The position numbers were made by a program, and so were the translations under genes. The notes beneath the pieces are model-generated. The model was not told where the DNA came from, ran no database searches, and worked only from the letters and a program-made list of their open reading frames with translations. From Stentor roeselii (Eukaryota > Ciliophora > Heterotrichea > Heterotrichida > Stentoridae): a stretch of DNA of 64,000 nt. Where the stretch lies: contig RSEH01000257.1 of NCBI GenBank assembly GCA_006503475.1, forward strand, positions 1 through 64,000, in the 5' to 3' direction. Shown here in pieces: positions 1 through 64,000 of this stretch; position 1 is the first letter of the stretch, and every line of letters begins with the position of its first letter.

Positions 1-298
1 GGTTGAAGTTGAATATTTTCAGGTGATTTAATGAAGTAATAAAAGTTGGTTTATTTCGAGTTTGAAACTCTTGTAAAAAATTGATAAGATATTTATAAAC
101 ATAATTACAAATATGTATTAATACTCAATAGTAAGATAATCATTTTATTACTTTTATATTCCAGGTTCTTTGAGTTGTTTACTGTAGTACTTGATGAAAT
201 AAATCATAATTAAGAAATTAAGATTATGAAGCGATCAATTATTAGGATATTTTACATTAAAGGCAAACTATTTTGATAAAATAACTAATTATTTCTAT
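1..298. other. AT-rich flank, nothing recognised
   Basis: Left edge of the window. AT-rich, with stops in all frames and no tRNA-like or repeat structure seen. It lies downstream of the decayed channel copy on the minus strand. Confidence 0.6.
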
Positions 299-968
299 CT
301 ACCAATAATTCCTCCTGTAGTAGTTATAACTATTGTAGTTATAAGCTGGATGATTTGACAATGGATTACTGTAATACCCGTAATTCTGGTGTGGAGGGAT
401 ATTTGGATATTGATAGATTTGAGGATATTCGGGATATCGAGGATATCGAGGGTTTTGAGGATATTGAATATGACTCACTTGAGCTGGTAAATAATTATTA
501 ACTTGAGCAATCCTTGGCTTATTAATTCCAACATTAGCAGGTCCAGGTTTATTATTGACGATAATCAGAAGACATATCTTCTTGACTGAGGTAAGTTCGT
601 CCATATTAGGATAAATTCCAGAAGAGTTGTTTTCCATTTTCTCCTCTCTAACCACTTTTTAAATTAGGTTCAACTTTCAAGTTAATGATTTCTTTAATAT
701 CTATATCTTGGTCTTGCTTCAGTTTATTCTTTTCCCTTTTCGAAGCTTTATCTATTCTCTTAAGTCCAAGTGAAAGTTTCTTTTTTTCGATATCTTGAAC
801 ATTTTATCTTCCTTTAGCATAGTTTTTCATATTTTTAAATACATTAGAGTCATCAAACATGAAAATTTTTTTATTTTTTCATATTTTTTCATATTGTTCC
901 CCATTAACAACCTGTTTTTCAAGCATGAGTTCAGCGAATCGTTTATGTACTTCACTTGATGTAAATAT
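299..968 (-). pseudogene. Decayed 3' copy of the neighbouring TMEM63/OSCA channel gene
   Basis: Read on the minus strand, this stretch matches the last ~190 codons of the intact channel gene at 1200-3947. Matching blocks include an RFAELML helix, NVFKNMK.YAKGR, DIEKKK, a QYPQNPxYPxYP tract and the final HPAYNYNSY..RRNYW, with the stop codon at the same place. The upstream half contains in-frame stops (for example in the part equivalent to the YAKGRDNVHDIEKK block) and small length changes. The last 118 codons (299-655) remain open. No upstream membrane or cytosolic domain is present. The likely origin is a local 3'-end duplication of the host gene that then decayed. The open tail could still be transcribed, but there is no convincing start. 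The left limit is firm (shared stop); the right limit is approximate. Confidence 0.8.
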
Positions 969-1199
969 TATTAAGTATTATCAATATAACTTAAATTTCA
1001 AACTTATTTCTTGACTAAATATTTTGCATTTATGAATACAAATTTTATATATAAAACTTAAGATTTCACCATAAATCTCTAAAAAAAATAAAATCATAAA
1101 TTTTCTATACTCTTTGATTCCAGCCAATATGCCATAACCGCCATGAAAAAATATTCTATGTTATTATGTTGTTCAAATAAAATTATTAACTATACTTAA

Positions 1200-3947
1200 C
1201 TACCAATAATTTCTCTGATTATAATAATAGCTATTGTAGTTATAAGCAGGATGAATCGCCATAACACTACTGTAAGGATTGTAATTCTGATTTTGAGGAT
1301 AACTGGGATGCTGTGGGTACTGCGGATTTTGAGGATACTGAGAGTAACCATGCTGAACCGGCATAAAGTTATTCACATAAGCAGGACCTGGCCTATTCAC
1401 TTCAGCATTTCCCCGCCCATTGACTGGTCCAGATCCAGGTTTAGTATTATGAATAGATCCAAAATTTTCTTCCTTACTAGCAAAGCTATCTTCTAAATTC
1501 GGGTAAATTGCAGAGATTTTATCCTTGTTTTTATCTTCTAAAGTCAACTTCTTTATTATTGGAGTAATTTTAGACCCAACAATTTTATGCATTTCAATTG
1601 CCAAGTTTTTCTTAGGTTTTTTCTCTTGTTTATTTTGTGACCTTCCAAGAGCAATAAGACCAACTCCAAGTTTTTTCTTTTCAATATCATGAACATTATC
1701 TCTACCCTTAGCATATTTCTTCATATTTTTAAAGACATTTGTATTGTCTAACTTGAATTTATTTGTGATTTCTTCGAACTGGTCCTGATTCACAACATTT
1801 TTCTTAAGCATGAGTTCAGCGAATCGTTTATGGCCTTGACTTGAAGTGATAGGGTTGAGTTTGTCGTAGTCTTCCACGAAGTTCAAAGCGGCATCTTCGT
1901 ATTTTTGTGAATCATGATTCCAAATTCTTAAATCAGTTTTAACACAAAAGGCTGTAAAAACTTCTAAAGGTAAAAAATTGTATCCAATCATCACTAACAT
2001 CCAAATGAAAGCTAAGCCAGAATTATCTGGGTTTAAGTAGTTCATATAAACAAAGTTCATAATAGAATACAAAAGGACTGACCAAGGAATCACACTCATC
2101 ATGGTCTTTGCCAAGTCACCTGAAAGCTTTTTCGGCCAACTGTGTCTTCGAAGAAGCAGATATTTGAACACCCAGTACTCGAAAACTACGGCCACTGCTG
2201 AAAAAAAGAAAGCTATTGGAACTAAAGGAGCATAACAGAAGGTCAGTAGAATAGTTTTACTGATGTTTGCGAATCGTTGTGCCATGTCAGCTGCTGGACT
2301 TTCCATTAGTAGATTCGCATCATGTTGGCTGATATATGCAGCTTTTTCAACTTTTTTCATACGTAACTTGTAAATGCAGACCATTGGACTGAAAACGTAG
2401 AGCAGTGGACTGACAATTGCGTTTGATATTAAAATATAAGTTGCATCTGTTGCAAGACCTCCTGGAACGAACCAGTCTTCATACCAGTCGTAATTGACGA
2501 TGAGAGCGATGACTGCTGTATTGAAAAACATTGCAAGCATTAACTTTATAGCGACTGAGATGTTGTAGGCAGTCACTGAATGAGGTCTTTCATATGAAGT
2601 CGACACTCGTGTCGACCGTGATAAGATAAAGTTGATCATAATAATGATAACTGAAGGCCAAATAGAAATAGCTCTGATTTTCCAGCTGTCATTTTCATTA
2701 CCACTGCTACTTTTTTCATGTTCTTTATCCCCTAACACCTTCATACCATAAACCATTCCAAAAGTAACAGAAACAGCTAAAAACGTAAAAAGTGAAGTTT
2801 TTAAAGTATTCATAATTCTGTCCTTAAATGAAACTTCCAAATTTTCCCAGAAAATATCATTCGGCTCATTTGCAAGTCTCGCGAAAATATTTTTATTATG
2901 AAATCTTTCTAACTTTGTTTTGCCACAACAACAGAACAAGCTGCGGATAGTTGAGTTCCAAAAGCGATAAGCCCATTGTCGGCCGTATTTCAACTCAACT
3001 GCCCGGGCGTCTTCCTGGGTTTCAAAAGTGATAAATGCTTGGCCTGTCAGCAAGTCTCTTCCGACACCTGCGGGAAGGTCTTCTTCGTATTTTTTTATAT
3101 CAGCAGTGATTTTTTCCATTTCTTTTTTTATTTCTTCCTTGTCAATTGCTTTCTTTTTTTTGCAGCATCCTGAAGAGTTTGAGGCTCCATCTTTTTCGAG
3201 TTCTTCCATCATTCTCAAGCTTTCTCCGAGTTCTTCGAGTCTTCTGAGGTTGTCGATGTATTCTTTGATTTTGTAGGCAAATACCACTTTAACTACTTTC
3301 GCTGGCTTTCCATCAAATCTGCCGAAGTTTTCGAAAAAATCTTTGACTTCTGTTTCGTCAACATCGGTACCCAGGCCTGTTGCGTGAATTGTGTAATCGC
3401 GAGCTGTGAGTGCCATGATGTCGAACTCTCGATCTTTATTCTCAAACCACCTCCTAGCAATATGATAAATAATAATAACCAATATCATATAAGCCACATT
3501 CAAACAGCACTGCCAAAACGGGTAAATATGATCATTATATCCATTATTTCCCAAAGAAGCCTGAATGATCCAACTATCCTTATCAGCTTCCCAGTCATCA
3601 GCCTTATCAGCAAGTGAATTTCCAATAATACAAGGAATCCCAACAACGAAGACACCAAGTACCAAAATAGCTCCAACAATCTTAGAATAAACAAAATAAA
3701 GAGGAAATCCAGACCCAAGTTCAGAAAGTTCCATCATCGAGCACCCTAAAGGAAATTTTTCTGCATGAACAGGAAATCCACAACATTTGCACCTCTCAGA
3801 CTTTCCTTCTTTTATAGCTTTCCCTATTTGGTTGATATAATGAGCCTGCCGATGCTTCTGAGCTTCAATCATATCAGCCTTTCGATAAGGATCATAAGGC
3901 TGTTCAGTCTGCGTGCCTTCCAACGTTTGGCCTTTATGTTCATCCAT
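1200..3947 (-). CDS. TMEM63/OSCA (CSC1-like) mechanosensitive ion channel
   Basis: A 915-residue multi-pass membrane protein of the OSCA/TMEM63 (calcium-permeable stress-gated channel) family, expected to gate cations in response to membrane tension. N-terminal membrane segments lie near residues 81-109 and 141-163. A cytosolic RRM-like domain starts about residue 184 (RDYTIHATGLG, then DETEVKDFFENFG). The family-like NDIFWENL stretch and a block of further membrane segments follow from about 380. Two Cys clusters (CKCCGFP near 53 and CCKKKK in the cytosolic domain) could be acylated. The C-terminal ~45 residues are a QYPQNPQYPQHP-type Tyr/Pro/Gln tail, also present in the decayed copy next door. 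The start codon lies only 3 nt after the stop of the upstream surface-protein gene; Met26 is an alternative start. Family assignment is good, but gating and ion selectivity are inferred. Confidence 0.85.
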   Translation of the reverse strand: MDEHKGQTLEGTQTEQPYDPYRKADMIEAQKHRQAHYINQIGKAIKEGKSERCKCCGFPVHAEKFPLGCSMMELSELGSGFPLYFVYSKIVGAILVLGVFVVGIPCIIGNSLADKADDWEADKDSWIIQASLGNNGYNDHIYPFWQCCLNVAYMILVIIIYHIARRWFENKDREFDIMALTARDYTIHATGLGTDVDETEVKDFFENFGRFDGKPAKVVKVVFAYKIKEYIDNLRRLEELGESLRMMEELEKDGASNSSGCCKKKKAIDKEEIKKEMEKITADIKKYEEDLPAGVGRDLLTGQAFITFETQEDARAVELKYGRQWAYRFWNSTIRSLFCCCGKTKLERFHNKNIFARLANEPNDIFWENLEVSFKDRIMNTLKTSLFTFLAVSVTFGMVYGMKVLGDKEHEKSSSGNENDSWKIRAISIWPSVIIIMINFILSRSTRVSTSYERPHSVTAYNISVAIKLMLAMFFNTAVIALIVNYDWYEDWFVPGGLATDATYILISNAIVSPLLYVFSPMVCIYKLRMKKVEKAAYISQHDANLLMESPAADMAQRFANISKTILLTFCYAPLVPIAFFFSAVAVVFEYWVFKYLLLRRHSWPKKLSGDLAKTMMSVIPWSVLLYSIMNFVYMNYLNPDNSGLAFIWMLVMIGYNFLPLEVFTAFCVKTDLRIWNHDSQKYEDAALNFVEDYDKLNPITSSQGHKRFAELMLKKNVVNQDQFEEITNKFKLDNTNVFKNMKKYAKGRDNVHDIEKKKLGVGLIALGRSQNKQEKKPKKNLAIEMHKIVGSKITPIIKKLTLEDKNKDKISAIYPNLEDSFASKEENFGSIHNTKPGSGPVNGRGNAEVNRPGPAYVNNFMPVQHGYSQYPQNPQYPQHPSYPQNQNYNPYSSVMAIHPAYNYNSYYYNQRNYW

Positions 3948-3950
3948 TTA

Positions 3951-6900
3951 TTAGAAGAAAAGAGCAGTTGTTAAAATTACCGCAAGTCCTCTTCTCCAAG
4001 TCGAGCAAGACTCTTCTGACTCTGACTCATTTGCTTTCAATGTACGAAAGTCCTCACTCGGAAGTGACACTGACAGCGAATAAGCAGAAGTACTCGGCCA
4101 GATAGGATATTCATTAAAAGCGCAGCAAGTTGCAGTGTAATTCGTCTCAGAAGTCAAGTTAAAAACAGTCACCAACTCATTTTCAAAAGAACTCGCTTTC
4201 GTCGTGATGCAAGCTCCAAACTCATGAAAATTTTCCCGATTTAACTGAAGTAAAACTTGTGTAGGGTTGACTGTAAGTCTGGGATAATAACTGCTAGAAA
4301 CATTAGAAAAGTACTCTTCAGTGATACAGCACATCACTCCAGAAACTGCTGATTTTAAAGAGATCGACACTGAACTATCACTGATACTTTTTATCGTCGG
4401 GTACCCTGAGTTGGTCCAATAAGGTGTCTGTGAATTCGCCTTTGCCATATCAATTCTAGAGAAACTTACAACAGTATTCGTGATTCCTGAATTAAAAATC
4501 GCTGAAAACATCTTGTCCTGGTCTAGTTGATCATAAAGCTCCATCGGGGAAATGTCCCAGTTCCGCCTTGGGAACAACACCCAGGCAAAGAGAGTTGTTG
4601 ATGAAAGTCTTCGAGACCCTGTAGTCCTCAAACTCTGCAGTTGTTTTTCAGGGACTCCTAAAGAGTAAGCCACGATCGTCGTCAACGGGTAGCCTTTGCT
4701 TTCGACTAACAGGTCAGAAAAAAGAAGCTCAAGGCGAATGGACTCAGAAATTGAGGAAGTTTTGAAAGTCGTGTTGAAGGATGTGAAGTTGTTCAAAACG
4801 TAACCTGAAATAATGTACTCAGTCTCTGCCCAGAGCCAAGACGCCGAAGCGATTAAAGTTTTGATCCCTGCTGGAATGTAAGCCACGTCGAACCAAACCT
4901 GTCTCAAGGAATCGGAGTAGGTCCTTCTTTCGAAGTCCACCCAAGTTTCATTCACTCCTGGCTCGATCTCGAAAGATTCGTGAAAGTCTCTCATCTGGTC
5001 TGATAGTCGCACTCCTGGTCCACCTGTTAAAGGTTTTACTTGATTGATTAACTCGGAATAGCTCATCAAGGGGCTTCCGTAGGCTAGAACCTGCCAATAA
5101 ACAACGGCAGTTTTTTCAGAAGTTATATAAAGCGCAGCTGAAGTCCTGGTAATGTTTTCTGAAGAGAATTTGATGATGTTTGATGTGGTTGAAGAATTTC
5201 CGATGACCTGGAAGGCAACTTGTGGAACTTTGAATACCCCGGAGTCAGGTCCTGTTAAATCGAACTTAATCGAGTAGTTCACATTGAGTTGACCGTTGAA
5301 CTTATCTGAGACTTTGATGGTGAAGTAACCTTCAGTGACTTCAGGCTTGAAAGTAAGTGAAATAGGAGAAAGTTCAATTCCGTTTAAAGTCGCCTCTTCG
5401 AAAGACAGTGATAAAGTGAAGTTTGAAGATGGTGACACTGGAGACTGGATGCGGATGGGGAGAGACTCAGAAGATTTTTCAAGAAAAACAAGGTCCTCAG
5501 AAGATAAATTGAAAACTAACCCGGCGTAGACCTCGACAAGAGTTTTGCATGGCTTCGAGTACTCGGACTGTGCCAGTCCGAGCAAGGAGTACTCGTCCGT
5601 GTCCCAGTCAATGTAAAGAATTGAGTTTATAAAGGAAACTCCAGCACTGACCTTGAAAGTTATCTCCTGCATTCCTTGCCATATGTAAAACTGGTCAATT
5701 TCTGAAGTGAAAATGAGATCATTTAAGTTCTTTGAATGGTTCTTTGATTTGAATACTAGCTTCTTGGCCATTAGTCCCCAGGTACCTTCTACTTGAATGC
5801 GAAGGGATGAGGAAGTACTTCCAGGGACTACTAGTAAATGGCTTTCTTCATACTTTGGGTCGTATCCAGCGATCTTTATATTGCGGCCTGAACTTTTCAG
5901 TCCGATGAAGGCGGAGTTTAGGTTGCCGTATGATTTGCCGGATAATAGGTTTGTAGAACTGTCTAGAGTTAATATTTCGAACTGTCCTGTCCAGTCGGTG
6001 AGTCTTTCGAAGTAGTCGTTTTTTTGACCGTCGAAATAAAGGCTTCTGTCGAAGCCCCATTCAGGGTTCGGGACTTGTTCAAGAATTAACGAGATTTTAT
6101 CAGTCTCTGTCCAAGAGCCTGTTTCACTTATGTTCAGTGAAACGATATTTGAACCTGAATATGAACAGTTATTATTCGAGTTCCATTCAGAAAAAGTAAG
6201 TGAAACTGAATTATCTGACTCATCTAACACCCAAGATGAACAAGTAAGAGAAAGACTCTGCAGGTCCCAGTCGAGAAGGTATTGTCTTGGAAACTTTAAC
6301 AGTAAATAGTCGGATTTTGATATTGTTAGAGATGAAAAGTAAAGAGAAAATGTGTAGTCTGAGATTTCTTGAAGGTTTTTAGAGGATGGAGATATTGAAC
6401 GGATAGTTATACTAACTGCTGGCAAGTCAGAAATTGTTGGAGAACTGAAATCTGACTTCATTGCTTTGATCTTCTTTGTTGAATCAACTAAATATAATTT
6501 GAAATTATCCATCGAATCAGTTTTTCCAGGATTAATCACATTTTTTATTTTCAAGTCAACAACACTTCCAGCAGGTACAGTATCACAGTTCTGAACAACC
6601 AGCACCCAATGATCAACCTTACAAGTGATATCCCCAAGCACATCACTTTCACATTCCATATAAAACCCATTAGGTTCAGCCCAATTGAACTTAACCCTTG
6701 CATTTCCAATAAAAGGGTCATAATCATCAGGAAACTTGATCCAAATTTCATCTCCTTTTTCAATCTGACAGCTAAAAGTGAACTGAAAAAAGTAAAAAGC
6801 CTGTTCACCAGCATTTCCAGGTATAACCTTAAGTGTTTCCCCATCAATAACTTCATTCGGAGGATTGACAAGTACTAAAGTCTGACTACTTCCGACATCC

Positions 6901-9900
6901 GAGTCCTTATCAACAGACACTCCACTAAAAGAAGTAGAAATAGTGAATGAAAGTTCATCATCAATATTAATCGGGGTATCCAAACAGTCATCAACCATTA
7001 AAGTCAATAACCCTTCTTCAAAAGGCTCTGAAATAATAATTTGCAAGGAATTTCCAGAAGCCGAGCATGAAGAATAAGACAAAGAAAACCAGCACTTATC
7101 TTTAATGTCTCCATTTAAAGCCCAACTTGAAGTAGGACTTTTTATTGTGATGCTACTTCCTCGGGGAAGAGCATTTTCCAATGAAAAAATAATAAAAACT
7201 GAAACTGAGTCAGTTGAAGCCGTGTTGGGAAAAGTTGATAACTCTGAGTAAGAAGGAGACCCTGTCGATGCCTGTGGTTTGACTGTGATGCAAGTGTCAG
7301 AAGTACTTGAATCAGTGTCATCTGACCAGGACTCCACAAGTTTACTTGAAGAACCTGCGTAGATACTCACTGAGTCAAGACATCCTCTTTTCACATCTGA
7401 AGATCCAGTGTTCAAAGGAGGGATCAAGTTGGAAATCGTTAAAATTATTGAAGTTCCTGCTTCAATCAAGGAAAAACCTGAAATTTGATATGGAGCTGTT
7501 GAAGTTACTGAAAAAGTATCAAGGCCTTCTATTTGGAAGACTGTGTTATCGGAAACTCCCCATTCGCTGTCGATTTCTACTTCGATGTAAGAACCTTGGG
7601 GAACATTTGATATTGTCTTAAAAGTGGCAATTATTGACTGCTGGAGAGACCCTGGACCTCTGCCTTTCACGGTCTCAGGCGAAAAGTTTATAGAGAGGAC
7701 TCCTCGAGTTAAGGAAAATGATGGAAGGGTTCCTGTGATACTTTCACATCCCGTGTTCCAAGAACTTTTTGCTTCATATGGCATCAGTTTTACAGAAGGA
7801 CTTGAATATGAGTAAAAACCAACTGATTTGATTCCTATAAAGTGAAGAGTTGTTGTTGTACTTTTTGATAATGATAAATTTGGTGTCTCTTGGGAGAATA
7901 TACCTGGAAACTTGAAGTTTTGATTGGGACTTGAGAAAGATAAAACGTTTATTAGGTATTCACTACCGTCGGTTACTTTTGGGTTGGTTATTGAGAAACC
8001 TGCTGGAAGGACTAAACCGATGTAGCCTGTGGTGTCTGAAGCTGATGATGATGATTTTAAAGATAAGTCTAGACCTCCTTGTGAACTAGACGTAATCAAA
8101 GTACTAACTTGAACATTGCTGACAGTAGTAGATGAACTTTGCCAGTCTTTCGTGTTTGAAGCAACTGTTCGGCTGACTGTTTTCGAAAAAACTTCAAAAT
8201 GAATATCAGACCTGTCTTTTTTTAGGGTATATAAAGAGATTGTCACTGAGTATGTTCCTGCAGACAAGGAACCTATTGGAAAAAATGCTCTTAAAGTGTC
8301 TGTTTTTAAAACTGATGTTAGTCCTGATATTGTAAGGATGGGGGAAGAACCATGGTGAAGTTTCATCTTTGAGGAAACTGGAAGTGAGGATGTTGAGTCT
8401 AAATCGAATGGGTAATCCTCACCATCAGATAAACCACTACCCAGGTCACTTTCGAAACCTCCATCGAATTGAATGTCAATGTAGAGATAATAAAGAGTAC
8501 TATAGTCGAAATTCATAGAGCCTGTAATTCGAGCTGGCAAGCCAGCCTTTCCCGAATCCGTACAAATTAAATCAAAGTTCATCGAAGGTGAATGAGGCAG
8601 AATAGTGAAAGGTGTAGAGCTAACATAATAAGCATTACTGACAACGACTTCAACCCTAGACTCATACCTAGTAAATTCATTACTTCCAATAAAAGGCAAG
8701 TTCATCTGATCAGCAGTTCCACTTCCATCATCTTTAAAAAACGCCACACTTAAAAAATAATCCTTACTTGCCTCAACACTAAAAGTGATTCCCATCGAAT
8801 TAACAGTAACAGACCCAACAGAGTTTCCCGACGTCAAATCAATCGGCTGAGTGGAAGAAGAAGTCAAGTACTTCCCTTTCAAAGCATTTCCGAAATTGAT
8901 TCCAAAGTCAGCGCGAGCAGTAGTCGAAAGTGGAAAAAAGACCTGAACATTTTCCTGTAAAGTAAGAGCAACAGGCATTTTCATATAAACCACCAAATAA
9001 TACTTCCCTCCTCCAGTGTCACAGACCCTGTTGCTTGAAGTAGTATCAAGACTTTTCGAGAACAAGAGTGAATAAGAAGTAGCAAGTTTCACAGTAGAAG
9101 AATAAGACAAGCTAAGTGTCTGACCCTCAGACGAGTCGATGACAGTCTCTGAGTCGAAGAAAGTAGTGACTGTCTTAACACCTGCGGAATTTGACTGAAA
9201 CTTGACAAGTAAAGAGATGGTCAGGGTGTTACGAGCGATGATGTCAGAGTCGAACCCGGAGCATTCGACTTCACTTGTAGTGACTGAACAACTACCACCT
9301 ATAAAAGGATTTATATAATAATAACCTGTACTTCCTGATACTTTACTCTGGTCCTCATCACTTTTCCAAGCAGTACTCTCCAAGTCAACCCCTTCAAAAC
9401 TAACTAAAAATCTTCCTGATTTCGGAATCTGGTGATCAGGGGTAAAGGAAAGATCCATATACAACAACATTCCTGATACTATTTTTTTTACATCATAATT
9501 TCCATAAGGACTCCAAGAGTTAAGCGAAACTATTCCAGGATACGTTTTTGGACCTGAACCATGGAAACTTTCAATAATATTTCGACTTGAATAACGGAAA
9601 ATCTGCAAGTCCCAGATGTAATCGCTTGTCGGAAAAGCTGCCTCTGGGTTAGTGAAACCTGTGACTGAAAGACTGACTAAAAGACTTTTACTGTCCGAGA
9701 CTGAACTGATGTCGATGTCTGAAGAAAGCCCGAAAAGGCTTAACTCGTTTGAATTGATGGAACAACCGAATTGATGCTCGTCTGAAGCTGAAGTTTTTAA
9801 GTAGTTTAAGTTAGAGGCTACATCTTCTGAATGGCACACAGGGTTTAAAAGGGAAAAAGACTTCGGGATTGAAATTGTGATGATGTCTGAAGTCCAGAGG

Positions 9901-10454
9901 TCTTTAGTAAGGGTGAAAGTGAATAAAAGAGTGCTTTTCGCCTTTACTGTATCCATGTTCACATCGAAAAAACTCACTGTCAAGCTGTCAGAAGGTGGAG
10001 GCAAGTGAGCTCTTAATATTCCAACAGAGCAAAAAACTTTATTCACATCTAAAACCTGCCCATTCACTGATTTCCTGGTAAAAATCGCAAAAGGTCCATA
10101 AGCTCCAGGTGAGACTGGAAGAATAACACCTTCTATTTTCAAATCAACACTTTCCCTTACATCTTTCACAGTAATAGGAACAACTAAAATCTTATCCTGT
10201 AAGTAATACTCAGACCCAGTCACATCGAAACCTTCTGGAAAGTGCACCTCGACGATGCCATCAGAAACAAGAGAACTGACTGAAAAATGCACAAAAACTG
10301 TCACGTTTTCTCCAGCGTGATTCAAAGAAAACTCAACTGGGTGATTAACCCAAGAAGTCTTCGGCCATAAAATCCTGCCTGGGTCGATAAGTGAGTCCTT
10401 TTCAGAAAACACGAGAGCGGCTTGAACTCTGAAAAAAATCAGAAAAAATAGCAT
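3951..10454 (-). CDS. Giant secreted or membrane-anchored surface protein, 2167 aa
   Basis: Not recognised as a named family. The first 12-13 residues (MLFFLIFFRVQA) form a compact signal peptide, which fixes the start. The protein is rich in Ser, Thr and beta-branched residues with many N-x-S/T sites, suggesting an extracellular chain of beta-rich domains. The C-terminus (ESCSTWRR then GLAVILTTALFF) is a short hydrophobic tail with nothing after it, as in GPI-anchored proteins, though two Arg before the tail are not typical. No other membrane segment is evident. It sits between a cytoplasmic repeat protein (2 nt upstream) and a TMEM63-type channel (3 nt downstream), all on the same strand. 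A role as a large extracellular matrix or cortex protein is a guess from position and composition. Confidence 0.75.
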   Translation of the reverse strand: MLFFLIFFRVQAALVFSEKDSLIDPGRILWPKTSWVNHPVEFSLNHAGENVTVFVHFSVSSLVSDGIVEVHFPEGFDVTGSEYYLQDKILVVPITVKDVRESVDLKIEGVILPVSPGAYGPFAIFTRKSVNGQVLDVNKVFCSVGILRAHLPPPSDSLTVSFFDVNMDTVKAKSTLLFTFTLTKDLWTSDIITISIPKSFSLLNPVCHSEDVASNLNYLKTSASDEHQFGCSINSNELSLFGLSSDIDISSVSDSKSLLVSLSVTGFTNPEAAFPTSDYIWDLQIFRYSSRNIIESFHGSGPKTYPGIVSLNSWSPYGNYDVKKIVSGMLLYMDLSFTPDHQIPKSGRFLVSFEGVDLESTAWKSDEDQSKVSGSTGYYYINPFIGGSCSVTTSEVECSGFDSDIIARNTLTISLLVKFQSNSAGVKTVTTFFDSETVIDSSEGQTLSLSYSSTVKLATSYSLLFSKSLDTTSSNRVCDTGGGKYYLVVYMKMPVALTLQENVQVFFPLSTTARADFGINFGNALKGKYLTSSSTQPIDLTSGNSVGSVTVNSMGITFSVEASKDYFLSVAFFKDDGSGTADQMNLPFIGSNEFTRYESRVEVVVSNAYYVSSTPFTILPHSPSMNFDLICTDSGKAGLPARITGSMNFDYSTLYYLYIDIQFDGGFESDLGSGLSDGEDYPFDLDSTSSLPVSSKMKLHHGSSPILTISGLTSVLKTDTLRAFFPIGSLSAGTYSVTISLYTLKKDRSDIHFEVFSKTVSRTVASNTKDWQSSSTTVSNVQVSTLITSSSQGGLDLSLKSSSSASDTTGYIGLVLPAGFSITNPKVTDGSEYLINVLSFSSPNQNFKFPGIFSQETPNLSLSKSTTTTLHFIGIKSVGFYSYSSPSVKLMPYEAKSSWNTGCESITGTLPSFSLTRGVLSINFSPETVKGRGPGSLQQSIIATFKTISNVPQGSYIEVEIDSEWGVSDNTVFQIEGLDTFSVTSTAPYQISGFSLIEAGTSIILTISNLIPPLNTGSSDVKRGCLDSVSIYAGSSSKLVESWSDDTDSSTSDTCITVKPQASTGSPSYSELSTFPNTASTDSVSVFIIFSLENALPRGSSITIKSPTSSWALNGDIKDKCWFSLSYSSCSASGNSLQIIISEPFEEGLLTLMVDDCLDTPINIDDELSFTISTSFSGVSVDKDSDVGSSQTLVLVNPPNEVIDGETLKVIPGNAGEQAFYFFQFTFSCQIEKGDEIWIKFPDDYDPFIGNARVKFNWAEPNGFYMECESDVLGDITCKVDHWVLVVQNCDTVPAGSVVDLKIKNVINPGKTDSMDNFKLYLVDSTKKIKAMKSDFSSPTISDLPAVSITIRSISPSSKNLQEISDYTFSLYFSSLTISKSDYLLLKFPRQYLLDWDLQSLSLTCSSWVLDESDNSVSLTFSEWNSNNNCSYSGSNIVSLNISETGSWTETDKISLILEQVPNPEWGFDRSLYFDGQKNDYFERLTDWTGQFEILTLDSSTNLLSGKSYGNLNSAFIGLKSSGRNIKIAGYDPKYEESHLLVVPGSTSSSLRIQVEGTWGLMAKKLVFKSKNHSKNLNDLIFTSEIDQFYIWQGMQEITFKVSAGVSFINSILYIDWDTDEYSLLGLAQSEYSKPCKTLVEVYAGLVFNLSSEDLVFLEKSSESLPIRIQSPVSPSSNFTLSLSFEEATLNGIELSPISLTFKPEVTEGYFTIKVSDKFNGQLNVNYSIKFDLTGPDSGVFKVPQVAFQVIGNSSTTSNIIKFSSENITRTSAALYITSEKTAVVYWQVLAYGSPLMSYSELINQVKPLTGGPGVRLSDQMRDFHESFEIEPGVNETWVDFERRTYSDSLRQVWFDVAYIPAGIKTLIASASWLWAETEYIISGYVLNNFTSFNTTFKTSSISESIRLELLFSDLLVESKGYPLTTIVAYSLGVPEKQLQSLRTTGSRRLSSTTLFAWVLFPRRNWDISPMELYDQLDQDKMFSAIFNSGITNTVVSFSRIDMAKANSQTPYWTNSGYPTIKSISDSSVSISLKSAVSGVMCCITEEYFSNVSSSYYPRLTVNPTQVLLQLNRENFHEFGACITTKASSFENELVTVFNLTSETNYTATCCAFNEYPIWPSTSAYSLSVSLPSEDFRTLKANESESEESCSTWRRGLAVILTTALFF

Positions 10455-10456
10455 TA

Positions 10457-13400
10457 TTACTTTAATCTATGCATCTTACTCATGTACTCCGCCTCTTGTA
10501 CCAGGGCAAGTTCTTCTTCAGTGAAATAAGGTTCATACTTAACTCCAGAATCTTCTAAATTCTTTTTTATCGCAAGTAAAATTTTCATCTTAGAACGATT
10601 TTTATTAGAACTGTCAGTCGCGGATTCAACAAGCAAAGGTCTTTTATTAACATTTTCTTTCATTGCTCTTAGTTTTTCCTGGTATTCTTCTTCCTGTCTT
10701 TTCGCTTCTTCTTTTCTTTTCCTCAGTCTTTCATTTATGTTGTTCTTATCTGCAGAAGACTGCTGCTCTTCAGCTGAAATGACTTTTTTAAGAGGATTCA
10801 TTGTGTCGTATTTTTTTGATGATGAAGTTTTAGACATGTCTTTAGTTGTTTTTGTTTGTTTTGATGTTGTTGATTTTTGTGCAGAGGGTTTGGATAGGGC
10901 GTGTTTGCTTGATTCTTCTGGAATCGGCTGCAGGTCTTGGTACCTGGCTCCTGGAAGTGAAAAGTCATGGACTGATGATGATGGAGATAATGGGTTGGAT
11001 GAAGACTTGTCTGGTGCTAAAGGATTTGATGAAGGCTTGTCTGGTGCTAAAGGATTTGATGAAGGCTTGTCTGGTGCTAAAGGATTTGATGACGGGTAGT
11101 CAGGCCCTAATGGGTTGAAGGAAGACTTGTCAGGCGCTAATGGGTTGAAGGAAGGCTTGTCAGGCGCTAATGGGTTGAAGGAAGGCTTGTCAGGCGCTAA
11201 TGGGTTGAAGGAAGGCTTGTCAGGCGCTAATGGGTTGAAGGAAGGCTTGTCAGGCGCTAATGGGTTGAAGGAAGGCTTGTCAGGCGCTAATGGGTTGAAG
11301 GAAGGCTTGTCAGGCGCTAATGGGTTGAAGGAAGGCTTGTCAGGTGCCAATGGATTGCTTCTTGATGAGAGAGATGAAGGCGTCCCTCCTTTTTCACTTG
11401 GAGCTAAAACGTTACTCTTGTCTCCTGGCTTTGAAAGAGAAGGAAATCCTGAACTACTTTGCTTTTTCATATCAGAACCCACAGAATTCGATGAGGAAGG
11501 CGCCAGTGGGTTAGATGAAGGAGGTGCCAAGGAATTCGATGACTTTCCAAGGTCTTTCATTGTAAAATCTCCTGATTTAGATGGCTGGACAAGGTCTTTC
11601 GCAGTAAAATCTCCTGATTTTCCTGGACTTTTCTTTGAAGCTTGATTTGGATTCGCACCTGATTTTTTACCTTTTTCTTGAAATGACTTGTTGAATGACT
11701 GTCCTGGCTTGTTTCCTTGCTTTGACTTGGGCTGAGGAGAAGGTCGTAGTGCATCCATTGTGATTGAGTCTTTTGATAGGTCTTTTTGGGTGAACCCGAT
11801 CGGCTTTTTGCCTTCAGGAGTAGATTCTCTTGAACGAGAACTGGATTTTTTTCTTTCAGGTTTGGAAAATTTCGTTTTTAGCGACTCGTGGTCGGACTTC
11901 CAGTTGGTTTTTGCTTTTAGTCTTTCGTTTCTCATTTTTTCTTCTTCGGATTTTCGCTTTTTTTCTTCTTCTTCTTTTTTCTTGGCTTCTTCTTCTTCAC
12001 GCTTTTTACGGTTTTCTTCTTTTCTTTTGTTGTTCTCTTCGACTCTCTGGTCTATTAGAAAAGGCTCGACTAAAGTATTTTTTTTTGCACTTTTTTTGGC
12101 TTCTAAGGTTTTTTCGAATCTTTCTTGTAGCTTTTTAAAGTTTGGAGGGTCTTTAACAGTGAACTTAGGACTAGGCGTTTCAGTTTTCGGAATTTCACTT
12201 TTTTTCACATGCTGATACATTTCCATCCTCGGCGGTAAGGAAGCTTTCCTCAAATTTTCCTGTGCAGCCCTACTTTTCCTTTCCTCTCTCAAAGCTTCTT
12301 CTTCTCTAATCCTCGATTCATAAAGTGTAACCGTACAAGCCCAAGGTATAGGATTCGCTTTAAACTGATAACTCGGAGGACTAACCTGTTGTTTAGGTGG
12401 TTTTTCCTTTTCCCTTATATAAAAACTAAAAGGTTTTTCAAGTTGTTTAGTTTTTTCAGCTGATTCAATCCTGACTTTCTTAGACCGATCTTCTAAAGCC
12501 TTTTTCAATTTTTCATACTTAGGCTGTGAGACCTCTCTAGGTACATCTCGAGCCTGATACTTAAACTCAATATGTCCTTTCAGTTTTTTTTCCCGTTCTT
12601 CACAGTCTTTTTCAAGCCACTTCTCACGAATAGACTTTTTCTTAAACTTTTCACGGTCTTCAAATTGAAAAGGTGCTGGAATGGTGACATCTTTCGTAAC
12701 ATCTTTTTCATAAAAAGTGACTCGTTGTCGAGGTGAGGTACTTCTACTTCTATGTGAATGTTTTTTCACTTCCAAGTCCTCAGTCTGCATGAAATTTTCC
12801 TTTACAGGCTTCGGAGGTTTTTTCGCCTTAACAAAAGAATTCCGAGTGATGAGTGACTCGCCGATTAAAGAGTCCTTTGGAAGGCCTCTCTTGCTTAGAA
12901 ACCCGAGAATATCAGGCCAGGAGATGAGAGACTCTGCATTTTCTTGCATTCTTTCAAGGACTTCTGCAAGAGTTTCTTCTGGAATGTGAGATAAACCTTC
13001 AGGAATTCGAGCAGTGTATGAAAGTAAGGCACTTGTTTTTGTATCGTTTTTTAATGCTTGGATGAACTCGAAGGTGGAGACTTTGTTATGGGTTTTTTTG
13101 TCAAGGTCTTCGAAAACTTCTTGAATTAAAGTCACGAAACGCCCTGGAAGGTCTATTTCGTTTAGTTTTGGGTTTTCTAGACCTTCGAAACGACTTTCTT
13201 CAAATATAGGAGCGACGAAGAAGTACTCGAGGAATTGGTTCCAGGTTATTAGCTCTTCTGAGTCTAGAGTGTCGTTTTTTATGAAGAGAAGCATGCTTTC
13301 AAGGTCTAGGATTTGGTAACTGCTTACTCGCACTGCGTCGATGTGAAGGATTTTTATTATGTTTTCGTCTTCTAGCATTGATGAAATCAACTCGCCTCGG

Positions 13401-14317
13401 GGAACTACGAAGTCTTGGTGGACGTCAAGTTTCAAAAAAATCTCTTCTAACTTAGCCATATGTTTATAAGGTACCAAACAAGTAGGACTACTTTCTTTCT
13501 CATGTTTCAATGACTTTGCAGAAGACGATGTCCTTAAAATCGAAGCCTTCTCCTTAAAGCTATTTTTCTTCACTTCTCTATCAGGACTAAATTTCCTTTT
13601 CCCATCCCTAACCGCAGGCGAGTTACCTTCAAGATTCCTTCCCCTATCACTCCTCAAAACATTTTGATTATCCTCAGCAATTTTCGCTTCAATAATATTA
13701 TCAACTCTTTTCTGTTCCTTCTGACTCATAAACCTTTCAAATTTCTCATAATATTCCTTTTGATACCCAGTAAGTCTCTCCGGTTTTTTAACTTCCTCCT
13801 TATACGGTCGATACACAGGAAGATATTCATCATTACAATTAATCACTTCCTTAGTTTTACTTCTCCTTATTTCCGCCTCAATTTCCACAAGTCGAGCGGC
13901 ATTTTTTTCTTTAAGCAATTCGATTTCCTGCAAAGAAATCTTTTTATTCAAGTCAAAATCCTGTCGTCCATGACTATGACTTCGATGAGAAGGAGGGTCC
14001 AGATGTAAAATGCCTTCTTGAAAATGATGACTTCTAAGTTTTTCAATATTTCCTGACTGTTGTTTGAGTCTTTCCAGTTCTCTTTCAATGACGTGCAAAG
14101 GTGGGACCTGCGGGTCAGCCGAGAAGCGATGTCCAAGTTCTTCAGGTTTTGCAGTGTTTGGCGTGTAGACCTGCGGAGGAGGTGCAGGTTTTTTTCCCAT
14201 ATGAAAACCGCCGCCGTAGGACATCCTGGGCTTGTCTCCGCGAAAGGACTGAAAAGGAGTTTTAGAAGTGTCTGAAGAAGACACCTCGAAAGACAGCTGG
14301 TGGCCGGTTATTTGCAT
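10457..14317 (-). CDS. 1287-aa cytoplasmic protein with EF-hand-like region and NPLAPDKP repeats
   Basis: Unknown family. The N-terminus (MQITGHQLSFEVSS) is followed by charged, coil-forming segments. An EF-hand-like helical region begins about residue 286 (LEEIFLKLDVHQDFV) and a second about 400-430 (FEDLDKKTHNKVSTFEF). A long E/K/R-rich coiled-coil stretch is next, then roughly thirteen copies of a ten-residue NPLAPDKPSF/SS unit, then a coiled-coil C-terminus. The loops lack a full canonical set of calcium ligands, so calcium binding is uncertain. An in-frame ATG 45 nt upstream exists, but it lies inside the divergent neighbour's coding sequence and would add a hydrophobic stretch, so I chose the ATG at 14317. 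The stop is followed by only TA before the next gene's ATG. Cytoskeletal or scaffold function is inferred. Confidence 0.75.
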   Translation of the reverse strand: MQITGHQLSFEVSSSDTSKTPFQSFRGDKPRMSYGGGFHMGKKPAPPPQVYTPNTAKPEELGHRFSADPQVPPLHVIERELERLKQQSGNIEKLRSHHFQEGILHLDPPSHRSHSHGRQDFDLNKKISLQEIELLKEKNAARLVEIEAEIRRSKTKEVINCNDEYLPVYRPYKEEVKKPERLTGYQKEYYEKFERFMSQKEQKRVDNIIEAKIAEDNQNVLRSDRGRNLEGNSPAVRDGKRKFSPDREVKKNSFKEKASILRTSSSAKSLKHEKESSPTCLVPYKHMAKLEEIFLKLDVHQDFVVPRGELISSMLEDENIIKILHIDAVRVSSYQILDLESMLLFIKNDTLDSEELITWNQFLEYFFVAPIFEESRFEGLENPKLNEIDLPGRFVTLIQEVFEDLDKKTHNKVSTFEFIQALKNDTKTSALLSYTARIPEGLSHIPEETLAEVLERMQENAESLISWPDILGFLSKRGLPKDSLIGESLITRNSFVKAKKPPKPVKENFMQTEDLEVKKHSHRSRSTSPRQRVTFYEKDVTKDVTIPAPFQFEDREKFKKKSIREKWLEKDCEEREKKLKGHIEFKYQARDVPREVSQPKYEKLKKALEDRSKKVRIESAEKTKQLEKPFSFYIREKEKPPKQQVSPPSYQFKANPIPWACTVTLYESRIREEEALREERKSRAAQENLRKASLPPRMEMYQHVKKSEIPKTETPSPKFTVKDPPNFKKLQERFEKTLEAKKSAKKNTLVEPFLIDQRVEENNKRKEENRKKREEEEAKKKEEEEKKRKSEEEKMRNERLKAKTNWKSDHESLKTKFSKPERKKSSSRSRESTPEGKKPIGFTQKDLSKDSITMDALRPSPQPKSKQGNKPGQSFNKSFQEKGKKSGANPNQASKKSPGKSGDFTAKDLVQPSKSGDFTMKDLGKSSNSLAPPSSNPLAPSSSNSVGSDMKKQSSSGFPSLSKPGDKSNVLAPSEKGGTPSSLSSRSNPLAPDKPSFNPLAPDKPSFNPLAPDKPSFNPLAPDKPSFNPLAPDKPSFNPLAPDKPSFNPLAPDKPSFNPLAPDKSSFNPLGPDYPSSNPLAPDKPSSNPLAPDKPSSNPLAPDKSSSNPLSPSSSVHDFSLPGARYQDLQPIPEESSKHALSKPSAQKSTTSKQTKTTKDMSKTSSSKKYDTMNPLKKVISAEEQQSSADKNNINERLRKRKEEAKRQEEEYQEKLRAMKENVNKRPLLVESATDSSNKNRSKMKILLAIKKNLEDSGVKYEPYFTEEELALVQEAEYMSKMHRLK
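10981..11370 (-). repeat. In-frame 30-bp tandem repeat (about 13 units)
   Basis: Thirty-base units run head to tail inside the 1287-aa gene, each encoding NPLAPDKP plus SF or SS. Seven consecutive units (11131-11340) appear identical base for base. Those at 10981-11100 form a second, slightly diverged subfamily, and the outer units are degenerate. Because the period is a multiple of three, copy number can change without breaking the frame. Confidence 0.95.
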
Positions 14318-14330
14318 TCTAAATATTAAA
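14318..14330. promoter_or_regulatory. 13-bp divergent intergenic spacer
   Basis: Only TCTAAATATTAAA separates the two chosen start codons (minus ATG at 14317, plus ATG at 14331). It is A/T apart from one C and contains a palindromic AATATT. If the starts are right, both promoters must overlap coding sequence or be contained in this spacer. Inference; no transcript data. Confidence 0.45.
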
Positions 14331-16595
14331 ATGGCCAGAAATCGAAGCCATGATCCGGTCAAAGGACCACCTGAAGTCCAGGTTTTGAACTATTCCACAA
14401 TTGTTGCTAGTTTTTCATTGAAACTTAAAGCTTTAGAGGAAAAATACTCGGGATTTGTAGCTAATTGTTTAAAGATCATTAAAAAAGCGCAGAAGTTTTT
14501 AGATATCAATTTGACTGAACATCTTAACTCGAGTGATAATCAGTCTTCAAAGTTCATTGAAAACTTGAATAAACAGAAGGTGAAGTTGAAGAGAGACTTG
14601 GTAAGTATTGAAAAGATGAGCTTTGACTTGAAAAATTCGCAGGGGAATGAAAGAGATGGAAAATTTTTAAGTTCTTTTCGAAATGCGAAAGAAAAGATAT
14701 TGGAAAAGTTAGAGGATCATAAAGCTAGGTATTTTATTCAGACTGTTTTAAATAATTTGGAGGATAAAGTGAATAAAGAACTGCAGGTCTTTGAAAACTT
14801 CGGAAATTATTATGCCAGGCTTTATGAAGTTGAAGAGTTGCTTGGAAGGAAAACTAAAGAATTCGAGGTCTTGATGGAAAGTTACAATAAGTTAAAAGGT
14901 GAAAGTGAAATGCTTGTTACTAATGAGAAGAAGTTTCTAGTTACTAGTCCTAAACACTTTTCATCTGGAAGGACTTCACCTTCAGGTTTCTCTTCAAAGT
15001 CTCGAGACCTTGAAATTCAGAAGCTTCAGTCAGAAATTCAGTACCTCAAAGAAAAAATCAACAACTTAACAGGCACAGCTAAAAAAATCGTTGCTCGAAA
15101 AGATGAAGAACTTCAAAAACTTTTAGAGGAAAAATCAAATACTTTAGCACTTCCAAAACTTCTGAAAAACTTTAAAATTTTTGAGAATTTTGAAGAAACT
15201 GTGAGGAATAAACTTGGAATACTTTCAACTTCTCTTCGCATTATTCAAGGAAAAGTGAAAAAATTTAGAATTCTTCAAAAGTCCTGCGTTGAAAAAGAGG
15301 TTCATAAAGAGTCTCTTGAAAGCCTGGAAAGACTTGTTAGGGACTTGAAAGAGCAGCTTATTGAAAAAGAAGACTTTCTCTCAAAGCAAAAGGAAAAGTT
15401 CCTGAAATTAAATAAACTTTACTCAGACCTTCATGAAAAGACAAAAATTTTTAATGTTCGGTATGATGGGCTTGTTGGAGAAATGAATGAAAAAAATGAG
15501 ATTATTGCGAAGTTTGAAGAAATTCGAGCAGAAAATGAAAAACTTAGAAACTATAAAATTGAACTTGATAAAGAAATCACGGAGTTAAAAGATTATTTTC
15601 AGAGTGATATTGATGGCTTGAGTAATAAAATTGAGAAGTTGTTCGGGGAAAACTTGTGTCTTAAGCAAAAAAATGATGAACTGAAAGATAAGTATGAAAA
15701 GGTCATGGTTGAAAAAGAGAAAATTTTAATACAGTTCTTTGAAAAACAGGAAAGCGAACTTGTTAATAAAGAATTGAAAAGCCCTTCTTCACTTGCTTTG
15801 AAACAGGAACTAAAAATCGCTTCTTTAAAAATCGAATCTCTCACTAAAGAAAACCAGTTTTTAAGGTCTAGCCAAAAATCCATCGATAAAATTGCATTCA
15901 AAGAAATTTCGAGTCTTTTTTTCATCTTGACTAACAGCTTCTCTGACTTGTTCAATAAAAGTTTCAGAAAAACTTCAGAAAAACTTAAAAATCTTGAAAA
16001 AATTTTCGAAAAATTCTTGAATCTGCAGAAAAAAAAAGTAAAATTTCAGGTTTCAGATGTTTCTGGGCAAAAAGCAGCTGAAATTATTAAGATTAATCAA
16101 AAAATTAGTATGGAAAATGAAAAATTGTTGAAAAAATGCGAAAGTTATCAAGGGTTAATCACGAATCTGCAGCAAACTTGTGAAAAATTAACTTCGCAGC
16201 AGGATTCTCTTTATAAATGCCCAACTTGTGATAGTTTTTCGAAGATTATTAAGGAAAAAGATGAGAGGATCAAGTTTTTACAGAAGGAAGTTTATACATT
16301 AGGAAGTGAAAATACTAAACTTAGAAACGATATCCAAGAAATAGAGTTTACGTTCAGGGATCAAGTAGAAAGCAAGGATTATGAAGTAGAAAATAAGAAA
16401 ATGAAACATTCCAGAGGACTTGTGGTTTTTACTGATGTAATTAAGGCAGGGGATTCAAAAAATATTTCCCCAACTGTTTCTGATGTTGACTTGACATACA
16501 CTTTAGAAGGGACGACTATAAAAAGCACTCATGACATAAACACTCCTCTAAGTGTTTCTCATGATGATATTAAAGATTTAGAATTTATAGAGTAG
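14331..16595 (+). CDS. Long coiled-coil protein, 754 aa
   Basis: A Lys/Glu/Leu-rich protein with near-continuous heptads from about residue 20 to 690, ending in a less charged tail (TDVIKAGDSK to DDIKDLEFIE). One CPTC motif (KCPTCDSFSK) occurs near residue 630. No recognised domain; similar proteins often serve as cytoskeletal or centriolar scaffolds, but nothing here proves that. I start at MARNRSHDPVKG. An in-frame ATG 63 nt further upstream would place the start inside the divergent gene. Convergent with the RING gene, 172 nt downstream. Confidence 0.8.
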   Translation: MARNRSHDPVKGPPEVQVLNYSTIVASFSLKLKALEEKYSGFVANCLKIIKKAQKFLDINLTEHLNSSDNQSSKFIENLNKQKVKLKRDLVSIEKMSFDLKNSQGNERDGKFLSSFRNAKEKILEKLEDHKARYFIQTVLNNLEDKVNKELQVFENFGNYYARLYEVEELLGRKTKEFEVLMESYNKLKGESEMLVTNEKKFLVTSPKHFSSGRTSPSGFSSKSRDLEIQKLQSEIQYLKEKINNLTGTAKKIVARKDEELQKLLEEKSNTLALPKLLKNFKIFENFEETVRNKLGILSTSLRIIQGKVKKFRILQKSCVEKEVHKESLESLERLVRDLKEQLIEKEDFLSKQKEKFLKLNKLYSDLHEKTKIFNVRYDGLVGEMNEKNEIIAKFEEIRAENEKLRNYKIELDKEITELKDYFQSDIDGLSNKIEKLFGENLCLKQKNDELKDKYEKVMVEKEKILIQFFEKQESELVNKELKSPSSLALKQELKIASLKIESLTKENQFLRSSQKSIDKIAFKEISSLFFILTNSFSDLFNKSFRKTSEKLKNLEKIFEKFLNLQKKKVKFQVSDVSGQKAAEIIKINQKISMENEKLLKKCESYQGLITNLQQTCEKLTSQQDSLYKCPTCDSFSKIIKEKDERIKFLQKEVYTLGSENTKLRNDIQEIEFTFRDQVESKDYEVENKKMKHSRGLVVFTDVIKAGDSKNISPTVSDVDLTYTLEGTTIKSTHDINTPLSVSHDDIKDLEFIE

Positions 16596-16767
16596 TCGTG
16601 TTTAGAAAATTAGAATTATTAAAAGTTTATTTTATAGTTATTTTAAAATCACTGGTAGTTCTACTGCCCTATAGAAAAGATCATTTTTCCGATGATTTTA
16701 ATAAAGTAAAACTTAAAACAATAAATAATTCTTAACTCAACATCTTTATTATCAATCCTAATCACTA

Positions 16768-17832
16768 CTAATCTAACTTCGTGTTGCAATTTGGACAAAC
16801 TGCTTTCTGAGTCAGCCATTCATCAATGCAACCCACATGAAAAGTATGTTCACATCTCTCAATCTTTCTAATTTCTTCATCTTTTTCAAAGTCACTTAAA
16901 CATATACTGCAAGTATCAACTTTTCCTTGAAACTTACTTCTCGGTGCTAATCTATCGATCTGCTTAGCATCAAGAACAACATTTTCCCTAGCCTTTCTAT
17001 TCATTCTAACCCGATACCAAACAGTAAGTGCGACCAAAATAAACATAAATCCAAAGACAACAGACAAGGCAATAATAGCTTCAATTCCAATGCTATTCCC
17101 ACTCCCTCCACTATTAATTTTAAACTTACACCTGATTTCAGAAGCACAAAAAAAAGTAAAAGCGTTGATGTTTTTATCTGATCCTTTTGCTGTTTCGCCA
17201 ATTTGGTACCCTTCGAATTCAAAAAAACTAGGAAAAAAATCCATGCCGTAAAAGATTTGAGTTGATTTATACTTATCTTGATAATTTATCTTGTAACTTG
17301 TGTCTATGAAGAAAAAAGTCAGGGAATAAGGCTCCACTTCGAATTTTTCTGAGTAGTCTGAAGTCACTGAATGATATTTTAAACCACAGAAGCGACCGAA
17401 ATAACTTTCTTCACAAGTACAGGAATCGTTTTCTAACTTTCCGTGATCACCACAGAAAAGTTCTTTTGGGTCAAAAAGTTTTGAATTGATTTGAACAGAA
17501 TTTTCGAGAGTCTCGAAACTGCAAAGTTTTATATAATAAAGACTTTCTGAAGTGTTTGAGGTTAAGATTAGATATGGAAACTGCTTATCGTATGATGAAA
17601 GTGAGTAATAATCTAGGTCTACTGACCAGGTTAAGGATGATGAGTTGTAAGACAATGAAGGAGATTCACCTTCTTTTCCTATTAGGAAAAATTTAGATTT
17701 TGGAATGTTTTCGATGCTGAAATTATAGGTTTGGTTTGAATTCAATCTAAATTCTTGATCAGATCCGCATTCTACGTTAAGTGCATATGATTTTAGGCTG
17801 ATAAGTAAGAGAAACACACAAAATTTTTCCAT
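16768..17832 (-). CDS. RING-H2 transmembrane E3 ubiquitin ligase-like protein, 354 aa
   Basis: Type I membrane protein with signal peptide (MEKFCVFLLLISLKSYA), an ectodomain with a short Cys-rich EGF-like loop (CGDHGKLENDSCTC..YFGRFCG), one membrane segment (IEAIIALSVVFGFMFILVALTVWY) and a cytosolic C-terminal RING-H2 finger (CSICL, then C.H.FH..C, then CPNC). The layout resembles PA-TM-RING/Goliath ligases, although the ectodomain is not clearly a PA domain. It probably recruits an E2 enzyme to ubiquitylate membrane or endosomal cargo. Its neighbour at 18007-19059 is a diverged tandem paralogue with the same layout. Biochemical role is inferred from the RING. Confidence 0.85.
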   Translation of the reverse strand: MEKFCVFLLLISLKSYALNVECGSDQEFRLNSNQTYNFSIENIPKSKFFLIGKEGESPSLSYNSSSLTWSVDLDYYSLSSYDKQFPYLILTSNTSESLYYIKLCSFETLENSVQINSKLFDPKELFCGDHGKLENDSCTCEESYFGRFCGLKYHSVTSDYSEKFEVEPYSLTFFFIDTSYKINYQDKYKSTQIFYGMDFFPSFFEFEGYQIGETAKGSDKNINAFTFFCASEIRCKFKINSGGSGNSIGIEAIIALSVVFGFMFILVALTVWYRVRMNRKARENVVLDAKQIDRLAPRSKFQGKVDTCSICLSDFEKDEEIRKIERCEHTFHVGCIDEWLTQKAVCPNCNTKLD

Positions 17833-18006
17833 TTATAGGCAGGATTAAAGTTAATAATAAGTTTAGCTGGTATTTATTTGAGTTTAAGCTAATATATAAT
17901 CAATTCTTGTATAATTATACAAATAAAATCCTTTATATTTACATAAGGACTAAAGTCACTTAAATCATAATTGATGAGGTAAAATCTCTTATAAACTAAA
18001 ATAACG

Positions 18007-19059
18007 TTAATTTAAGTTCAATTTGCAGTTTGGACAAACAGCTTTTTGAGCAAGCCATTCTTCAATGCACTCTGAGTGAAAAAAATGCTTACAAATTCTA
18101 ATAACCCTAACTTTTTCATTAACCTTAAAACCATTCAAGCAAATACTACAAGAATCCTCATTTTTTCTTATTTTTTCCAAAGAAGCAATTTTATCAACTT
18201 CTTTAAAATCAGCCCCTTCACTATTATTCTTTCGATACAATTTTACTTTACACAGAACAAATAAGCATATAATACTAAAAGAAATAAACAATATGCAAGG
18301 TAAACCAATGACTAAAAAATAGTAAAGTCTATCAGTGGTTCCTGACTCAACTTTAAACTTACACCCATATTCAGAAGAGCAAAAAACAGTAAAATAATAC
18401 TTATCAACTTTTTCTTTTCTAAAATCAAACTTTTCGTAGTCATCAAATTGAAAAAAACTCGGAATAAAGTCCTTTGCCCAAAATCCTTGACTGGATTTTT
18501 CTTTATCTTCAAACTTAATCTCATTTCCAGTCGAAGAGTAAAAAAAAGTAATAGAAAAGGCCTCAACATCAAAGGTTTCTGAGTACTCTGAAGTGATGAC
18601 ATGATACTTTAAACCACAGCTTTTGCCGATATAGTAATTTTCACAGTTGCATCCACTTTTCACGCAATCTGAATGGTACTTGCCACAGTCCTCTTCACAT
18701 GTATAACTGACTTCTTCAGGTGGGGATAGGAAGGAATTGTTTGGGTAATCGTGAAAGCTGCAAACTGAAAAATAAATTGATGAAAATTCAGAATTTGACT
18801 TTATGTAATAGTAAGGAAGCTGGAATTTGTATGATGCTAGAGAATAAAAATCTAGGAAGTTTTTCCAGGTTTTTGATTCGTAAGAGAGGATTGGTTCTAG
18901 TTTTTCTTTGCCGATTACGAAAAAGGTTTGGTTTGGAGGATTTTCTATTGATACTCTGTAAGATTTACTTGGAAGGACTGAAAGACTTCCTATTGATTTA
19001 CAGAAAATTTCTAGAGATGAGGATATCTGGAGAGTTAGGGTAATGACTGAAAGAAACAT
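18007..19059 (-). CDS. RING-H2 transmembrane E3 ligase-like protein, tandem paralogue, 350 aa
   Basis: Same architecture as the preceding gene: signal peptide, ectodomain with a Cys-rich loop (CGKYHSDCVKSGCNCENYYIG), shared motifs such as GLKYHVITSEYSETFDVE and a PSFFQF stretch, one membrane segment and a C-terminal RING-H2 (CSICL, HFFHSECIEEWL, CPNC). All eight RING ligand positions are present. The two copies are clearly homologous along their whole length but well diverged, so the duplication is old. Spacing to the paralogue is 174 nt of AT-rich DNA. Confidence 0.85.
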   Translation of the reverse strand: MFLSVITLTLQISSSLEIFCKSIGSLSVLPSKSYRVSIENPPNQTFFVIGKEKLEPILSYESKTWKNFLDFYSLASYKFQLPYYYIKSNSEFSSIYFSVCSFHDYPNNSFLSPPEEVSYTCEEDCGKYHSDCVKSGCNCENYYIGKSCGLKYHVITSEYSETFDVEAFSITFFYSSTGNEIKFEDKEKSSQGFWAKDFIPSFFQFDDYEKFDFRKEKVDKYYFTVFCSSEYGCKFKVESGTTDRLYYFLVIGLPCILFISFSIICLFVLCKVKLYRKNNSEGADFKEVDKIASLEKIRKNEDSCSICLNGFKVNEKVRVIRICKHFFHSECIEEWLAQKAVCPNCKLNLN

Positions 19060-19843
19060 GCTTTTATATTCAGTAAAGCTTTAATTGTGAATTTAAATAA
19101 GATTATGATTGGAAAAATTTGGGTTGGATTTTTGGTAGAAATAAGAAAAATTTAAATAACTGCATCATTTAAGTTAAATCTTTAGACAAGGATTGATACG
19201 GTTCGATAAAATTTAAAAATATTAGAATTTATGTTTCAATGAAAAGTAATAACAATTGTTTAGAATATATTTAGATTCAATGAGTTTTAGTGATTGTTTT
19301 ATTAAACTCTCACTGTTTATGGATTAAATATCGAAAATATAAATTTCTTGAGTATTTTATTGTGTTAAACTTAATTGATTATGCTTAATGAATTTTTTGA
19401 TTTTATCGTATTTCAAGTAACAAGAATACTTCTTAAAAAGATTAATTCCATTTTTAGATTTAAATATAATAAGGAATCTTTATATTATATCAAATCTTAG
19501 ATTTATATAGGGTTATTTAGAGTATTTTTAAATATTGATAGAGATTGTGATATCTATTCTATTTATACTCTCATTATTAATTTCTATCATTTATTGATTT
19601 CTATCAATTTTAAAACCGAAATATGCTGTTCGGGCGCACTTCTTCATTATATTGAATTAATCCTGATTCAAATATTGATATTTTGAGTTCGAAGTTATGT
19701 ATTTTTGTAAATCAACTAATTTTTTCATTCCAGAATGATTAACTTCTGTAATTTTAAAGATTGCTGTTGAATTGTCTACTATTGATTTCACTATTTAGTT
19801 AGCAAATTTCTTAGATAAAAAGTTACATTTCAAAAAAATATTT
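19060..19843. other. 784-bp AT-rich intergenic region, nothing recognised
   Basis: No open frame of note, no tRNA and no repeat array seen. It contains the 5' flank of the second RING gene and the 3' flank of the first MFS gene. Confidence 0.6.
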
Positions 19844-21145
19844 CTAATCTATTACCTTAACTTTAACTACTAATCGCTCATTCAATTCACTTTTAACTGT
19901 CCTTGGATGAAAAATAGTTTGAATCAAAGTAACCAACAACATCAAACAAATAATCCAAAAAGTATAAAAGTATCCAAATGCAGGAACCACTAAAGATTCA
20001 ATGACATAAGGACTAAAATAAACCAAAACCGTAGAAAAACACACACAAGAAAGAACTCTATGATCTCGTGGAAAGTCATTTTCCGAAAGTAACATAAAAT
20101 TATTATAAATAGCTCCTCCAAAAAACCCCGTAGAAACGACCCAAGTTGCATAAAGAAACTTAAATTCAAGCACAAACCAAACACTACCCTTCAAAACAAT
20201 TAAAACCAAATAAATCACAATCATAACCTTTTTCCAATCAAAATGACTAAGAACATATCCAAATAAAACACTAGAAAAAGCACTAGAAATGGAAGTTCCC
20301 ATTCCTATAAAAGAGTTAAAATGATCTGAATCAATCGACATGAGTCCAATAACTTTATAAACAGTTAAAAGATACTGACTTGCAGACAAAGAAAAAGTCA
20401 TCATCCAGAAAATATTCCAAAATTTCAAGTTTTTCAAAATTTTTCTATATTCAAGACAATCCACCTGATCCTCCTCTTCATTTTCAATCATTTTCGAAGG
20501 AAGTAAGGCCAATCCTATCAAGATAGCTGCAAGATATGAACTAGAAGTCAACCGAATCGTCCAAGGAACCCTTGAAGTGACTTTTTCATCAAAAATGACT
20601 TCTTCGCTGTTAGGAATTAGTTTAAATCCTGCCAAGTCCAGTGGATTGGCCGTTGTTGTGAAGAGGTACCCGAAGGGGATGATCCCTAAGTGAAAAAAAG
20701 CGGAAATAATGCCAAGAACCAGAGCTTTATTATTAGGGTAACGATTCCAAAGTATGTATAAGGAAGGTAAAAATAAACTTCCCACTTGTAAGCCGAGAGC
20801 TGCTCCGTAAATCAAGCAGAATAAATTCGCTGATTCGATGAAAGATGAGAAGAATAGTGTCAGAGAACTTGCTGAACCGAATATCAGAATCACGGTATAT
20901 GGAGAGAAGTACTTTAGAAGATGAGATATTAAACAGTTTGAAAGGGCCTCTGAAAATCCGGCTATTCCTAGCATTACTGTAAAACCTGAAGAGGATACGT
21001 TGTGGTTTGATTGATAGAAGAAGGATGAAAAGTAAGGAATTATCATACCGAGATTGTAGATGTTTGATGAAACCTAAATTTTTTTCACGCTGTTGATGAA
21101 TGAACCTCCAATCAGATGGAGTATCATTTCTTTTGAATATTTCAT
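19844..21145 (-). CDS. MFS transporter (OFA-like), first tandem copy, one 15-nt intron
   Basis: Major facilitator superfamily protein of about 428 residues with roughly twelve membrane segments, resembling the oxalate/formate-antiporter-like branch. The substrate is unknown. Exon 1 (21089-21145) encodes 19 residues (MKYSKEMILHLIGGSFINS). A 15-nt intron at 21074-21088 is followed by VSSNIYNLGMIIPYF and the rest. The join is supported by the neighbouring paralogue, which reads MKLSGTVFLHLLGGSILSC then VSSNAYNLGMIIPYF at the same place. Conserved stretches shared by both include ANPLDLAG, NSEEVIFDE and RVPW. Starting at the later Met (21046) would remove the first part of helix 1. Confidence 0.85.
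21074..21088 (-). other. 15-nt intron in MFS gene
   Basis: GTGAAAAAAATTTAG on the minus strand, phase 0, containing stops. Position is identical to that in the paralogue. It starts GTG rather than GTA, the only one of nine to do so. Confidence 0.9.
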
Positions 21146-21456
21146 TATTTAGGAATAACAATAAATGTGAGTTTATTGAATCTTATTTAGAATTATTAGA
21201 ATTTTTTCAAATAAAGATAGTTTATTGAAGATATTTGACGTTATCTTGAAACAATTCAGTGAAAAGCAGAGTAAAGAGAATATTTATTAATTATGCTTAT
21301 ATAGATAGGCTCAGTGTGATAAGATTTAAAAAAATTAACAAATAAACATTAAAATCAACTCTTTAATAATTCATCGATTTTCAGTCTTCTATTTAATTTC
21401 ATTAGCTCAATTCTACATTGATTTAATTGTGAAAATCAGACTTTATCAAATATTAA
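21146..21456. other. 311-bp AT-rich spacer between MFS paralogues
   Basis: No gene or structured RNA seen. It must hold the promoter of the first MFS copy and the 3' end of the second. Confidence 0.6.
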
Positions 21457-22743
21457 CTAGCTACTAACTAATAAACTATCCTCAATATCATTGTTAAGTT
21501 TCTTGGGATGTATAATCACTTGAAATATCGTAATCAAATACATGAAACATATTAACATAAAAGTGAAAAAGTACCCAAATACCGGAGTAATAAAAGTTTC
21601 AAGTATATAAGGAACAAAATAAACTAAAATCAAAGAAATACTAACACAAGAAAGAACTCTATGATCCTTGGGAAAGTCATTTTCAGTAAGAAGTATAACA
21701 CTAACAGAAATCGATCCTCCAAACAACCCAGAAAGAGACACCCAAATCGCATATAAATAAACATTTTCAACGACATACCACAAACTTCCATTCAAAACCA
21801 TTAAAATCAAGTAATTCCCAATCATAATCTTCTTCCAATCATACTTATTCAATATATAAGCAAAGTAAACATTTGTGAATCCATTAGAAATACACAGTCC
21901 CATTCCAATATAAGAATTCAAATGATCAGATCCACTTGAAATCAATCCAATCACCTTATAAAGATTCCGAATGTACATATTCGCTGATAATCCAAAAGTC
22001 ATCATCCAAAAAAGATTCCAAAATCTGAAGTTTGTGAGAATTTTTTTATAATCAAGGCAAATTACCTCTTCTTTTTCACTCATCATTATTTTTGAGGGCA
22101 AGAGCACCAGGCCTAGTAAAACAGCAGCGAGAAATGAAAGTGAAGATAATTGAATCATCCAAGGAACTCTTGAGGCTACTCTTTCATCAAATATCACTTC
22201 TTCGCTGTTTGGAGATGTTTTGATTCCTGCCAAGTCGAGAGGGTTTGCTGTTATTGTAAATAGATAACCAAAAGGAATTATACCGAAGTTAAAGAAGGCT
22301 AATACCCAACCAAGGATAAAACCTTTACTCTCAGGATAAGTGCTCCAAAGGGAGTATAGAGTAGGTAGGAAAAGGATTCCTACTAAAAGTCCTAAAGCTA
22401 TTCCATAAAGCCAGCAAAATAGTAGAGCTGATTGGATATATGAAGTCAAAAATAAGGCCAAACAACTTATTGAGCCAAATATCAAGATCATATTTTTAGG
22501 AGACAGATATTTAAGCAAATGGGACACCATAAAGTTAACCAGAGTCTCTGAAATTCCAGTCACTCCAAATATAATTGTGAATAATGATGAATTCACTGAA
22601 TGATCTCCCTGGTAGAAATATGATGCAAAGTAAGGAATGATCATTCCTAAGTTGTAAGCATTTGATGATACCTTAATAGATATTACACAACTCAGTATTG
22701 ATCCGCCTAGAAGATGAAGAAATACAGTTCCTGAAAGTTTCAT
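21457..22743 (-). CDS. MFS transporter (OFA-like), second tandem copy, hidden in-frame intron
   Basis: Paralogue of the previous transporter, about 423 residues after splicing, with about twelve membrane segments. The genomic frame is open throughout. Comparison with the neighbour shows five extra residues (VISIK) exactly where the neighbour has its 15-nt intron; these bases read GTAATATCTATTAAG and fit the local intron consensus with A at position 10. I therefore take 22672-22686 as an intron without a stop codon. Exon 1 encodes MKLSGTVFLHLLGGSILSC (19 residues, as in the neighbour). Substrate unknown; tandem duplication with moderate divergence. Confidence 0.85.
   Translation of the reverse strand: MKLSGTVFLHLLGGSILSCVISIKVSSNAYNLGMIIPYFASYFYQGDHSVNSSLFTIIFGVTGISETLVNFMVSHLLKYLSPKNMILIFGSISCLALFLTSYIQSALLFCWLYGIALGLLVGILFLPTLYSLWSTYPESKGFILGWVLAFFNFGIIPFGYLFTITANPLDLAGIKTSPNSEEVIFDERVASRVPWMIQLSSLSFLAAVLLGLVLLPSKIMMSEKEEVICLDYKKILTNFRFWNLFWMMTFGLSANMYIRNLYKVIGLISSGSDHLNSYIGMGLCISNGFTNVYFAYILNKYDWKKIMIGNYLILMVLNGSLWYVVENVYLYAIWVSLSGLFGGSISVSVILLTENDFPKDHRVLSCVSISLILVYFVPYILETFITPVFGYFFTFMLICFMYLITIFQVIIHPKKLNNDIEDSLLVSS
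22672..22686 (-). other. 15-nt stopless intron in MFS paralogue
   Basis: GTAATATCTATTAAG, phase 0, at the same codon boundary as the intron of the adjacent paralogue. It would be translated as VISIK if retained. Confidence 0.85.
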
Positions 22744-23309
22744 TTTTATTAGGATTTTATCTTTGTATGAGACGAGCGGAATTATAATAATTTTTTCAGT
22801 TCTTAAAATAAATTAGAGCTTTGATGATAAGGGAATTTCATATTTATACTTTCTATACCTAGTTTGATATTGTATTTAAATGCCTTCACTCAAAGAATCT
22901 TTTAAAACTATAATTTCAATATTTTCAAGTAGTTAATTAGAAATTCAAATAAATAAATATAATTAATAAATTAATATCTAAGTTCTCATATTAGACTTAG
23001 TATCATCATATATTCAATTTTTGATGTGGATTAAATAATAAATGTCTTGGTTTACTTCATACGTAAAAGTGCCAGCTTAATAAGTTTTAGCTGTATTTGT
23101 GATTTATTAAATAAATTTTCTAGAAAATTAAAGCTAATATTTTTTTATATTCATATAAAGAGATGCATATAAGTTGAAACTTCTAATCGTAATGCTGCTG
23201 TTAAGCCTGTTGATTGCATGTTTAATACGTTTCTAGAATTTTTTTAGAATATATATATATTTGATGATTTAAAGTATTGAGAGTGAATTTCTTAATATTC
23301 AAAATATAT
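22744..23309. other. 566-bp AT-rich intergenic region
   Basis: Nothing recognised. A short (AT)n run occurs near 23250. Confidence 0.6.
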
Positions 23310-24758
23310 TTAAAGGATTTCATTACAAAATCTCAAATGTTCTTGCAATATTTCTTTCCTTTTAATCCTATAAATCAAGGCAAAATGTTTCCGATATCCA
23401 TTCACTTTGTTCATCATTTTTAAATCTTCTTGCAAAGTAGTTGGAAACTTACTAATTTCTTCCAAAATAACCTCTTTATACTTAGATATCATCGAATTAT
23501 AAAAAATTCCTTTTTCAGCCAAGAAGAAGTCATCAACAGTATGTTCATCAGAGTTCCAACATTTCGCAGCTAAAAACTGCAAAAGTTCCTGATTCATTGA
23601 ATGTTTTTTCAACTTAAATTCAAGAAATTCTTTTTCACTTGTTTCATTGAAAGGCACATTTTTTTCTTGGTAAATCTGAGTCAAGTCGAAACGAACTGAG
23701 TAGTAATCATACTTATTCTCACTCATAGCAAATCCATACTGACACAAAAGCTGCCTATTAGAATATCTTCCATACTGAATACAAACCTGTTTCCCTTGTT
23801 CAATCCCTTCCTTAGGTGCAACAATTTTCAAAAAACAATCCGGTCTTTCCTTAACTTCATTTTTTCCCCTAATAGCAAGTCTAAATTCTAAATATTCCTT
23901 ACTTTTAACAAAAAGTTTCCTATCCTCCTCCTTGGCCCTTTCAAGTACCAGCTGAACTTTTCCACCTTTTTTCCCCTGAACAGCGATTTTAGCCATTTTG
24001 AAAAAGTTCAAACAAATGACTTTAACAGGAAGAGGATCATCATGATCTTCATCAGTTTCATCAAATTCAGACCTATCATCCTCATCAATTTCGCCATAAT
24101 AATAATTCGTCTCAACATTCGCATGATTAAAAAAATCAGCGACAGGTACAAGTGACATACAAGGCAAGCACCTTCCATAAGCTCTTGTGCAAATGACCTT
24201 CCAGGCCCAGGCGATTTTTCCCAGATGTTCTTGACTGATGATCTGTGGGTATTGAGAGAGGATTTCCTTTAAAGCTGTGTTGCATTCTTCTTCTTGGGCA
24301 TTTTTATTGACGTTGTATTGCAAAAGTACCTCATCTTGAAGTTCTTCCAACTCTTCCAATGACCAGTCGCTGAGGACTTCGATGTCTTTTGGAAGGGTTT
24401 CGAGGTAAGGCCACCATTTCGATGATCGACCTTTTGAGAGCTCTGATAATATCAGGACTATAAATCGGTTGTTTTCTCCTCCGTTGCCTTCTGCGAAGTC
24501 CTCTGGGTGGTCGATGTAAATTGGCTTCAAGGAATCGCTGTTTGATTTGCTTTGAGGGATTAGAGAAGAGTTGTGAGCTGATAGGATCAACTCGAATGGG
24601 TCTAGAGCTTCTAATGCGACCACTCCCCAGTAACCTGGGTAGAAGTTAGCTGGGTATGCGACTTTTGGGTTTAAGGTCACTCCGGACTCACTGGCGAAAA
24701 ATAGAAGATCGTTCATTTCAGAGGATTTTTCAACTAGAGAGTACCCAGTAGTTTGCAT
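23310..24758 (-). CDS. SET-domain protein methyltransferase (SETD3/SETD4/Rubisco-LSMT type), 482 aa
   Basis: SET protein of the class with a split SET domain and a C-terminal substrate-binding region, which methylates Lys or His on non-histone proteins such as actin. Visible signatures: NGGENNRFIVLILSEL early on, the catalytic-core stretch CMSLVPVADFFNHANVE with the NH pair at about 211-212, then QYGRYSNRQLLCQYGF, typical of the end of the SET core. An acidic insert (GEIDEDDRSEFDETDEDHDD) follows the NHA motif, where shorter linkers are usual. The C-terminal helical part fits the Rubs-subs-bind region. Substrate cannot be told from sequence. Lies 37 nt downstream of the mL46-like gene on the same strand. 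Confidence 0.85.
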   Translation of the reverse strand: MQTTGYSLVEKSSEMNDLLFFASESGVTLNPKVAYPANFYPGYWGVVALEALDPFELILSAHNSSLIPQSKSNSDSLKPIYIDHPEDFAEGNGGENNRFIVLILSELSKGRSSKWWPYLETLPKDIEVLSDWSLEELEELQDEVLLQYNVNKNAQEEECNTALKEILSQYPQIISQEHLGKIAWAWKVICTRAYGRCLPCMSLVPVADFFNHANVETNYYYGEIDEDDRSEFDETDEDHDDPLPVKVICLNFFKMAKIAVQGKKGGKVQLVLERAKEEDRKLFVKSKEYLEFRLAIRGKNEVKERPDCFLKIVAPKEGIEQGKQVCIQYGRYSNRQLLCQYGFAMSENKYDYYSVRFDLTQIYQEKNVPFNETSEKEFLEFKLKKHSMNQELLQFLAAKCWNSDEHTVDDFFLAEKGIFYNSMISKYKEVILEEISKFPTTLQEDLKMMNKVNGYRKHFALIYRIKRKEILQEHLRFCNEIL

Positions 24759-24795
24759 TTATTTCAAGTGAACACCATTTAAACCTGTGAATAAA

Positions 24796-26043
24796 TTATG
24801 TGAGACTCATAACGCGAATAAAGCTATTATAGTCCTCTTCAGTCAAATACTTGTTCATTTCAAGCTTCGGCACCCAAGCCCAGTCAGAATAAATACTTTC
24901 AGGTTTCAAGTCAAACACCCCTCTTTGATAAATAGCTCTAAAGTAAAACGTTTTAATTCCTTTCAAATCAATAGTAACCGGTGAGGTATTTCGAGTCATA
25001 TAATATCTTTTCATAAGATACTTCTCAATAGTTTCATCATCCGAATCAGGAAACAATATTTTACTTCTTTTAAAGTAAAGTTCATAAACATCTTCTGACA
25101 ACATCCTGGGTCTATTCACGATTTTCTCCTTTTCAAAGTTCCTGATATCACACAAACATGCATAAGGTCCAAGGATATTATACAAAATCCTCGTTTCCAA
25201 CAGTTCATTAGTGATTTTTCCAAGTCCATCTTCAAATGTGTGAGCTCCAAACATCCTTACAGTGGGAAAGACCCACTTTTTAGTACTTTTTTCCTTTAAA
25301 AGAAGCCAAACTCGATAACCTCCTGCATAAGCGATTTTTCTTGGATCGGTCTCGTATGGGTCTGCTTCGAGCCAATGAGTTGAAGGGTGCTCGTAAGGAG
25401 TGAACTTTATGTCTTCTTTTCGGTCGAAGATTCTTAATACTCCTCTCATCCTCGTGTTTCGGTCGTCTTCACCTGAGGGAGGGTCTCTTTTTAATCCTAG
25501 GTCTTTGGATTTTAATGCTGGGAATCTTCCATGCTCACTGAATGTTTTTGATTTTATTTTTAGGTATTGATGTTCGACCTCGTCGTGCAAAAGCCAAATC
25601 GGATCCCTAACAACCATCAATCCAGTCTGCACCTCGTATTTATCTTTAGTAACCACTGGAAATTCAGTCAACGTCTTAGCTCTTTTTTTAATCAATTCAT
25701 TTTCTTTCTTTATGTACTCCAGGGTCATCTGTTTCGCTGCTCTTTGTCTCTCCGATAACAAAATCGCTGGTCTCGTCAAATTAGGAGGAAGAGTATGATG
25801 GAAGTGAGCTGTGATGTCTTCAAAATCGTTAATCTCATAGAACTCCGGAATGTCATACAAAGGATTGTCTTTTGTGATCTTTCCCCACACCTCAGCCGAT
25901 ACATGCTTTTTTAGTTCTTTAAATGAAAACGTTTGAAATGCACGAGTGTCTACTTCATCAAGAGCTCGAGTGTTGAGAATGCGGTCCAGGTTTGACTTCT
26001 CGTAAAAGTCGACGATTTTTCGAGTTAGTAGACGAGACAGCAT
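24796..26043 (-). CDS. Probable mitochondrial ribosomal protein mL46-like, 415 aa
   Basis: The C-terminal half resembles the Nudix-fold mitoribosomal protein L46: WVFPTVRMFGAHTFEDGLGK in the position of the degenerate Nudix box, then a beta strand (TFYFRAIYQRGVF) and a closing DWAWVPKLEMNKYLTEEDY. The canonical Nudix catalytic residues are not complete, as expected for L46. The N-terminus is basic and Arg/Leu-rich (MLSRLLTRKIVDFYEK), compatible with a mitochondrial targeting peptide. The protein is longer than animal L46 (about 280 residues) because of N-terminal and middle extensions. It could instead be another Nudix-like mitochondrial protein. Confidence 0.55.
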   Translation of the reverse strand: MLSRLLTRKIVDFYEKSNLDRILNTRALDEVDTRAFQTFSFKELKKHVSAEVWGKITKDNPLYDIPEFYEINDFEDITAHFHHTLPPNLTRPAILLSERQRAAKQMTLEYIKKENELIKKRAKTLTEFPVVTKDKYEVQTGLMVVRDPIWLLHDEVEHQYLKIKSKTFSEHGRFPALKSKDLGLKRDPPSGEDDRNTRMRGVLRIFDRKEDIKFTPYEHPSTHWLEADPYETDPRKIAYAGGYRVWLLLKEKSTKKWVFPTVRMFGAHTFEDGLGKITNELLETRILYNILGPYACLCDIRNFEKEKIVNRPRMLSEDVYELYFKRSKILFPDSDDETIEKYLMKRYYMTRNTSPVTIDLKGIKTFYFRAIYQRGVFDLKPESIYSDWAWVPKLEMNKYLTEEDYNSFIRVMSLT

Positions 26044-26489
26044 TTTTTTTGTTAGATTTTTAGTTATTGGATTTTGATTTTTTTTTGGGTTTTATGGATT
26101 TGATTGGGTTTAGGATTGTGGATTTGGGTTTTAGTTTGGAGAGTGTGGTTGTTGGATTTTTGATTAGAGGTTGTTAGAGATTTTAGGATTTTTTTAGAAT
26201 TTTGGAGGTTTTTATGAGGTTGAAAATTTTGGATTTTTTCATTGGGTGGTAGCTGGGGATTTATGATGATTCATTTTTTTAAGGGAATTTATCTTCAGGG
26301 TAATGAAATTTACGGATAGAGATCGAATAATTGAAAGGATAAAATTTCATAAAAGTTAAAAACTCGAAACCAATACCTTCATCTTCCAAAGTTATAAAAT
26401 AAAAGAATTCTAACCATCTCAATCCCAATTATTCAATCTTCACTCTGATTCTACCCAATCTTTATAATTCATATGCAAAGTCTATATAA
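26044..26489. other. 446-bp intergenic region with strongly strand-asymmetric half
   Basis: About 26044-26260 is almost purely G and T on the plus strand (GGATTTTGG-like words); the rest is ordinary AT-rich DNA. It lies between the 5' end of the mL46-like gene and the 3' end of the MGCC gene. No gene seen. Confidence 0.6.
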
Positions 26490-27065
26490 TTAAATCACAG
26501 CCTTCTTACCCAGCAATCCAATCACATACGTAAACAGCCTTTTCCCCATATTAAGCTCATTGAATTGCGCAGGGTCCATATATTTCTCATCTTTATGTTC
26601 ATAAGCCCATTCAATGATATCAACAACGCCTCCAGACATCTGAGCATCAGACCCAGGCAGATGAATCATTTCCATGCAATTATCCTTAAGATTAGCAGAA
26701 CTGAGTATCAAATTAGTATCTCCCAAACTAATAGAAAATCCATAAAGTGAGTACTGAACAAGCAAGCTATTTATTTTTTACCAGACTTCCTCAATCCTCT
26801 TATCTTCAGTGAGAATAGTAGAAACAACGACTAAAGATGAATGAATATCGATTCCTTCATTTTTTCTTTTCACACAACGAATATCACTCATTTCATAATT
26901 GTTTAAATAATACCTCAAAGTAGTCAAGTTCTTCATATTTTCAGTATGTTTTGTGTAGTCTACCAGTTTGAAGTTCTCTTCAATTAAGATACTTGGCTGG
27001 GGAAGAACACTTTGAAGTCCTTGCATCTTATTAACTATTTTTTTGTTTGAGCTGCAGCATCCCAT
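26490..27065 (-). CDS. Acylation-type small protein (MGCCSS...), 186 aa, one 15-nt intron
   Basis: Two frames join cleanly across a 15-nt intron at 26767-26781. Exon 1 (26782-27065) ends ...EDKRIEEV and a split Cys codon; exon 2 (26490-26766) continues LLVQYSLYGFSISLG. The N-terminus MGCCSSNKK is a strong combined N-myristoylation and palmitoylation signal, so the protein probably sits on a membrane face. No recognised domain; the rest looks globular with an alpha/beta mix. It is divergent with the TMEM134/230-like gene, with 43 nt between start codons. Confidence 0.8.
26767..26781 (-). other. 15-nt intron
   Basis: GTAAAAAATAAATAG on the minus strand, phase 2, containing in-frame stops. Removing it restores a continuous 186-codon frame. 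Confidence 0.9.
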
Positions 27066-27108
27066 TTTATATTATGAATTGAATTCGGGGAAAGTACTCA
27101 AGAAATAA

Positions 27109-27408
27109 ATGGAAAAACCTCAATTTCCTCATATTGAAGAACATTCAGATTCAGAGCCTTTGCCTACTTTTCCCTTCTGCACCTTGATTTTATATACAAT
27201 CGGAATTGTCTTAGGAATTTTCTTTATTCTCATCGGGTTCATTGAGGAAGCGACTGAAATCGATGCTGTTCTTGGAGCTACTTTCTGGATGATAGGCGGA
27301 TTTTTACTTATTCCTTCTGTTTTTTATAGTGTTTTAATGATCAAGGCGCTGAAAACTGACCAGGAGAGTGAATTTGTAAGGATTATGAGGGATGTTCCAC
27401 AAATTTAA
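27109..27408 (+). CDS. TMEM134/TMEM230-like (DUF872) membrane protein, 99 aa
   Basis: Small protein with an acidic Ser-containing N-terminus (HIEEHSDSEPLPTFP) and two closely spaced hydrophobic segments (YTIGIVLGIFFILIGFI and FWMIGGFLLIPSVFYSVLMI), the hairpin typical of the TMEM134/TMEM230 family. Family members act in vesicle trafficking. Family call is moderate because the protein is short. Its stop codon overlaps that of the convergent gene within a shared TTAA. Confidence 0.65.
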   Translation: MEKPQFPHIEEHSDSEPLPTFPFCTLILYTIGIVLGIFFILIGFIEEATEIDAVLGATFWMIGGFLLIPSVFYSVLMIKALKTDQESEFVRIMRDVPQI

Positions 27409-27875
27409 GTATTTAATCTAAAAAAATACTTTTTTAAGGCTGCGAAATCTACTTGTTTTAGTTCTTGATGGCATTTTAACTTGTGGTTTTCAACTAGGTT
27501 AAATATCTTTTTCATTTGAGATTTTAATTCGGGGTGACGGAAGTTGAGACCTTTTTCGGTGTAAAATCGCCCGTTTAGCCTTGGAACTGATGATCTTTTT
27601 CGAAGTTTCGCTTTTTTTTTAGAAGGTTTTTCTGATCTTTCGGACTTTTCTGATCTTTGACCCGCTCTATCCGACTTAGGAACAATCTCTGAATCAGGAG
27701 GTCTTTCAAGAGCCGATGTAAAAGACTGAAGCATCGGAAGTCGTTGCGATGCAAAAGTTCTATTAGAAAGTTGAGGAGAAAAGTGAGTAGAAGCTGAATT
27801 CAAATTAAGTCTAGAAGAATAGTTGTCCAAGACTTCCCTTTCTTTATTGTCAAGACTCGAGTAGTATTCCATCAT
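27405..27875 (-). CDS. Hypothetical basic protein, 156 aa
   Basis: Not recognised. Polar N-terminal half (MMEYYSSLDNKEREVLDNYS), a middle very rich in Ser, Lys, Arg and Glu (RSEKSERSEKPSKKKAKLRK) and a helical C-terminus (LVENHKLKCHQELKQVDF). Probably disordered with a short helical end. Coding character is supported by length and by fitting between neighbours. The final TAA shares four bases with the stop of the convergent TMEM134/230-like gene. Confidence 0.65.
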   Translation of the reverse strand: MMEYYSSLDNKEREVLDNYSSRLNLNSASTHFSPQLSNRTFASQRLPMLQSFTSALERPPDSEIVPKSDRAGQRSEKSERSEKPSKKKAKLRKRSSVPRLNGRFYTEKGLNFRHPELKSQMKKIFNLVENHKLKCHQELKQVDFAALKKYFFRLNT

Positions 27876-27953
27876 GAAATTGATTTATTTGATAAAAACT
27901 ACAGACTATCAAAAACCTCAAAAAAAAATCTTCAATAAAATAACTAAATTTCA

Positions 27954-28189
27954 ACAATACTAACACCCAATCAAAACATTAAGCCTTACTAATTTTATTC
28001 TCAAAGTACTCTTCCACAAACCTTCTAATCATACAATACTAACACCCAATCAAAACATAAAGCCTAACTAATTTTATTCTCAAAGTACTCTTCCACAACC
28101 TTCTAATCACACAATACTAACACCCAATCAAAACATTAAGCCTTACTAATTTTATTCTCAAAGTACTCTTCCACAAACCTTCTAATCAT
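27954..28189. repeat. 79-bp tandem triplication including the 3' end of a gene
   Basis: Three copies begin at 27954, 28033 and 28111 (unit 79, 78 and about 79 bp) and differ by only a few bases. The third copy contains the last 17 codons and stop of the two-TM gene at 28136-28636 plus about 25 bp of 3' flank; the first two are downstream duplicates of that tail. No terminal inverted repeats or target-site signs. Confidence 0.95.
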
Positions 28190-28636
28190 AAACTGTCTCT
28201 TTAAAGTCTTTTCCTTAATCCCCGAGTAAAATATACTAAAATGTCTTCCATCAACAAGATTAATTTCCAAGTTATAACATTTCGTAGACTTTCCCGACTC
28301 CTTCATCTTAACATTAACAATTTGCCCAACAGCGAATCGATTAAAGCTCTTAAAGATAAAAACTCGATTTTCAATAAGAAAAGACTCATCATCATCAATA
28401 GCAGCAAGGTAAAGTTTTTCGTATTTACTGATATAAAGACACACAACCAACATAAAGCTAAAAGCAAAAGCAATAACGAATCTCCACCAGACTCTGCATA
28501 ATTCTTACGCGGGACCTTCATGAAGTTTCACTGCTGACCACAGTGCAAGTGCGAGATAAACTGAAGAAACAAGCCACATGTAAACAGGCCAGTCGCTTAG
28601 GGCAATGAATTTGTACTTTGGTTTCGGAGGAGCCAT
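28136..28636 (-). CDS. Two-transmembrane protein, 161 aa, one 15-nt intron
   Basis: Exon 1 (28509-28636) encodes MAPPKPKYKFIALSDWPVYM and one membrane segment (VYMWLVSSVYLALALWSAV). A 15-nt intron (28494-28508) follows. Exon 2 gives VWWRFVIAFAFSFMLVVCLYI as a second segment, then a hydrophilic beta-rich domain (FIFKSFNRFAVGQIVNVKMK, YNLEINLVDGRHFSIFYSGI) and a charged C-terminus. The hairpin-plus-soluble-domain layout is like several small ER or mitochondrial membrane proteins, but I do not recognise a family. The start lies 6 nt after the stop proposed for the universal-stress-like gene upstream. Confidence 0.75.
28494..28508 (-). other. 15-nt intron
   Basis: GTAAGAATTATGCAG on the minus strand, splitting an Ala codon (GC/A). 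Removal joins the first membrane segment to the second in frame and replaces an in-frame stop. Confidence 0.9.
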
Positions 28637-28642
28637 TTTCTA

Positions 28643-29426
28643 TTATTTTAAAAGAAGAAGGTTCAAGAACGGAGAAATTTTCACCAAATTTCTGATAAAT
28701 TTGCCAGGCTTTGAAGGGGTTGAGTCTTCGTCGAATGATGCGACTAAAAAACTTATTGATATTTGGGATGATGACAGATGTGATATTAAAGAATGTGCTG
28801 GGGAAGAGTCGAGGTTCTCGATTATGTGAAATGGGGTCGCTGCTTAGGTTTACTGATGGGGGAAGAGAGAAATCGCTTGAGGATAGTGAATTGCTTGAGG
28901 AAGTTGAAATGTGGATTAGGGATAAAGTGTCTTCTGGGTTTTTTAGAGATTGGATTTGGGTTAGTGATTTTCGGCTTGAGTTTGAATTTTTCACGCATAT
29001 CATCCAGTGCAGAGGAGATGAGAGGAAAACAGGTGATTTAATAATAAAAAGGTGACAAGGGCACTTCTGCAATAAAGAAGCCATGAAAATATCGCTACTT
29101 ATCTCTTACTCTTCACTAAACCCAATAAACAAAAACTGACTTCTACTCTCAAAAACAAACTTTAAAATCTGCACAAAAAGATAATGATGAGAAGCTCTTT
29201 CCCACACCAAGTTGAAATTACAACTAGGAACCTACCTACTAACTACCTTCATCAACAATAAAGCCCCAACACTTTTCTGCAATTCCAAATTTTTATTTTC
29301 TTGATAAACATGAAGCGCATTGACTCGATCTCCAACATTCATGACAGATTCAAGACAAATCTTAAGCGCGATTCTAGATTTTTCACTTGAAGAGCAAGCA
29401 ACAGTGAAAACTTTCCAAGAGTCCAT
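28643..29426 (-). CDS. Tandem universal-stress-protein-like gene with two clear 15-nt introns and one unresolved frame step
   Basis: Starting at MDSWKVFTVACSSSEKSRIA, exon 1 (29247-29426) looks like the first strand-helix-strand of a UspA-type nucleotide-binding fold (SEKSRIALKI..GDRVNALHV). Exon 2 is 29110-29231 and exon 3 begins at 29094, joined by introns at 29232-29246 and 29095-29109. Domain 1 ends FLFIGFSEDD..SLLQKCPCHLFIIK. A second domain starts MICVKNSNSSRKSLTQIQSL..LSLIHIS and ends FLVASFDEDS..RNLVKISPFLNLLLLK, the same pattern. To reach that end the frame must move by one base near 28840-28855, where a 14-nt GT-AG stretch also lies. This may be a sequencing error, an unusual intron or real decay. 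The stop is at 28643, 6 nt before the next ATG. About 246 residues if intact. Confidence 0.6.
29095..29109 (-). other. 15-nt intron
   Basis: GTAAGAGATAAGTAG, phase 2 (GA/C), between FIGFSE and DDIFMASLLQ of the universal-stress-like gene. Confidence 0.8.
29232..29246 (-). other. 15-nt intron
   Basis: GTAGTTAGTAGGTAG, phase 0, between GALLLMK and VPSCNF of the universal-stress-like gene. Contains stops in frame. Confidence 0.8.
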
Positions 29427-29448
29427 AATTACTAAAAAAAATATAGAA

Positions 29449-32400
29449 TTAATCTGAAAGTCCACTTTTAAGTAAAAAACTGAGACTATCACTTTCCTTT
29501 CTCGAAGACTTTTTCTCGTTTAGTCCAGTTTTAATTGGAGTCATTTCTCTGCTAATCGACTTGTTTAGCTCGTTTTTCAACTTTTTTTTATCTCTTGGAT
29601 GTAAATTTTTGCTTTTTAAGTCGATGTCCTTCAGAATGTCTCTTGTTTTCTTGGGGTCCTTGCTGAGACTTAGGTATTCTAAAAGACCTTCAAGCATTTC
29701 TTGGTTTGTTTGAAGAGCTTTACTGAGACTTTTGCTGATTTCTTCTTTGAATTTCATACTCATTGTTAAAATAGTATCAAGGAAGTCGTCGTAGTTTATT
29801 GATGCACCTGTTGATTGTTTTTTTCCTTTTGTTAGAAGACGGAACATTTTTAAGCATTCGTCGTTTGGAATGAGTCCTGGAACGATGTTGAAATTAGAGA
29901 AAAATTTGTTGAAACCTGGAAATGTCAGCTCGTTTTGAGATATTCCATCTTTGCTGGGTGTTACTTTGCAGTAATGGTTGAAGACCAACTGAAGAGATTT
30001 TTCGAAGTCGTTGAAAACTGTTCGAATATTTTCATCATTTTTGAGTTTTTCGAAGTTTTCTTTTTGTTTGTTTTGCTCTTCTTTCTGGGCTTTGTTTTTG
30101 AGTAGTTTTTGCTCAAGTTGTTTTCTTTTCATTTCTTTTAAATTTTCGAGTTTTTTCAAGTTTTCCTTTTGTTTGGTTTCTTCTTCAGCTTTTTCTCGGT
30201 GGTTAGTGGTTTCACTTGCTTTGATATTTTCCTTAACAGCTTTTAAAAACTGTTCTCTTTTAACCTTATGTCTTGCTTTTTCCATTTCTTTTTTAATTCT
30301 CTGTTTTTCTTTTTCCTCTTCTTCATTTTTTCGTTTTTTTTCCTTCCAGACCTCGATTTCCGCTTCTCTTTTTTTTTTCATTTCCAAATTTTTTTCACTT
30401 CTTTTTTTTTTAATTTTCTGAATTTTTTCCTCTTCTTTTTTTTTCTTTTCATTTTCTTCTTTCGTTTTGATCATTTTAGCTTCTTTGGCCTGTTCAAGTC
30501 TTTTTTGAATAAGTTGTTTTCTGAGTCTTCTTCTTTTCTCCTGAGCTTCTGCCTGATTTTTCTTTTCTGCTTCAGTTTGTTCTTTGACCATTTGAACCTT
30601 ATTGACGATTTTTTGTTTAGTATTGCGACTGATGAGGTAATAGCTTCCTGCATCGACAGTATGAAGAAGATCATCTAAAAGTTTAGCACTTTCATACAAA
30701 TCATCATTTGGGTACTTGCCAGTCAGCCTTGCGACTTCAAACTTGATACCCGAGGTCAAATTAAGCTCAAAGGCCATGGCCGGCTGATAAGATCTCTGAA
30801 AAGTCGTCGAAGTCCCTTCAAACTTCGAAGACTCTGAAAGCGTCCTCGAGCCTGGCCCTATAAGCGGCTTTACCAGGACCCCCCTTGCACGAGTGACTTG
30901 CTTTACTTTAATAATCGGTTCCAAAATATGAATACCTAACGATTTCCCTAAAATTCCATCAAGAGTCCAAATCGCGTAAAAAAAACTTTCAGGAATATTA
31001 AGTTCTTTTGGCATTTCATAAACAATCTCGATTTCATTTTCGATTATTTTTTTATAACCTTCTGGAAGTATCGTGTTTGGGTCTTTTTCAAGTAAAATGT
31101 TCAGTTTTCGAACTATTTCTCGGTCACCAACGCCTGCATCAGGTTCATCGTAAAATTTTGTTGAAACTCCTTTTTCACCACTTGCTGTTCGGCAGTAGTC
31201 GAAAAAGGATTTCAAGGAAATCGCTGGTGGAAGATGGGAAAAGTCTTTTGGAGGCTTGGAAAAAATGAAGATGGAGACTTGGGTAATCATTTCTTGGAAT
31301 TCTTGGAAATTTATACGGATTGATGGCTTTTTTTGCTTGTGGCAGAAGGACTTTAGGATGGAATTTGATTCTTCTGGAGAGATCATTGAGGTTAGGATTC
31401 CTTGTTCTTTTAGTAGCTTGTAGAATTCGCTTTCGGAGAGAGAGGAGTTTTTATCTGCTGCTGTTTCGAAGGTTTCTTTGCCGACTCTTCCTCTGTTATA
31501 ACCTGTGCTTGAGTACTTTTTAAATAAAAGTTTAAGAACCCTTGAATACCTTTTAAGTACAATTCCCACAACTTCCGTTTCTTCAGCAGTCATTTCCTTT
31601 AAAACAAAAAAATTTTCTACTCTTTCTTCATTTTTCGTATTTTTTCCCTGTACTCCAAGTTCAAGTTTTCTTTTTTCTAGTTGTTTTCGAAGAGCTTTTC
31701 TTCTATTTTCAGCTCGAACTTTATCATTTTCTTCTTTCACCTGTTTTTCTAATTTTTTTTCCAGAAGATTTTGCCGAATTTTTTCAATTTCCATCATAAT
31801 TCTTCCTTTTCTAGGAAGTGATTCAGTAGATTCAGTATTTGAGGCTTTTTCAAGTCGACGATTTTTATTTTGTTTGATTTTCGGATTTTCTTGAATTTCT
31901 TGATCAGAGTTTTCGTCGAGGTCTTCATTTGAGGTTATTTTTTTGTCGTTTTCGTAGAGAAGAAGGATTTCTTTGTAGTTTCCGAAGAGCTTTAGTAAGT
32001 TTATCAGGTATTCAGGGCAACCTCGGGAGAGTTTTTTGTAATTTAATGAAGATTCGCAGAGACTTTCTAGAATTCGCTCGTTGAGAGGAGAGCCTTTTAG
32101 CTTTATTATGTCTTGAATCAACTCAAGGACCAGGTCTCTTTGAACCTTTTGTCGTTGTTCCCAGTCTTGGTCTGGGTTTTTCACCTTTTTGCGAAGTTCG
32201 TAGGCATCTGATAGACCTAGACTGTACTTTATTAGTCGGAATAAGTATTCTTGAATGGATGTTGAGTCGATAAAACGACTTGCTATGATTTTTAATGGAA
32301 TTGCTGCGGCTTTAGCGAAGATCTCATCGCTCATGTAGACTTTACCTAGGATGTCCATAGTTTGAACTGAGTTCTTCAATGAAAGTCTCGGGTGTCTCGC

Positions 32401-34050
32401 AATTTTAACAAAAAACTCGAAATCACAAGTTGAGTATCTCAACTCATTGGTAACCTGCAACTGTTTAATCAAAGGTTCCAACAAAATCGCGATAGGAATA
32501 GCAGGATTCGCTTCAAAAATCAGAGAAAAGTTAATTAAAACCATTTCCCTAACCAAAACATTACGAAAATTTTCCACCACAAAGAAAGTCAAAGTCTTAT
32601 AAATAATCGGTGCAAAAGTATTTCTCTCAACCGAAAAATTTTCAATCATCTGAAACATTTTCCCAATACAAGCAAAAGGAAGTAATTTAGTCTTATCCCT
32701 CAAAGCTCTTTTAACATTATTCAAGATCTGACTTCCAATTTCTTCCCTTCCTTCAACAATTCCCGGAAATTCCATCCACAAGTCACATAAAAAGTTGATA
32801 GCCGAGAGTCTAACATCAGGCATTCCCAGACTATCCGCATGAGACTCTCGAATTCCAAAATCAAACCAATACTCAACAATCCCTCCAGTGATCAATTCTT
32901 GCTTAGAAGTGCGTATTTCACAAAAAAACTTCAGTAGTTCATTCATAGTCGAAAAGTAAAAATGACTATCAGGTATGAAATTTCGAAGTTGAATAGTGAA
33001 AAGTTCAACAAAGTTATTCCGAGCGAATTGAGCCATAACATTAACAATAGGCGCCGCCATTTCAGATTTAAATCGAGATAAACATTCAAGACAAGCCTCT
33101 AAACCTCCATTGTCTGAAACGTACCAGTCCCAACTTGGAGGTAGAAGATCTGAGTCAATCAATTCAGAAGCGAGTTTTGAGAAGACTCTGCAACACCACT
33201 GAGCTGTTTCTATACTTTTCGAATTAAAACCAGACCGCAAAGCACTTAGCATCATTGGGACTGACCCAGAAACTTCTTCTTTTTGGATCAGTTCTACCAG
33301 ATGAGAGGAAGTAGAAAAAATTTCTTGGTACCAGGTATGGATAGGCTTATGTTTTCCTTTAAGACCTTTACAAATCACGTGTTCCAGGTATTTTCCTGAT
33401 TGTGTTAAAAGACCTGCTGATTGTTTTGGTTTTAATTTAAAATTGTTGCAAAATGATATAAGAAGGTACTCTAAACAACTGGAAGTTGAGGAAAGGTCTG
33501 TATCTGGATCTATTGAATCTATGTATAAACCGCCTTTTGGATTTTTTGACTTTTGAGGTGGTTTTGGAGGACGTTTCTTGGAAGGTGTAAAGGAATTTGA
33601 GGATTTTACTGATTTTGATGACCTGGCTGAAGGTGTATTAGGATTTTTTAAGATTTCTTTAGATGATTTTTTCTCTGCTTCGTGGATTTGCTTGAGAACT
33701 TCAATTACTATTTGACGGTCTCCAGCGACTATCAGAGACCTTGAATCTGGGTCGACTGTTACTCCGATTGTCGCAAGAGCAGTACTGAGTATTTTCCAGT
33801 TATAAAGCTTGGCAGCAGGAGATTTTACTTCTTTTAAAGTGTTTAATTCTGGCATTGGAGTCGTTTCTCGCTCAAGTTTGTTGATTACTCGGTTTACTCG
33901 TTTTAAAATCGGGGTAAAATTTAGACCGTATTCAAGTTTTTCACTTTCGGACTCAGGGATTGTGTACATTCCTTCATTGTTGACTTCGAGGTCGTGTTTT
34001 AGAACTTTTAATGAACGAAGCCAGGAATAGAGTTCAGAATTTAATTCCAT
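29449..34050 (-). CDS. 1533-aa protein: CH-like N-terminus, helical-repeat core, coiled coils, EF-hand-like segments
   Basis: Residues 1-125 resemble the calponin-homology-like fold of ciliary CH proteins (LYSWLRSLKVLKHD at the start, KLYNWKILSTALATIGV later). Residues about 170-660 are a helical HEAT/armadillo-type solenoid. Next come E/K/R-rich coiled coil (about 700-790), an EF-hand-like segment (ADKNSSLSESEFYKLLKEQG), a globular region, a second very charged coiled coil (about 1170-1340) and a final EF-hand-like region (SKDGISQNELTFPGF, then ASINYDDFLDTI). Such a mixture is typical of axonemal or basal-body scaffold proteins in ciliates, but no single named family covers it. The start is 185 nt from the divergent WDR26-like gene. 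Confidence 0.8.
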   Translation of the reverse strand: MELNSELYSWLRSLKVLKHDLEVNNEGMYTIPESESEKLEYGLNFTPILKRVNRVINKLERETTPMPELNTLKEVKSPAAKLYNWKILSTALATIGVTVDPDSRSLIVAGDRQIVIEVLKQIHEAEKKSSKEILKNPNTPSARSSKSVKSSNSFTPSKKRPPKPPQKSKNPKGGLYIDSIDPDTDLSSTSSCLEYLLISFCNNFKLKPKQSAGLLTQSGKYLEHVICKGLKGKHKPIHTWYQEIFSTSSHLVELIQKEEVSGSVPMMLSALRSGFNSKSIETAQWCCRVFSKLASELIDSDLLPPSWDWYVSDNGGLEACLECLSRFKSEMAAPIVNVMAQFARNNFVELFTIQLRNFIPDSHFYFSTMNELLKFFCEIRTSKQELITGGIVEYWFDFGIRESHADSLGMPDVRLSAINFLCDLWMEFPGIVEGREEIGSQILNNVKRALRDKTKLLPFACIGKMFQMIENFSVERNTFAPIIYKTLTFFVVENFRNVLVREMVLINFSLIFEANPAIPIAILLEPLIKQLQVTNELRYSTCDFEFFVKIARHPRLSLKNSVQTMDILGKVYMSDEIFAKAAAIPLKIIASRFIDSTSIQEYLFRLIKYSLGLSDAYELRKKVKNPDQDWEQRQKVQRDLVLELIQDIIKLKGSPLNERILESLCESSLNYKKLSRGCPEYLINLLKLFGNYKEILLLYENDKKITSNEDLDENSDQEIQENPKIKQNKNRRLEKASNTESTESLPRKGRIMMEIEKIRQNLLEKKLEKQVKEENDKVRAENRRKALRKQLEKRKLELGVQGKNTKNEERVENFFVLKEMTAEETEVVGIVLKRYSRVLKLLFKKYSSTGYNRGRVGKETFETAADKNSSLSESEFYKLLKEQGILTSMISPEESNSILKSFCHKQKKPSIRINFQEFQEMITQVSIFIFSKPPKDFSHLPPAISLKSFFDYCRTASGEKGVSTKFYDEPDAGVGDREIVRKLNILLEKDPNTILPEGYKKIIENEIEIVYEMPKELNIPESFFYAIWTLDGILGKSLGIHILEPIIKVKQVTRARGVLVKPLIGPGSRTLSESSKFEGTSTTFQRSYQPAMAFELNLTSGIKFEVARLTGKYPNDDLYESAKLLDDLLHTVDAGSYYLISRNTKQKIVNKVQMVKEQTEAEKKNQAEAQEKRRRLRKQLIQKRLEQAKEAKMIKTKEENEKKKKEEEKIQKIKKKRSEKNLEMKKKREAEIEVWKEKKRKNEEEEKEKQRIKKEMEKARHKVKREQFLKAVKENIKASETTNHREKAEEETKQKENLKKLENLKEMKRKQLEQKLLKNKAQKEEQNKQKENFEKLKNDENIRTVFNDFEKSLQLVFNHYCKVTPSKDGISQNELTFPGFNKFFSNFNIVPGLIPNDECLKMFRLLTKGKKQSTGASINYDDFLDTILTMSMKFKEEISKSLSKALQTNQEMLEGLLEYLSLSKDPKKTRDILKDIDLKSKNLHPRDKKKLKNELNKSISREMTPIKTGLNEKKSSRKESDSLSFLLKSGLSD

Positions 34051-34235
34051 TTATTAGACAAGTGAAGAGAGAATATGATTTGAGTTAATTGATTAAAAAT
34101 TGAAGAGAATGTAGAATAATCAGAATTATTTTAATTTTAGGAGAATGAAGTTTTAGTTTATATTGAAAATTTTTTTAAGCTGGTAAAAGTTTTGATATCT
34201 GTGACCCCTGAAATTTTAAGACTTGTTTACAATTA

Positions 34236-35789
34236 ATGGAAAAAATTAACAAAAAGAGGAAAATCTCAGAAACTCCTGACCAAAACTCTCCAGAAATTAG
34301 AAAAGAGTTTATTAGACTTATTAGTCAGGCTTTGTATGACTTTGGTTATGTGTAATTATTATGAAGGAAGTCTGCTCAACAACTTGAAGAAGAATCTGGA
34401 ATCATTTTTGAAAACTCTGAAGTCCAGTCATTCAGATCAGCCCTATTAGCAGGTGACTGGGACAAAGTGTCAGAGATCGTTCCATCATTTTCAATCCCTT
34501 CCAAAAACAAGCAAAAAGTGCGTCTTTGTGTAAAGCAGCAAAAATACCTTGAACAAATCGTGGAGGGTAATTTCGAGCAAGCCCTGAGCACCTTAAGAAG
34601 CGAAGTTTCTCCAATCCACGAAGAAAGCCAAGACCTTCACAACCTAGCAAGTCTTCTTCTATGCAAAAACTTGGAAGAACTAAAAGAAAACACAGATCTT
34701 GAGCTTGACCGAAAGCAAATCTTGAAAAAAGTTCAAAATTTCATTCCTTCTTCTGTCATGATCCCGAATTCAAGACTTTTGGTGCTCACTAGTCAAGCAC
34801 TTGAATATCAAATCGAAACTTGTCAGAAACATTGTGGGTTCTTTAAGGCGGATACTTTACTTGAAGATCATTCTTGTGATACTTTTTGTGTACCTAATTC
34901 GGCGAGAGCGACTTATAAGGAATCGAATGAGGTTTGGGACGTTATAATGAGCCATAAATGCGACAAGATCCTAACAATCTGCAAGACTTCTTCATTTTCC
35001 CTATGGGACTTGCCAAGCAGTGAAAAAATCTTCACAATAAACCACGACATCACTGCAGCGAGTTGGAGTTTAGACGACCAGCAGATAATATCAGGTAGCA
35101 GCACAGGTCAAATAGTCTTTTGGAGCACCTCAGGTCTCCAAACATCGACATTAAACGAACATAAAGACAAAATAACTGGAATCCAATACCTAACGCCCAG
35201 TCACCTTCTCACCGGCGGCGTCGACATGAAACTAATCCTCTGGGAAAACCTCTCAAAAATCCAAACATTCGAGCAAAGAGTTCGTCAAATCGAAAAAGCC
35301 AGTCAAAGCAACCTCGTAGTTGTCTTAAACGCAGCGAAATACGAAGTCACTTGTTTCAAATACATGCCATTTGAAAAAGTCGTCACCATCACCGAAGACG
35401 ACTCAATCACAAGTATCCAAGTAAACCATTCAGGTACCCAGGTGTTAACAGCGGTTTCTCTCAGTAACCCAGTAAGAATTATTCAGAAAATAAACTTGTG
35501 GAGTGTTTCAGGAAACTTAATTCAAACCTTTGAAGGGTTTATCCAAGAAAAGTTCATCATTCGGCCTTGTTTTGCAGGACCTTCTGAAGATCTTGTGTTG
35601 ATGGGAAGTGAAAATGGAAAAATTCATGTTTGGTCTAAACTTCATGGAAGTCCTTTAGGAGTTATTAATGCACATAATGGACCTGTCAATGCTTTAGCCA
35701 TGAGTTGTTTGGACTTAAGCTCAGTTATCTCCTGTAGTGATGACGGGACTTTGAAACTTTGGAACATGAACCCGTTGACTAGGGATTAA
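34236..35789 (+). CDS. WDR26: WDR26/GID7-like WD40 protein of the CTLH/GID ubiquitin ligase, 512 aa
   Basis: Exon 1 (34236-34351) and exon 2 (34367-35789) are joined by a 15-nt intron that splits a LisH motif: EFIRLISQALYDFGYV then KSAQQLEEESGI. After LisH comes a CTLH-like segment (SFRSALLAGDWDKV, then KQQKYLEQIVEGNFEQALSTL) and WD40 repeats from about residue 200 (ICKTSSFSLWDL, SGSSTGQIVFWS, TGGVDMKLILWE, SCSDDGTLKLWN). LisH-CTLH-WD40 is the WDR26/Gid7 layout, which helps build the oligomeric GID/CTLH E3 complex. Length is slightly below human WDR26 (661). Convergent with the MORN gene, 38 nt apart. Confidence 0.9.
34352..34366 (+). other. 15-nt intron
   Basis: GTAATTATTATGAAG, phase 2 (GT/G), inside the LisH motif. 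Removal joins FGYV to KSAQQLEEE as in LisH proteins. Confidence 0.95.
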
Positions 35790-35827
35790 CTAGAATAGAT
35801 TAGAAAGATGTTAAATTACTGGAATGA

Positions 35828-36586
35828 TCAACTTGATTTTAAACTCGTCCTTCGAGAAAAAATTAGTTTTCCGCTTTCGTCGTGAGAGAGAATGAAAGAC
35901 TCGTTGTTTGGAGATAAAAGTAACCCGATTCCGTAAAAGTGTCCTTTTTCCCATTCGCCGTCGTAGACCCAGTGATTTTGAGACCCCTGGTCATAGACCC
36001 AGCCTGATTTATGCTTAAAGACCCAGCCTTTGCCAAGTAGACACTTCCCGATTCCATGAAAATCTCCACAATGAAAATCTCCTTCATAAACAACAGTCTC
36101 TTCATTCACAATTTTTCCAAATCCATGAAAAAGACCGTTTTTCCAACTTCCTTCATAAAATGAGTTTTTACCCCAATAATACTTTCCTTGACCTTCATAC
36201 TTCCAGTCTTTTAATGAGCCTTCGTAAGAATCGTTTTTGGAAAAGTTTATAGTCGCTTTACCTGTTGCACCTCCTTCGTTTGTCTTGATCTCTGCGGAAA
36301 ATTTGCAAGATGAACTTGGAAGATCATGAGTGTTTGTTATCAAAATCGTGTCGCACCATTTTGGAAAATGAGGACCTATGTCGACTCTGAGCTTTTTTTC
36401 ATCGATTTCGAGAGACCAGCTTGATTTTAAAGTGCCTTGAGTAAATTCTCCTTCTAGGAAACCGATTCCAGGAATTGAAACTTTTCCGTTCCCGTGAGCT
36501 TTGGATTGATAAGACTCGCCGTGGTAGAGGAAGTTTTCTTTTAGTTCGTGAGTTTGGTGGTTTTGTGAATAGAACATTCCTTGCAT
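35828..36586 (-). CDS. MORN-repeat protein, 252 aa
   Basis: At least six MORN-like repeats: GNGKVSIPGIGFLEGEF, YEGSLKDWKYEGQGKYYW, YEGSWKNGLFHGFGKIV, YEGDFHCGDFHGIGKCL, then a longer irregular unit and YDGEWEKGHFYGIGLLL. MORN repeats bind acidic lipids or act as structural supports at membranes and cilia. No catalytic domain. The N-terminal 90 residues are less repetitive. Confidence 0.85.
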   Translation of the reverse strand: MQGMFYSQNHQTHELKENFLYHGESYQSKAHGNGKVSIPGIGFLEGEFTQGTLKSSWSLEIDEKKLRVDIGPHFPKWCDTILITNTHDLPSSSCKFSAEIKTNEGGATGKATINFSKNDSYEGSLKDWKYEGQGKYYWGKNSFYEGSWKNGLFHGFGKIVNEETVVYEGDFHCGDFHGIGKCLLGKGWVFKHKSGWVYDQGSQNHWVYDGEWEKGHFYGIGLLLSPNNESFILSHDESGKLIFSRRTSLKSS

Positions 36587-36754
36587 TAGTTTATGATTAT
36601 GTAGACATCAAGGAATATAAGAAGGTTTTTGAAAGATTTTAAGGATTTGATATTAAATAAAGAAAAACTTCCTTGTTAAGTTTTTAAAGCACCTTCAGTC
36701 ACCTAAGAATAATTATCACTTTTCTCCATCAAATAATTCCCATTATTTAAATAA

Positions 36755-37447
36755 ATGATTTTCCTCTTACTTCTTGAATCAAGTCTATCTTTAGACTCAA
36801 GTATTTTAGGAGACATGTCAGTTTCAGGAACCTTTTCCTGTTCCAGCCTATCCACATCAACCCTAACAAGTCCAGGCACATTAACATCATCCTCATCAGT
36901 GACATCCTCCGAAGTCTCATCAACAACAACAAAAGTCTCAGAACTAACTCTATCATCTCTTTACCCTCAAAACTCTAAAATAACAATCGACTCAGACGTG
37001 ATAATTTACCCTTCAACGACCTCAACCTCCTTCTTCCAGTTAAACTGGCAGCTTTTCTCTCACTTTTCCTTCGAAGAGTCTTCAGAAGGCTGGTCAGGTG
37101 AGCGAGTTGAGTGCTTTTCCGACTTTTACATGAAAGGCAACTCATCTTCAAGTGTCTTTAAAAAAGTGAAGCTTCCAAGTGGCTCCAACGTGCGCCTTAC
37201 AGCATCAGTCCACATGATTGACTCCTGGAAAGGTGAAAGCGTTGCTTTAAAAATCGATGGAAAAATTCTCTGGGTACATTCAGGAACAAGCGGCTTTTTA
37301 AATCTTTGCGGAGGGGTTGAAAACGATGCAGCTTTCGGATTATCTCTAGATATAACCTTCCAATCATCAGGAAGCTTGTTAGAATTTATAAGTGACGTCA
37401 AAACAGGAAGTTTCGGAATCGACAATCTAATAATTTACGTCAAATAG
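36755..37447 (+). CDS. Secreted Ser/Thr-rich protein with C-terminal beta domain, 230 aa
   Basis: Hydrophobic N-terminus (MIFLLLLESSLSLDSS) suggests a short signal peptide. A Ser/Thr-dominated stretch (residues about 20-80) is probably glycosylated and extended. The C-terminal domain (about 100-230) contains FSFEESSEGWSGE, then VHMIDSWKGESVALKIDGK and a closing FGIDNLIIYV. The IDSWKGE..LKIDGK motif resembles a lectin-like domain repeated in ciliate surface proteins; I do not know a functional name. Convergent with the coiled-coil gene, only 7 nt between stops. Confidence 0.7.
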   Translation: MIFLLLLESSLSLDSSILGDMSVSGTFSCSSLSTSTLTSPGTLTSSSSVTSSEVSSTTTKVSELTLSSLYPQNSKITIDSDVIIYPSTTSTSFFQLNWQLFSHFSFEESSEGWSGERVECFSDFYMKGNSSSSVFKKVKLPSGSNVRLTASVHMIDSWKGESVALKIDGKILWVHSGTSGFLNLCGGVENDAAFGLSLDITFQSSGSLLEFISDVKTGSFGIDNLIIYVK

Positions 37448-37454
37448 TTACTAT

Positions 37455-38651
37455 CTAAAATGCCTTCTTTTTTTCATTCAATTCTTTAATTTCGAGGTCG
37501 ACTTGGAGTTGTTTGAGTTTCAATTCATCGATTTCTTTCCTTAACTTACTGATGTTTTGGTCTTTTTCAATCAGAAGAAGGCCAAGAACTTCCATGTCGT
37601 TTCTGAGCTTATTGGAAGTTTTGCTTCTTTGAAGCCCATAAGCACGAGCAGCGCGTAGAAGATTTTTTTTTTCTTGAAGCATGAACTCGAGTTTTTCAAT
37701 TTCGTCTTTATCGTTCTTTACACCTGTCTGAAGGTCGTCAAGAAGCTTCTGGGCACTGGCTTGGTCGTGTTTGTTTTCAGGTCGATGATGGTGAAGAGCG
37801 AATTCTTCTTCAGCTTTTCGAAGGTCTTCTGTCAGTTTTGCCTCTGCGACTGAGTATTTAACGAAAGTGTCTTCCAGGTCTTTTAACTTGTTTTTTAACT
37901 CGTCGTTGCTTTTGTACCGACTTGATGCGTTGTCGCATTTTTCTTTTAACTTGTTGGTTTCGAGAGTGGTTTTTTTTAGCGTTGAGGAAAGACTGGCGTT
38001 TTCGGACTCGAGAGATGAAAGACGCTTTTGAACGTTTACGAAGAACTCGTTTATTAACTTTGGGTTCGCCTCGGGGGAAAGGATTTTGTCTAGGTCTGCG
38101 ATGTTGATTTCGTTTGAGGATTTGCTTAGCTCGAGGTATTCTTCTTCGAGGACACGGATTTTATTGGAGAGATCGGCGATCTTTTCATTTGAAGTTTCGT
38201 CGTCATATGAGTTTGACTTTAGCTGTTCCAAATTTTCCGAGTTAGCTTCAGTTAATTTTTGCAAATTTTCTAGTTTCGAAGTCAAAGTCCTAACTTCTTC
38301 TTTAGCATATTTGCACATACACTGAAGTTTAAAAAGCTCTTCTTCAGAATGTTGTACTTTCGGTTCTTTATTCTTGCTATCAAGTTTCTTATTAAGACGA
38401 GCGATTTCTTCTTTAAGCTCTTGAAGAGTTTGCTGATACTGTTTTATTGTCGCTGCTTGAGTCTCGGGGTCCTCTTCAGTTAAAAGGTTTTCTTCTTGAG
38501 ACTTTTCTTCAGACCCAGCTTTTTCTTCAGCGTCGATGGCTTCTTCATTCACTTCTACCTTCGCCTCTTCATCGACTGGATCAGAAGTGGGACAAGGCTC
38601 TGCTTCGACAAGAACGCCAGCTCTTTCTGCGACTTTTTCACTGTCAGACAT
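37455..38651 (-). CDS. Coiled-coil protein, 398 aa
   Basis: Acidic N-terminus (residues 1-65, rich in Glu and Ala) followed by almost continuous coiled coil to the end, with LQELKEEIARLNKKLDSK, LTSKLENLQKLTEAN and KLRKEIDELKLKQLQVDL as examples. No other domain. Structural or linker role likely; identity unknown. Confidence 0.75.
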   Translation of the reverse strand: MSDSEKVAERAGVLVEAEPCPTSDPVDEEAKVEVNEEAIDAEEKAGSEEKSQEENLLTEEDPETQAATIKQYQQTLQELKEEIARLNKKLDSKNKEPKVQHSEEELFKLQCMCKYAKEEVRTLTSKLENLQKLTEANSENLEQLKSNSYDDETSNEKIADLSNKIRVLEEEYLELSKSSNEINIADLDKILSPEANPKLINEFFVNVQKRLSSLESENASLSSTLKKTTLETNKLKEKCDNASSRYKSNDELKNKLKDLEDTFVKYSVAEAKLTEDLRKAEEEFALHHHRPENKHDQASAQKLLDDLQTGVKNDKDEIEKLEFMLQEKKNLLRAARAYGLQRSKTSNKLRNDMEVLGLLLIEKDQNISKLRKEIDELKLKQLQVDLEIKELNEKKKAF

Positions 38652-38906
38652 TTTATATCAGCCATAAATTAATCTTGGTAGATGTGACTTGAAAGGGAGG
38701 GTTGAAGGGTGAGTTTGGTATTGTTTGATTTAAGGTTTTAAAAAGGTTGAAGGTTTTGATGGATTTTCTGATTTTTTGAAGGATTTTTATTTATTGTTTA
38801 TTAAGGTTCTTTAGGTTTTATTAGGAAATGCTAGGATCTTCTAAGATCCTGAAAATATTTTCAATTGATTCAATCTCCCGATAGACACTAACCTGATTCT
38901 CTAACA

Positions 38907-39197
38907 TTAATTAAAAAAGAACTTCCAAATGATAGTAAAGATCATAACCCCAACACCTCCAACATAAATAGCAATCCTAACCTCACTCTGATTAAGCAAT
39001 TTATCAATTTCCTTATTAGTCCTCTGCAAAAGTGATCCAGAATGTTCATAAGCAACAAAAATCTTCTCTCGTTTCTTTTTATCCATTTCCAAGTCCTCAT
39101 TAATTTCAATGCTAAAAGATTTGATTTCAGTGATAGTTTCTTTCAAAACATTTTTCTTAGCTTGAATATTTTCCTGAAGCTGATTCATTATAATCAT
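38907..39197 (-). CDS. Tail-anchored SNARE-like protein, 96 aa
   Basis: A helical, heptad-like stretch (LLQRTNKEIDKLLNQSE) immediately precedes a single C-terminal membrane segment (IAIYVGGVGVMIFTIIWKFFF), the layout of small Q-SNAREs and other tail-anchored trafficking proteins. The zero-layer residue cannot be assigned with confidence, so SNARE identity is tentative. Two Met codons are close together (MIIMNQL); the second may be the start. Follows NOB1 by 11-20 nt on the same strand. Confidence 0.55.
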   Translation of the reverse strand: MIIMNQLQENIQAKKNVLKETITEIKSFSIEINEDLEMDKKKREKIFVAYEHSGSLLQRTNKEIDKLLNQSEVRIAIYVGGVGVMIFTIIWKFFFN

Positions 39198-39208
39198 ATT
39201 AACTTATT

Positions 39209-40102
39209 CTAAATTTTTTTCTTAGTTTTTTTATGTTTCTGGTTAGGATTCTTGCAAGCAGGTCCATATTTAAACCCCGAGCTAGACTTGACATTATGTC
39301 CAAAGAACTCAACAGATTCCTTATCATAAACTTCAGGTTTTTTCCAGTTCCACTTATGTTGCCTGCCGCCCATTAAAAGCAGTTGATCTTCTCTTAATAT
39401 TATATCATTTGAGTTCTTTCCTCCCTTTGGTAATGGAATTGGAAAGACTGTTCCTGTCAAATCATTTTTCCTGTTTTTTCCCTCGTAATACTGACGGTTT
39501 CCTTCATTGTCTACTGTGTAGCTTATCTTTATCAAACTGTGATTTCCGCATTCAGGGCAAAACTCTTTCTCGGCGTCTTCGCAGATTTCATTGCAAGCTC
39601 TGCATTTTTTTACCCACTTTTTTAAGAAGCGGATTTCGATGCCTGATGGATTCATAATTTTTACACCCATTTGTAATGCCACGTTTTGAAGGGCGAAATC
39701 GAAAGTCACGAAACTTACTTTGCCGTCGTTGGATTTGAAGGTCTCGGGAGTTATCCATTCGTCTAGCTTTGCTCGGTTTTGATTTGCACGGATTTCACCT
39801 GGATTTTCGTTTACTTGGCCTCCGTTTTCTTTGTGGAGTCTTACGGCTAGAGCTAGAATTTGGATGTCGACTGGACTGAGACTTGAGTAGTCACCAGTCT
39901 TTTTGCTAAATTCAACAACTGATAGTATCTCATCCTCACCTGCTTCTGACACTTTTATTTCTTCAATTTTAAGACCAAGTGAAGACCTAGCAAATTTATC
40001 CCTAACTTCTGATAAGACCTGAGGAGTGGTGTAGAAAGTCTCTCCCAGTTTTCGAAGATCACTATTCTTAATAAGAGGTCCTGTATCCAACACCACTGCC
40101 AT
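39209..40102 (-). CDS. NOB1: NOB1 endonuclease (20S/18S-E pre-rRNA D-site cleavage), 297 aa
   Basis: N-terminal PIN nuclease domain: VVLDTGPLI with Asp6, acidic Glu32 (LSEVRDK), Asp79 (SPVDIQILALA) and Asp135 (VTFDFALQN). A zinc ribbon follows (CRAC at 167-170, CPEC at 182-185), then the NOB1-specific tail (FPIPLPKGG, LLMGGRQHKW, KYGPACKNPNQKHKKTKKK). NOB1 makes the last cut that forms the 3' end of 18S rRNA in cytoplasmic pre-40S particles. Length is shorter than human (412) because a linker is lacking. The combination is diagnostic. Confidence 0.95.
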   Translation of the reverse strand: MAVVLDTGPLIKNSDLRKLGETFYTTPQVLSEVRDKFARSSLGLKIEEIKVSEAGEDEILSVVEFSKKTGDYSSLSPVDIQILALAVRLHKENGGQVNENPGEIRANQNRAKLDEWITPETFKSNDGKVSFVTFDFALQNVALQMGVKIMNPSGIEIRFLKKWVKKCRACNEICEDAEKEFCPECGNHSLIKISYTVDNEGNRQYYEGKNRKNDLTGTVFPIPLPKGGKNSNDIILREDQLLLMGGRQHKWNWKKPEVYDKESVEFFGHNVKSSSGFKYGPACKNPNQKHKKTKKKI

Positions 40103-40335
40103 TTTTAACTATTCAAACCCTTATTTCCAATAAATCTAAAACCCTAATTCACCTAAATCCTTCAAAATCAGAAACTTTTCAACATCCAAAAAAACCGAAA
40201 TTCCTAAAAAATCAAAAAAATTCTCATCTTTCCCAAATTCAAACATAAACTAAACAAATATGGAAACCTCATCAGTCAACATCGATCCAGACCCTTCAAC
40301 TAAAACAATATCCTAGAACTACGTATTTAATATAA

Positions 40336-41523
40336 ATGGCTCTCAGGCAATCATTTGCTTTTACCAGGAGAAAAAAAGAAGAGAAAGCCCAGCCAAAGCC
40401 TTCAAAAGCTCCAGAACCACAGGCAGACCCTGAACTGGATCTTGCAATGAAAATGATTGAAAAAGAACACGAACTGGAAAAAGCTCCTGAAGCTAAAACG
40501 ATTCATGAGTTAATCGCGATTTACTCTGAAGCTATCGAGTTTTATTCTCATAAAAACAACTCTAAATACATCGACTTGCAAAAAAGAATGCATGGAATTC
40601 TTAGAAGACCTGAAATCATGCAGGCTCTTAAAGTTGAGACCTCGAAAAGAACCTTCCAGGCTTCTTCTCCTGTCCCTGCTATGAGAAAATTAGATTCTTC
40701 TCCACTTTTGAATAGTAGGGCTTCTGAGACACGGCTTTCTAAAAGCTTTGAGGAGGAGATTCAGGAAAGTAAAGAAAATCAAGAGACTTCGGTGGAAAAA
40801 AGTGAGGATGTTGAAAAAAATACGGAGATTCAGAAATTTGATGAGGAAAATATTGTTGTTGATGTTGAAGGGAAACAGGAGGATTGTAGAGAAAATGCTG
40901 AAGATGAGAGTAGAAAGACTAGGTATTTTCATAAGAGACATTTAACTGACCCGGATCGTCTAAAACTCGCAGAGCGACTAACAAAAAAACTAGAATCCGG
41001 TGGTAAAAACCTAGGAATAATAATAGAAAGACACAGTAAGACCAACAAAACAACCGTAAATCGCGCAGCAGCCGATTTCAAATCCCAAGACAGTGCCTTA
41101 GAGCGAAGATTAGCTTCAAGACAAAAACAAAAACTGACTCAAAGCATGAGTTTCTCATCTTGCAACTTAAATGAAAGTTCAGAAGCCTTCAAATGCGACA
41201 TAAGCGAAGTGCTTGAATTCAACGAGTCCAGCACAAAGACCAGTTGTTTTGTGGTAGAAGAACAACTGGACGAATGTGAAAGATTCGAGAAAATGTTGGA
41301 GGAAATCATGGAACAAAATTATAGTCAAAGAGCTGCGAAAATTGCGGATATTAAAGTCAAGTATGAAGCGCAGATCACTGAAATGAGCGGCATGGGAGAC
41401 TTCATGAAAGCAGTCGTTGACCAGATGAAAAAAAATATGAAGGAGGAAATTGATTCTGTCGTACTGGAATTCGATGAACGCAAAAAAGAACAAATCGCTG
41501 CTCTTAAGAGTAGCTATGTGTAG
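40336..41523 (+). CDS. Hypothetical charged protein, 395 aa
   Basis: Not recognised. Basic Ala/Pro-rich start (RRKKEEKAQPKPSKAPEPQ), a helical segment with IHELIAIYSEAIEFYSHKNN near residue 60-80 (slightly MIT-like), an acidic low-complexity middle, and a C-terminal coiled coil (EEIMEQNYSQRAAKIADIK to FDERKKEQIAALKSSYV). A short upstream frame (40260-40316, 18 codons) ends 19 nt before this start. Divergent with NOB1. Confidence 0.75.
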   Translation: MALRQSFAFTRRKKEEKAQPKPSKAPEPQADPELDLAMKMIEKEHELEKAPEAKTIHELIAIYSEAIEFYSHKNNSKYIDLQKRMHGILRRPEIMQALKVETSKRTFQASSPVPAMRKLDSSPLLNSRASETRLSKSFEEEIQESKENQETSVEKSEDVEKNTEIQKFDEENIVVDVEGKQEDCRENAEDESRKTRYFHKRHLTDPDRLKLAERLTKKLESGGKNLGIIIERHSKTNKTTVNRAAADFKSQDSALERRLASRQKQKLTQSMSFSSCNLNESSEAFKCDISEVLEFNESSTKTSCFVVEEQLDECERFEKMLEEIMEQNYSQRAAKIADIKVKYEAQITEMSGMGDFMKAVVDQMKKNMKEEIDSVVLEFDERKKEQIAALKSSYV

Positions 41524-42016
41524 GGATTAGTAAAATTGTTGTTTTTTTAAGGTTATTTTGAATTTGGCGCTTGGATTTGGAGGGTTTTTCAGGAGGATGG
41601 AGTTGTTTGGGTTTGGATTTTTAGCTTTAGAGATGGATGTTAATTTAGGTTGATAAATTCAAATTTTTGTGATTAAATTAATCAAAGGATGATCATTTTG
41701 ATGTAAAGTAATTAGTTAAATTTCAAATTAATATGGGAATATTTCAAATACTATTTTAGGTTTGTGTGCTAGACAACCTTTTGATTAATTTTCATCATTA
41801 TACTATTCAAGTTTTCCAACTATGCTTGATGTGAATGGATGTAAAAAATTGGTAGTATATTCAAAATCTCAAAATAATTCCGTATATATCCCTTCTCATT
41901 CAAAGTTCATTTATACACTAAACCTTAGCGTTAATATTCAATAGTATCGCACTAGAATCTCTCCCTAACCCTAACTCAACATCTGTCTAAAATAAGTATC
42001 TTCCAATAAACCATAT
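41524..42016. other. 493-bp intergenic region
   Basis: First ~115 bp are G/T-rich on the plus strand. A telomere-like CCCTAACCCTAAC occurs at 41963-41975. Otherwise AT-rich; no gene seen. Confidence 0.6.
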
Positions 42017-42571
42017 ATGAAAAATTACCAAGTTGAAGTAAGTCGTTCACTATCAGTAGAGCCTGACCACAAATCTTCAGTGAACTCAATTCTAAAAGAT
42101 CCATCGAAGTCAAAACTAAAGCACAACCGCTCAGTTCGGTTTCTCGAGCCAGAAGACGATTCCAGCGAAGAAAGTCTCGAAAGCAGATCAGTCTGCCAAC
42201 AACAAACAAAAGAAACAGCGCATCCAGTCCGTTTAAACGTTGTAAATGATTTCATCCGAATTAACAAAAGAGAAAGTTGCCTTAACACTTTGTTTCAACC
42301 TTCAAAGCCAAACCCATCCACATCTAAAAAGAAAGAAGAGGTAAAAGTTATCAAAAACACAGAAAAAATCATTAATAAAGTCAACTCCAAACAGAAAAAA
42401 AACTTCCATTCGAGTGCTTCTCCGAAATTCGAACCGAAAGTCATTAACTTCGAGTTTCGTGACAAGAGTTTCTATGCAAAGCTCAATAAATTTATATCTA
42501 CCAAGACTTGCAGTCCGGAAAAGACTCAGAAAACGAAAGTTACTAGTCAAAGGAAGACAGGAATATTTTGA
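42017..42571 (+). CDS. Hypothetical basic protein, 184 aa
   Basis: Not recognised. Lys/Ser-rich and probably disordered, with a short motif SILKDPSKSKLKHNRSVRFL followed by an acidic patch (EPEDDSSEESLESR), which resembles phosphatase-1 docking-like basic-then-RVRF elements but is not proof of one. Ends with a TGA stop, in keeping with the standard code. Confidence 0.6.
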   Translation: MKNYQVEVSRSLSVEPDHKSSVNSILKDPSKSKLKHNRSVRFLEPEDDSSEESLESRSVCQQQTKETAHPVRLNVVNDFIRINKRESCLNTLFQPSKPNPSTSKKKEEVKVIKNTEKIINKVNSKQKKNFHSSASPKFEPKVINFEFRDKSFYAKLNKFISTKTCSPEKTQKTKVTSQRKTGIF

Positions 42572-43220
42572 TTGAGATTAACTTGATTATTTTATGTTAG
42601 AGAATAAAGCTTCTTGGATTGCAAGTCAACATCGTTATAAGATTAAAATTTCTCTGTCCACTTACAATATATAATCCTAGAAATGAAACCTGTTTATATT
42701 TGATATTTAATATCCACACTTTAATCAATTAAGTAAATGATTAGATCTCAGGCGATTCCATTGCATCAAATTTATACAAAAAAACAAGGAACAGATATTA
42801 TATCAGTTTTTTTTATTGATCCAGTTAGTTTTTAATTACGAAAAACTTTGAAATTCAAATCCTTTATAAATTTTTGTTCTTTGAATTCAAGAACAACTTC
42901 TCCTTTATTAATGAAATATATTCTAATTTAAAAACTTTCAATCTAGTCTTACGTATTTGGTTCTATCTAAACATACTAATACATATCAATCTTCAATATT
43001 ACACCTTATCAATATAGATCTATCTTCAATATTTTCTTACCTATATATCCACAAACATCTCATCATCAATATCACTATTACTAATTTTTCACAAAATTTA
43101 ATAAAAATCTCAATTACTAAACATAAACCTTACCAAACCTAATAACTAATGCGACATATATTCAAATTTTAACCACTAAGGTATTAAGTATAATGGCATT
43201 ACCCAGTCGATAATTCAAAT
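42572..43220. other. 649-bp AT-rich intergenic region
   Basis: Very low GC, rich in ATC/TATC words around 42960-43080. A 61-codon frame there has the biased composition of random AT-rich sequence. Nothing else seen. Confidence 0.6.
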
Positions 43221-43814
43221 ATGAAAGCTTCCTTTAACGGACTCACTCTTGAACATTTCAGAGAAAACTGCAGGTCGACTCAGTCTTTCAACTCGACAGT
43301 CCATTCTTCAACAAGTCCAACCTCCCTTCAAGAAGTCCCAAATAAAAACTTCAATTTAAATGAACTGCTTATTTCCCCTAATGACGGAAATTTTCATAGA
43401 AGGCTCAAGTCACATGCTTCAAACTTTTTAAACCCAAAAAACTTGTTTTCAGGAAAATCAAGCAAGTCTCAAAGGAACTCTTTGGAAGGTTTCCACAGAA
43501 GACAAGCAAAAAAGGAAAACTTTTTAGATAGTGATGAAGGAGATACTAGCAAAAGTCAGGTTTTTAAAAGATTTGATGAAAATGAATTAAATCGAAGTAA
43601 TTTGCCGAAGATTTTTGTCAGAGTTTTGCAAAATATGAGGTTTTGTAGGAAATGCGATAAAATTGTAGAGATTTTTGAAGACTTTTATCATCAGGATACT
43701 GATGAAGGAAAGGTTTTTCAGTTCTTTTGTGTTGTTGCTGCTTGTTGGCAACCTAGATCGGTTCAACAGTTGAAATGTGAAAAGTGCTGTGAATGTGGAA
43801 ATGTTGTATTTTAA
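43221..43814 (+). CDS. Hypothetical protein with C-terminal Cys cluster, 197 aa
   Basis: The N-terminal 120 residues are polar and basic. The last 70 carry Cys pairs (FCRKCDKIVEIF, then CVVAAC, then CEKCCECGNVVF) that look like a small zinc-binding module, with a conserved-looking hydrophobic strand between. No named family recognised. Lies upstream of the tRNA gene, which is on the opposite strand. Confidence 0.6.
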   Translation: MKASFNGLTLEHFRENCRSTQSFNSTVHSSTSPTSLQEVPNKNFNLNELLISPNDGNFHRRLKSHASNFLNPKNLFSGKSSKSQRNSLEGFHRRQAKKENFLDSDEGDTSKSQVFKRFDENELNRSNLPKIFVRVLQNMRFCRKCDKIVEIFEDFYHQDTDEGKVFQFFCVVAACWQPRSVQQLKCEKCCECGNVVF

Positions 43815-43980
43815 TTTATTTGGAATGGTTTTAGAAGTTTTAGGGATTTTGTTGGATTTTCTCTAAATATTCAATATTATCCATTCTCCACTCTCATAAA
43901 CCATCCTTCCAACTAATCCCAAAAAAACCCTCTTCAAAAATCTGCAGATCTTAAACCTATCACTCAACCTCTTCTCCTTC

Positions 43981-43985
43981 AAAAA
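43981..43985 (-). terminator. RNA polymerase III T-run after tRNA-Ala
   Basis: Five T on the minus strand begin directly after the discriminator base of the tRNA. Confidence 0.85.
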
Positions 43986-44057
43986 TGGATCAGCCGGGGA
44001 TTGAACCCGGGGCCTTCTGAATGCAAATCAGATGTGATACCACTTCACCACTGACCC
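43986..44057 (-). tRNA. tRNA-Ala (UGC)
   Basis: Minus strand folds as a full cloverleaf of 72 nt with no intron. Acceptor GGGTCAG pairs with CTGATCC and includes the G3:U70 wobble that marks alanine tRNAs; discriminator A. D arm GTGA/TCAC with a 7-nt loop. Anticodon stem TCTGA/TCAGA with loop TTTGCAT gives anticodon UGC. T arm CCGGG-TTCAATC-CCCGG. The internal promoter boxes (TGGTGAAGTGG and GGTTCAATCC) fit pol III consensus, and a T-run follows. CCA is not encoded. Confidence 0.95.
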
Positions 44058-44129
44058 TTATCCTGACCCTAATTCAATCTCTTAAATACAATAATTGATA
44101 TTCTGATCTTTTCCTTGATCTCATAAATA

Positions 44130-45539
44130 ATGAATATCACCAAAGCCAACATATCAAGTAACTTTGATGAGATTCTTTCAAGTATAAACGAAGCCGACGT
44201 GATATCATTCGACACAGAATTCACAGGACTTTCCGACGGAACGATCCGAATCCATCAATACGAGTCACTTGAAGATCGATACCAGAAGATCAAGCGTCAC
44301 ATCGAGTTATTCTGGGTCTGCCAACTGGGAATCTCGACGTTTAAACAAGGTGAGAACCAGTCGACTTACATTGCAAAGACCTTCAATATTTACATGTACC
44401 CGAAGCATCGACTTCTCAGTCTTTCCATGAGTTCCATGAGCTTCTTAGTGGAAAATGGCTTCGACATGAACCTGCTGTTTAAAGAAGCGGTTCCTTGCTC
44501 GAGACCTGAAAGTCCTAATTGGAATAATCGTCTTAGTCGATTAGGAAGTTTTTCATTGTCCCAGGGCAACTTGGCCTTTCTTCAAGACCTGGAAAAAAAA
44601 GTACTGGACTTTCTTAGTTCTGCAGAAAGGTCTTTAAATGTGAATCTTGAATCAGAATATCAGAAAAAACTAGTTTTTGGCAGTCATGGACTCGCCCCTC
44701 GATTTAGAAACCTTGAAATGAGATGTGAAAAAAAGAACCCTCTGTTGTTGTTGATAAAGAAAGTGAAAAAAAAAATAGCGGAGTATGTTCCTAGGAAAGA
44801 AGAAAGGGTTGAAGAAGAGGAAGGAAAACTTTTAAATGTTTTAGTACAGGCCATGCTTTCAAGAGCTGTTCCTTTGATTGGACATTACATGATTCTTGAT
44901 GTCGCGTTTTTATTTGATCACTTTATTGCTCCTCTGCCTGGAACATTAGAAGAGTTCAGAGTCGCTGTTAGAGACAAGTTTCCTCCGTTGTTTGACACGA
45001 AGTACATCTCGAAGGCCTTGATGAATGACGTCAAAGCCATCAGGAACACAGGCTGTGAAGAGCTTTACGGGTACTGCAAAAAGAAGAAAGAATTCAGTTG
45101 TCTTGTTGACATCAAGACCCATGAAAACTATTCACTTTCTGCTCAGGCACATGAAGCTGGCTTCGACGCTTATATGACTGGATATGTCTTCATCAACTTC
45201 GCTCGATACCTGCCTAATCCTGATGATGTCAACATGGCAAAAGGAAAAATTTGCATTCAAGGTCATTACAAAGAATTCCTAGATACCCTTACAGAAAACA
45301 TTGAAAACTTCGACTTTTCTAATGTTCTTAAAATAAAGTCTTCATTTTTAGCTTCTGTTCAAGAACTTAGTTTGAACTTTTCTAGATTTTCAGATGTTTT
45401 TGTGATACAAGAACAAGAAATGATATTTTTTGCTGAATTTTTCCAGGTTAATGAGGAAAAACTGGAAGAAATTTTAGTACAGTTGAAAAATGAAGGGTTT
45501 CAAGCAGTTAAATTTAAAGAAAGAGGAATGATTGTTTAG
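44130..45539 (+). CDS. PARN: PARN-type poly(A)-specific 3' exoribonuclease, 469 aa
   Basis: DEDDh exonuclease that shortens poly(A) tails and trims small RNAs. All five catalytic residues are visible: Asp28 and Glu30 (ISFDTEFTGL), Asp257 (IGHYMILDVAFLFDHF), His341 and Asp346 (AHEAGFDAYMTG). The PLPGTLEEF..PPLFDTKYISKAL and TGYVFINFARYL stretches match PARN closely. Human PARN is 639 residues; the C-terminal RNA-binding part is shorter here. An R3H domain was not clearly seen. Convergent with the FCP1/SCP-type gene, 21 nt apart. Confidence 0.93.
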   Translation: MNITKANISSNFDEILSSINEADVISFDTEFTGLSDGTIRIHQYESLEDRYQKIKRHIELFWVCQLGISTFKQGENQSTYIAKTFNIYMYPKHRLLSLSMSSMSFLVENGFDMNLLFKEAVPCSRPESPNWNNRLSRLGSFSLSQGNLAFLQDLEKKVLDFLSSAERSLNVNLESEYQKKLVFGSHGLAPRFRNLEMRCEKKNPLLLLIKKVKKKIAEYVPRKEERVEEEEGKLLNVLVQAMLSRAVPLIGHYMILDVAFLFDHFIAPLPGTLEEFRVAVRDKFPPLFDTKYISKALMNDVKAIRNTGCEELYGYCKKKKEFSCLVDIKTHENYSLSAQAHEAGFDAYMTGYVFINFARYLPNPDDVNMAKGKICIQGHYKEFLDTLTENIENFDFSNVLKIKSSFLASVQELSLNFSRFSDVFVIQEQEMIFFAEFFQVNEEKLEEILVQLKNEGFQAVKFKERGMIV

Positions 45540-45560
45540 AAAACTTACAGTTAATTAATC

Positions 45561-46565
45561 TTATTCTTCAAAATAAGCCTTTAGTTTACTTTTGAGAAGG
45601 AATAACTCGTTGTCTTCAGCTTCTCCTGTCCAGGTCTTGATGCAGATTCCGTTGTTTTGTTGATAGCGGAAGTTTGACTCGAGGTTGTCAACTAAAACTG
45701 TTCTTCGAAGGTCTCGGCCTAGTTTTTCTAGGTCTTTGTAAGGACCTTCTTGGTCGAATGAGATGTTTTGACGGTACAGTCGAAGTTTTACTTTGTTTTC
45801 TGGATCGATTTTACGTAATGCAAAGTCAGCGTATATTGGAATCGCTGCTGTGAATATCACGATTTCGTAGTCCTCGCTCATTGATTGTAAAAATGACTCT
45901 GCTCCTGGACGGATTAGAATTGATTGGCCGGACTTGTGAACTAAGGTTTCATCAAGGTCAAGAACAAGGGTTTTCGACTTTGATGAGACTTCGGGTAAAA
46001 AAGGATAAACCTGTTTTGTATAAAGAGGGAATGATTGGGATTCTAGAGACTTGTCAATTAAGTTTTGAAATGCTGTTAAGTTCCAATCTAAAGGAGTATC
46101 TTTGCTCAGATCGTTGATTTTGCCCAGGAGGAAAAGTTTTTTTTTACCTTCTTCTGATACTATCTGAATGTTTTCTTTGACAAGTCTATGATTAGCTTCA
46201 ATCAAAACTTTCATCGAGCTCTCAATATTACTTCCGGTACTTTTCAATTTAGAATTATTCAAGATCAACTTGTTTAAATGCTTTTGAAAATTTTGCAGCG
46301 CTTTTTGATGTGAAGCAAAGTTTTCAACAGAAACTCCAGCATCACTTAAAATTTCTTTAAGAACGATACTAATGATTTGAGAATTGATGTATTTTTCAGT
46401 TATTTCATCAAGCCGAAAAATCGATTTAAGGTAAGAAATGTTTTCAATGTACTTTGAAGCAGATCCAGGTGTCAAGCAAAATGATAAAATTTCCAAGTGT
46501 TGCAGAGTTGCTTTCACCTCATCATTTGATGATGTCTGTTCTTTCCGGTTTTGTGTATATTTCAT
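45561..46565 (-). CDS. FCP1/SCP-like HAD phosphatase, 334 aa
   Basis: The C-terminal half is a HAD phosphatase of the CTD small-phosphatase type: TLVLDLDETLVHKSG with nucleophile Asp203 and Asp205, then IVIFTAAIPIYADFAL and RTVLVDNLESNFRYQ, the usual third motif. Members dephosphorylate Ser on the RNA polymerase II tail or other proteins; TIM50-type relatives are also possible. The first 190 residues are helical and unrecognised. No membrane segment or BRCT domain. Confidence 0.85.
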   Translation of the reverse strand: MKYTQNRKEQTSSNDEVKATLQHLEILSFCLTPGSASKYIENISYLKSIFRLDEITEKYINSQIISIVLKEILSDAGVSVENFASHQKALQNFQKHLNKLILNNSKLKSTGSNIESSMKVLIEANHRLVKENIQIVSEEGKKKLFLLGKINDLSKDTPLDWNLTAFQNLIDKSLESQSFPLYTKQVYPFLPEVSSKSKTLVLDLDETLVHKSGQSILIRPGAESFLQSMSEDYEIVIFTAAIPIYADFALRKIDPENKVKLRLYRQNISFDQEGPYKDLEKLGRDLRRTVLVDNLESNFRYQQNNGICIKTWTGEAEDNELFLLKSKLKAYFEE

Positions 46566-47040
46566 TATTATTACATCGGAAAAGATCCAGTCTTTTAAAC
46601 AATATGGTAAGTATTAGGTTTCTATCAGATATGAATAAAATATTTTCGTTTTTAGCCATTCAAGGATTTTAAGTAAGCAAGAATTGGATTTATTTTAAAT
46701 CTAGGAAAGATTTATGATGCTCCTTTAGGTACCTTGTTAAAGTTAACTTTTAAAAAAAATTTATTTAGGATAAGAAGGCTATTAAAAGTGGCAGAATAAA
46801 AGAGCTCAAATCCTTTTCTCTTCAAAGTAAGCGTTTCGCTTAAATTTTAATATTTTTCCATATTCATCTAAGATTCCTAAAAAAAATTTATGAAATTAGT
46901 TGAATTCTAATAAAACCATAAAGATTTCTATTAAAGTTTAAGTATTCAAATATCCAAAGCAACATAATTAAAACAGTAAAAAGTGATGAAGCTCAAAATT
47001 TTAACACAATTCATTACTTATTTGATTACATCATAATAAA
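46566..47040. other. 475-bp AT-rich intergenic region
   Basis: Divergent promoter region of the phosphatase and the hypothetical gene at 47041. Nothing else recognised. Confidence 0.6.
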
Positions 47041-47517
47041 ATGATAAAAATCAAAAGTATCAGCCTACTTCCTAGTATCAAAGTAAACCAAGATGAAAAA
47101 AAAGACAAAAAAAAAAACTCGATTCGAATCAACAGTCAGTTCTTATGCGGCAAGTCAAAACCTCTTCAATATGTTAAACATTCCAGATCTCATGGCTCTC
47201 AGAGTTCAATTTACAAGATTCCATTGAATAACCTGCCAAAACTTAAGGAAAGCTTAAAAATTAATCGAAATTCATCAAAAGTGAAGATTTCTTCTTGTAG
47301 TTCTAAACAAATACTTGAGCCTATTGACTTTCCGATGAATAGTTCAACTGTTAACAACTCTCAAGAGGCTAAACCACAAATTGGTTTTTTTTTGTTCCCG
47401 AAAAAGAATACGAAGAATCTGAAACATGTTATTAGAAAAGACAAAAAAGATTTTTCTGTTTCTTCATGGGCAACTGAAGGAAATAATTTTGTTTGGACAC
47501 TTCCTGGAATAGATTAA
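47041..47517 (+). CDS. Hypothetical basic protein, 158 aa
   Basis: Not recognised. Lys/Ser-rich, with a stretch of Lys and Asp after the start and a more hydrophobic end (DFSVSSWATEGNNFVWTLPG). Possibly disordered. Convergent with the Kelch gene, 30 nt between stops. Confidence 0.55.
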   Translation: MIKIKSISLLPSIKVNQDEKKDKKKNSIRINSQFLCGKSKPLQYVKHSRSHGSQSSIYKIPLNNLPKLKESLKINRNSSKVKISSCSSKQILEPIDFPMNSSTVNNSQEAKPQIGFFLFPKKNTKNLKHVIRKDKKDFSVSSWATEGNNFVWTLPGID

Positions 47518-47547
47518 AGTTAATAAAATTTAATTATGATGACATAA

Positions 47548-49740
47548 CTATTTGTATAACAAAAACCTTGTACCACTCAATTCATTCATAGTATGTTGAT
47601 ACAAAGTGCCCATACTCGCTGAAATTTTAATCCCAGCATGTCTAAGCACAGGGCTTCTTTCCACAGAATGATTCCCTCTGGGAGAAATTCCTTGAACCAC
47701 AAGTTCAACAGGTTCTTTAACTTTCCCTTTACACTGAAAAGTATAAGCTCTCTGCTGTCTTCTAACAACAGTTTTCCTTAAAAGAGGAGAACCAATTCTT
47801 TCCATTTTGCAAGGTTGAAGATTATTAACAGGATTCCGAAAAGAAAAAATTCCCTTCACCTCCCTGCTTGCAAGTCTTCCATTTTTCGGTTCATGCGGTT
47901 TGACATTGAGTTTTTTATCCAGTTTAACAAGACTCAAAGAAGGAAAAATTCCATTTTTGCTACTTTGTCTTTTAACCCTTCTAGGAAGGTACAAGTTAAG
48001 TTCTTCTAAAGCGGAATCCGAGACATAAACAAGTTCTCTTTTAATAGGAACAGTTTCGTATTCCTTGAGGATGAAGTTAATTGTGTAGCTTTTCAGTCTT
48101 TGGGCTCCTAAAAAATGAGAGACTTCGAATAACTCGACAACGTTTTCAATGTTTATGACACTTTCAGCAGCAAGCTCTGTCATTCGCATCAAACTTTCAA
48201 GGCCCAGCATGTTGCTTTGGACCAGGATGTGAATGAAATCTTGAGTTTCTAAATGTAAGTCGCCGAATAAAGGCGAAAACTTGTCTGAGTAGATCCATTC
48301 GACTATGTATTCGAAGGCCGATAGTTTAAAATCTGGAAGTTCTAAACGACTTTTTAATGATTCGGCCATTCCTGAATCGAAAAGGGAACGGAAGTAGGGA
48401 CAACGGGAAGATAGGATTACTTTGTGGAGGTTAAATTCTTTGGATTCGACGAGGACTGTGAAATCGGAATCTTCGAGGTTTTCTAGGATTTTCATTATGT
48501 CTTGGCTTAAGGTGGTCTCTGGGATGTCAGCCTCTTCATCACAAAGACATCTAAGTCGATTCATACCCAAATTAATAGCAAGATCAGACAACTCATCCCT
48601 TAAACCGACTGGAATTTTTTCAGTAGCAGTATCACAATACAAATATTCAATAAAAAGTCGAATAGAAGCACTACTAATCTTAAACTCAACCATTCCCATC
48701 ATTTTCGGACATCTAGTTTTAATAATAACATCATGCACATAAAAACTCCCTCCACTAGAAATAAAGCAAGTTTTTTTCCCCATCTGAAAAAACATCGCAT
48801 ATTTCAAATCATCCTGCAAAGTAGAAAAAGCAGCAGTTTCAAGAATATGCAAGTCATTAGTATCCCTTGACCCGTTATACCCTCCAAACAAAAACAACTC
48901 AGATCCTAAAATCGACACAGTATGAGCATTTCTAGCAGAAGGAAAATGTCCAATGCAAGGATCAGGTAAGCTCCAAATCAAATTTTCCGTATCAAGAGCA
49001 ACAAGATCTCCAAGTATAAACTTCCCATTATACCCTGCATAAACAAGTAAATACCTATTGACTAAAGTCGCACTATGATACCCTCTCGCCATAGGTTCCC
49101 CTTTAGTCCTTACTTTTTCACATTCAAAACTACCAAGATCCACCCTATAAACACTATTAACCCACAAGTTTCCATCAAATCCTCCAAAAATCAAAATTTT
49201 TCCATCAATAACATTAGCAGAATGTCCACAAAGTAAAGGTTTTTCCCCTAAAATCTCAATTTTTTCCCAGACATAAGAAACAATAGAAATTCGATACATG
49301 TCTCCAATAGTTCCTCCATCCCACCCTCCAAAAACATACAAAAATTCAGAAAAACTTATCATTGAATGTCCTTCACGTCCAGAAGGTGCATCTCCAAAAG
49401 TTGAAGGATAAATCCATTTAAAAGCCCTGAGGTCTAAAAGGACGAGATCTCGAAGCCACCCGTTGCCGTTGTACCCTCCAAATATAAACATGAGGTCTTT
49501 AAAGGCAACAGCTGTGTGATACTGTCTCGGCTGGGGCGCAACGCCCAGGACTCGAGGCTGGCTCCAGACGAAACTTGTTGTGTCGAACTTGTGAAAGTCA
49601 TTCAGCCACTTTTTACCTTCGAAGCCTCCGAAGATGTAGAGGGAGGTGCTGTGGACTACTGCTGAATGACCACATCGGCCACAGGGAAGATGTAAAAAAG
49701 AAAAGCGGCATCCTAGTGCCGGAGGATGAACCCAAGCCAT
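47548..49740 (-). CDS. LZTR1-like Kelch-BTB-BTB protein, 730 aa
   Basis: Six Kelch repeats in residues 1-300 (for example GRCGHSAVVHSTSLYIFGGF, QYHTAVAFKDLMFIFGGYNG, EGHSMISFSEFLYVFGGWDG, NAHTVSILGSELFLFGGYNG), then two BTB domains: about 325-400 (degenerate, DVIIKTRCPKM) and about 420-540 (FTVLVESKEFNLHKVILSSR, PYFRSLFDSGMAES), and a BACK-like helical part. Kelch followed by two BTB units is the layout of LZTR1, a CUL3 adaptor that ubiquitylates RAS-family GTPases. The C-terminal 130 residues are basic and unrecognised. Divergent with the spinster-like gene, 54 nt between starts. Confidence 0.85.
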   Translation of the reverse strand: MAWVHPPALGCRFSFLHLPCGRCGHSAVVHSTSLYIFGGFEGKKWLNDFHKFDTTSFVWSQPRVLGVAPQPRQYHTAVAFKDLMFIFGGYNGNGWLRDLVLLDLRAFKWIYPSTFGDAPSGREGHSMISFSEFLYVFGGWDGGTIGDMYRISIVSYVWEKIEILGEKPLLCGHSANVIDGKILIFGGFDGNLWVNSVYRVDLGSFECEKVRTKGEPMARGYHSATLVNRYLLVYAGYNGKFILGDLVALDTENLIWSLPDPCIGHFPSARNAHTVSILGSELFLFGGYNGSRDTNDLHILETAAFSTLQDDLKYAMFFQMGKKTCFISSGGSFYVHDVIIKTRCPKMMGMVEFKISSASIRLFIEYLYCDTATEKIPVGLRDELSDLAINLGMNRLRCLCDEEADIPETTLSQDIMKILENLEDSDFTVLVESKEFNLHKVILSSRCPYFRSLFDSGMAESLKSRLELPDFKLSAFEYIVEWIYSDKFSPLFGDLHLETQDFIHILVQSNMLGLESLMRMTELAAESVINIENVVELFEVSHFLGAQRLKSYTINFILKEYETVPIKRELVYVSDSALEELNLYLPRRVKRQSSKNGIFPSLSLVKLDKKLNVKPHEPKNGRLASREVKGIFSFRNPVNNLQPCKMERIGSPLLRKTVVRRQQRAYTFQCKGKVKEPVELVVQGISPRGNHSVERSPVLRHAGIKISASMGTLYQHTMNELSGTRFLLYK

Positions 49741-49794
49741 TTTATTTGGTTTATTAGTAAAGGATTAGCGGAATTGAGATTTATGGACTTATAA

Positions 49795-51261
49795 ATGTCA
49801 GCTCCGCAGAATCAGGCAGAAAAAGAAGTCAGAGGAGATGTCGAGGGAAATAAAAAAACTTTTATTTTGTTCTGTGCGATTATCTTTATCTTGAATATGG
49901 ACTCGGGAATTGTTCCGGCTTCTTTATCGAAAATTCAGCAGGAGTTGTCGATTTCTTTTCAAGAACAAGGAGCTTTAGGAGCTTTGGTATTTTTAGGACT
50001 TTGTATGGGGTCGTTGACTGTGACTCCAGTATTTCAACAGTTTTCAGCAAGTGCAACTCTAAGCAACCTATTAGTGACCTATACAATATTTACCTTCCTT
50101 TTCTCATTTTCCTACGATTTATACCTTCTCTACATATGCCGCCTAGCGATGGGTTTCTGCCGAAGTTTTTTCACAATATACGGTCCAGTCTGGGTGAACG
50201 AATTCAGTCCTTCAGACCGTTCAACCAAGTGGCTAGGATCCTTGCAGGCCTGTTCAAGTCTAGGCGCGATTGGCGGGTACACCTTAGCCGGTTTGATTAT
50301 AACTTTACTTGGAAGCTATTTGACTTGGCGGTCAGCAGTTCAAATAGAAGGCGTTTTGCTTATTCCTTTGATTCTTTTCATGAAAAGTATCGACAAGTCT
50401 AGAATTGATATCATTGATGCCAGTGTTGAAGAAAATGCGAAGACTATTGTTTCGCCGGGAACTTATGCGATTGGGTTGAGTAAAATTATTAGAATTGATA
50501 CTATCAATATTTCTCATCTTGCTACTTTTCTTATGCAGATTAAAACTGTGTTTAGTAGTCCTTTGTTTGTTTGGGTCACTTTGTCACTCGGGTCACTTAT
50601 GTTTGTTATTACTGGAGTGCAATATTGGATGACTCTTTATATGTTGCAGGTACTTAAAGCGAATAGTTTTGAGGTTGTTGTTGCTTTTAGTGTTATTTGT
50701 AGCACTGCTCCGATGATGGGAGTTATAACTGGAAGTTCTTTGAGTGATCATATGGGAGGATACAAAGGAAAATACAGATTAAACGCGATTCAACTAACAT
50801 TAGTATTTTCAATATTAGCAGCAATATTCGCAGTGCCAATCGGTTTTGTAGGAAACTTTAAATACGTGATTCCCCTTCTTTGGATGATGATGTTTTTCGG
50901 TGCTGCTCTATACCCAATAGCGACAGGAATAAACATAAGTACTCAATCAAGAGAAAATCAGTCAGCAGCAAGTTCAGTTTCTCAGCTGGTCTTCAATATG
51001 GGAGCTTACTTCGCACCGACCTTGAGTGCAGCAGTCATGGACCTTTTCGCTGATCCAGTAATCGGCCTTCGATGGGGAATTCGATTTATTTTTTCAGCAA
51101 GCATCCTTGGACTGATTTTTTTGGTCGCTGCTTGGGTTGTCTGCTATAAAAAACATAAAGAATATGAAGATGAGGAAAGGGATGAAGTTGGAGACTTGTA
51201 CTCTGGAAATGAATTTAACATTGAAATGATGAGAAGAAGGCTGCATTCTTATAGTTTTTAA
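49795..51261 (+). CDS. Spinster-like MFS transporter, 488 aa
   Basis: Twelve predicted membrane segments of the MFS. The first half carries a spinster-like signature (ILNMDSGIVPASLSKIQQEL, LYLLYICRLAMGFCRSFFTI, ACSSLGAIGGYTLAGLIITL), and the second half has GSSLSDHMGGYKGKYRLN, an MFS loop motif. Spinster proteins export lysophospholipids or sphingosine-1-phosphate from lysosomes or cells; the substrate here is unknown. A sphingosine-kinase-like gene lies 6 kb downstream, but linkage is probably chance. Confidence 0.8.
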   Translation: MSAPQNQAEKEVRGDVEGNKKTFILFCAIIFILNMDSGIVPASLSKIQQELSISFQEQGALGALVFLGLCMGSLTVTPVFQQFSASATLSNLLVTYTIFTFLFSFSYDLYLLYICRLAMGFCRSFFTIYGPVWVNEFSPSDRSTKWLGSLQACSSLGAIGGYTLAGLIITLLGSYLTWRSAVQIEGVLLIPLILFMKSIDKSRIDIIDASVEENAKTIVSPGTYAIGLSKIIRIDTINISHLATFLMQIKTVFSSPLFVWVTLSLGSLMFVITGVQYWMTLYMLQVLKANSFEVVVAFSVICSTAPMMGVITGSSLSDHMGGYKGKYRLNAIQLTLVFSILAAIFAVPIGFVGNFKYVIPLLWMMMFFGAALYPIATGINISTQSRENQSAASSVSQLVFNMGAYFAPTLSAAVMDLFADPVIGLRWGIRFIFSASILGLIFLVAAWVVCYKKHKEYEDEERDEVGDLYSGNEFNIEMMRRRLHSYSF

Positions 51262-51595
51262 TGGTTATCGTTTAAATTGGGTTTTTAGAAGTTTTAAGGT
51301 TTTTATTGTTTTCGGGGTTTCTTGATTTGGAATAAGTTTTTAAGGGTTTTAGAGTTTATGTAAATTTTTAGTGAAAGTTGATTGTTTTGGATTATTTATA
51401 ATTAAATTTAATTCTTATAATAATTTTCAGCATTTATTAGAATATTGTTAAAACAAATCCTTTGAGAAAGACGGGTGAAATGATTGAAAATTAAAGATAT
51501 TATAATTAAACTGTGAATATTCAAAAATTAGCCAAATCATTCACTTTAATCATTTTTTACTCACATTAACTATAAAGTCAACTTTGACTATAAAA
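51262..51595. other. 334-bp intergenic region
   Basis: The first ~120 bp downstream of the transporter are G/T-rich on the plus strand; the rest is AT-rich. Nothing recognised. Confidence 0.6.
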
Positions 51596-52222
51596 ATGAA
51601 GGAACCAGGAACGTAAGAAAAATTCAGAGATTTCAAGTTCAAAATAGTTGTAGTAGGTGACACAAGTGTGGGAAAGTCAAGCATAATCCGTCGATATGGT
51701 TCAGCAGAATTTCCTGAAAGCATCAACTCAACAATCGGCGTTGATTTTATCGTGAAAAACACTTCAATTGATGGATACACTGCCAAGCTTCAAATCGTAA
51801 TAAAAACTCAGTGGGACACAGCAGGTCAAGAGCGTTTCCGAACAATAATCACAGGCTATTACCGAGGTGCAGACGCAGTGATCTTCGTATTCGACAAGAC
51901 AAAAAGAGAAACATTCGCCAGTATCGAGGACTGGGTCCAAGAAGTCGGTCAGTACGCTTCTGACAAGTCACTAAAGGTCCTGGTTGGCAACAAAGCCGAC
52001 TCAGACGTGATAGTCTCAGACGAGGAAGCCCACGCGAAGGCATCAAAGCTGGGCTATGTTTATTTCAACCTAAGTGCGAAGAGTGGTCTGGGTGTTAACG
52101 ACTTATTCAGCACAGTGGCTCGAAAACTGATAGAAAAAAACAAACATCTGAATATAGTGAGTTTAAATGAAGGTGTTAAACTCAACTCTTCAGGTGGTTC
52201 TAGCAAAGGATGGTGTTGTTAG
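51596..52222 (+). CDS. Rab GTPase (Rab1/8-like), 198 aa, two 15-nt introns
   Basis: Exons 51596-51612, 51628-51796 and 51812-52222. Spliced protein has all G boxes: GDTSVGKS (16-23), STIGVDF effector strand with Thr41, WDTAGQE (63-69), NKAD (122-125) and SAK (150-152). It ends in CC for double prenylation. Without removing the second intron the protein would carry VIKTQ inside LQIWDTAGQ, which is never seen in Rabs. The third residue of the P-loop side (GDTSVGKS) fits a normal active GTPase. Works in vesicle transport, and the Rab1/8 grouping is by overall similarity only. Convergent with the histidine kinase, 19 nt apart. Confidence 0.95.
51613..51627 (+). other. 15-nt intron in Rab
   Basis: GTAAGAAAAATTCAG, phase 2 (AC/A). 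Contains stops; removal joins MKEPGT to DFKFKIVVVGD. Confidence 0.95.
51797..51811 (+). other. 15-nt stopless intron in Rab
   Basis: GTAATAAAAACTCAG, phase 0. It has no in-frame stop but interrupts the invariant QIWDTAGQE. Confidence 0.97.
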
Positions 52223-52241
52223 TCTTTTGGGGTAAATATTA

Positions 52242-54365
52242 TTAAAGATGGTTTAAATAGAAAAGAATCCAGTAATGAACTCTTTCAAAAAGCATTTCTC
52301 TTGGACAAGGCTTTTGGATCACGTCGCACATTCCATGGTCGAAACATTTCGCTTTAATGATTTCACTTTGATAAGCTGTACATGCGAGAATAGGTGGAAG
52401 GTTAAGAATTGCTTTTTCTTGTTGAAGGGTTTTTAGCTTTTTACTTGTTTGCCAACCGTCCATGATGGGCATTTCACAGTCCATTAAAATGCAGCTAAAA
52501 TTATTTTTCATTACTTTTTCTATTGCTTCTTCTCCGTTCATCGCATATTTGCAAATGATGCCTGTTTGTTTAAACATCTCAAGTAATGCGATTATGTTGA
52601 AGTAAACGTCGTCTACTATTAATACCTCGATTTTTCGGTGCATGGTCTTTGCGAGAAGGGAAGGCACTGAAATGTTTATACCTTCGTTTGCAATGTCGCA
52701 GGCACTGTTGTAGGATTCTTCTGCGGAGACTTCGAAGATAAATGAAGAACCGACTCCGAATTCACTGTTGACGAGGATTCCTTCGCCACCTAAAGCCTTT
52801 ACTAGCTGGTTTGATATCACTAAACCTAGACCAACACCTTGAAGGTTGAAATTGTTGGATTCTTCTATTTTGCTGAATTCTTTAAATAGTGTTCCAAGCT
52901 TATTGGTTGGAATTCCTATTCCAGTATCCGAGCAAGTAAATTTCAATCTAGAACTCTCATAAATCACCTCTAATTTAATCAACCCTTTTAAAGTAAACTT
53001 CCGAGCATTGTTTATCAAATTAAGAATGATCTGTTTTAATCTATTCGGATCCGAGACTATATTTTCAGGAGAATTTTTTATTTCAGTTTCAAGCTTGACA
53101 TTAGAATTCAGTTGAGGAGTGATTAAAGAAACACATTCTTTCAGTAAGTTAAAAAGATTCATAGAAACTTTCGTGACTTTCAAGCAACCAGCAACGATTT
53201 GAGCGTAGTCAAGCAAGTCATTGATGAGACAAAGTTGAAAAGAACAGGAAGCTTGAATAGTTTTCATCTTTTTTTTATTTTCTTTTGAGAGTTGTTTACT
53301 TTCGAGGATCAGGTTGCCGATGGATAAAATCGCATTTGCAGGTGTTCTGAGTTCGTGAGAAACTGTGTTTATTAAAGCACCTCTGTAAGAGTTTTCACGA
53401 TTTTCTTTTTCAAGTTCGATGATTTTGGTTATTACCCTGCCACTTAGCATAAGTACATTTTCATCGTCCCATTTTATTATTTTACCTGTCCATTCTATGT
53501 GGTGATGCTCTCCTGTTACTACCCCGTAGTGGATGCAACTATTTAGAGGTAGTGAAAGTGTCTTCTGAATATCAAGTGAAATTTGTTCATTTTCAAAGAA
53601 ACTGTTTTTGTAAGTTTTAGAATATGGAAAACCTTTAAGTTTATCAACAAGTAATGAAAATCCTGTAAACCCACGAGCTGAAGAGTTGATAAAAAGCTCT
53701 TTATTATCCTGTGAGAGGACTATGATGTAATCTTGCAAGGTTTCAAGTATGGAGGTAACTTTATCGTTGGCTGATTTAACCTCATAGTTCGATTTTAAGA
53801 TTTTCACTGTCACTTTATGTTCATAGTAAATTGTTTGCACAAGGCAGGCAAATAAATAAAAAGATGAGACAAAAAAACATGAAAATAGACTAAACTGAAT
53901 TTTTCTGTAGTAAAAGCCAAAAGCAATCCAAAGTGTTGAATGCTTTAAAGAAAGCATAAAACAAGTCTTAAGACTCAAACAGAGGTATCCTTGATAATAA
54001 AAAATCACACAAGTAGCGATTTGACCCCATATGACTGAAAATTCTGGATAGTGAACATATGACAAGTATATCAACACAAGATTATAAGTTTCTCCAATGA
54101 TCAAAGAAACTGTTGAGCTATTCATGTATCCTTTTTTTATAAGTTTGAACTGTAAAATCACGACTCCATAAGACAAAATCATCACAAATTTCATTATAAA
54201 ATTACTGAATAACCCTGTTCTTGCCAGATCGAAGAGAATCACGCATGTTCCACAGAAGACTGCTAAACGATTCGAAAGTGTCAATCTTTCATAAGCTGAA
54301 ATCACTGAGTAGGTTTTCAGGTTTTTTTCAATATAGTCTTCCATATTTATAACTATGATATTCAC
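52242..54365 (-). CDS. Hybrid sensor histidine kinase, 707 aa
   Basis: Residues 1-200 hold about six membrane segments; a PAS-like region follows (about 205-310). The HisKA domain has the H-box NTVSHELRTPANAIL with His337. The ATP-binding domain shows an N box (LILNLINNARKF), a G1 box (CSDTGIGIP) and a G2-like box (GVGLGLVISNQL). A C-terminal receiver domain has EVLIVDD and phospho-acceptor Asp629 (ILMDCEMPIMDGW), with a closing KP. Such hybrid kinases sense signals at a membrane and pass phosphate to an HPt protein, which is not in this window. A second in-frame Met (MEDYIEKN) seven codons on may be the true start. Confidence 0.93.
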   Translation of the reverse strand: MNIIVINMEDYIEKNLKTYSVISAYERLTLSNRLAVFCGTCVILFDLARTGLFSNFIMKFVMILSYGVVILQFKLIKKGYMNSSTVSLIIGETYNLVLIYLSYVHYPEFSVIWGQIATCVIFYYQGYLCLSLKTCFMLSLKHSTLWIAFGFYYRKIQFSLFSCFFVSSFYLFACLVQTIYYEHKVTVKILKSNYEVKSANDKVTSILETLQDYIIVLSQDNKELFINSSARGFTGFSLLVDKLKGFPYSKTYKNSFFENEQISLDIQKTLSLPLNSCIHYGVVTGEHHHIEWTGKIIKWDDENVLMLSGRVITKIIELEKENRENSYRGALINTVSHELRTPANAILSIGNLILESKQLSKENKKKMKTIQASCSFQLCLINDLLDYAQIVAGCLKVTKVSMNLFNLLKECVSLITPQLNSNVKLETEIKNSPENIVSDPNRLKQIILNLINNARKFTLKGLIKLEVIYESSRLKFTCSDTGIGIPTNKLGTLFKEFSKIEESNNFNLQGVGLGLVISNQLVKALGGEGILVNSEFGVGSSFIFEVSAEESYNSACDIANEGINISVPSLLAKTMHRKIEVLIVDDVYFNIIALLEMFKQTGIICKYAMNGEEAIEKVMKNNFSCILMDCEMPIMDGWQTSKKLKTLQQEKAILNLPPILACTAYQSEIIKAKCFDHGMCDVIQKPCPREMLFERVHYWILFYLNHL

Positions 54366-55943
54366 TTTAATTAGAAGTACTCAGGACTTAGGAATAATGA
54401 AATGTTTAATGATTAAACTTCAAAGTAATGATTTTTGAAAAAATTATTTTTTTTCATGATTTAAATGCTTATAGGAGGTAATAAATACTAGGATGGTAAT
54501 ATCAAAGATTTTAATTGTTCGAAATATTTAGTTATTCAATTTTTTTTCTTAATAAGCCTTTTAATGAGTTTGATTTAAGGAATAATCAAGTTCAATTATT
54601 CAATAAAATCTTAATAAATATTTAATCTGAGTATGATAAACAAGTGCTTTGTATTAAAATCTTTCTTCCTTCATTAAATACTGAATTCAATATCTTGACT
54701 GGACTTCAAGTTTCCTGATTTCAATTCTCTTCTAAATTTATTTATCCAATAATGACGGTATTAATCAAGACCTTCTTTGACAAATTTTTTTTATAACTTC
54801 ACATATTCTAGCCTAGAAGTATTTTTCTTTAATACTTTCCTTGTCATAAGCAGTAAAATCAACAAGTGGCAGAAAAAAATTGATTTTTCCTCTTTATCAA
54901 CTTTTAAAGTTTTTAGTAGTTTCCAACCCATTCAAATCAGTATATCTCACTCAATCAAAATGCAAGAGAATTTAAACTTAATAACTCTCAATGTCTTCTT
55001 CTCCATTCAAATAGAATTTGATTCCAATAGTTTAAAGCATTATAATTAAAATTACGATGTTGAGAAAACATCAACAATTATGACTTTTTTAGTTTCGTGA
55101 ATACTTTTCGCTAATAAGGTGAAACTGACTAAAATATCAAATGAATATATCTTCATATTACAGTTCAATTCTTTTACTGAGAAGTTTGAAATTAGTTAAA
55201 TATCAACACAGTCTACACCAAAAACTTAATAAATACTTTGACAGCATAATTTTTTCTTGTTGATCAAAGCTAAGATTATCTATTGATATATTATTATTCA
55301 GAAAAACTCTTAATTTAGAAATATTATTAAAATCTATTGATACATTTTTATTCAGAAAAACTTATAATTTATATATATGATTAAAACTGAAAATATTTGT
55401 GTAAATAAAAAATTTGACTATTTTAATGAGCCAGCCTCTGCATATATTAAATATTTCATTTAAGTTTCCAAGTAAAACATTAAAGAAGTTGGTTTGTTTT
55501 CATTAAAAATTTAAGATTCCTATAAAGAAATATTCTCAAGACTACTTAATCAACTTTTAGGATGAATTATTTTCTTATATACATTATCACCACTATTTTA
55601 TTATGAATAAACATGAGTGGCTTGAACCTATTTAAAGTTAATGAAAGAAAATACCTCAGGTTAAAAAATAGTACCTTAAAAACTTGTTGATCAAACACAT
55701 ATCATCACCATATTACATTACATGATTTAATGAAAAATCCTAAAATGCATCATCCTCTCTTAAAACATTTAAAAGAACTCTACTCTAAATTTCAATCAGC
55801 ATCTAAAAAACCCCAAAATACTTCTCTCAATAATATAACCAAAATTGATCAACCCAAACACAACTAAAAAGTTCTCTTAATAATTCTTCCATATTCCATA
55901 AAACAATAAAAAAAATTCTTAATCTTACTTTACCATTTTCATA
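54366..55943. other. 1578-bp AT-rich intergenic region
   Basis: The largest gene-free stretch. A 90-codon frame at 54777-55049 has random-AT composition (Phe, Ser, Ile, Asn) and no recognisable motif, so I do not call it. A 54-bp imperfect tandem pair lies at 55280-55387. No structured RNA seen. Confidence 0.6.
55280..55387. repeat. 54-bp imperfect tandem duplication
   Basis: Two adjacent copies (55280-55333 and 55334-55387) share CTATTGATA, TTATTCAGAAAAACT and ATTAAAA blocks with scattered differences. Confidence 0.8.
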
Positions 55944-57377
55944 TCAACCCACCAAGCTAAGCATCATTTTCTTGAACTCATAAATATCAATTCCTCCATC
56001 TCCATTTAAATCAGCTTCCCTAATCAAAGTACTCCAAAACCCTTCATCTCCAGTTCCATCTCCAAGTATTTCTTTAAGTTCCCCAGCAGTGATTCTCCCA
56101 TTTCTATCAATATCAAAACTTTTAAATGTATTTTCCAAATCTTTCACATTTTTCACCAGTTCTTTTTTTCTACAAGCGACTAAAAACTCAGTATAATCAA
56201 TAAATCCAGAGCCATTAATATCAACTTTTTCAATGATTTTCTCGACATTCGTTCCTAAAAAGGCAATTCCAGCAAGATTATAAAGCGAGACCAATTCTTC
56301 TCTGCTGATTTTTCCATCCTTATTCCTATCAAGTCTCTGAAAAACTCCAGAAGCTTCTCTCATGTCTTCCATATGTCCTAATTGAGAGATCATAAAAGTT
56401 AAAACTGCATTTTGAAGTTTTTGTGTTGTGAAAAATTGTGAAAGACTTTGAAGAGCAAGATTATTTGAGACTTCTTCGAAGTCTTCGAACTTTGAAAACC
56501 AAGGATGTCCGAGAGCTTGATTTGCTGAAGGTCTTAATTGGGGATTGTAAGTCAGTAATCTTTTGATTAGGTCTTTGACTTCTGGAGATACTTTTTTCCA
56601 GACATCGCCTTGAATGGAAAAAACGCCTTTTTCAACGTTTCTTAGGATTTCCTCGTCTTTTTTGCCTGGAAATGGAGGACGACCGGAGATGAGAAGGTAT
56701 AAAATGACTCCTATGCTCCATATGTCGCATTTTTCATCATAAATACCTTTTAGAACTTCAGGGGCTAGGTAGTAACTGGTTCCATGTTTTCGCTTTAAGA
56801 TACGATCGGATGATAGGAAAGTGCTTGTACCGAAATCTATCACTTTTAAGGTTTTTAGGTCGGGGGTTAACAAAAGATTCTCGGGCTTTAGATCTCGATG
56901 GACGATGTTGTTGCTGTGACAATATGAGACTGCTCTTAACAGCTGCCCTGTGAAAGAACTGGCTTGTTTTTCATTTAAGTGTTTTGATTTTAGGAAGAAA
57001 TTGAAGAGTTCGCCTCCTGCTAGGTATTCAGTAACCAGGTGCCAATACTTCTGATCTTCAAAAAACTCATAAAGACGAACAATATGAGGATGATCAGAGT
57101 TCATAAGTATTTCAATTTCATTCAAAAACTGTCCCAACTGTAAATCCTTCGGAATTTTATTTTTACAAATCGACTTAATCGCTCTTTTCTGCCCCGTAAT
57201 TTTATGCTGAACAAGTCTAACAGTCCCAAAAGTCCCAGCTCCAAGTTTTTTCCCTATTTTATAAGAATCAATAATCAAATCACTTCTCTGTTTAATAAAA
57301 GTCTTCGGAGAAAGTTTAAGTTCCGAGTCTCTTTTCCCAAGACAAGGAAATTTATTGACTCTAAAAGTACATCCCAT
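55944..57377 (-). CDS. Calcium-dependent protein kinase (CDPK), 477 aa
   Basis: Ser/Thr kinase fused to a calmodulin-like domain. N-terminus MGCTFR gives a myristoylation plus palmitoylation signal. Kinase: Gly loop LGAGTFGTV, Lys68 (RAIKSI), HRDLKPEN with Asp162, DFG Asp181, then APEVLKG. Four EF-hands follow: DRNKDGKISREE, DINGSGFIDYTE, DIDRNGRITAGE and DLNGDGGIDIYE, each with good calcium ligands. The junction helix between them fits the CDPK autoinhibitory segment. Common in ciliates and plants for calcium signalling. Divergent with the lipid kinase gene, 46 nt between starts. Confidence 0.97.
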   Translation of the reverse strand: MGCTFRVNKFPCLGKRDSELKLSPKTFIKQRSDLIIDSYKIGKKLGAGTFGTVRLVQHKITGQKRAIKSICKNKIPKDLQLGQFLNEIEILMNSDHPHIVRLYEFFEDQKYWHLVTEYLAGGELFNFFLKSKHLNEKQASSFTGQLLRAVSYCHSNNIVHRDLKPENLLLTPDLKTLKVIDFGTSTFLSSDRILKRKHGTSYYLAPEVLKGIYDEKCDIWSIGVILYLLISGRPPFPGKKDEEILRNVEKGVFSIQGDVWKKVSPEVKDLIKRLLTYNPQLRPSANQALGHPWFSKFEDFEEVSNNLALQSLSQFFTTQKLQNAVLTFMISQLGHMEDMREASGVFQRLDRNKDGKISREELVSLYNLAGIAFLGTNVEKIIEKVDINGSGFIDYTEFLVACRKKELVKNVKDLENTFKSFDIDRNGRITAGELKEILGDGTGDEGFWSTLIREADLNGDGGIDIYEFKKMMLSLVG

Positions 57378-57423
57378 GTTTATAATAAACTTTCCTAAAA
57401 ATGAGCTCTTTTCTCACCAATAA

Positions 57424-58599
57424 ATGGAAACCCTTGAAAAGTTGCAGGTGTTAAAAGACTCAAAAATTCCAACAGAAATAATCCTGACGTCAAATTACAT
57501 CTTTTGGAAAATTAACACCCTGCTAGAGTGCTTTCATCTTGATTACTTGACAAGTGTTTCTTTTTCATCAATGCAGATTAGTTTGACTGTATACGATGAA
57601 GACCTGTTCAAGACTTTTTCATTTCTTTCATTGTCGTGTCCTTCTTTTTTCGTCAGGCAAGTTCAAAAGATGACTTTTCCAAGACCCAGACACTTTCACA
57701 TTCTTTTCAATCCATACAGTGGAAACAACAGGTCACAAATAGTCCTTGAAAAAATTTTAGTACCTCTCCTAAAAGGCACTCTTCATACCTTTGAAATTGA
57801 AGAAATCACTGAAAACCTTCCTGGGTTCAGTCCAGATATTCAAAATTTAATCATCTTAGGAGGTGATGGGACTGTTCATTTAGTTTTAAGTTATTTATTT
57901 ATGATCAAGAAAGGAAATTTTCACGATTTTTATTTGGGAGTCGTGCCAACTGGCACTCGGAATTCTTTGGCTATTGATTTGTCTGGACGTTCTTTAAATT
58001 TAGCTATTTTTTATATACTTAGAGGGAAATGTTTCAAGGCTGATTTGATGAAAGTGAAAATGGATGAACAGGTTGTGATTGCAACTACTAGTATCTTTTG
58101 GGGACTTACTGCTGATATTCCTAAAGCTGCTGATGATTTAAAGAGTTTAGGAAAGTTTAGGTTTCTTGCAGCGATTTTGGGAAAGCTCTTCGAAAAATGG
58201 TCATTCTCCGAAACAAAAGTCACAATGTACAGCCCGAAAGGACTAACATTCAAATCCTCCGAGTTCGCAGGTGTATTCATCGGAAACAACAAAGCAAAAA
58301 ACTGGACAAACGATGAGCTTCCATATCCAAAAGCGAGCCTAACCGACGGATTCCTAGACACATTACTAGTAAACCAATGCGGAAAACTCTGGGCATTATT
58401 TTTATTCCTTCAGCTAGCGAACGGTGGTGGAAACCATTTAAAAAACCCTAAATGTGATTTTTCCAAATCACTAAAAATATCTCTATCTTCAAGTAAGCCA
58501 GTAAACATCAGCATTGACGGTGAATTATACCAAAGTCCATCATTAAAAGCAAAAGTATTACCAAGCTTTTTAAATCTTTTCGGTAGTTCTTTAAATTAA
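57424..58599 (+). CDS. Sphingosine/diacylglycerol kinase family lipid kinase, 391 aa
   Basis: DAGKc-fold catalytic domain: ILFNPYSGNNRSQIVL (about 93-108), IILGGDGTVHLVLSYL (143-158) and GVVPTGTRNSLAIDL (172-186), with the GGDG nucleotide motif intact. The C-terminal beta domain continues to LFGSSLN. An N-terminal ~85-residue segment before the catalytic domain is more like sphingosine kinases than bacterial-type DAG kinases, so sphingosine or a related base is the likeliest substrate; ceramide kinase is possible. The stop codon TAA is followed at once by the ATG of the next gene. Confidence 0.88.
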   Translation: METLEKLQVLKDSKIPTEIILTSNYIFWKINTLLECFHLDYLTSVSFSSMQISLTVYDEDLFKTFSFLSLSCPSFFVRQVQKMTFPRPRHFHILFNPYSGNNRSQIVLEKILVPLLKGTLHTFEIEEITENLPGFSPDIQNLIILGGDGTVHLVLSYLFMIKKGNFHDFYLGVVPTGTRNSLAIDLSGRSLNLAIFYILRGKCFKADLMKVKMDEQVVIATTSIFWGLTADIPKAADDLKSLGKFRFLAAILGKLFEKWSFSETKVTMYSPKGLTFKSSEFAGVFIGNNKAKNWTNDELPYPKASLTDGFLDTLLVNQCGKLWALFLFLQLANGGGNHLKNPKCDFSKSLKISLSSSKPVNISIDGELYQSPSLKAKVLPSFLNLFGSSLN

Positions 58600-61419
58600 A
58601 TGGAGCCTTTGGTTTTTATTAACAGTCCAATTCCACAAATAAACACAGTCAGCAACTTTTTAACACTTTTGGAAGGCTTACTGTCGCCAGTTTCCATCAC
58701 AAGGTCTGAATGTCTTGTTTTCTTTGAACAGCTGAAACAAAGTCACTTTCCTTTCTTACTTGAAGCACTTACTGAAATTCTCTTTCATTTAAAGGAAAAT
58801 CAAGGAAAAATATTAGCTTTGGTCCTTATTCGACAGGTTTTTGTGAATAAATCTTCAAAGGAGGTCTGGAATGGTTTTCAGGCAGGGGTAAGGAAAAAGT
58901 TTATTCAAAATTTGATGAATTTCGGGAAAAATGAAAGTTGTAAGGTTATTTTAAAGCATTTAGCTGAGGTTTTCAATGAATTTAATGCTTCTTTTCATGT
59001 TTTTTATAAAAAACCTTGCATGGAACTGGTTGATGATGTTCTTGAACTTTGTGAGAAAAATGGAAATTCGGCTTTTTTTGGATTTTCGGTGGTTTCTGGA
59101 TTTTTTGTTTATTTTAATGAGTGTTTTGCTGAGGATAAGGAAAGATTGTTTAGGGTTTTTGAGAAGAACCTTTGTTCTGAGGATTGTGAGTTGAGACTAG
59201 CGGCTGTTCATGCTTTTACTGCTTTGGTGCTTTATGCTGAGATGTCTCAGGCTATGTATTTTACACAACTTGCTAAGCCGATGTTTAGGGCTTTGATTGC
59301 TGTTGGTTCTGAAGAATCTCTAGAAAAATTGGTTGATAGTGCAGCAGCTGAGCCCTTCTTCTATTATAAAAAGTTTTCACTGTGTTTGGAATTCGTTAAG
59401 GTTATACTAAAGTCAGATTTGGAAGACAGTGTCAGGTTCATGGCTTGCAAGTTTATAGTTGAAATATGTGTAAACTCTCCAGAAAGTAGTAAGATTCATA
59501 TTTCAAACACTATCGAAATTGTCCGAACTTTTCTCAACAAGCTAAACTTTTCAATTCCAGACAACATCGAAATCGATTACTTAGACCTATCATCCGAGTT
59601 GATAAGTGAAGTAATAAAATCTCACTTAGACTACATCGATGATTTCATAATAAACATCTGCGAGTCAATCTTTCTAAACGGTCGAAATTCCTACATATCC
59701 GGAGTACTTCAATTAGAAAAAGTGATAATGTTATTAAAATCCCAAGTCAAGCAAGTATCCGAGATCCTGATGCAAACATCAGACGACTACAGCTCTTTAC
59801 TAACCCTAAAATGCATTGGAAATATCTGGAAATACTCAAAATACAATAACTTAAACTTAACAAACCTGTTAACTTTAAACCTTCAAGGCCTAAGCCACCC
59901 TCTTGAGCAGATCCAACTTGAATCAAGTAACTCTTTATCCTACTTCATCGAAAGGGGAGGAAAAACCTTTGTTTTAAAAAATTCTTCAATTATCCTAAAC
60001 TACTTATTCAACTCACTTTCCCATCTAAACCAAAAAGAAAACCTAAACCTAATCCGAAAATATCTCCGTCGTTTTAAAAGTGACTTGAATTTTCAAGAAA
60101 TTCCTGAAAAACTTTTAAAGGCATCAAATCAGGAGAACTACGTTGAAGTCCTTCTTTGTTTATCAGAAATGCAAGAGTTTTACCCTGTAAACAACATGGT
60201 TCAAGAGCTTATTCAATCTGCAGGTCTCAGTAGTTTTTCTTTGGAAGGGAATTTACAGACCTGGCAGTTGATTTTTAAGCATTTTCCGAAAAGTGCCTCG
60301 ATTTATATTCATCAAATTTTTCCTTGTTTGATTTCGGCGTTGTCTGAATCTATTAAATCTTTTAGGTACCCTGAAAATTTGATTCAAACTTTGATTTATT
60401 TGACGAGTCATAAGTCTTCGGGTAAGTATTTGCCTGATGTCAATTGGGTGGCAGCTCGTTTATTTGAAAGTCATGATGAAGATGTCCAGACTCTTGGTAG
60501 TCATTTGTCTGTTACTATATTAAAAGCTATGAGAGTTCAGAAAGACCCTGCTGTTGCTTCACTTGCGAAGATATATACCAAGTCGATTTGGAAGGCTTTT
60601 ATGGTTAATACGGAAACTCATTTTAAATTAGAAAATCTTCAGGCGATTAAGGATTTGATGGAAACTTTTGACTCTAGTTTTTTGACTCGAGCTGAGGCTG
60701 AATGGTTGATTCAATCATTATTCGAATGCATGAAAAGCAACACAGGTTTCGAACTAATGGTTGAAGAGTGCAGGTTCGCTGCTTACATCTATTCAAAACA
60801 CAATGACTTAAAACTCGAGCTGCTCCAAGTATCCCTCGATGTTTTAACCGGTTATCTCCAGATGTCAAATGAAGAAGAAAAATTCATAATTTTAAGACTT
60901 TTAAAAGAATTTCTCGATGTGACAGGAACCCTAATCGGAGAAAGACTTGAAAATCTTCTTGAAACCTTTTTAAGATTTTCAGAATATTTCGATGAAAAAA
61001 TCAGAGAACAGGCAATAATTGGTTTCGCTTCATATTCCGAAATAGTTTCCAGTGAAGAGTTTTCAGGAAAGGCTTCAGATTTATTACAAGTGTTAGAAAG
61101 ATGCATATCGAATGAAAAGGTTTACAATTATCGATATTTTAAAAGATGTAGAAATTCAGCGATTTTAACTGTAGGGATCTTTATTTTTAAGCATCCTGGG
61201 TGCTTTGATATCGCGAAAGTCCTTCAAGGGTGGATTTGGCTCTTGCCACTTCGGGGTGATAAGGTTAAAGAAAAGAAGACTGAGCTTATTTTAGCGGAAT
61301 TGATTAAAAGACATGCGTTTTTTATTGGGACTTTAGGGGACAAGAATATTATTCAGATTAAGAGTATTTTGAAGGAAAGCTATTGTGTTGATCTTAGCAC
61401 TTCACTTGAAATTCATTAG
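58600..61419 (+). CDS. Importin-beta-type karyopherin (IPO5/IPO4-like HEAT protein), 939 aa
   Basis: HEAT-repeat solenoid over the whole length. The N-terminal part (FLTLLEGLLSPVSITRSECLVFFEQL, LALVLIRQVFVNKSSKEVW) matches the start of importin-5/Kap121-type proteins, which carry ribosomal proteins and histones into the nucleus with Ran. Length is slightly below IPO5 (about 1100). The start at 58600 directly abuts the previous stop. The next Met is residue 106, well inside the first repeats, so a downstream start is unlikely. Ran and cargo binding are inferred. Confidence 0.75.
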   Translation: MEPLVFINSPIPQINTVSNFLTLLEGLLSPVSITRSECLVFFEQLKQSHFPFLLEALTEILFHLKENQGKILALVLIRQVFVNKSSKEVWNGFQAGVRKKFIQNLMNFGKNESCKVILKHLAEVFNEFNASFHVFYKKPCMELVDDVLELCEKNGNSAFFGFSVVSGFFVYFNECFAEDKERLFRVFEKNLCSEDCELRLAAVHAFTALVLYAEMSQAMYFTQLAKPMFRALIAVGSEESLEKLVDSAAAEPFFYYKKFSLCLEFVKVILKSDLEDSVRFMACKFIVEICVNSPESSKIHISNTIEIVRTFLNKLNFSIPDNIEIDYLDLSSELISEVIKSHLDYIDDFIINICESIFLNGRNSYISGVLQLEKVIMLLKSQVKQVSEILMQTSDDYSSLLTLKCIGNIWKYSKYNNLNLTNLLTLNLQGLSHPLEQIQLESSNSLSYFIERGGKTFVLKNSSIILNYLFNSLSHLNQKENLNLIRKYLRRFKSDLNFQEIPEKLLKASNQENYVEVLLCLSEMQEFYPVNNMVQELIQSAGLSSFSLEGNLQTWQLIFKHFPKSASIYIHQIFPCLISALSESIKSFRYPENLIQTLIYLTSHKSSGKYLPDVNWVAARLFESHDEDVQTLGSHLSVTILKAMRVQKDPAVASLAKIYTKSIWKAFMVNTETHFKLENLQAIKDLMETFDSSFLTRAEAEWLIQSLFECMKSNTGFELMVEECRFAAYIYSKHNDLKLELLQVSLDVLTGYLQMSNEEEKFIILRLLKEFLDVTGTLIGERLENLLETFLRFSEYFDEKIREQAIIGFASYSEIVSSEEFSGKASDLLQVLERCISNEKVYNYRYFKRCRNSAILTVGIFIFKHPGCFDIAKVLQGWIWLLPLRGDKVKEKKTELILAELIKRHAFFIGTLGDKNIIQIKSILKESYCVDLSTSLEIH

Positions 61420-61959
61420 TTATTTATAGTCGATTGATAATTCTTGCATTATTCTTTGGATTGAGTTGTCATCGCCGTGGGCTTCGACTGAGTCGAGGTC
61501 AAGATCATTTAAATTTTTGTTCTTGTAATTGCCAAGTATCGATCTAACCAAGTCCATATCAGGTTTATGCTTAGTGAATTTAGCCAAACTAGAAGGTACT
61601 CCAACGCTAGGAACAGGTAAAGGTGGATGTAAAATAGGAGGAAGTTTTTTATGCACAGGTAATTTTTTGATCTTAACATCCAAAGACTCTTCCTTAACCT
61701 TTCCAGGTGAAATGACTCCAGCTTCATAATCTTCTCCAACTTTTCCAATTTCCTCAAAAAGATTTGCATTAACTTTCGTCACAACATTAAACCTCATAGT
61801 TTCAATTTGATTCTCTTTATCAACCACTTCCAATTCTTTACCCTCTTCTTTTCCCTCATCTTGAACAGTATCCAAGACAGGTAATCTATTTTCCTCAATC
61901 AAATTATCATCATTTTCAATATTAACACCCTGAACAAGTCGCGTTTTTCCACATCCCAT
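61420..61959 (-). CDS. Acylation-type acidic protein (MGCGKTRLV...), 179 aa
   Basis: N-terminal MGCGK suits myristoylation with a palmitoylated Cys3. The middle is highly acidic (DEGKEEGKELEVVDKENQ), then a Pro-rich stretch (LPPILHPPLPVPSVG) and a C-terminal helix (MDLVRSILGNYKNKN, QRIMQELSIDYK). No family recognised; probably a membrane-associated adaptor. Its stop touches the stop of the importin gene with no bases between, and its start is 23 nt from the divergent ADIP-like start. Confidence 0.7.
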   Translation of the reverse strand: MGCGKTRLVQGVNIENDDNLIEENRLPVLDTVQDEGKEEGKELEVVDKENQIETMRFNVVTKVNANLFEEIGKVGEDYEAGVISPGKVKEESLDVKIKKLPVHKKLPPILHPPLPVPSVGVPSSLAKFTKHKPDMDLVRSILGNYKNKNLNDLDLDSVEAHGDDNSIQRIMQELSIDYK

Positions 61960-61982
61960 GTTTATTTCTCTTTATAATTCGA

Positions 61983-62891
61983 ATGGCCGACGATCTCAGC
62001 GCTTATCTCGAACTGGGGCCAGAGCGAAAAGTGTCCTTTTCACAACTTCAAGAAAATTTCAAATATCTTCAATCTTCTCTTCTTTCTTTCGGCCTGCCCC
62101 AGCTAGGCAATATTTTTAGCGACGATGAAAAAGAGTTAAAAAAAACTATTGACTGTGTTTATTCACTTCTTCAACAACGGCAAAAAGATTTGAGTTTTCG
62201 AGGACAGGTCCAGGACAGGATTCAAAGACTTGAAAGTGAAAAATCGATGTATCAACAAAAAATTGAAAGTTTGAATGATGAACTCAACTCTTCCAAGTCA
62301 GGAACAGGAAAAGTGGAAAATCGACTTAAACAGGAAATGGAAAAGTGGAAGAAAGAAAAAGAAAAAGTCATCAGTGAACGAGATGACTTGAAAAAAGAAG
62401 TCACTAAAATGATTGGAAAAGAAGGTAAAATGATTCATGATTCTAAAAAAAAAGATGCGGTTATTGAGAAGATGAAGGAACAACTTAGAAAGGCCCTTGG
62501 GGAAAAAGACGTTGTTTATTCAAATGGATTTGAAATGGTTGCCGTTTTGCATAGTTCAGGGCCTAAGATGACCACTTCTAACGGGGAAAAAGAATTCGTA
62601 AGCACCTTGGTTGAAGGTTACGACGAGAACCAGAACTATTTATTAAATGAAAACCAGGACCTTCGCTCTGCCCTTGAAACTATTCAAAAAGAACTTCACT
62701 TTTTGATGGAAGAAAGAAAAGAATACGTGATTAAAAACTTTAATAAAGTACCAAATGTTAATACTGTTGAACTTAACAAGCAAATATTTCAGGCTCCTTT
62801 TCAGTCAGTTAGTGAAGATTTGATGGAAACTTTCTTTGAAAATATTAGAAAATTCAAACAACTCTTTTCGATCACTGCGGAAATGTTTTAA
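61983..62891 (+). CDS. ADIP/SSX2IP-like centrosomal coiled-coil protein, 302 aa
   Basis: Matches the start of the ADIP family (afadin- and alpha-actinin-binding protein, SSX2IP/Msd1): FKYLQSSLLSFGLPQLGNIF then TIDCVYSLLQQRQKDLSFR, followed by a coiled coil (RIQRLESEKSMYQQKIESL and on to about residue 170). Animal members anchor microtubules at centrosomes and basal bodies; in a ciliate a basal-body role is plausible. Animal proteins are longer (about 600). Family call is moderate. Confidence 0.65.
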   Translation: MADDLSAYLELGPERKVSFSQLQENFKYLQSSLLSFGLPQLGNIFSDDEKELKKTIDCVYSLLQQRQKDLSFRGQVQDRIQRLESEKSMYQQKIESLNDELNSSKSGTGKVENRLKQEMEKWKKEKEKVISERDDLKKEVTKMIGKEGKMIHDSKKKDAVIEKMKEQLRKALGEKDVVYSNGFEMVAVLHSSGPKMTTSNGEKEFVSTLVEGYDENQNYLLNENQDLRSALETIQKELHFLMEERKEYVIKNFNKVPNVNTVELNKQIFQAPFQSVSEDLMETFFENIRKFKQLFSITAEMF

Positions 62892-62926
62892 GTATTAAGG
62901 AAATTTTAGAGGTTAGTTAACTAATT

Positions 62927-63241
62927 TCAAACTTGTGCAGGGTATCTGGAATAGACTTCGTTGTACTCTTGGCATTGAGCGCAGGGGATGCAAAAGCAGG
63001 AAATGCAACAGTCTAGGTCGGATGGAGTGATTTTTAAGATTTTTTGGATTTTTCGACGGTTTATCATTCGGCCTATTCCGCAGCAGCAGAGGACCCAACA
63101 AAAAGGAATGCACCTTCCACTATTAGAGACTCTATGAACTGCTTCAGCTTGCATACAACAGCAAATTGGATTTAATCCAGAAATGCACACGCCCAAATCA
63201 TGAAAAACATCGAAGAACTTGATTTTCCACTTTTCAGACAT
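62927..63241 (-). CDS. PLAC8-family Cys-rich protein, 104 aa
   Basis: Small Cys-rich protein of the PLAC8/PCR type: DVFHDLGVCISGLNPICCCMQAEAV (split N-terminal CC motif), GRCIPFCWVLCCCGIGRMINRR, then CCISCFCIPCAQCQEYNEV. Members are membrane-associated and linked to metal handling, cell size and lipid biology. The length matches the family (about 110). Convergent with the ADIP-like gene, 35 nt between stops. Confidence 0.9.
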   Translation of the reverse strand: MSEKWKIKFFDVFHDLGVCISGLNPICCCMQAEAVHRVSNSGRCIPFCWVLCCCGIGRMINRRKIQKILKITPSDLDCCISCFCIPCAQCQEYNEVYSRYPAQV

Positions 63242-63863
63242 TAATATTTTAGCCTAAGATAGATGATATTTCTATTCTAAATTTAAAAAACTTAGTTTTC
63301 AATATATTAATTTAATATTTAAACAATTTGCTTTGTGTATGATGGATTACCTGATTTTATTTCAATTGGAAAATTCTTACTATTCCATAATTACCAAACC
63401 TAGAGTGATTAAAGTTAAACTTGAGCTTGTCATACTTTAAGTTTATTTTTTTCAACTGAATCGAAATCACAAGTCGCCTAGCGCAATCCTTCCATTGTTT
63501 TATCCTTTACGATGTTGCTCCAGCTCCACATCACTTTGATCAAGAAATTTTATATAATAAACATGATAAAATCGGTAGCCCGGTTTTCAGAAACATAAGA
63601 AATTGAGCTCCAGATGTTTTATTTTCGTTAAATTCAAGTTTTTAAATGATTTATTTCAATTGATTATGCAATAGAAAATGAATTTCTTTCAAGTTTTATA
63701 AAATCCATGCCTTATCTCAAATATTCAATTGAAATTTCATGGCAACTCCAACATTTAAAGTTGTTGATATTTAAGAGTCAATCATTGACAATTATTTATT
63801 TTTCACTTCTCTATTACTTTTTGTGAAGAACATTTCAATGTTTCTTGGATAACTTAATTAAAC
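63242..63863. other. 622-bp intergenic region with a less AT-rich patch
   Basis: Mostly AT-rich. A patch at about 63465-63540 is clearly less AT-rich than its surroundings but does not fold obviously as a tRNA and has no long frame. Confidence 0.55.
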
Positions 63864-64000
63864 ATGGATCAAAATGTGAGTAAAAGATTAGCAAGTCACA
63901 TAGACTCATCATCTCGAAAACGCTTAAACTTCGCCTTCAAAACCGCGATTTACTCCGGCTTTGTTCACTGTTCCCTAGAAACTTTCGAGAATGGTTTTTG
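63864..64000 (+). CDS. Partial gene at right edge, product unknown
   Basis: An ATG preceded by AATTAAAC opens a frame with 45 complete codons to the window end without a stop: MDQNVSKRLASHIDS, then SSRKRLNFAFKTAIYSG and FVHCSLETFENGF. The codon composition is like that of neighbouring genes. Too short to assign a family. Confidence 0.55.
   Translation, partial: MDQNVSKRLASHIDSSSRKRLNFAFKTAIYSGFVHCSLETFENGF

Follow-up and report, generated by a model that had tools for sequence, protein, structure and literature searches.

Three long genes of Stentor roeselii follow one another on a single strand with spacers of only 2 and 3 nt between the stop codon of one and the ATG of the next, and the question that this raises is whether they are transcribed separately or share an mRNA. 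The genes lie in a stretch of 64,000 nucleotides (contig RSEH01000257.1), the whole of which was analysed and is referred to here as the window. The first-pass annotation of the window had described the three same-strand genes and their spacers, which are exact in the sequence, and had regarded the trio as special and perhaps co-transcribed; its observation is confirmed and its interpretation is, overall, partly supported. The trio is real, yet ordinary for this genome. Very probably the three are separate transcription units with tiny or overlapping UTRs in a very compact macronuclear genome of the heterotrich type, since tight packing is common in the genome whatever the orientation of the neighbours. 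We observe the junction sequences themselves, the conservation of the gene ends, a packing that is independent of orientation, and a start box that precedes the coding sequences. The features concerned are as follows.

10457-14317, minus strand: gene 1, 1286 aa plus stop, a FAM161A/B-domain protein
10455-10456, minus strand: junction 1 spacer, TA between TAA and ATG, 2 nt
3951-10454, minus strand: gene 2, 2167 aa in a single open frame, a surface protein
3948-3950, minus strand: junction 2 spacer, TAA between TAA and ATG, 3 nt
1200-3947, minus strand: gene 3, 915 aa, a membrane protein of the TMEM63/OSCA type
10455-10461, minus strand: start box (-7 to -1) of gene 2, AGTAATA, overlapping the gene 1 stop codon
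3948-3954, minus strand: start box (-7 to -1) of gene 3, CTAATAA, overlapping the gene 2 stop codon
14331-16595, plus strand: divergent neighbour of gene 1, 754 aa
57424-61419, plus strand: second tight case in the window, two genes with a 0 nt gap

The order on the minus strand is gene 1, gene 2, gene 3. Junction 1 reads AAG TAA TA ATG CTA and junction 2 reads TTC TTC TAA TAA ATG GAT; the spacer of the latter is a second in-frame TAA, and genes 2 and 3 are therefore in one frame with TAA TAA between them. The standard code reads all three genes through. The length of 1287 aa given initially for the first gene holds if the stop is counted, the protein itself having 1286 residues. Spacers of 2 and 3 nt cannot, as had been pointed out, accommodate a promoter, a 5' UTR or a 3' UTR separate from coding sequence. 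At the 0 nt pair elsewhere in the window, a gene resembling diacylglycerol kinases (57424-58599) is followed directly by a 939-aa gene (58600-61419), and the first of these is complete, its YegS_C match ending at residue 386 of 391.

Gene boundaries

Alignments with paralogues in the same genome support the C-terminus predicted for gene 1, the two termini of gene 2 and the N-terminus of gene 3. Relatives of gene 2 are found at 12 other places in the genome, one of them matched in two pieces. The earlier argument that a signal peptide fixes the start of gene 2 stands: the Met and the signal peptide have aligned counterparts in the paralogues, and a short hydrophobic N-terminal stretch begins at the same alignment position in the seven paralogues examined; in that at locus L014 a second possible Met lies 10 residues further upstream. 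At the other end, a short hydrophobic C-terminal tail stands directly before the stop codon in gene 2 and in 7/7 of the paralogues examined, and from its sequence this tail looks like a GPI-anchor signal. For gene 3, the initial Met coincides in alignment with that of a copy on contig C343 that is 74% identical. Gene 1 can be aligned with its paralogue on contig C407 as far as residue 1279 of its 1286. At the other end the earliest match to a paralogue begins at residue 31, which leaves the first ATG unfixed and the predicted position of the gene 1 start less certain. The predicted ATG of the divergent 754-aa gene lies 13 nt from the first ATG of gene 1, which possibly starts further in.

Gene products

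Gene 1 had been taken for an EF-hand-like protein. Its EF-hand match (E = 0.011, 16.5 bits) falls below the Pfam cut-off of 30, and it is instead FAM161A/B-like, with a match to PF10595 at E = 1.2e-32 and 113.8 bits against a cut-off of 29.9; besides this domain the product has NPLAPDKPSF-type repeats in a run and a stretch with weak resemblance to an EF-hand. PF10595 has four matches in this genome and none among 14 named prokaryote controls. The 754-aa divergent neighbour gives weak, sub-threshold coiled-coil matches only in Pfam.

Gene 2 has no Pfam match, and a scan of its eight-member family returned matches for single members only (E 0.05-0.09, fn3 included); the family profile has no PDB sequence match up to E = 1. 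A model of the first 767 residues (pLDDT 69.5) is all-beta with Ig-like domains, and the 50 fold matches shown for it all have TM-scores of at most 0.26, with bacterial Ig-like domains, Chlamydomonas mastigonemes and integrins among them. Gene 2 thus encodes a surface protein with a signal peptide, a hydrophobic C-terminal tail and, on this model, probably tandem Ig-like beta domains.

The assignment of gene 3 to the TMEM63-like proteins is borne out by PHM7_cyt (PF14703), which scores 44.1 bits, above the cut-off of 27, and is matched by all six family members. RSN1_7TM scores 18.2 bits in gene 3, under its cut-off of 28.7, and is matched by five of the six at E up to 0.01; Anoctamin is matched by 6/6. 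In a fold search with the gene 3 model, 30 of the first 31 matches (E <= 0.001) are titled TMEM63 or OSCA and one is a plant cation channel, the model itself being of low confidence (pLDDT 45.4, query TM-scores 0.25-0.37). No PDB match was found for gene 1 or gene 3 with phmmer up to E = 0.01. It is possible that the three products share a cortical function.

Gaps between neighbouring genes

Operons would be expected to concentrate tight gaps in tandem pairs, and the gaps were therefore compared across a sample of 31 stretches (312,312 bases) of the 44.39-Mb assembly, made up of the window, 14 further 10-kb stretches and 16 paralogue loci with their flanks; seven of 37 loci were excluded owing to overlap with others or to a contig end. 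A simple codon-based gene finder, which assumes the standard code and allows only introns of 15/16 nt, yielded 164 genes at least 300 nt long. Tandem pairs (n = 71) have a median gap of 86 nt, with 5 gaps at <=3 nt and 15 at <=15 nt; convergent pairs (n = 29) have a median of 28 nt, with 3 and 7 respectively; and divergent pairs (n = 30) a median of 105.5 nt, with 0 and 5. Strand order is near random (71 pairs tandem and 59 not, p = 0.33).

Gaps of <=15 nt are equally frequent in tandem pairs (15/71) and in convergent and divergent pairs taken together (12/59; Fisher p = 1.0), in a sample of 312 kb out of 44.4 Mb, from which a small class of operons could easily be missed. The result is similar at <=3 nt (5/71 tandem vs 3/59 non-tandem, p = 0.73; 3/69 tandem, p = 1.0, when the trio is removed), where all three non-tandem cases are convergent, and at <=30 nt (p = 0.72). 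Robustness was examined in 18 runs, combining three stretch sets, three gene penalties and two length limits and including the original setting, over which the lowest p at 15 nt was 0.31. That value came from genes of at least 600 nt under another penalty (14/43 tandem vs 7/33), the corresponding counts for this length limit being otherwise 13/44 vs 7/33 (p = 0.44) and, at <=3 nt, 4/44 vs 1/33. The 14 sampled stretches alone gave 9/39 tandem vs 5/24 non-tandem at <=15 nt, and the window alone, with genes of at least 600 nt and gaps of <=3 nt, 3/11 vs 0/11.

The predicted ATGs of five divergent pairs are 5, 8, 8, 13 and 13 nt apart. Because the gene finder prefers early ATGs, some of these gaps may look too small, that at the start of gene 1 for example; one of the 8 nt pairs (locus L011) includes a gene 2 paralogue with a signal peptide that fixes its start.

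With the trio left out, tandem pairs with a gap of <=3 nt account for 3 of 128 neighbouring pairs (1/63 in the 14 sampled stretches alone). Such gaps are commoner in the window, at 3/19 tandem pairs vs 2/52 elsewhere in the sample, and two of them in a row are unusual for one window. Extrapolation on the assumption of independent gaps gives approximately 5 to 13 such doubles in 44.4 Mb and some 23,000 genes, and from the frequency of tight gaps across the sample we regard the trio as a tail case of a general property of the genome.

The A/T-rich start box

In 146 aligned starts, the seven positions before the ATG (-7 to -1) are 82-90% A+T; A is preferred at -4, -2 and -1, and the box may end, for example, in ATAA. 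A matrix was built from 96 training starts, each with an upstream gap of more than 60 nt or without a called upstream neighbour. The 15 starts at tight tandem gaps score 3.86 vs 3.62 for the training starts (p = 0.70), the latter having been scored with the matrix built from themselves, and greatly exceed the 1086 internal ATGs (-2.05, p = 1e-7); 10 tight divergent starts score 4.77. The box of gene 3 is good, its score of 5.55 exceeding 71% of training starts and 98.7% of the internal ATGs, and that of gene 2 is modest (2.07, above 27% and 86.8% respectively). At both junctions the upstream stop codon supplies part of the box, which could be a promoter element, a context for translation start, or both. 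In 5- and 6-mers upstream of 51 genes with gaps of more than 200 nt, no motif stood out by eye.

TAA is the stop codon at 5/5 tandem gaps of <=3 nt, at 5/10 of those of 4-15 nt and at 27/56 of those above 15 nt. The use of TAA at the tightest tandem gaps is suggestive, fitting a sharing of stop codon and box, in numbers too few for a claim. Across 150 genes, the codon after the stop is again a stop in 16, and the sequence is TAATAA in six.

Transcription of the three genes

Under separate transcription each of the three genes would have its own promoter and its own poly(A) site, and would presumably give its own transcript. The 5' and 3' UTRs would be from zero to a few tens of nt long and would run into neighbouring coding sequence, and the stop codons, TAA and TAATAA, would do double duty as part of the A/T-rich box of the next gene. 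Transcription would probably begin at the box or a short way upstream of it, within the 3' end of the preceding gene, and poly(A) would probably be added within or just past the start of the next gene. If transcripts are indeed separate, promoters and poly(A) signals must sit within neighbouring coding sequence, and the junctions would be good sites at which to test the minimal requirements of eukaryotic promoters and terminators.

That the genes are instead carried two or three together on one mRNA, with the downstream cistrons translated by termination-reinitiation at TAATAATG and TAATAAATG, appears improbable. Same-strand genes with spacers as short as 2 and 3 nt speak for such an arrangement, as does the slight, non-significant excess of tight tandem gaps among longer genes; in the excerpts of the papers used here, tight stop-start spacing accompanies coupled translation in prokaryotes (PMC10666635) and bicistronic expression via reinitiation is reported in yeast (PMC11952965). 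Were it correct, TAATAATG and TAATAAATG would be stop-restart signals in a di- or tricistronic ciliate mRNA, and there would be a hidden class of translationally coupled macronuclear genes whose cistrons exceed 1000 codons.

Tight gaps, however, show no significant excess in tandem over non-tandem pairs, and relatives of the three genes are not neighbours at the other loci examined: of 34 in the genome, these being paralogues with flanks of ~1.5 kb, a match to one of the three proteins was obtained at 20, and at no locus to two or all of them. On contig C52 a gene 2 relative and a TMEM63 relative are both present, about 95 kb apart. An upstream neighbour was called for four of the seven gene 2 paralogues examined, lying on the opposite strand in three (at 192, 8 and 56 nt) and on the same strand in one (at 394 nt). 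Four of the five TMEM63 relatives examined likewise have an opposite-strand upstream neighbour, and the remaining one is the 74% copy, whose same-strand neighbour lies 520 nt away. A gene whose upstream neighbour is on the opposite strand cannot be a downstream cistron of that neighbour. The A/T-rich box is moreover kept at both downstream starts, although it could there be translation context only.

At 1286 and 2167 codons, the upstream cistrons would be very long for a reinitiation mechanism. Gene 1 contains 41 internal ATGs and gene 2 contains 90, all of which would need to be bypassed in leaky scanning along a shared mRNA, and these numbers, with the lengths of the cistrons, make the genes poor candidates for it. 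The green-algal bicistronic loci are similar in having two tandem ORFs on one strand, but at these, as excerpted, leaky scanning proceeds past weak first starts and meets few AUGs before ORF 2 (PMC11892635). The titles and abstract openings examined among open-licence PMC papers showed no ciliate polycistrons. The operon reading is unsupported by gap orientation, by start-box scores, by the neighbours of paralogues or by the counts of internal ATGs, and tight spacing alone is not evidence for ciliate operons. The special, co-transcribed trio proposed at first is not upheld, and on the sequence the best-supported reading appears to be extreme packing and nothing more, the outcome that the first-pass annotation had itself named as counting against its proposal.

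Alternative gene structures

The boundaries could also be false, if splicing made a single protein from genes 1 and 2, or from 2 and 3, which we consider very unlikely. At junction 1 a 32 nt GT-AG stretch with a T-run and a CAG end would remove the stop codon and the signal peptide in frame. Enumeration of lengths from 10 to 89 nt, however, gave in-frame GT-AG stretches of only 32, 53, 59, 59 and 86 nt at junction 1 and of only 72 and 81 nt at junction 2, and stand-alone paralogues conserve the signal peptide and tail of gene 2 and the N-terminus of gene 3. Fusion by an intron of 15 or 16 nt, the sizes predominant in Blepharisma (PMC9942806), was rejected, there being no GT-AG stretch of either length over either stop that joins the genes in frame. 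The 32 nt stretch is the sole intron-like oddity.

Readthrough at junction 2, giving a fused surface protein and channel, is less likely still. It would be permitted by the frame common to genes 2 and 3 with TAA TAA between them, but both consecutive stops must be read, and all three frames are represented among the tight tandem gaps of the sample (0, 1, 2, 3, 3, 4, 6, 8 etc.); a hydrophobic tail followed by a cytosolic N-terminus would also make no obvious fusion protein. An assembly error that deleted longer spacers is equally unlikely: in a search of the assembly each full junction occurred at its own place only, with no second copy or haplotype of either and so no second copy for a cross-check, but three frames are intact across 13 kb and both junctions are like others in the genome, including the 0 nt pair whose first gene ends at a natural domain end.

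Comparison with other compact genomes

With three separate transcription units as the preferred reading, the locus illustrates the limit of packing in a eukaryotic nuclear genome, with 0-13 nt between predicted coding sequences in every orientation and with stop codons merged into the start box of the next gene. The comparisons that follow draw on excerpts of the papers cited. In heterotrichs the median 3' UTR is 21-23 nt, the authors having found no eukaryotes with shorter ones, and in some Condylostoma transcripts poly(A) follows directly after the stop (PMC4967479). Blepharisma stoltei has short intergenic regions, tiny introns, predominantly of 15/16 nt, and tiny untranslated regions (PMC9942806). 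The present genome resembles these compact heterotrich macronuclear genomes in its short intergenic gaps and its CCCTAACA telomere repeat (PMC9942806, PMC4967479); it differs from B. stoltei, which reads UGA as Trp, in that the standard code is assumed for its genes. The excerpts of these two papers make no mention of junctions of 0-3 nt or of stop codons shared with a start box.

Paramecium is likewise a compact ciliate genome with short 5' UTRs (median 19 nt), for which overlapping UTRs were invoked by the authors; its median 3' UTR is 44 nt, and transcript ends were measured there, whereas genes alone are considered here (PMC5485702). The A/T-rich box just before the ATG, seen here in sequence alone, is also reminiscent of a protist further afield. 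Giardia-type initiators are A/T-rich elements right at the ATG, with a very short 5' UTR presumed.

The description of the genome as heterotrich-like was well founded, given its short intergenic regions and a CCCTAACA telomere repeat at the start of one contig. The repeat forms the first bases of contig C516 (L024), one of three contig starts inspected, and is absent from the starts of contigs C499 and C407. Counted by length between 11 and 30 nt, GTAA..AG stretches show a modest excess at 15 nt: there are 145 of that length and 109 of 16 nt, and the counts for the remaining lengths are 62-125.

The surface protein of gene 2 belongs to a family with members at 13 loci of this genome, gene 2 itself included, each of them encoded in one uninterrupted open frame of 1814-2171 codons. 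A signal-peptide-like start and a hydrophobic tail are present in all eight of the members examined, and none of these eight has a Pfam match at an E value of 0.05 or better. At L014 (1408-1410), the locus of a gene-2 paralogue elsewhere in the genome, the stop codon of the paralogue and the start of an ORF share one base (TAATG). By our own reading, the first codons of this ORF look like a signal peptide; the gene finder favours an ATG 30 nt further in.

Downstream of gene 3, the TMEM63/OSCA-type gene, lies a second TMEM63-like stretch (window 299-977, minus strand), which is degenerate and contains internal stops. A related locus, L002 (contig C343, 21729-26795), carries a 96%-identical gene-3 C-terminus at the contig end, followed by an intact 74% copy. 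The stretch at 299-977 and the L002 copies resemble a tandem array made up of variant TMEM63 versions.

About 12 repeats of the NPLAPDKPSF type, each 10 residues long and nearly identical to one another, lie within gene 1 (window about 11020-11370, minus strand). The window also includes the following gene:

52242-54344, minus strand, hybrid histidine kinase with HisKA, HATPase_c and response-regulator domains

Spacers of 0 nt occur elsewhere in the window. At 58597-58602 an ATG directly follows the TAA of a diacylglycerol-kinase-like gene, both genes sharing one frame, and at 61419/61420 the stop codons of two convergent predicted genes abut, 0 nt apart.
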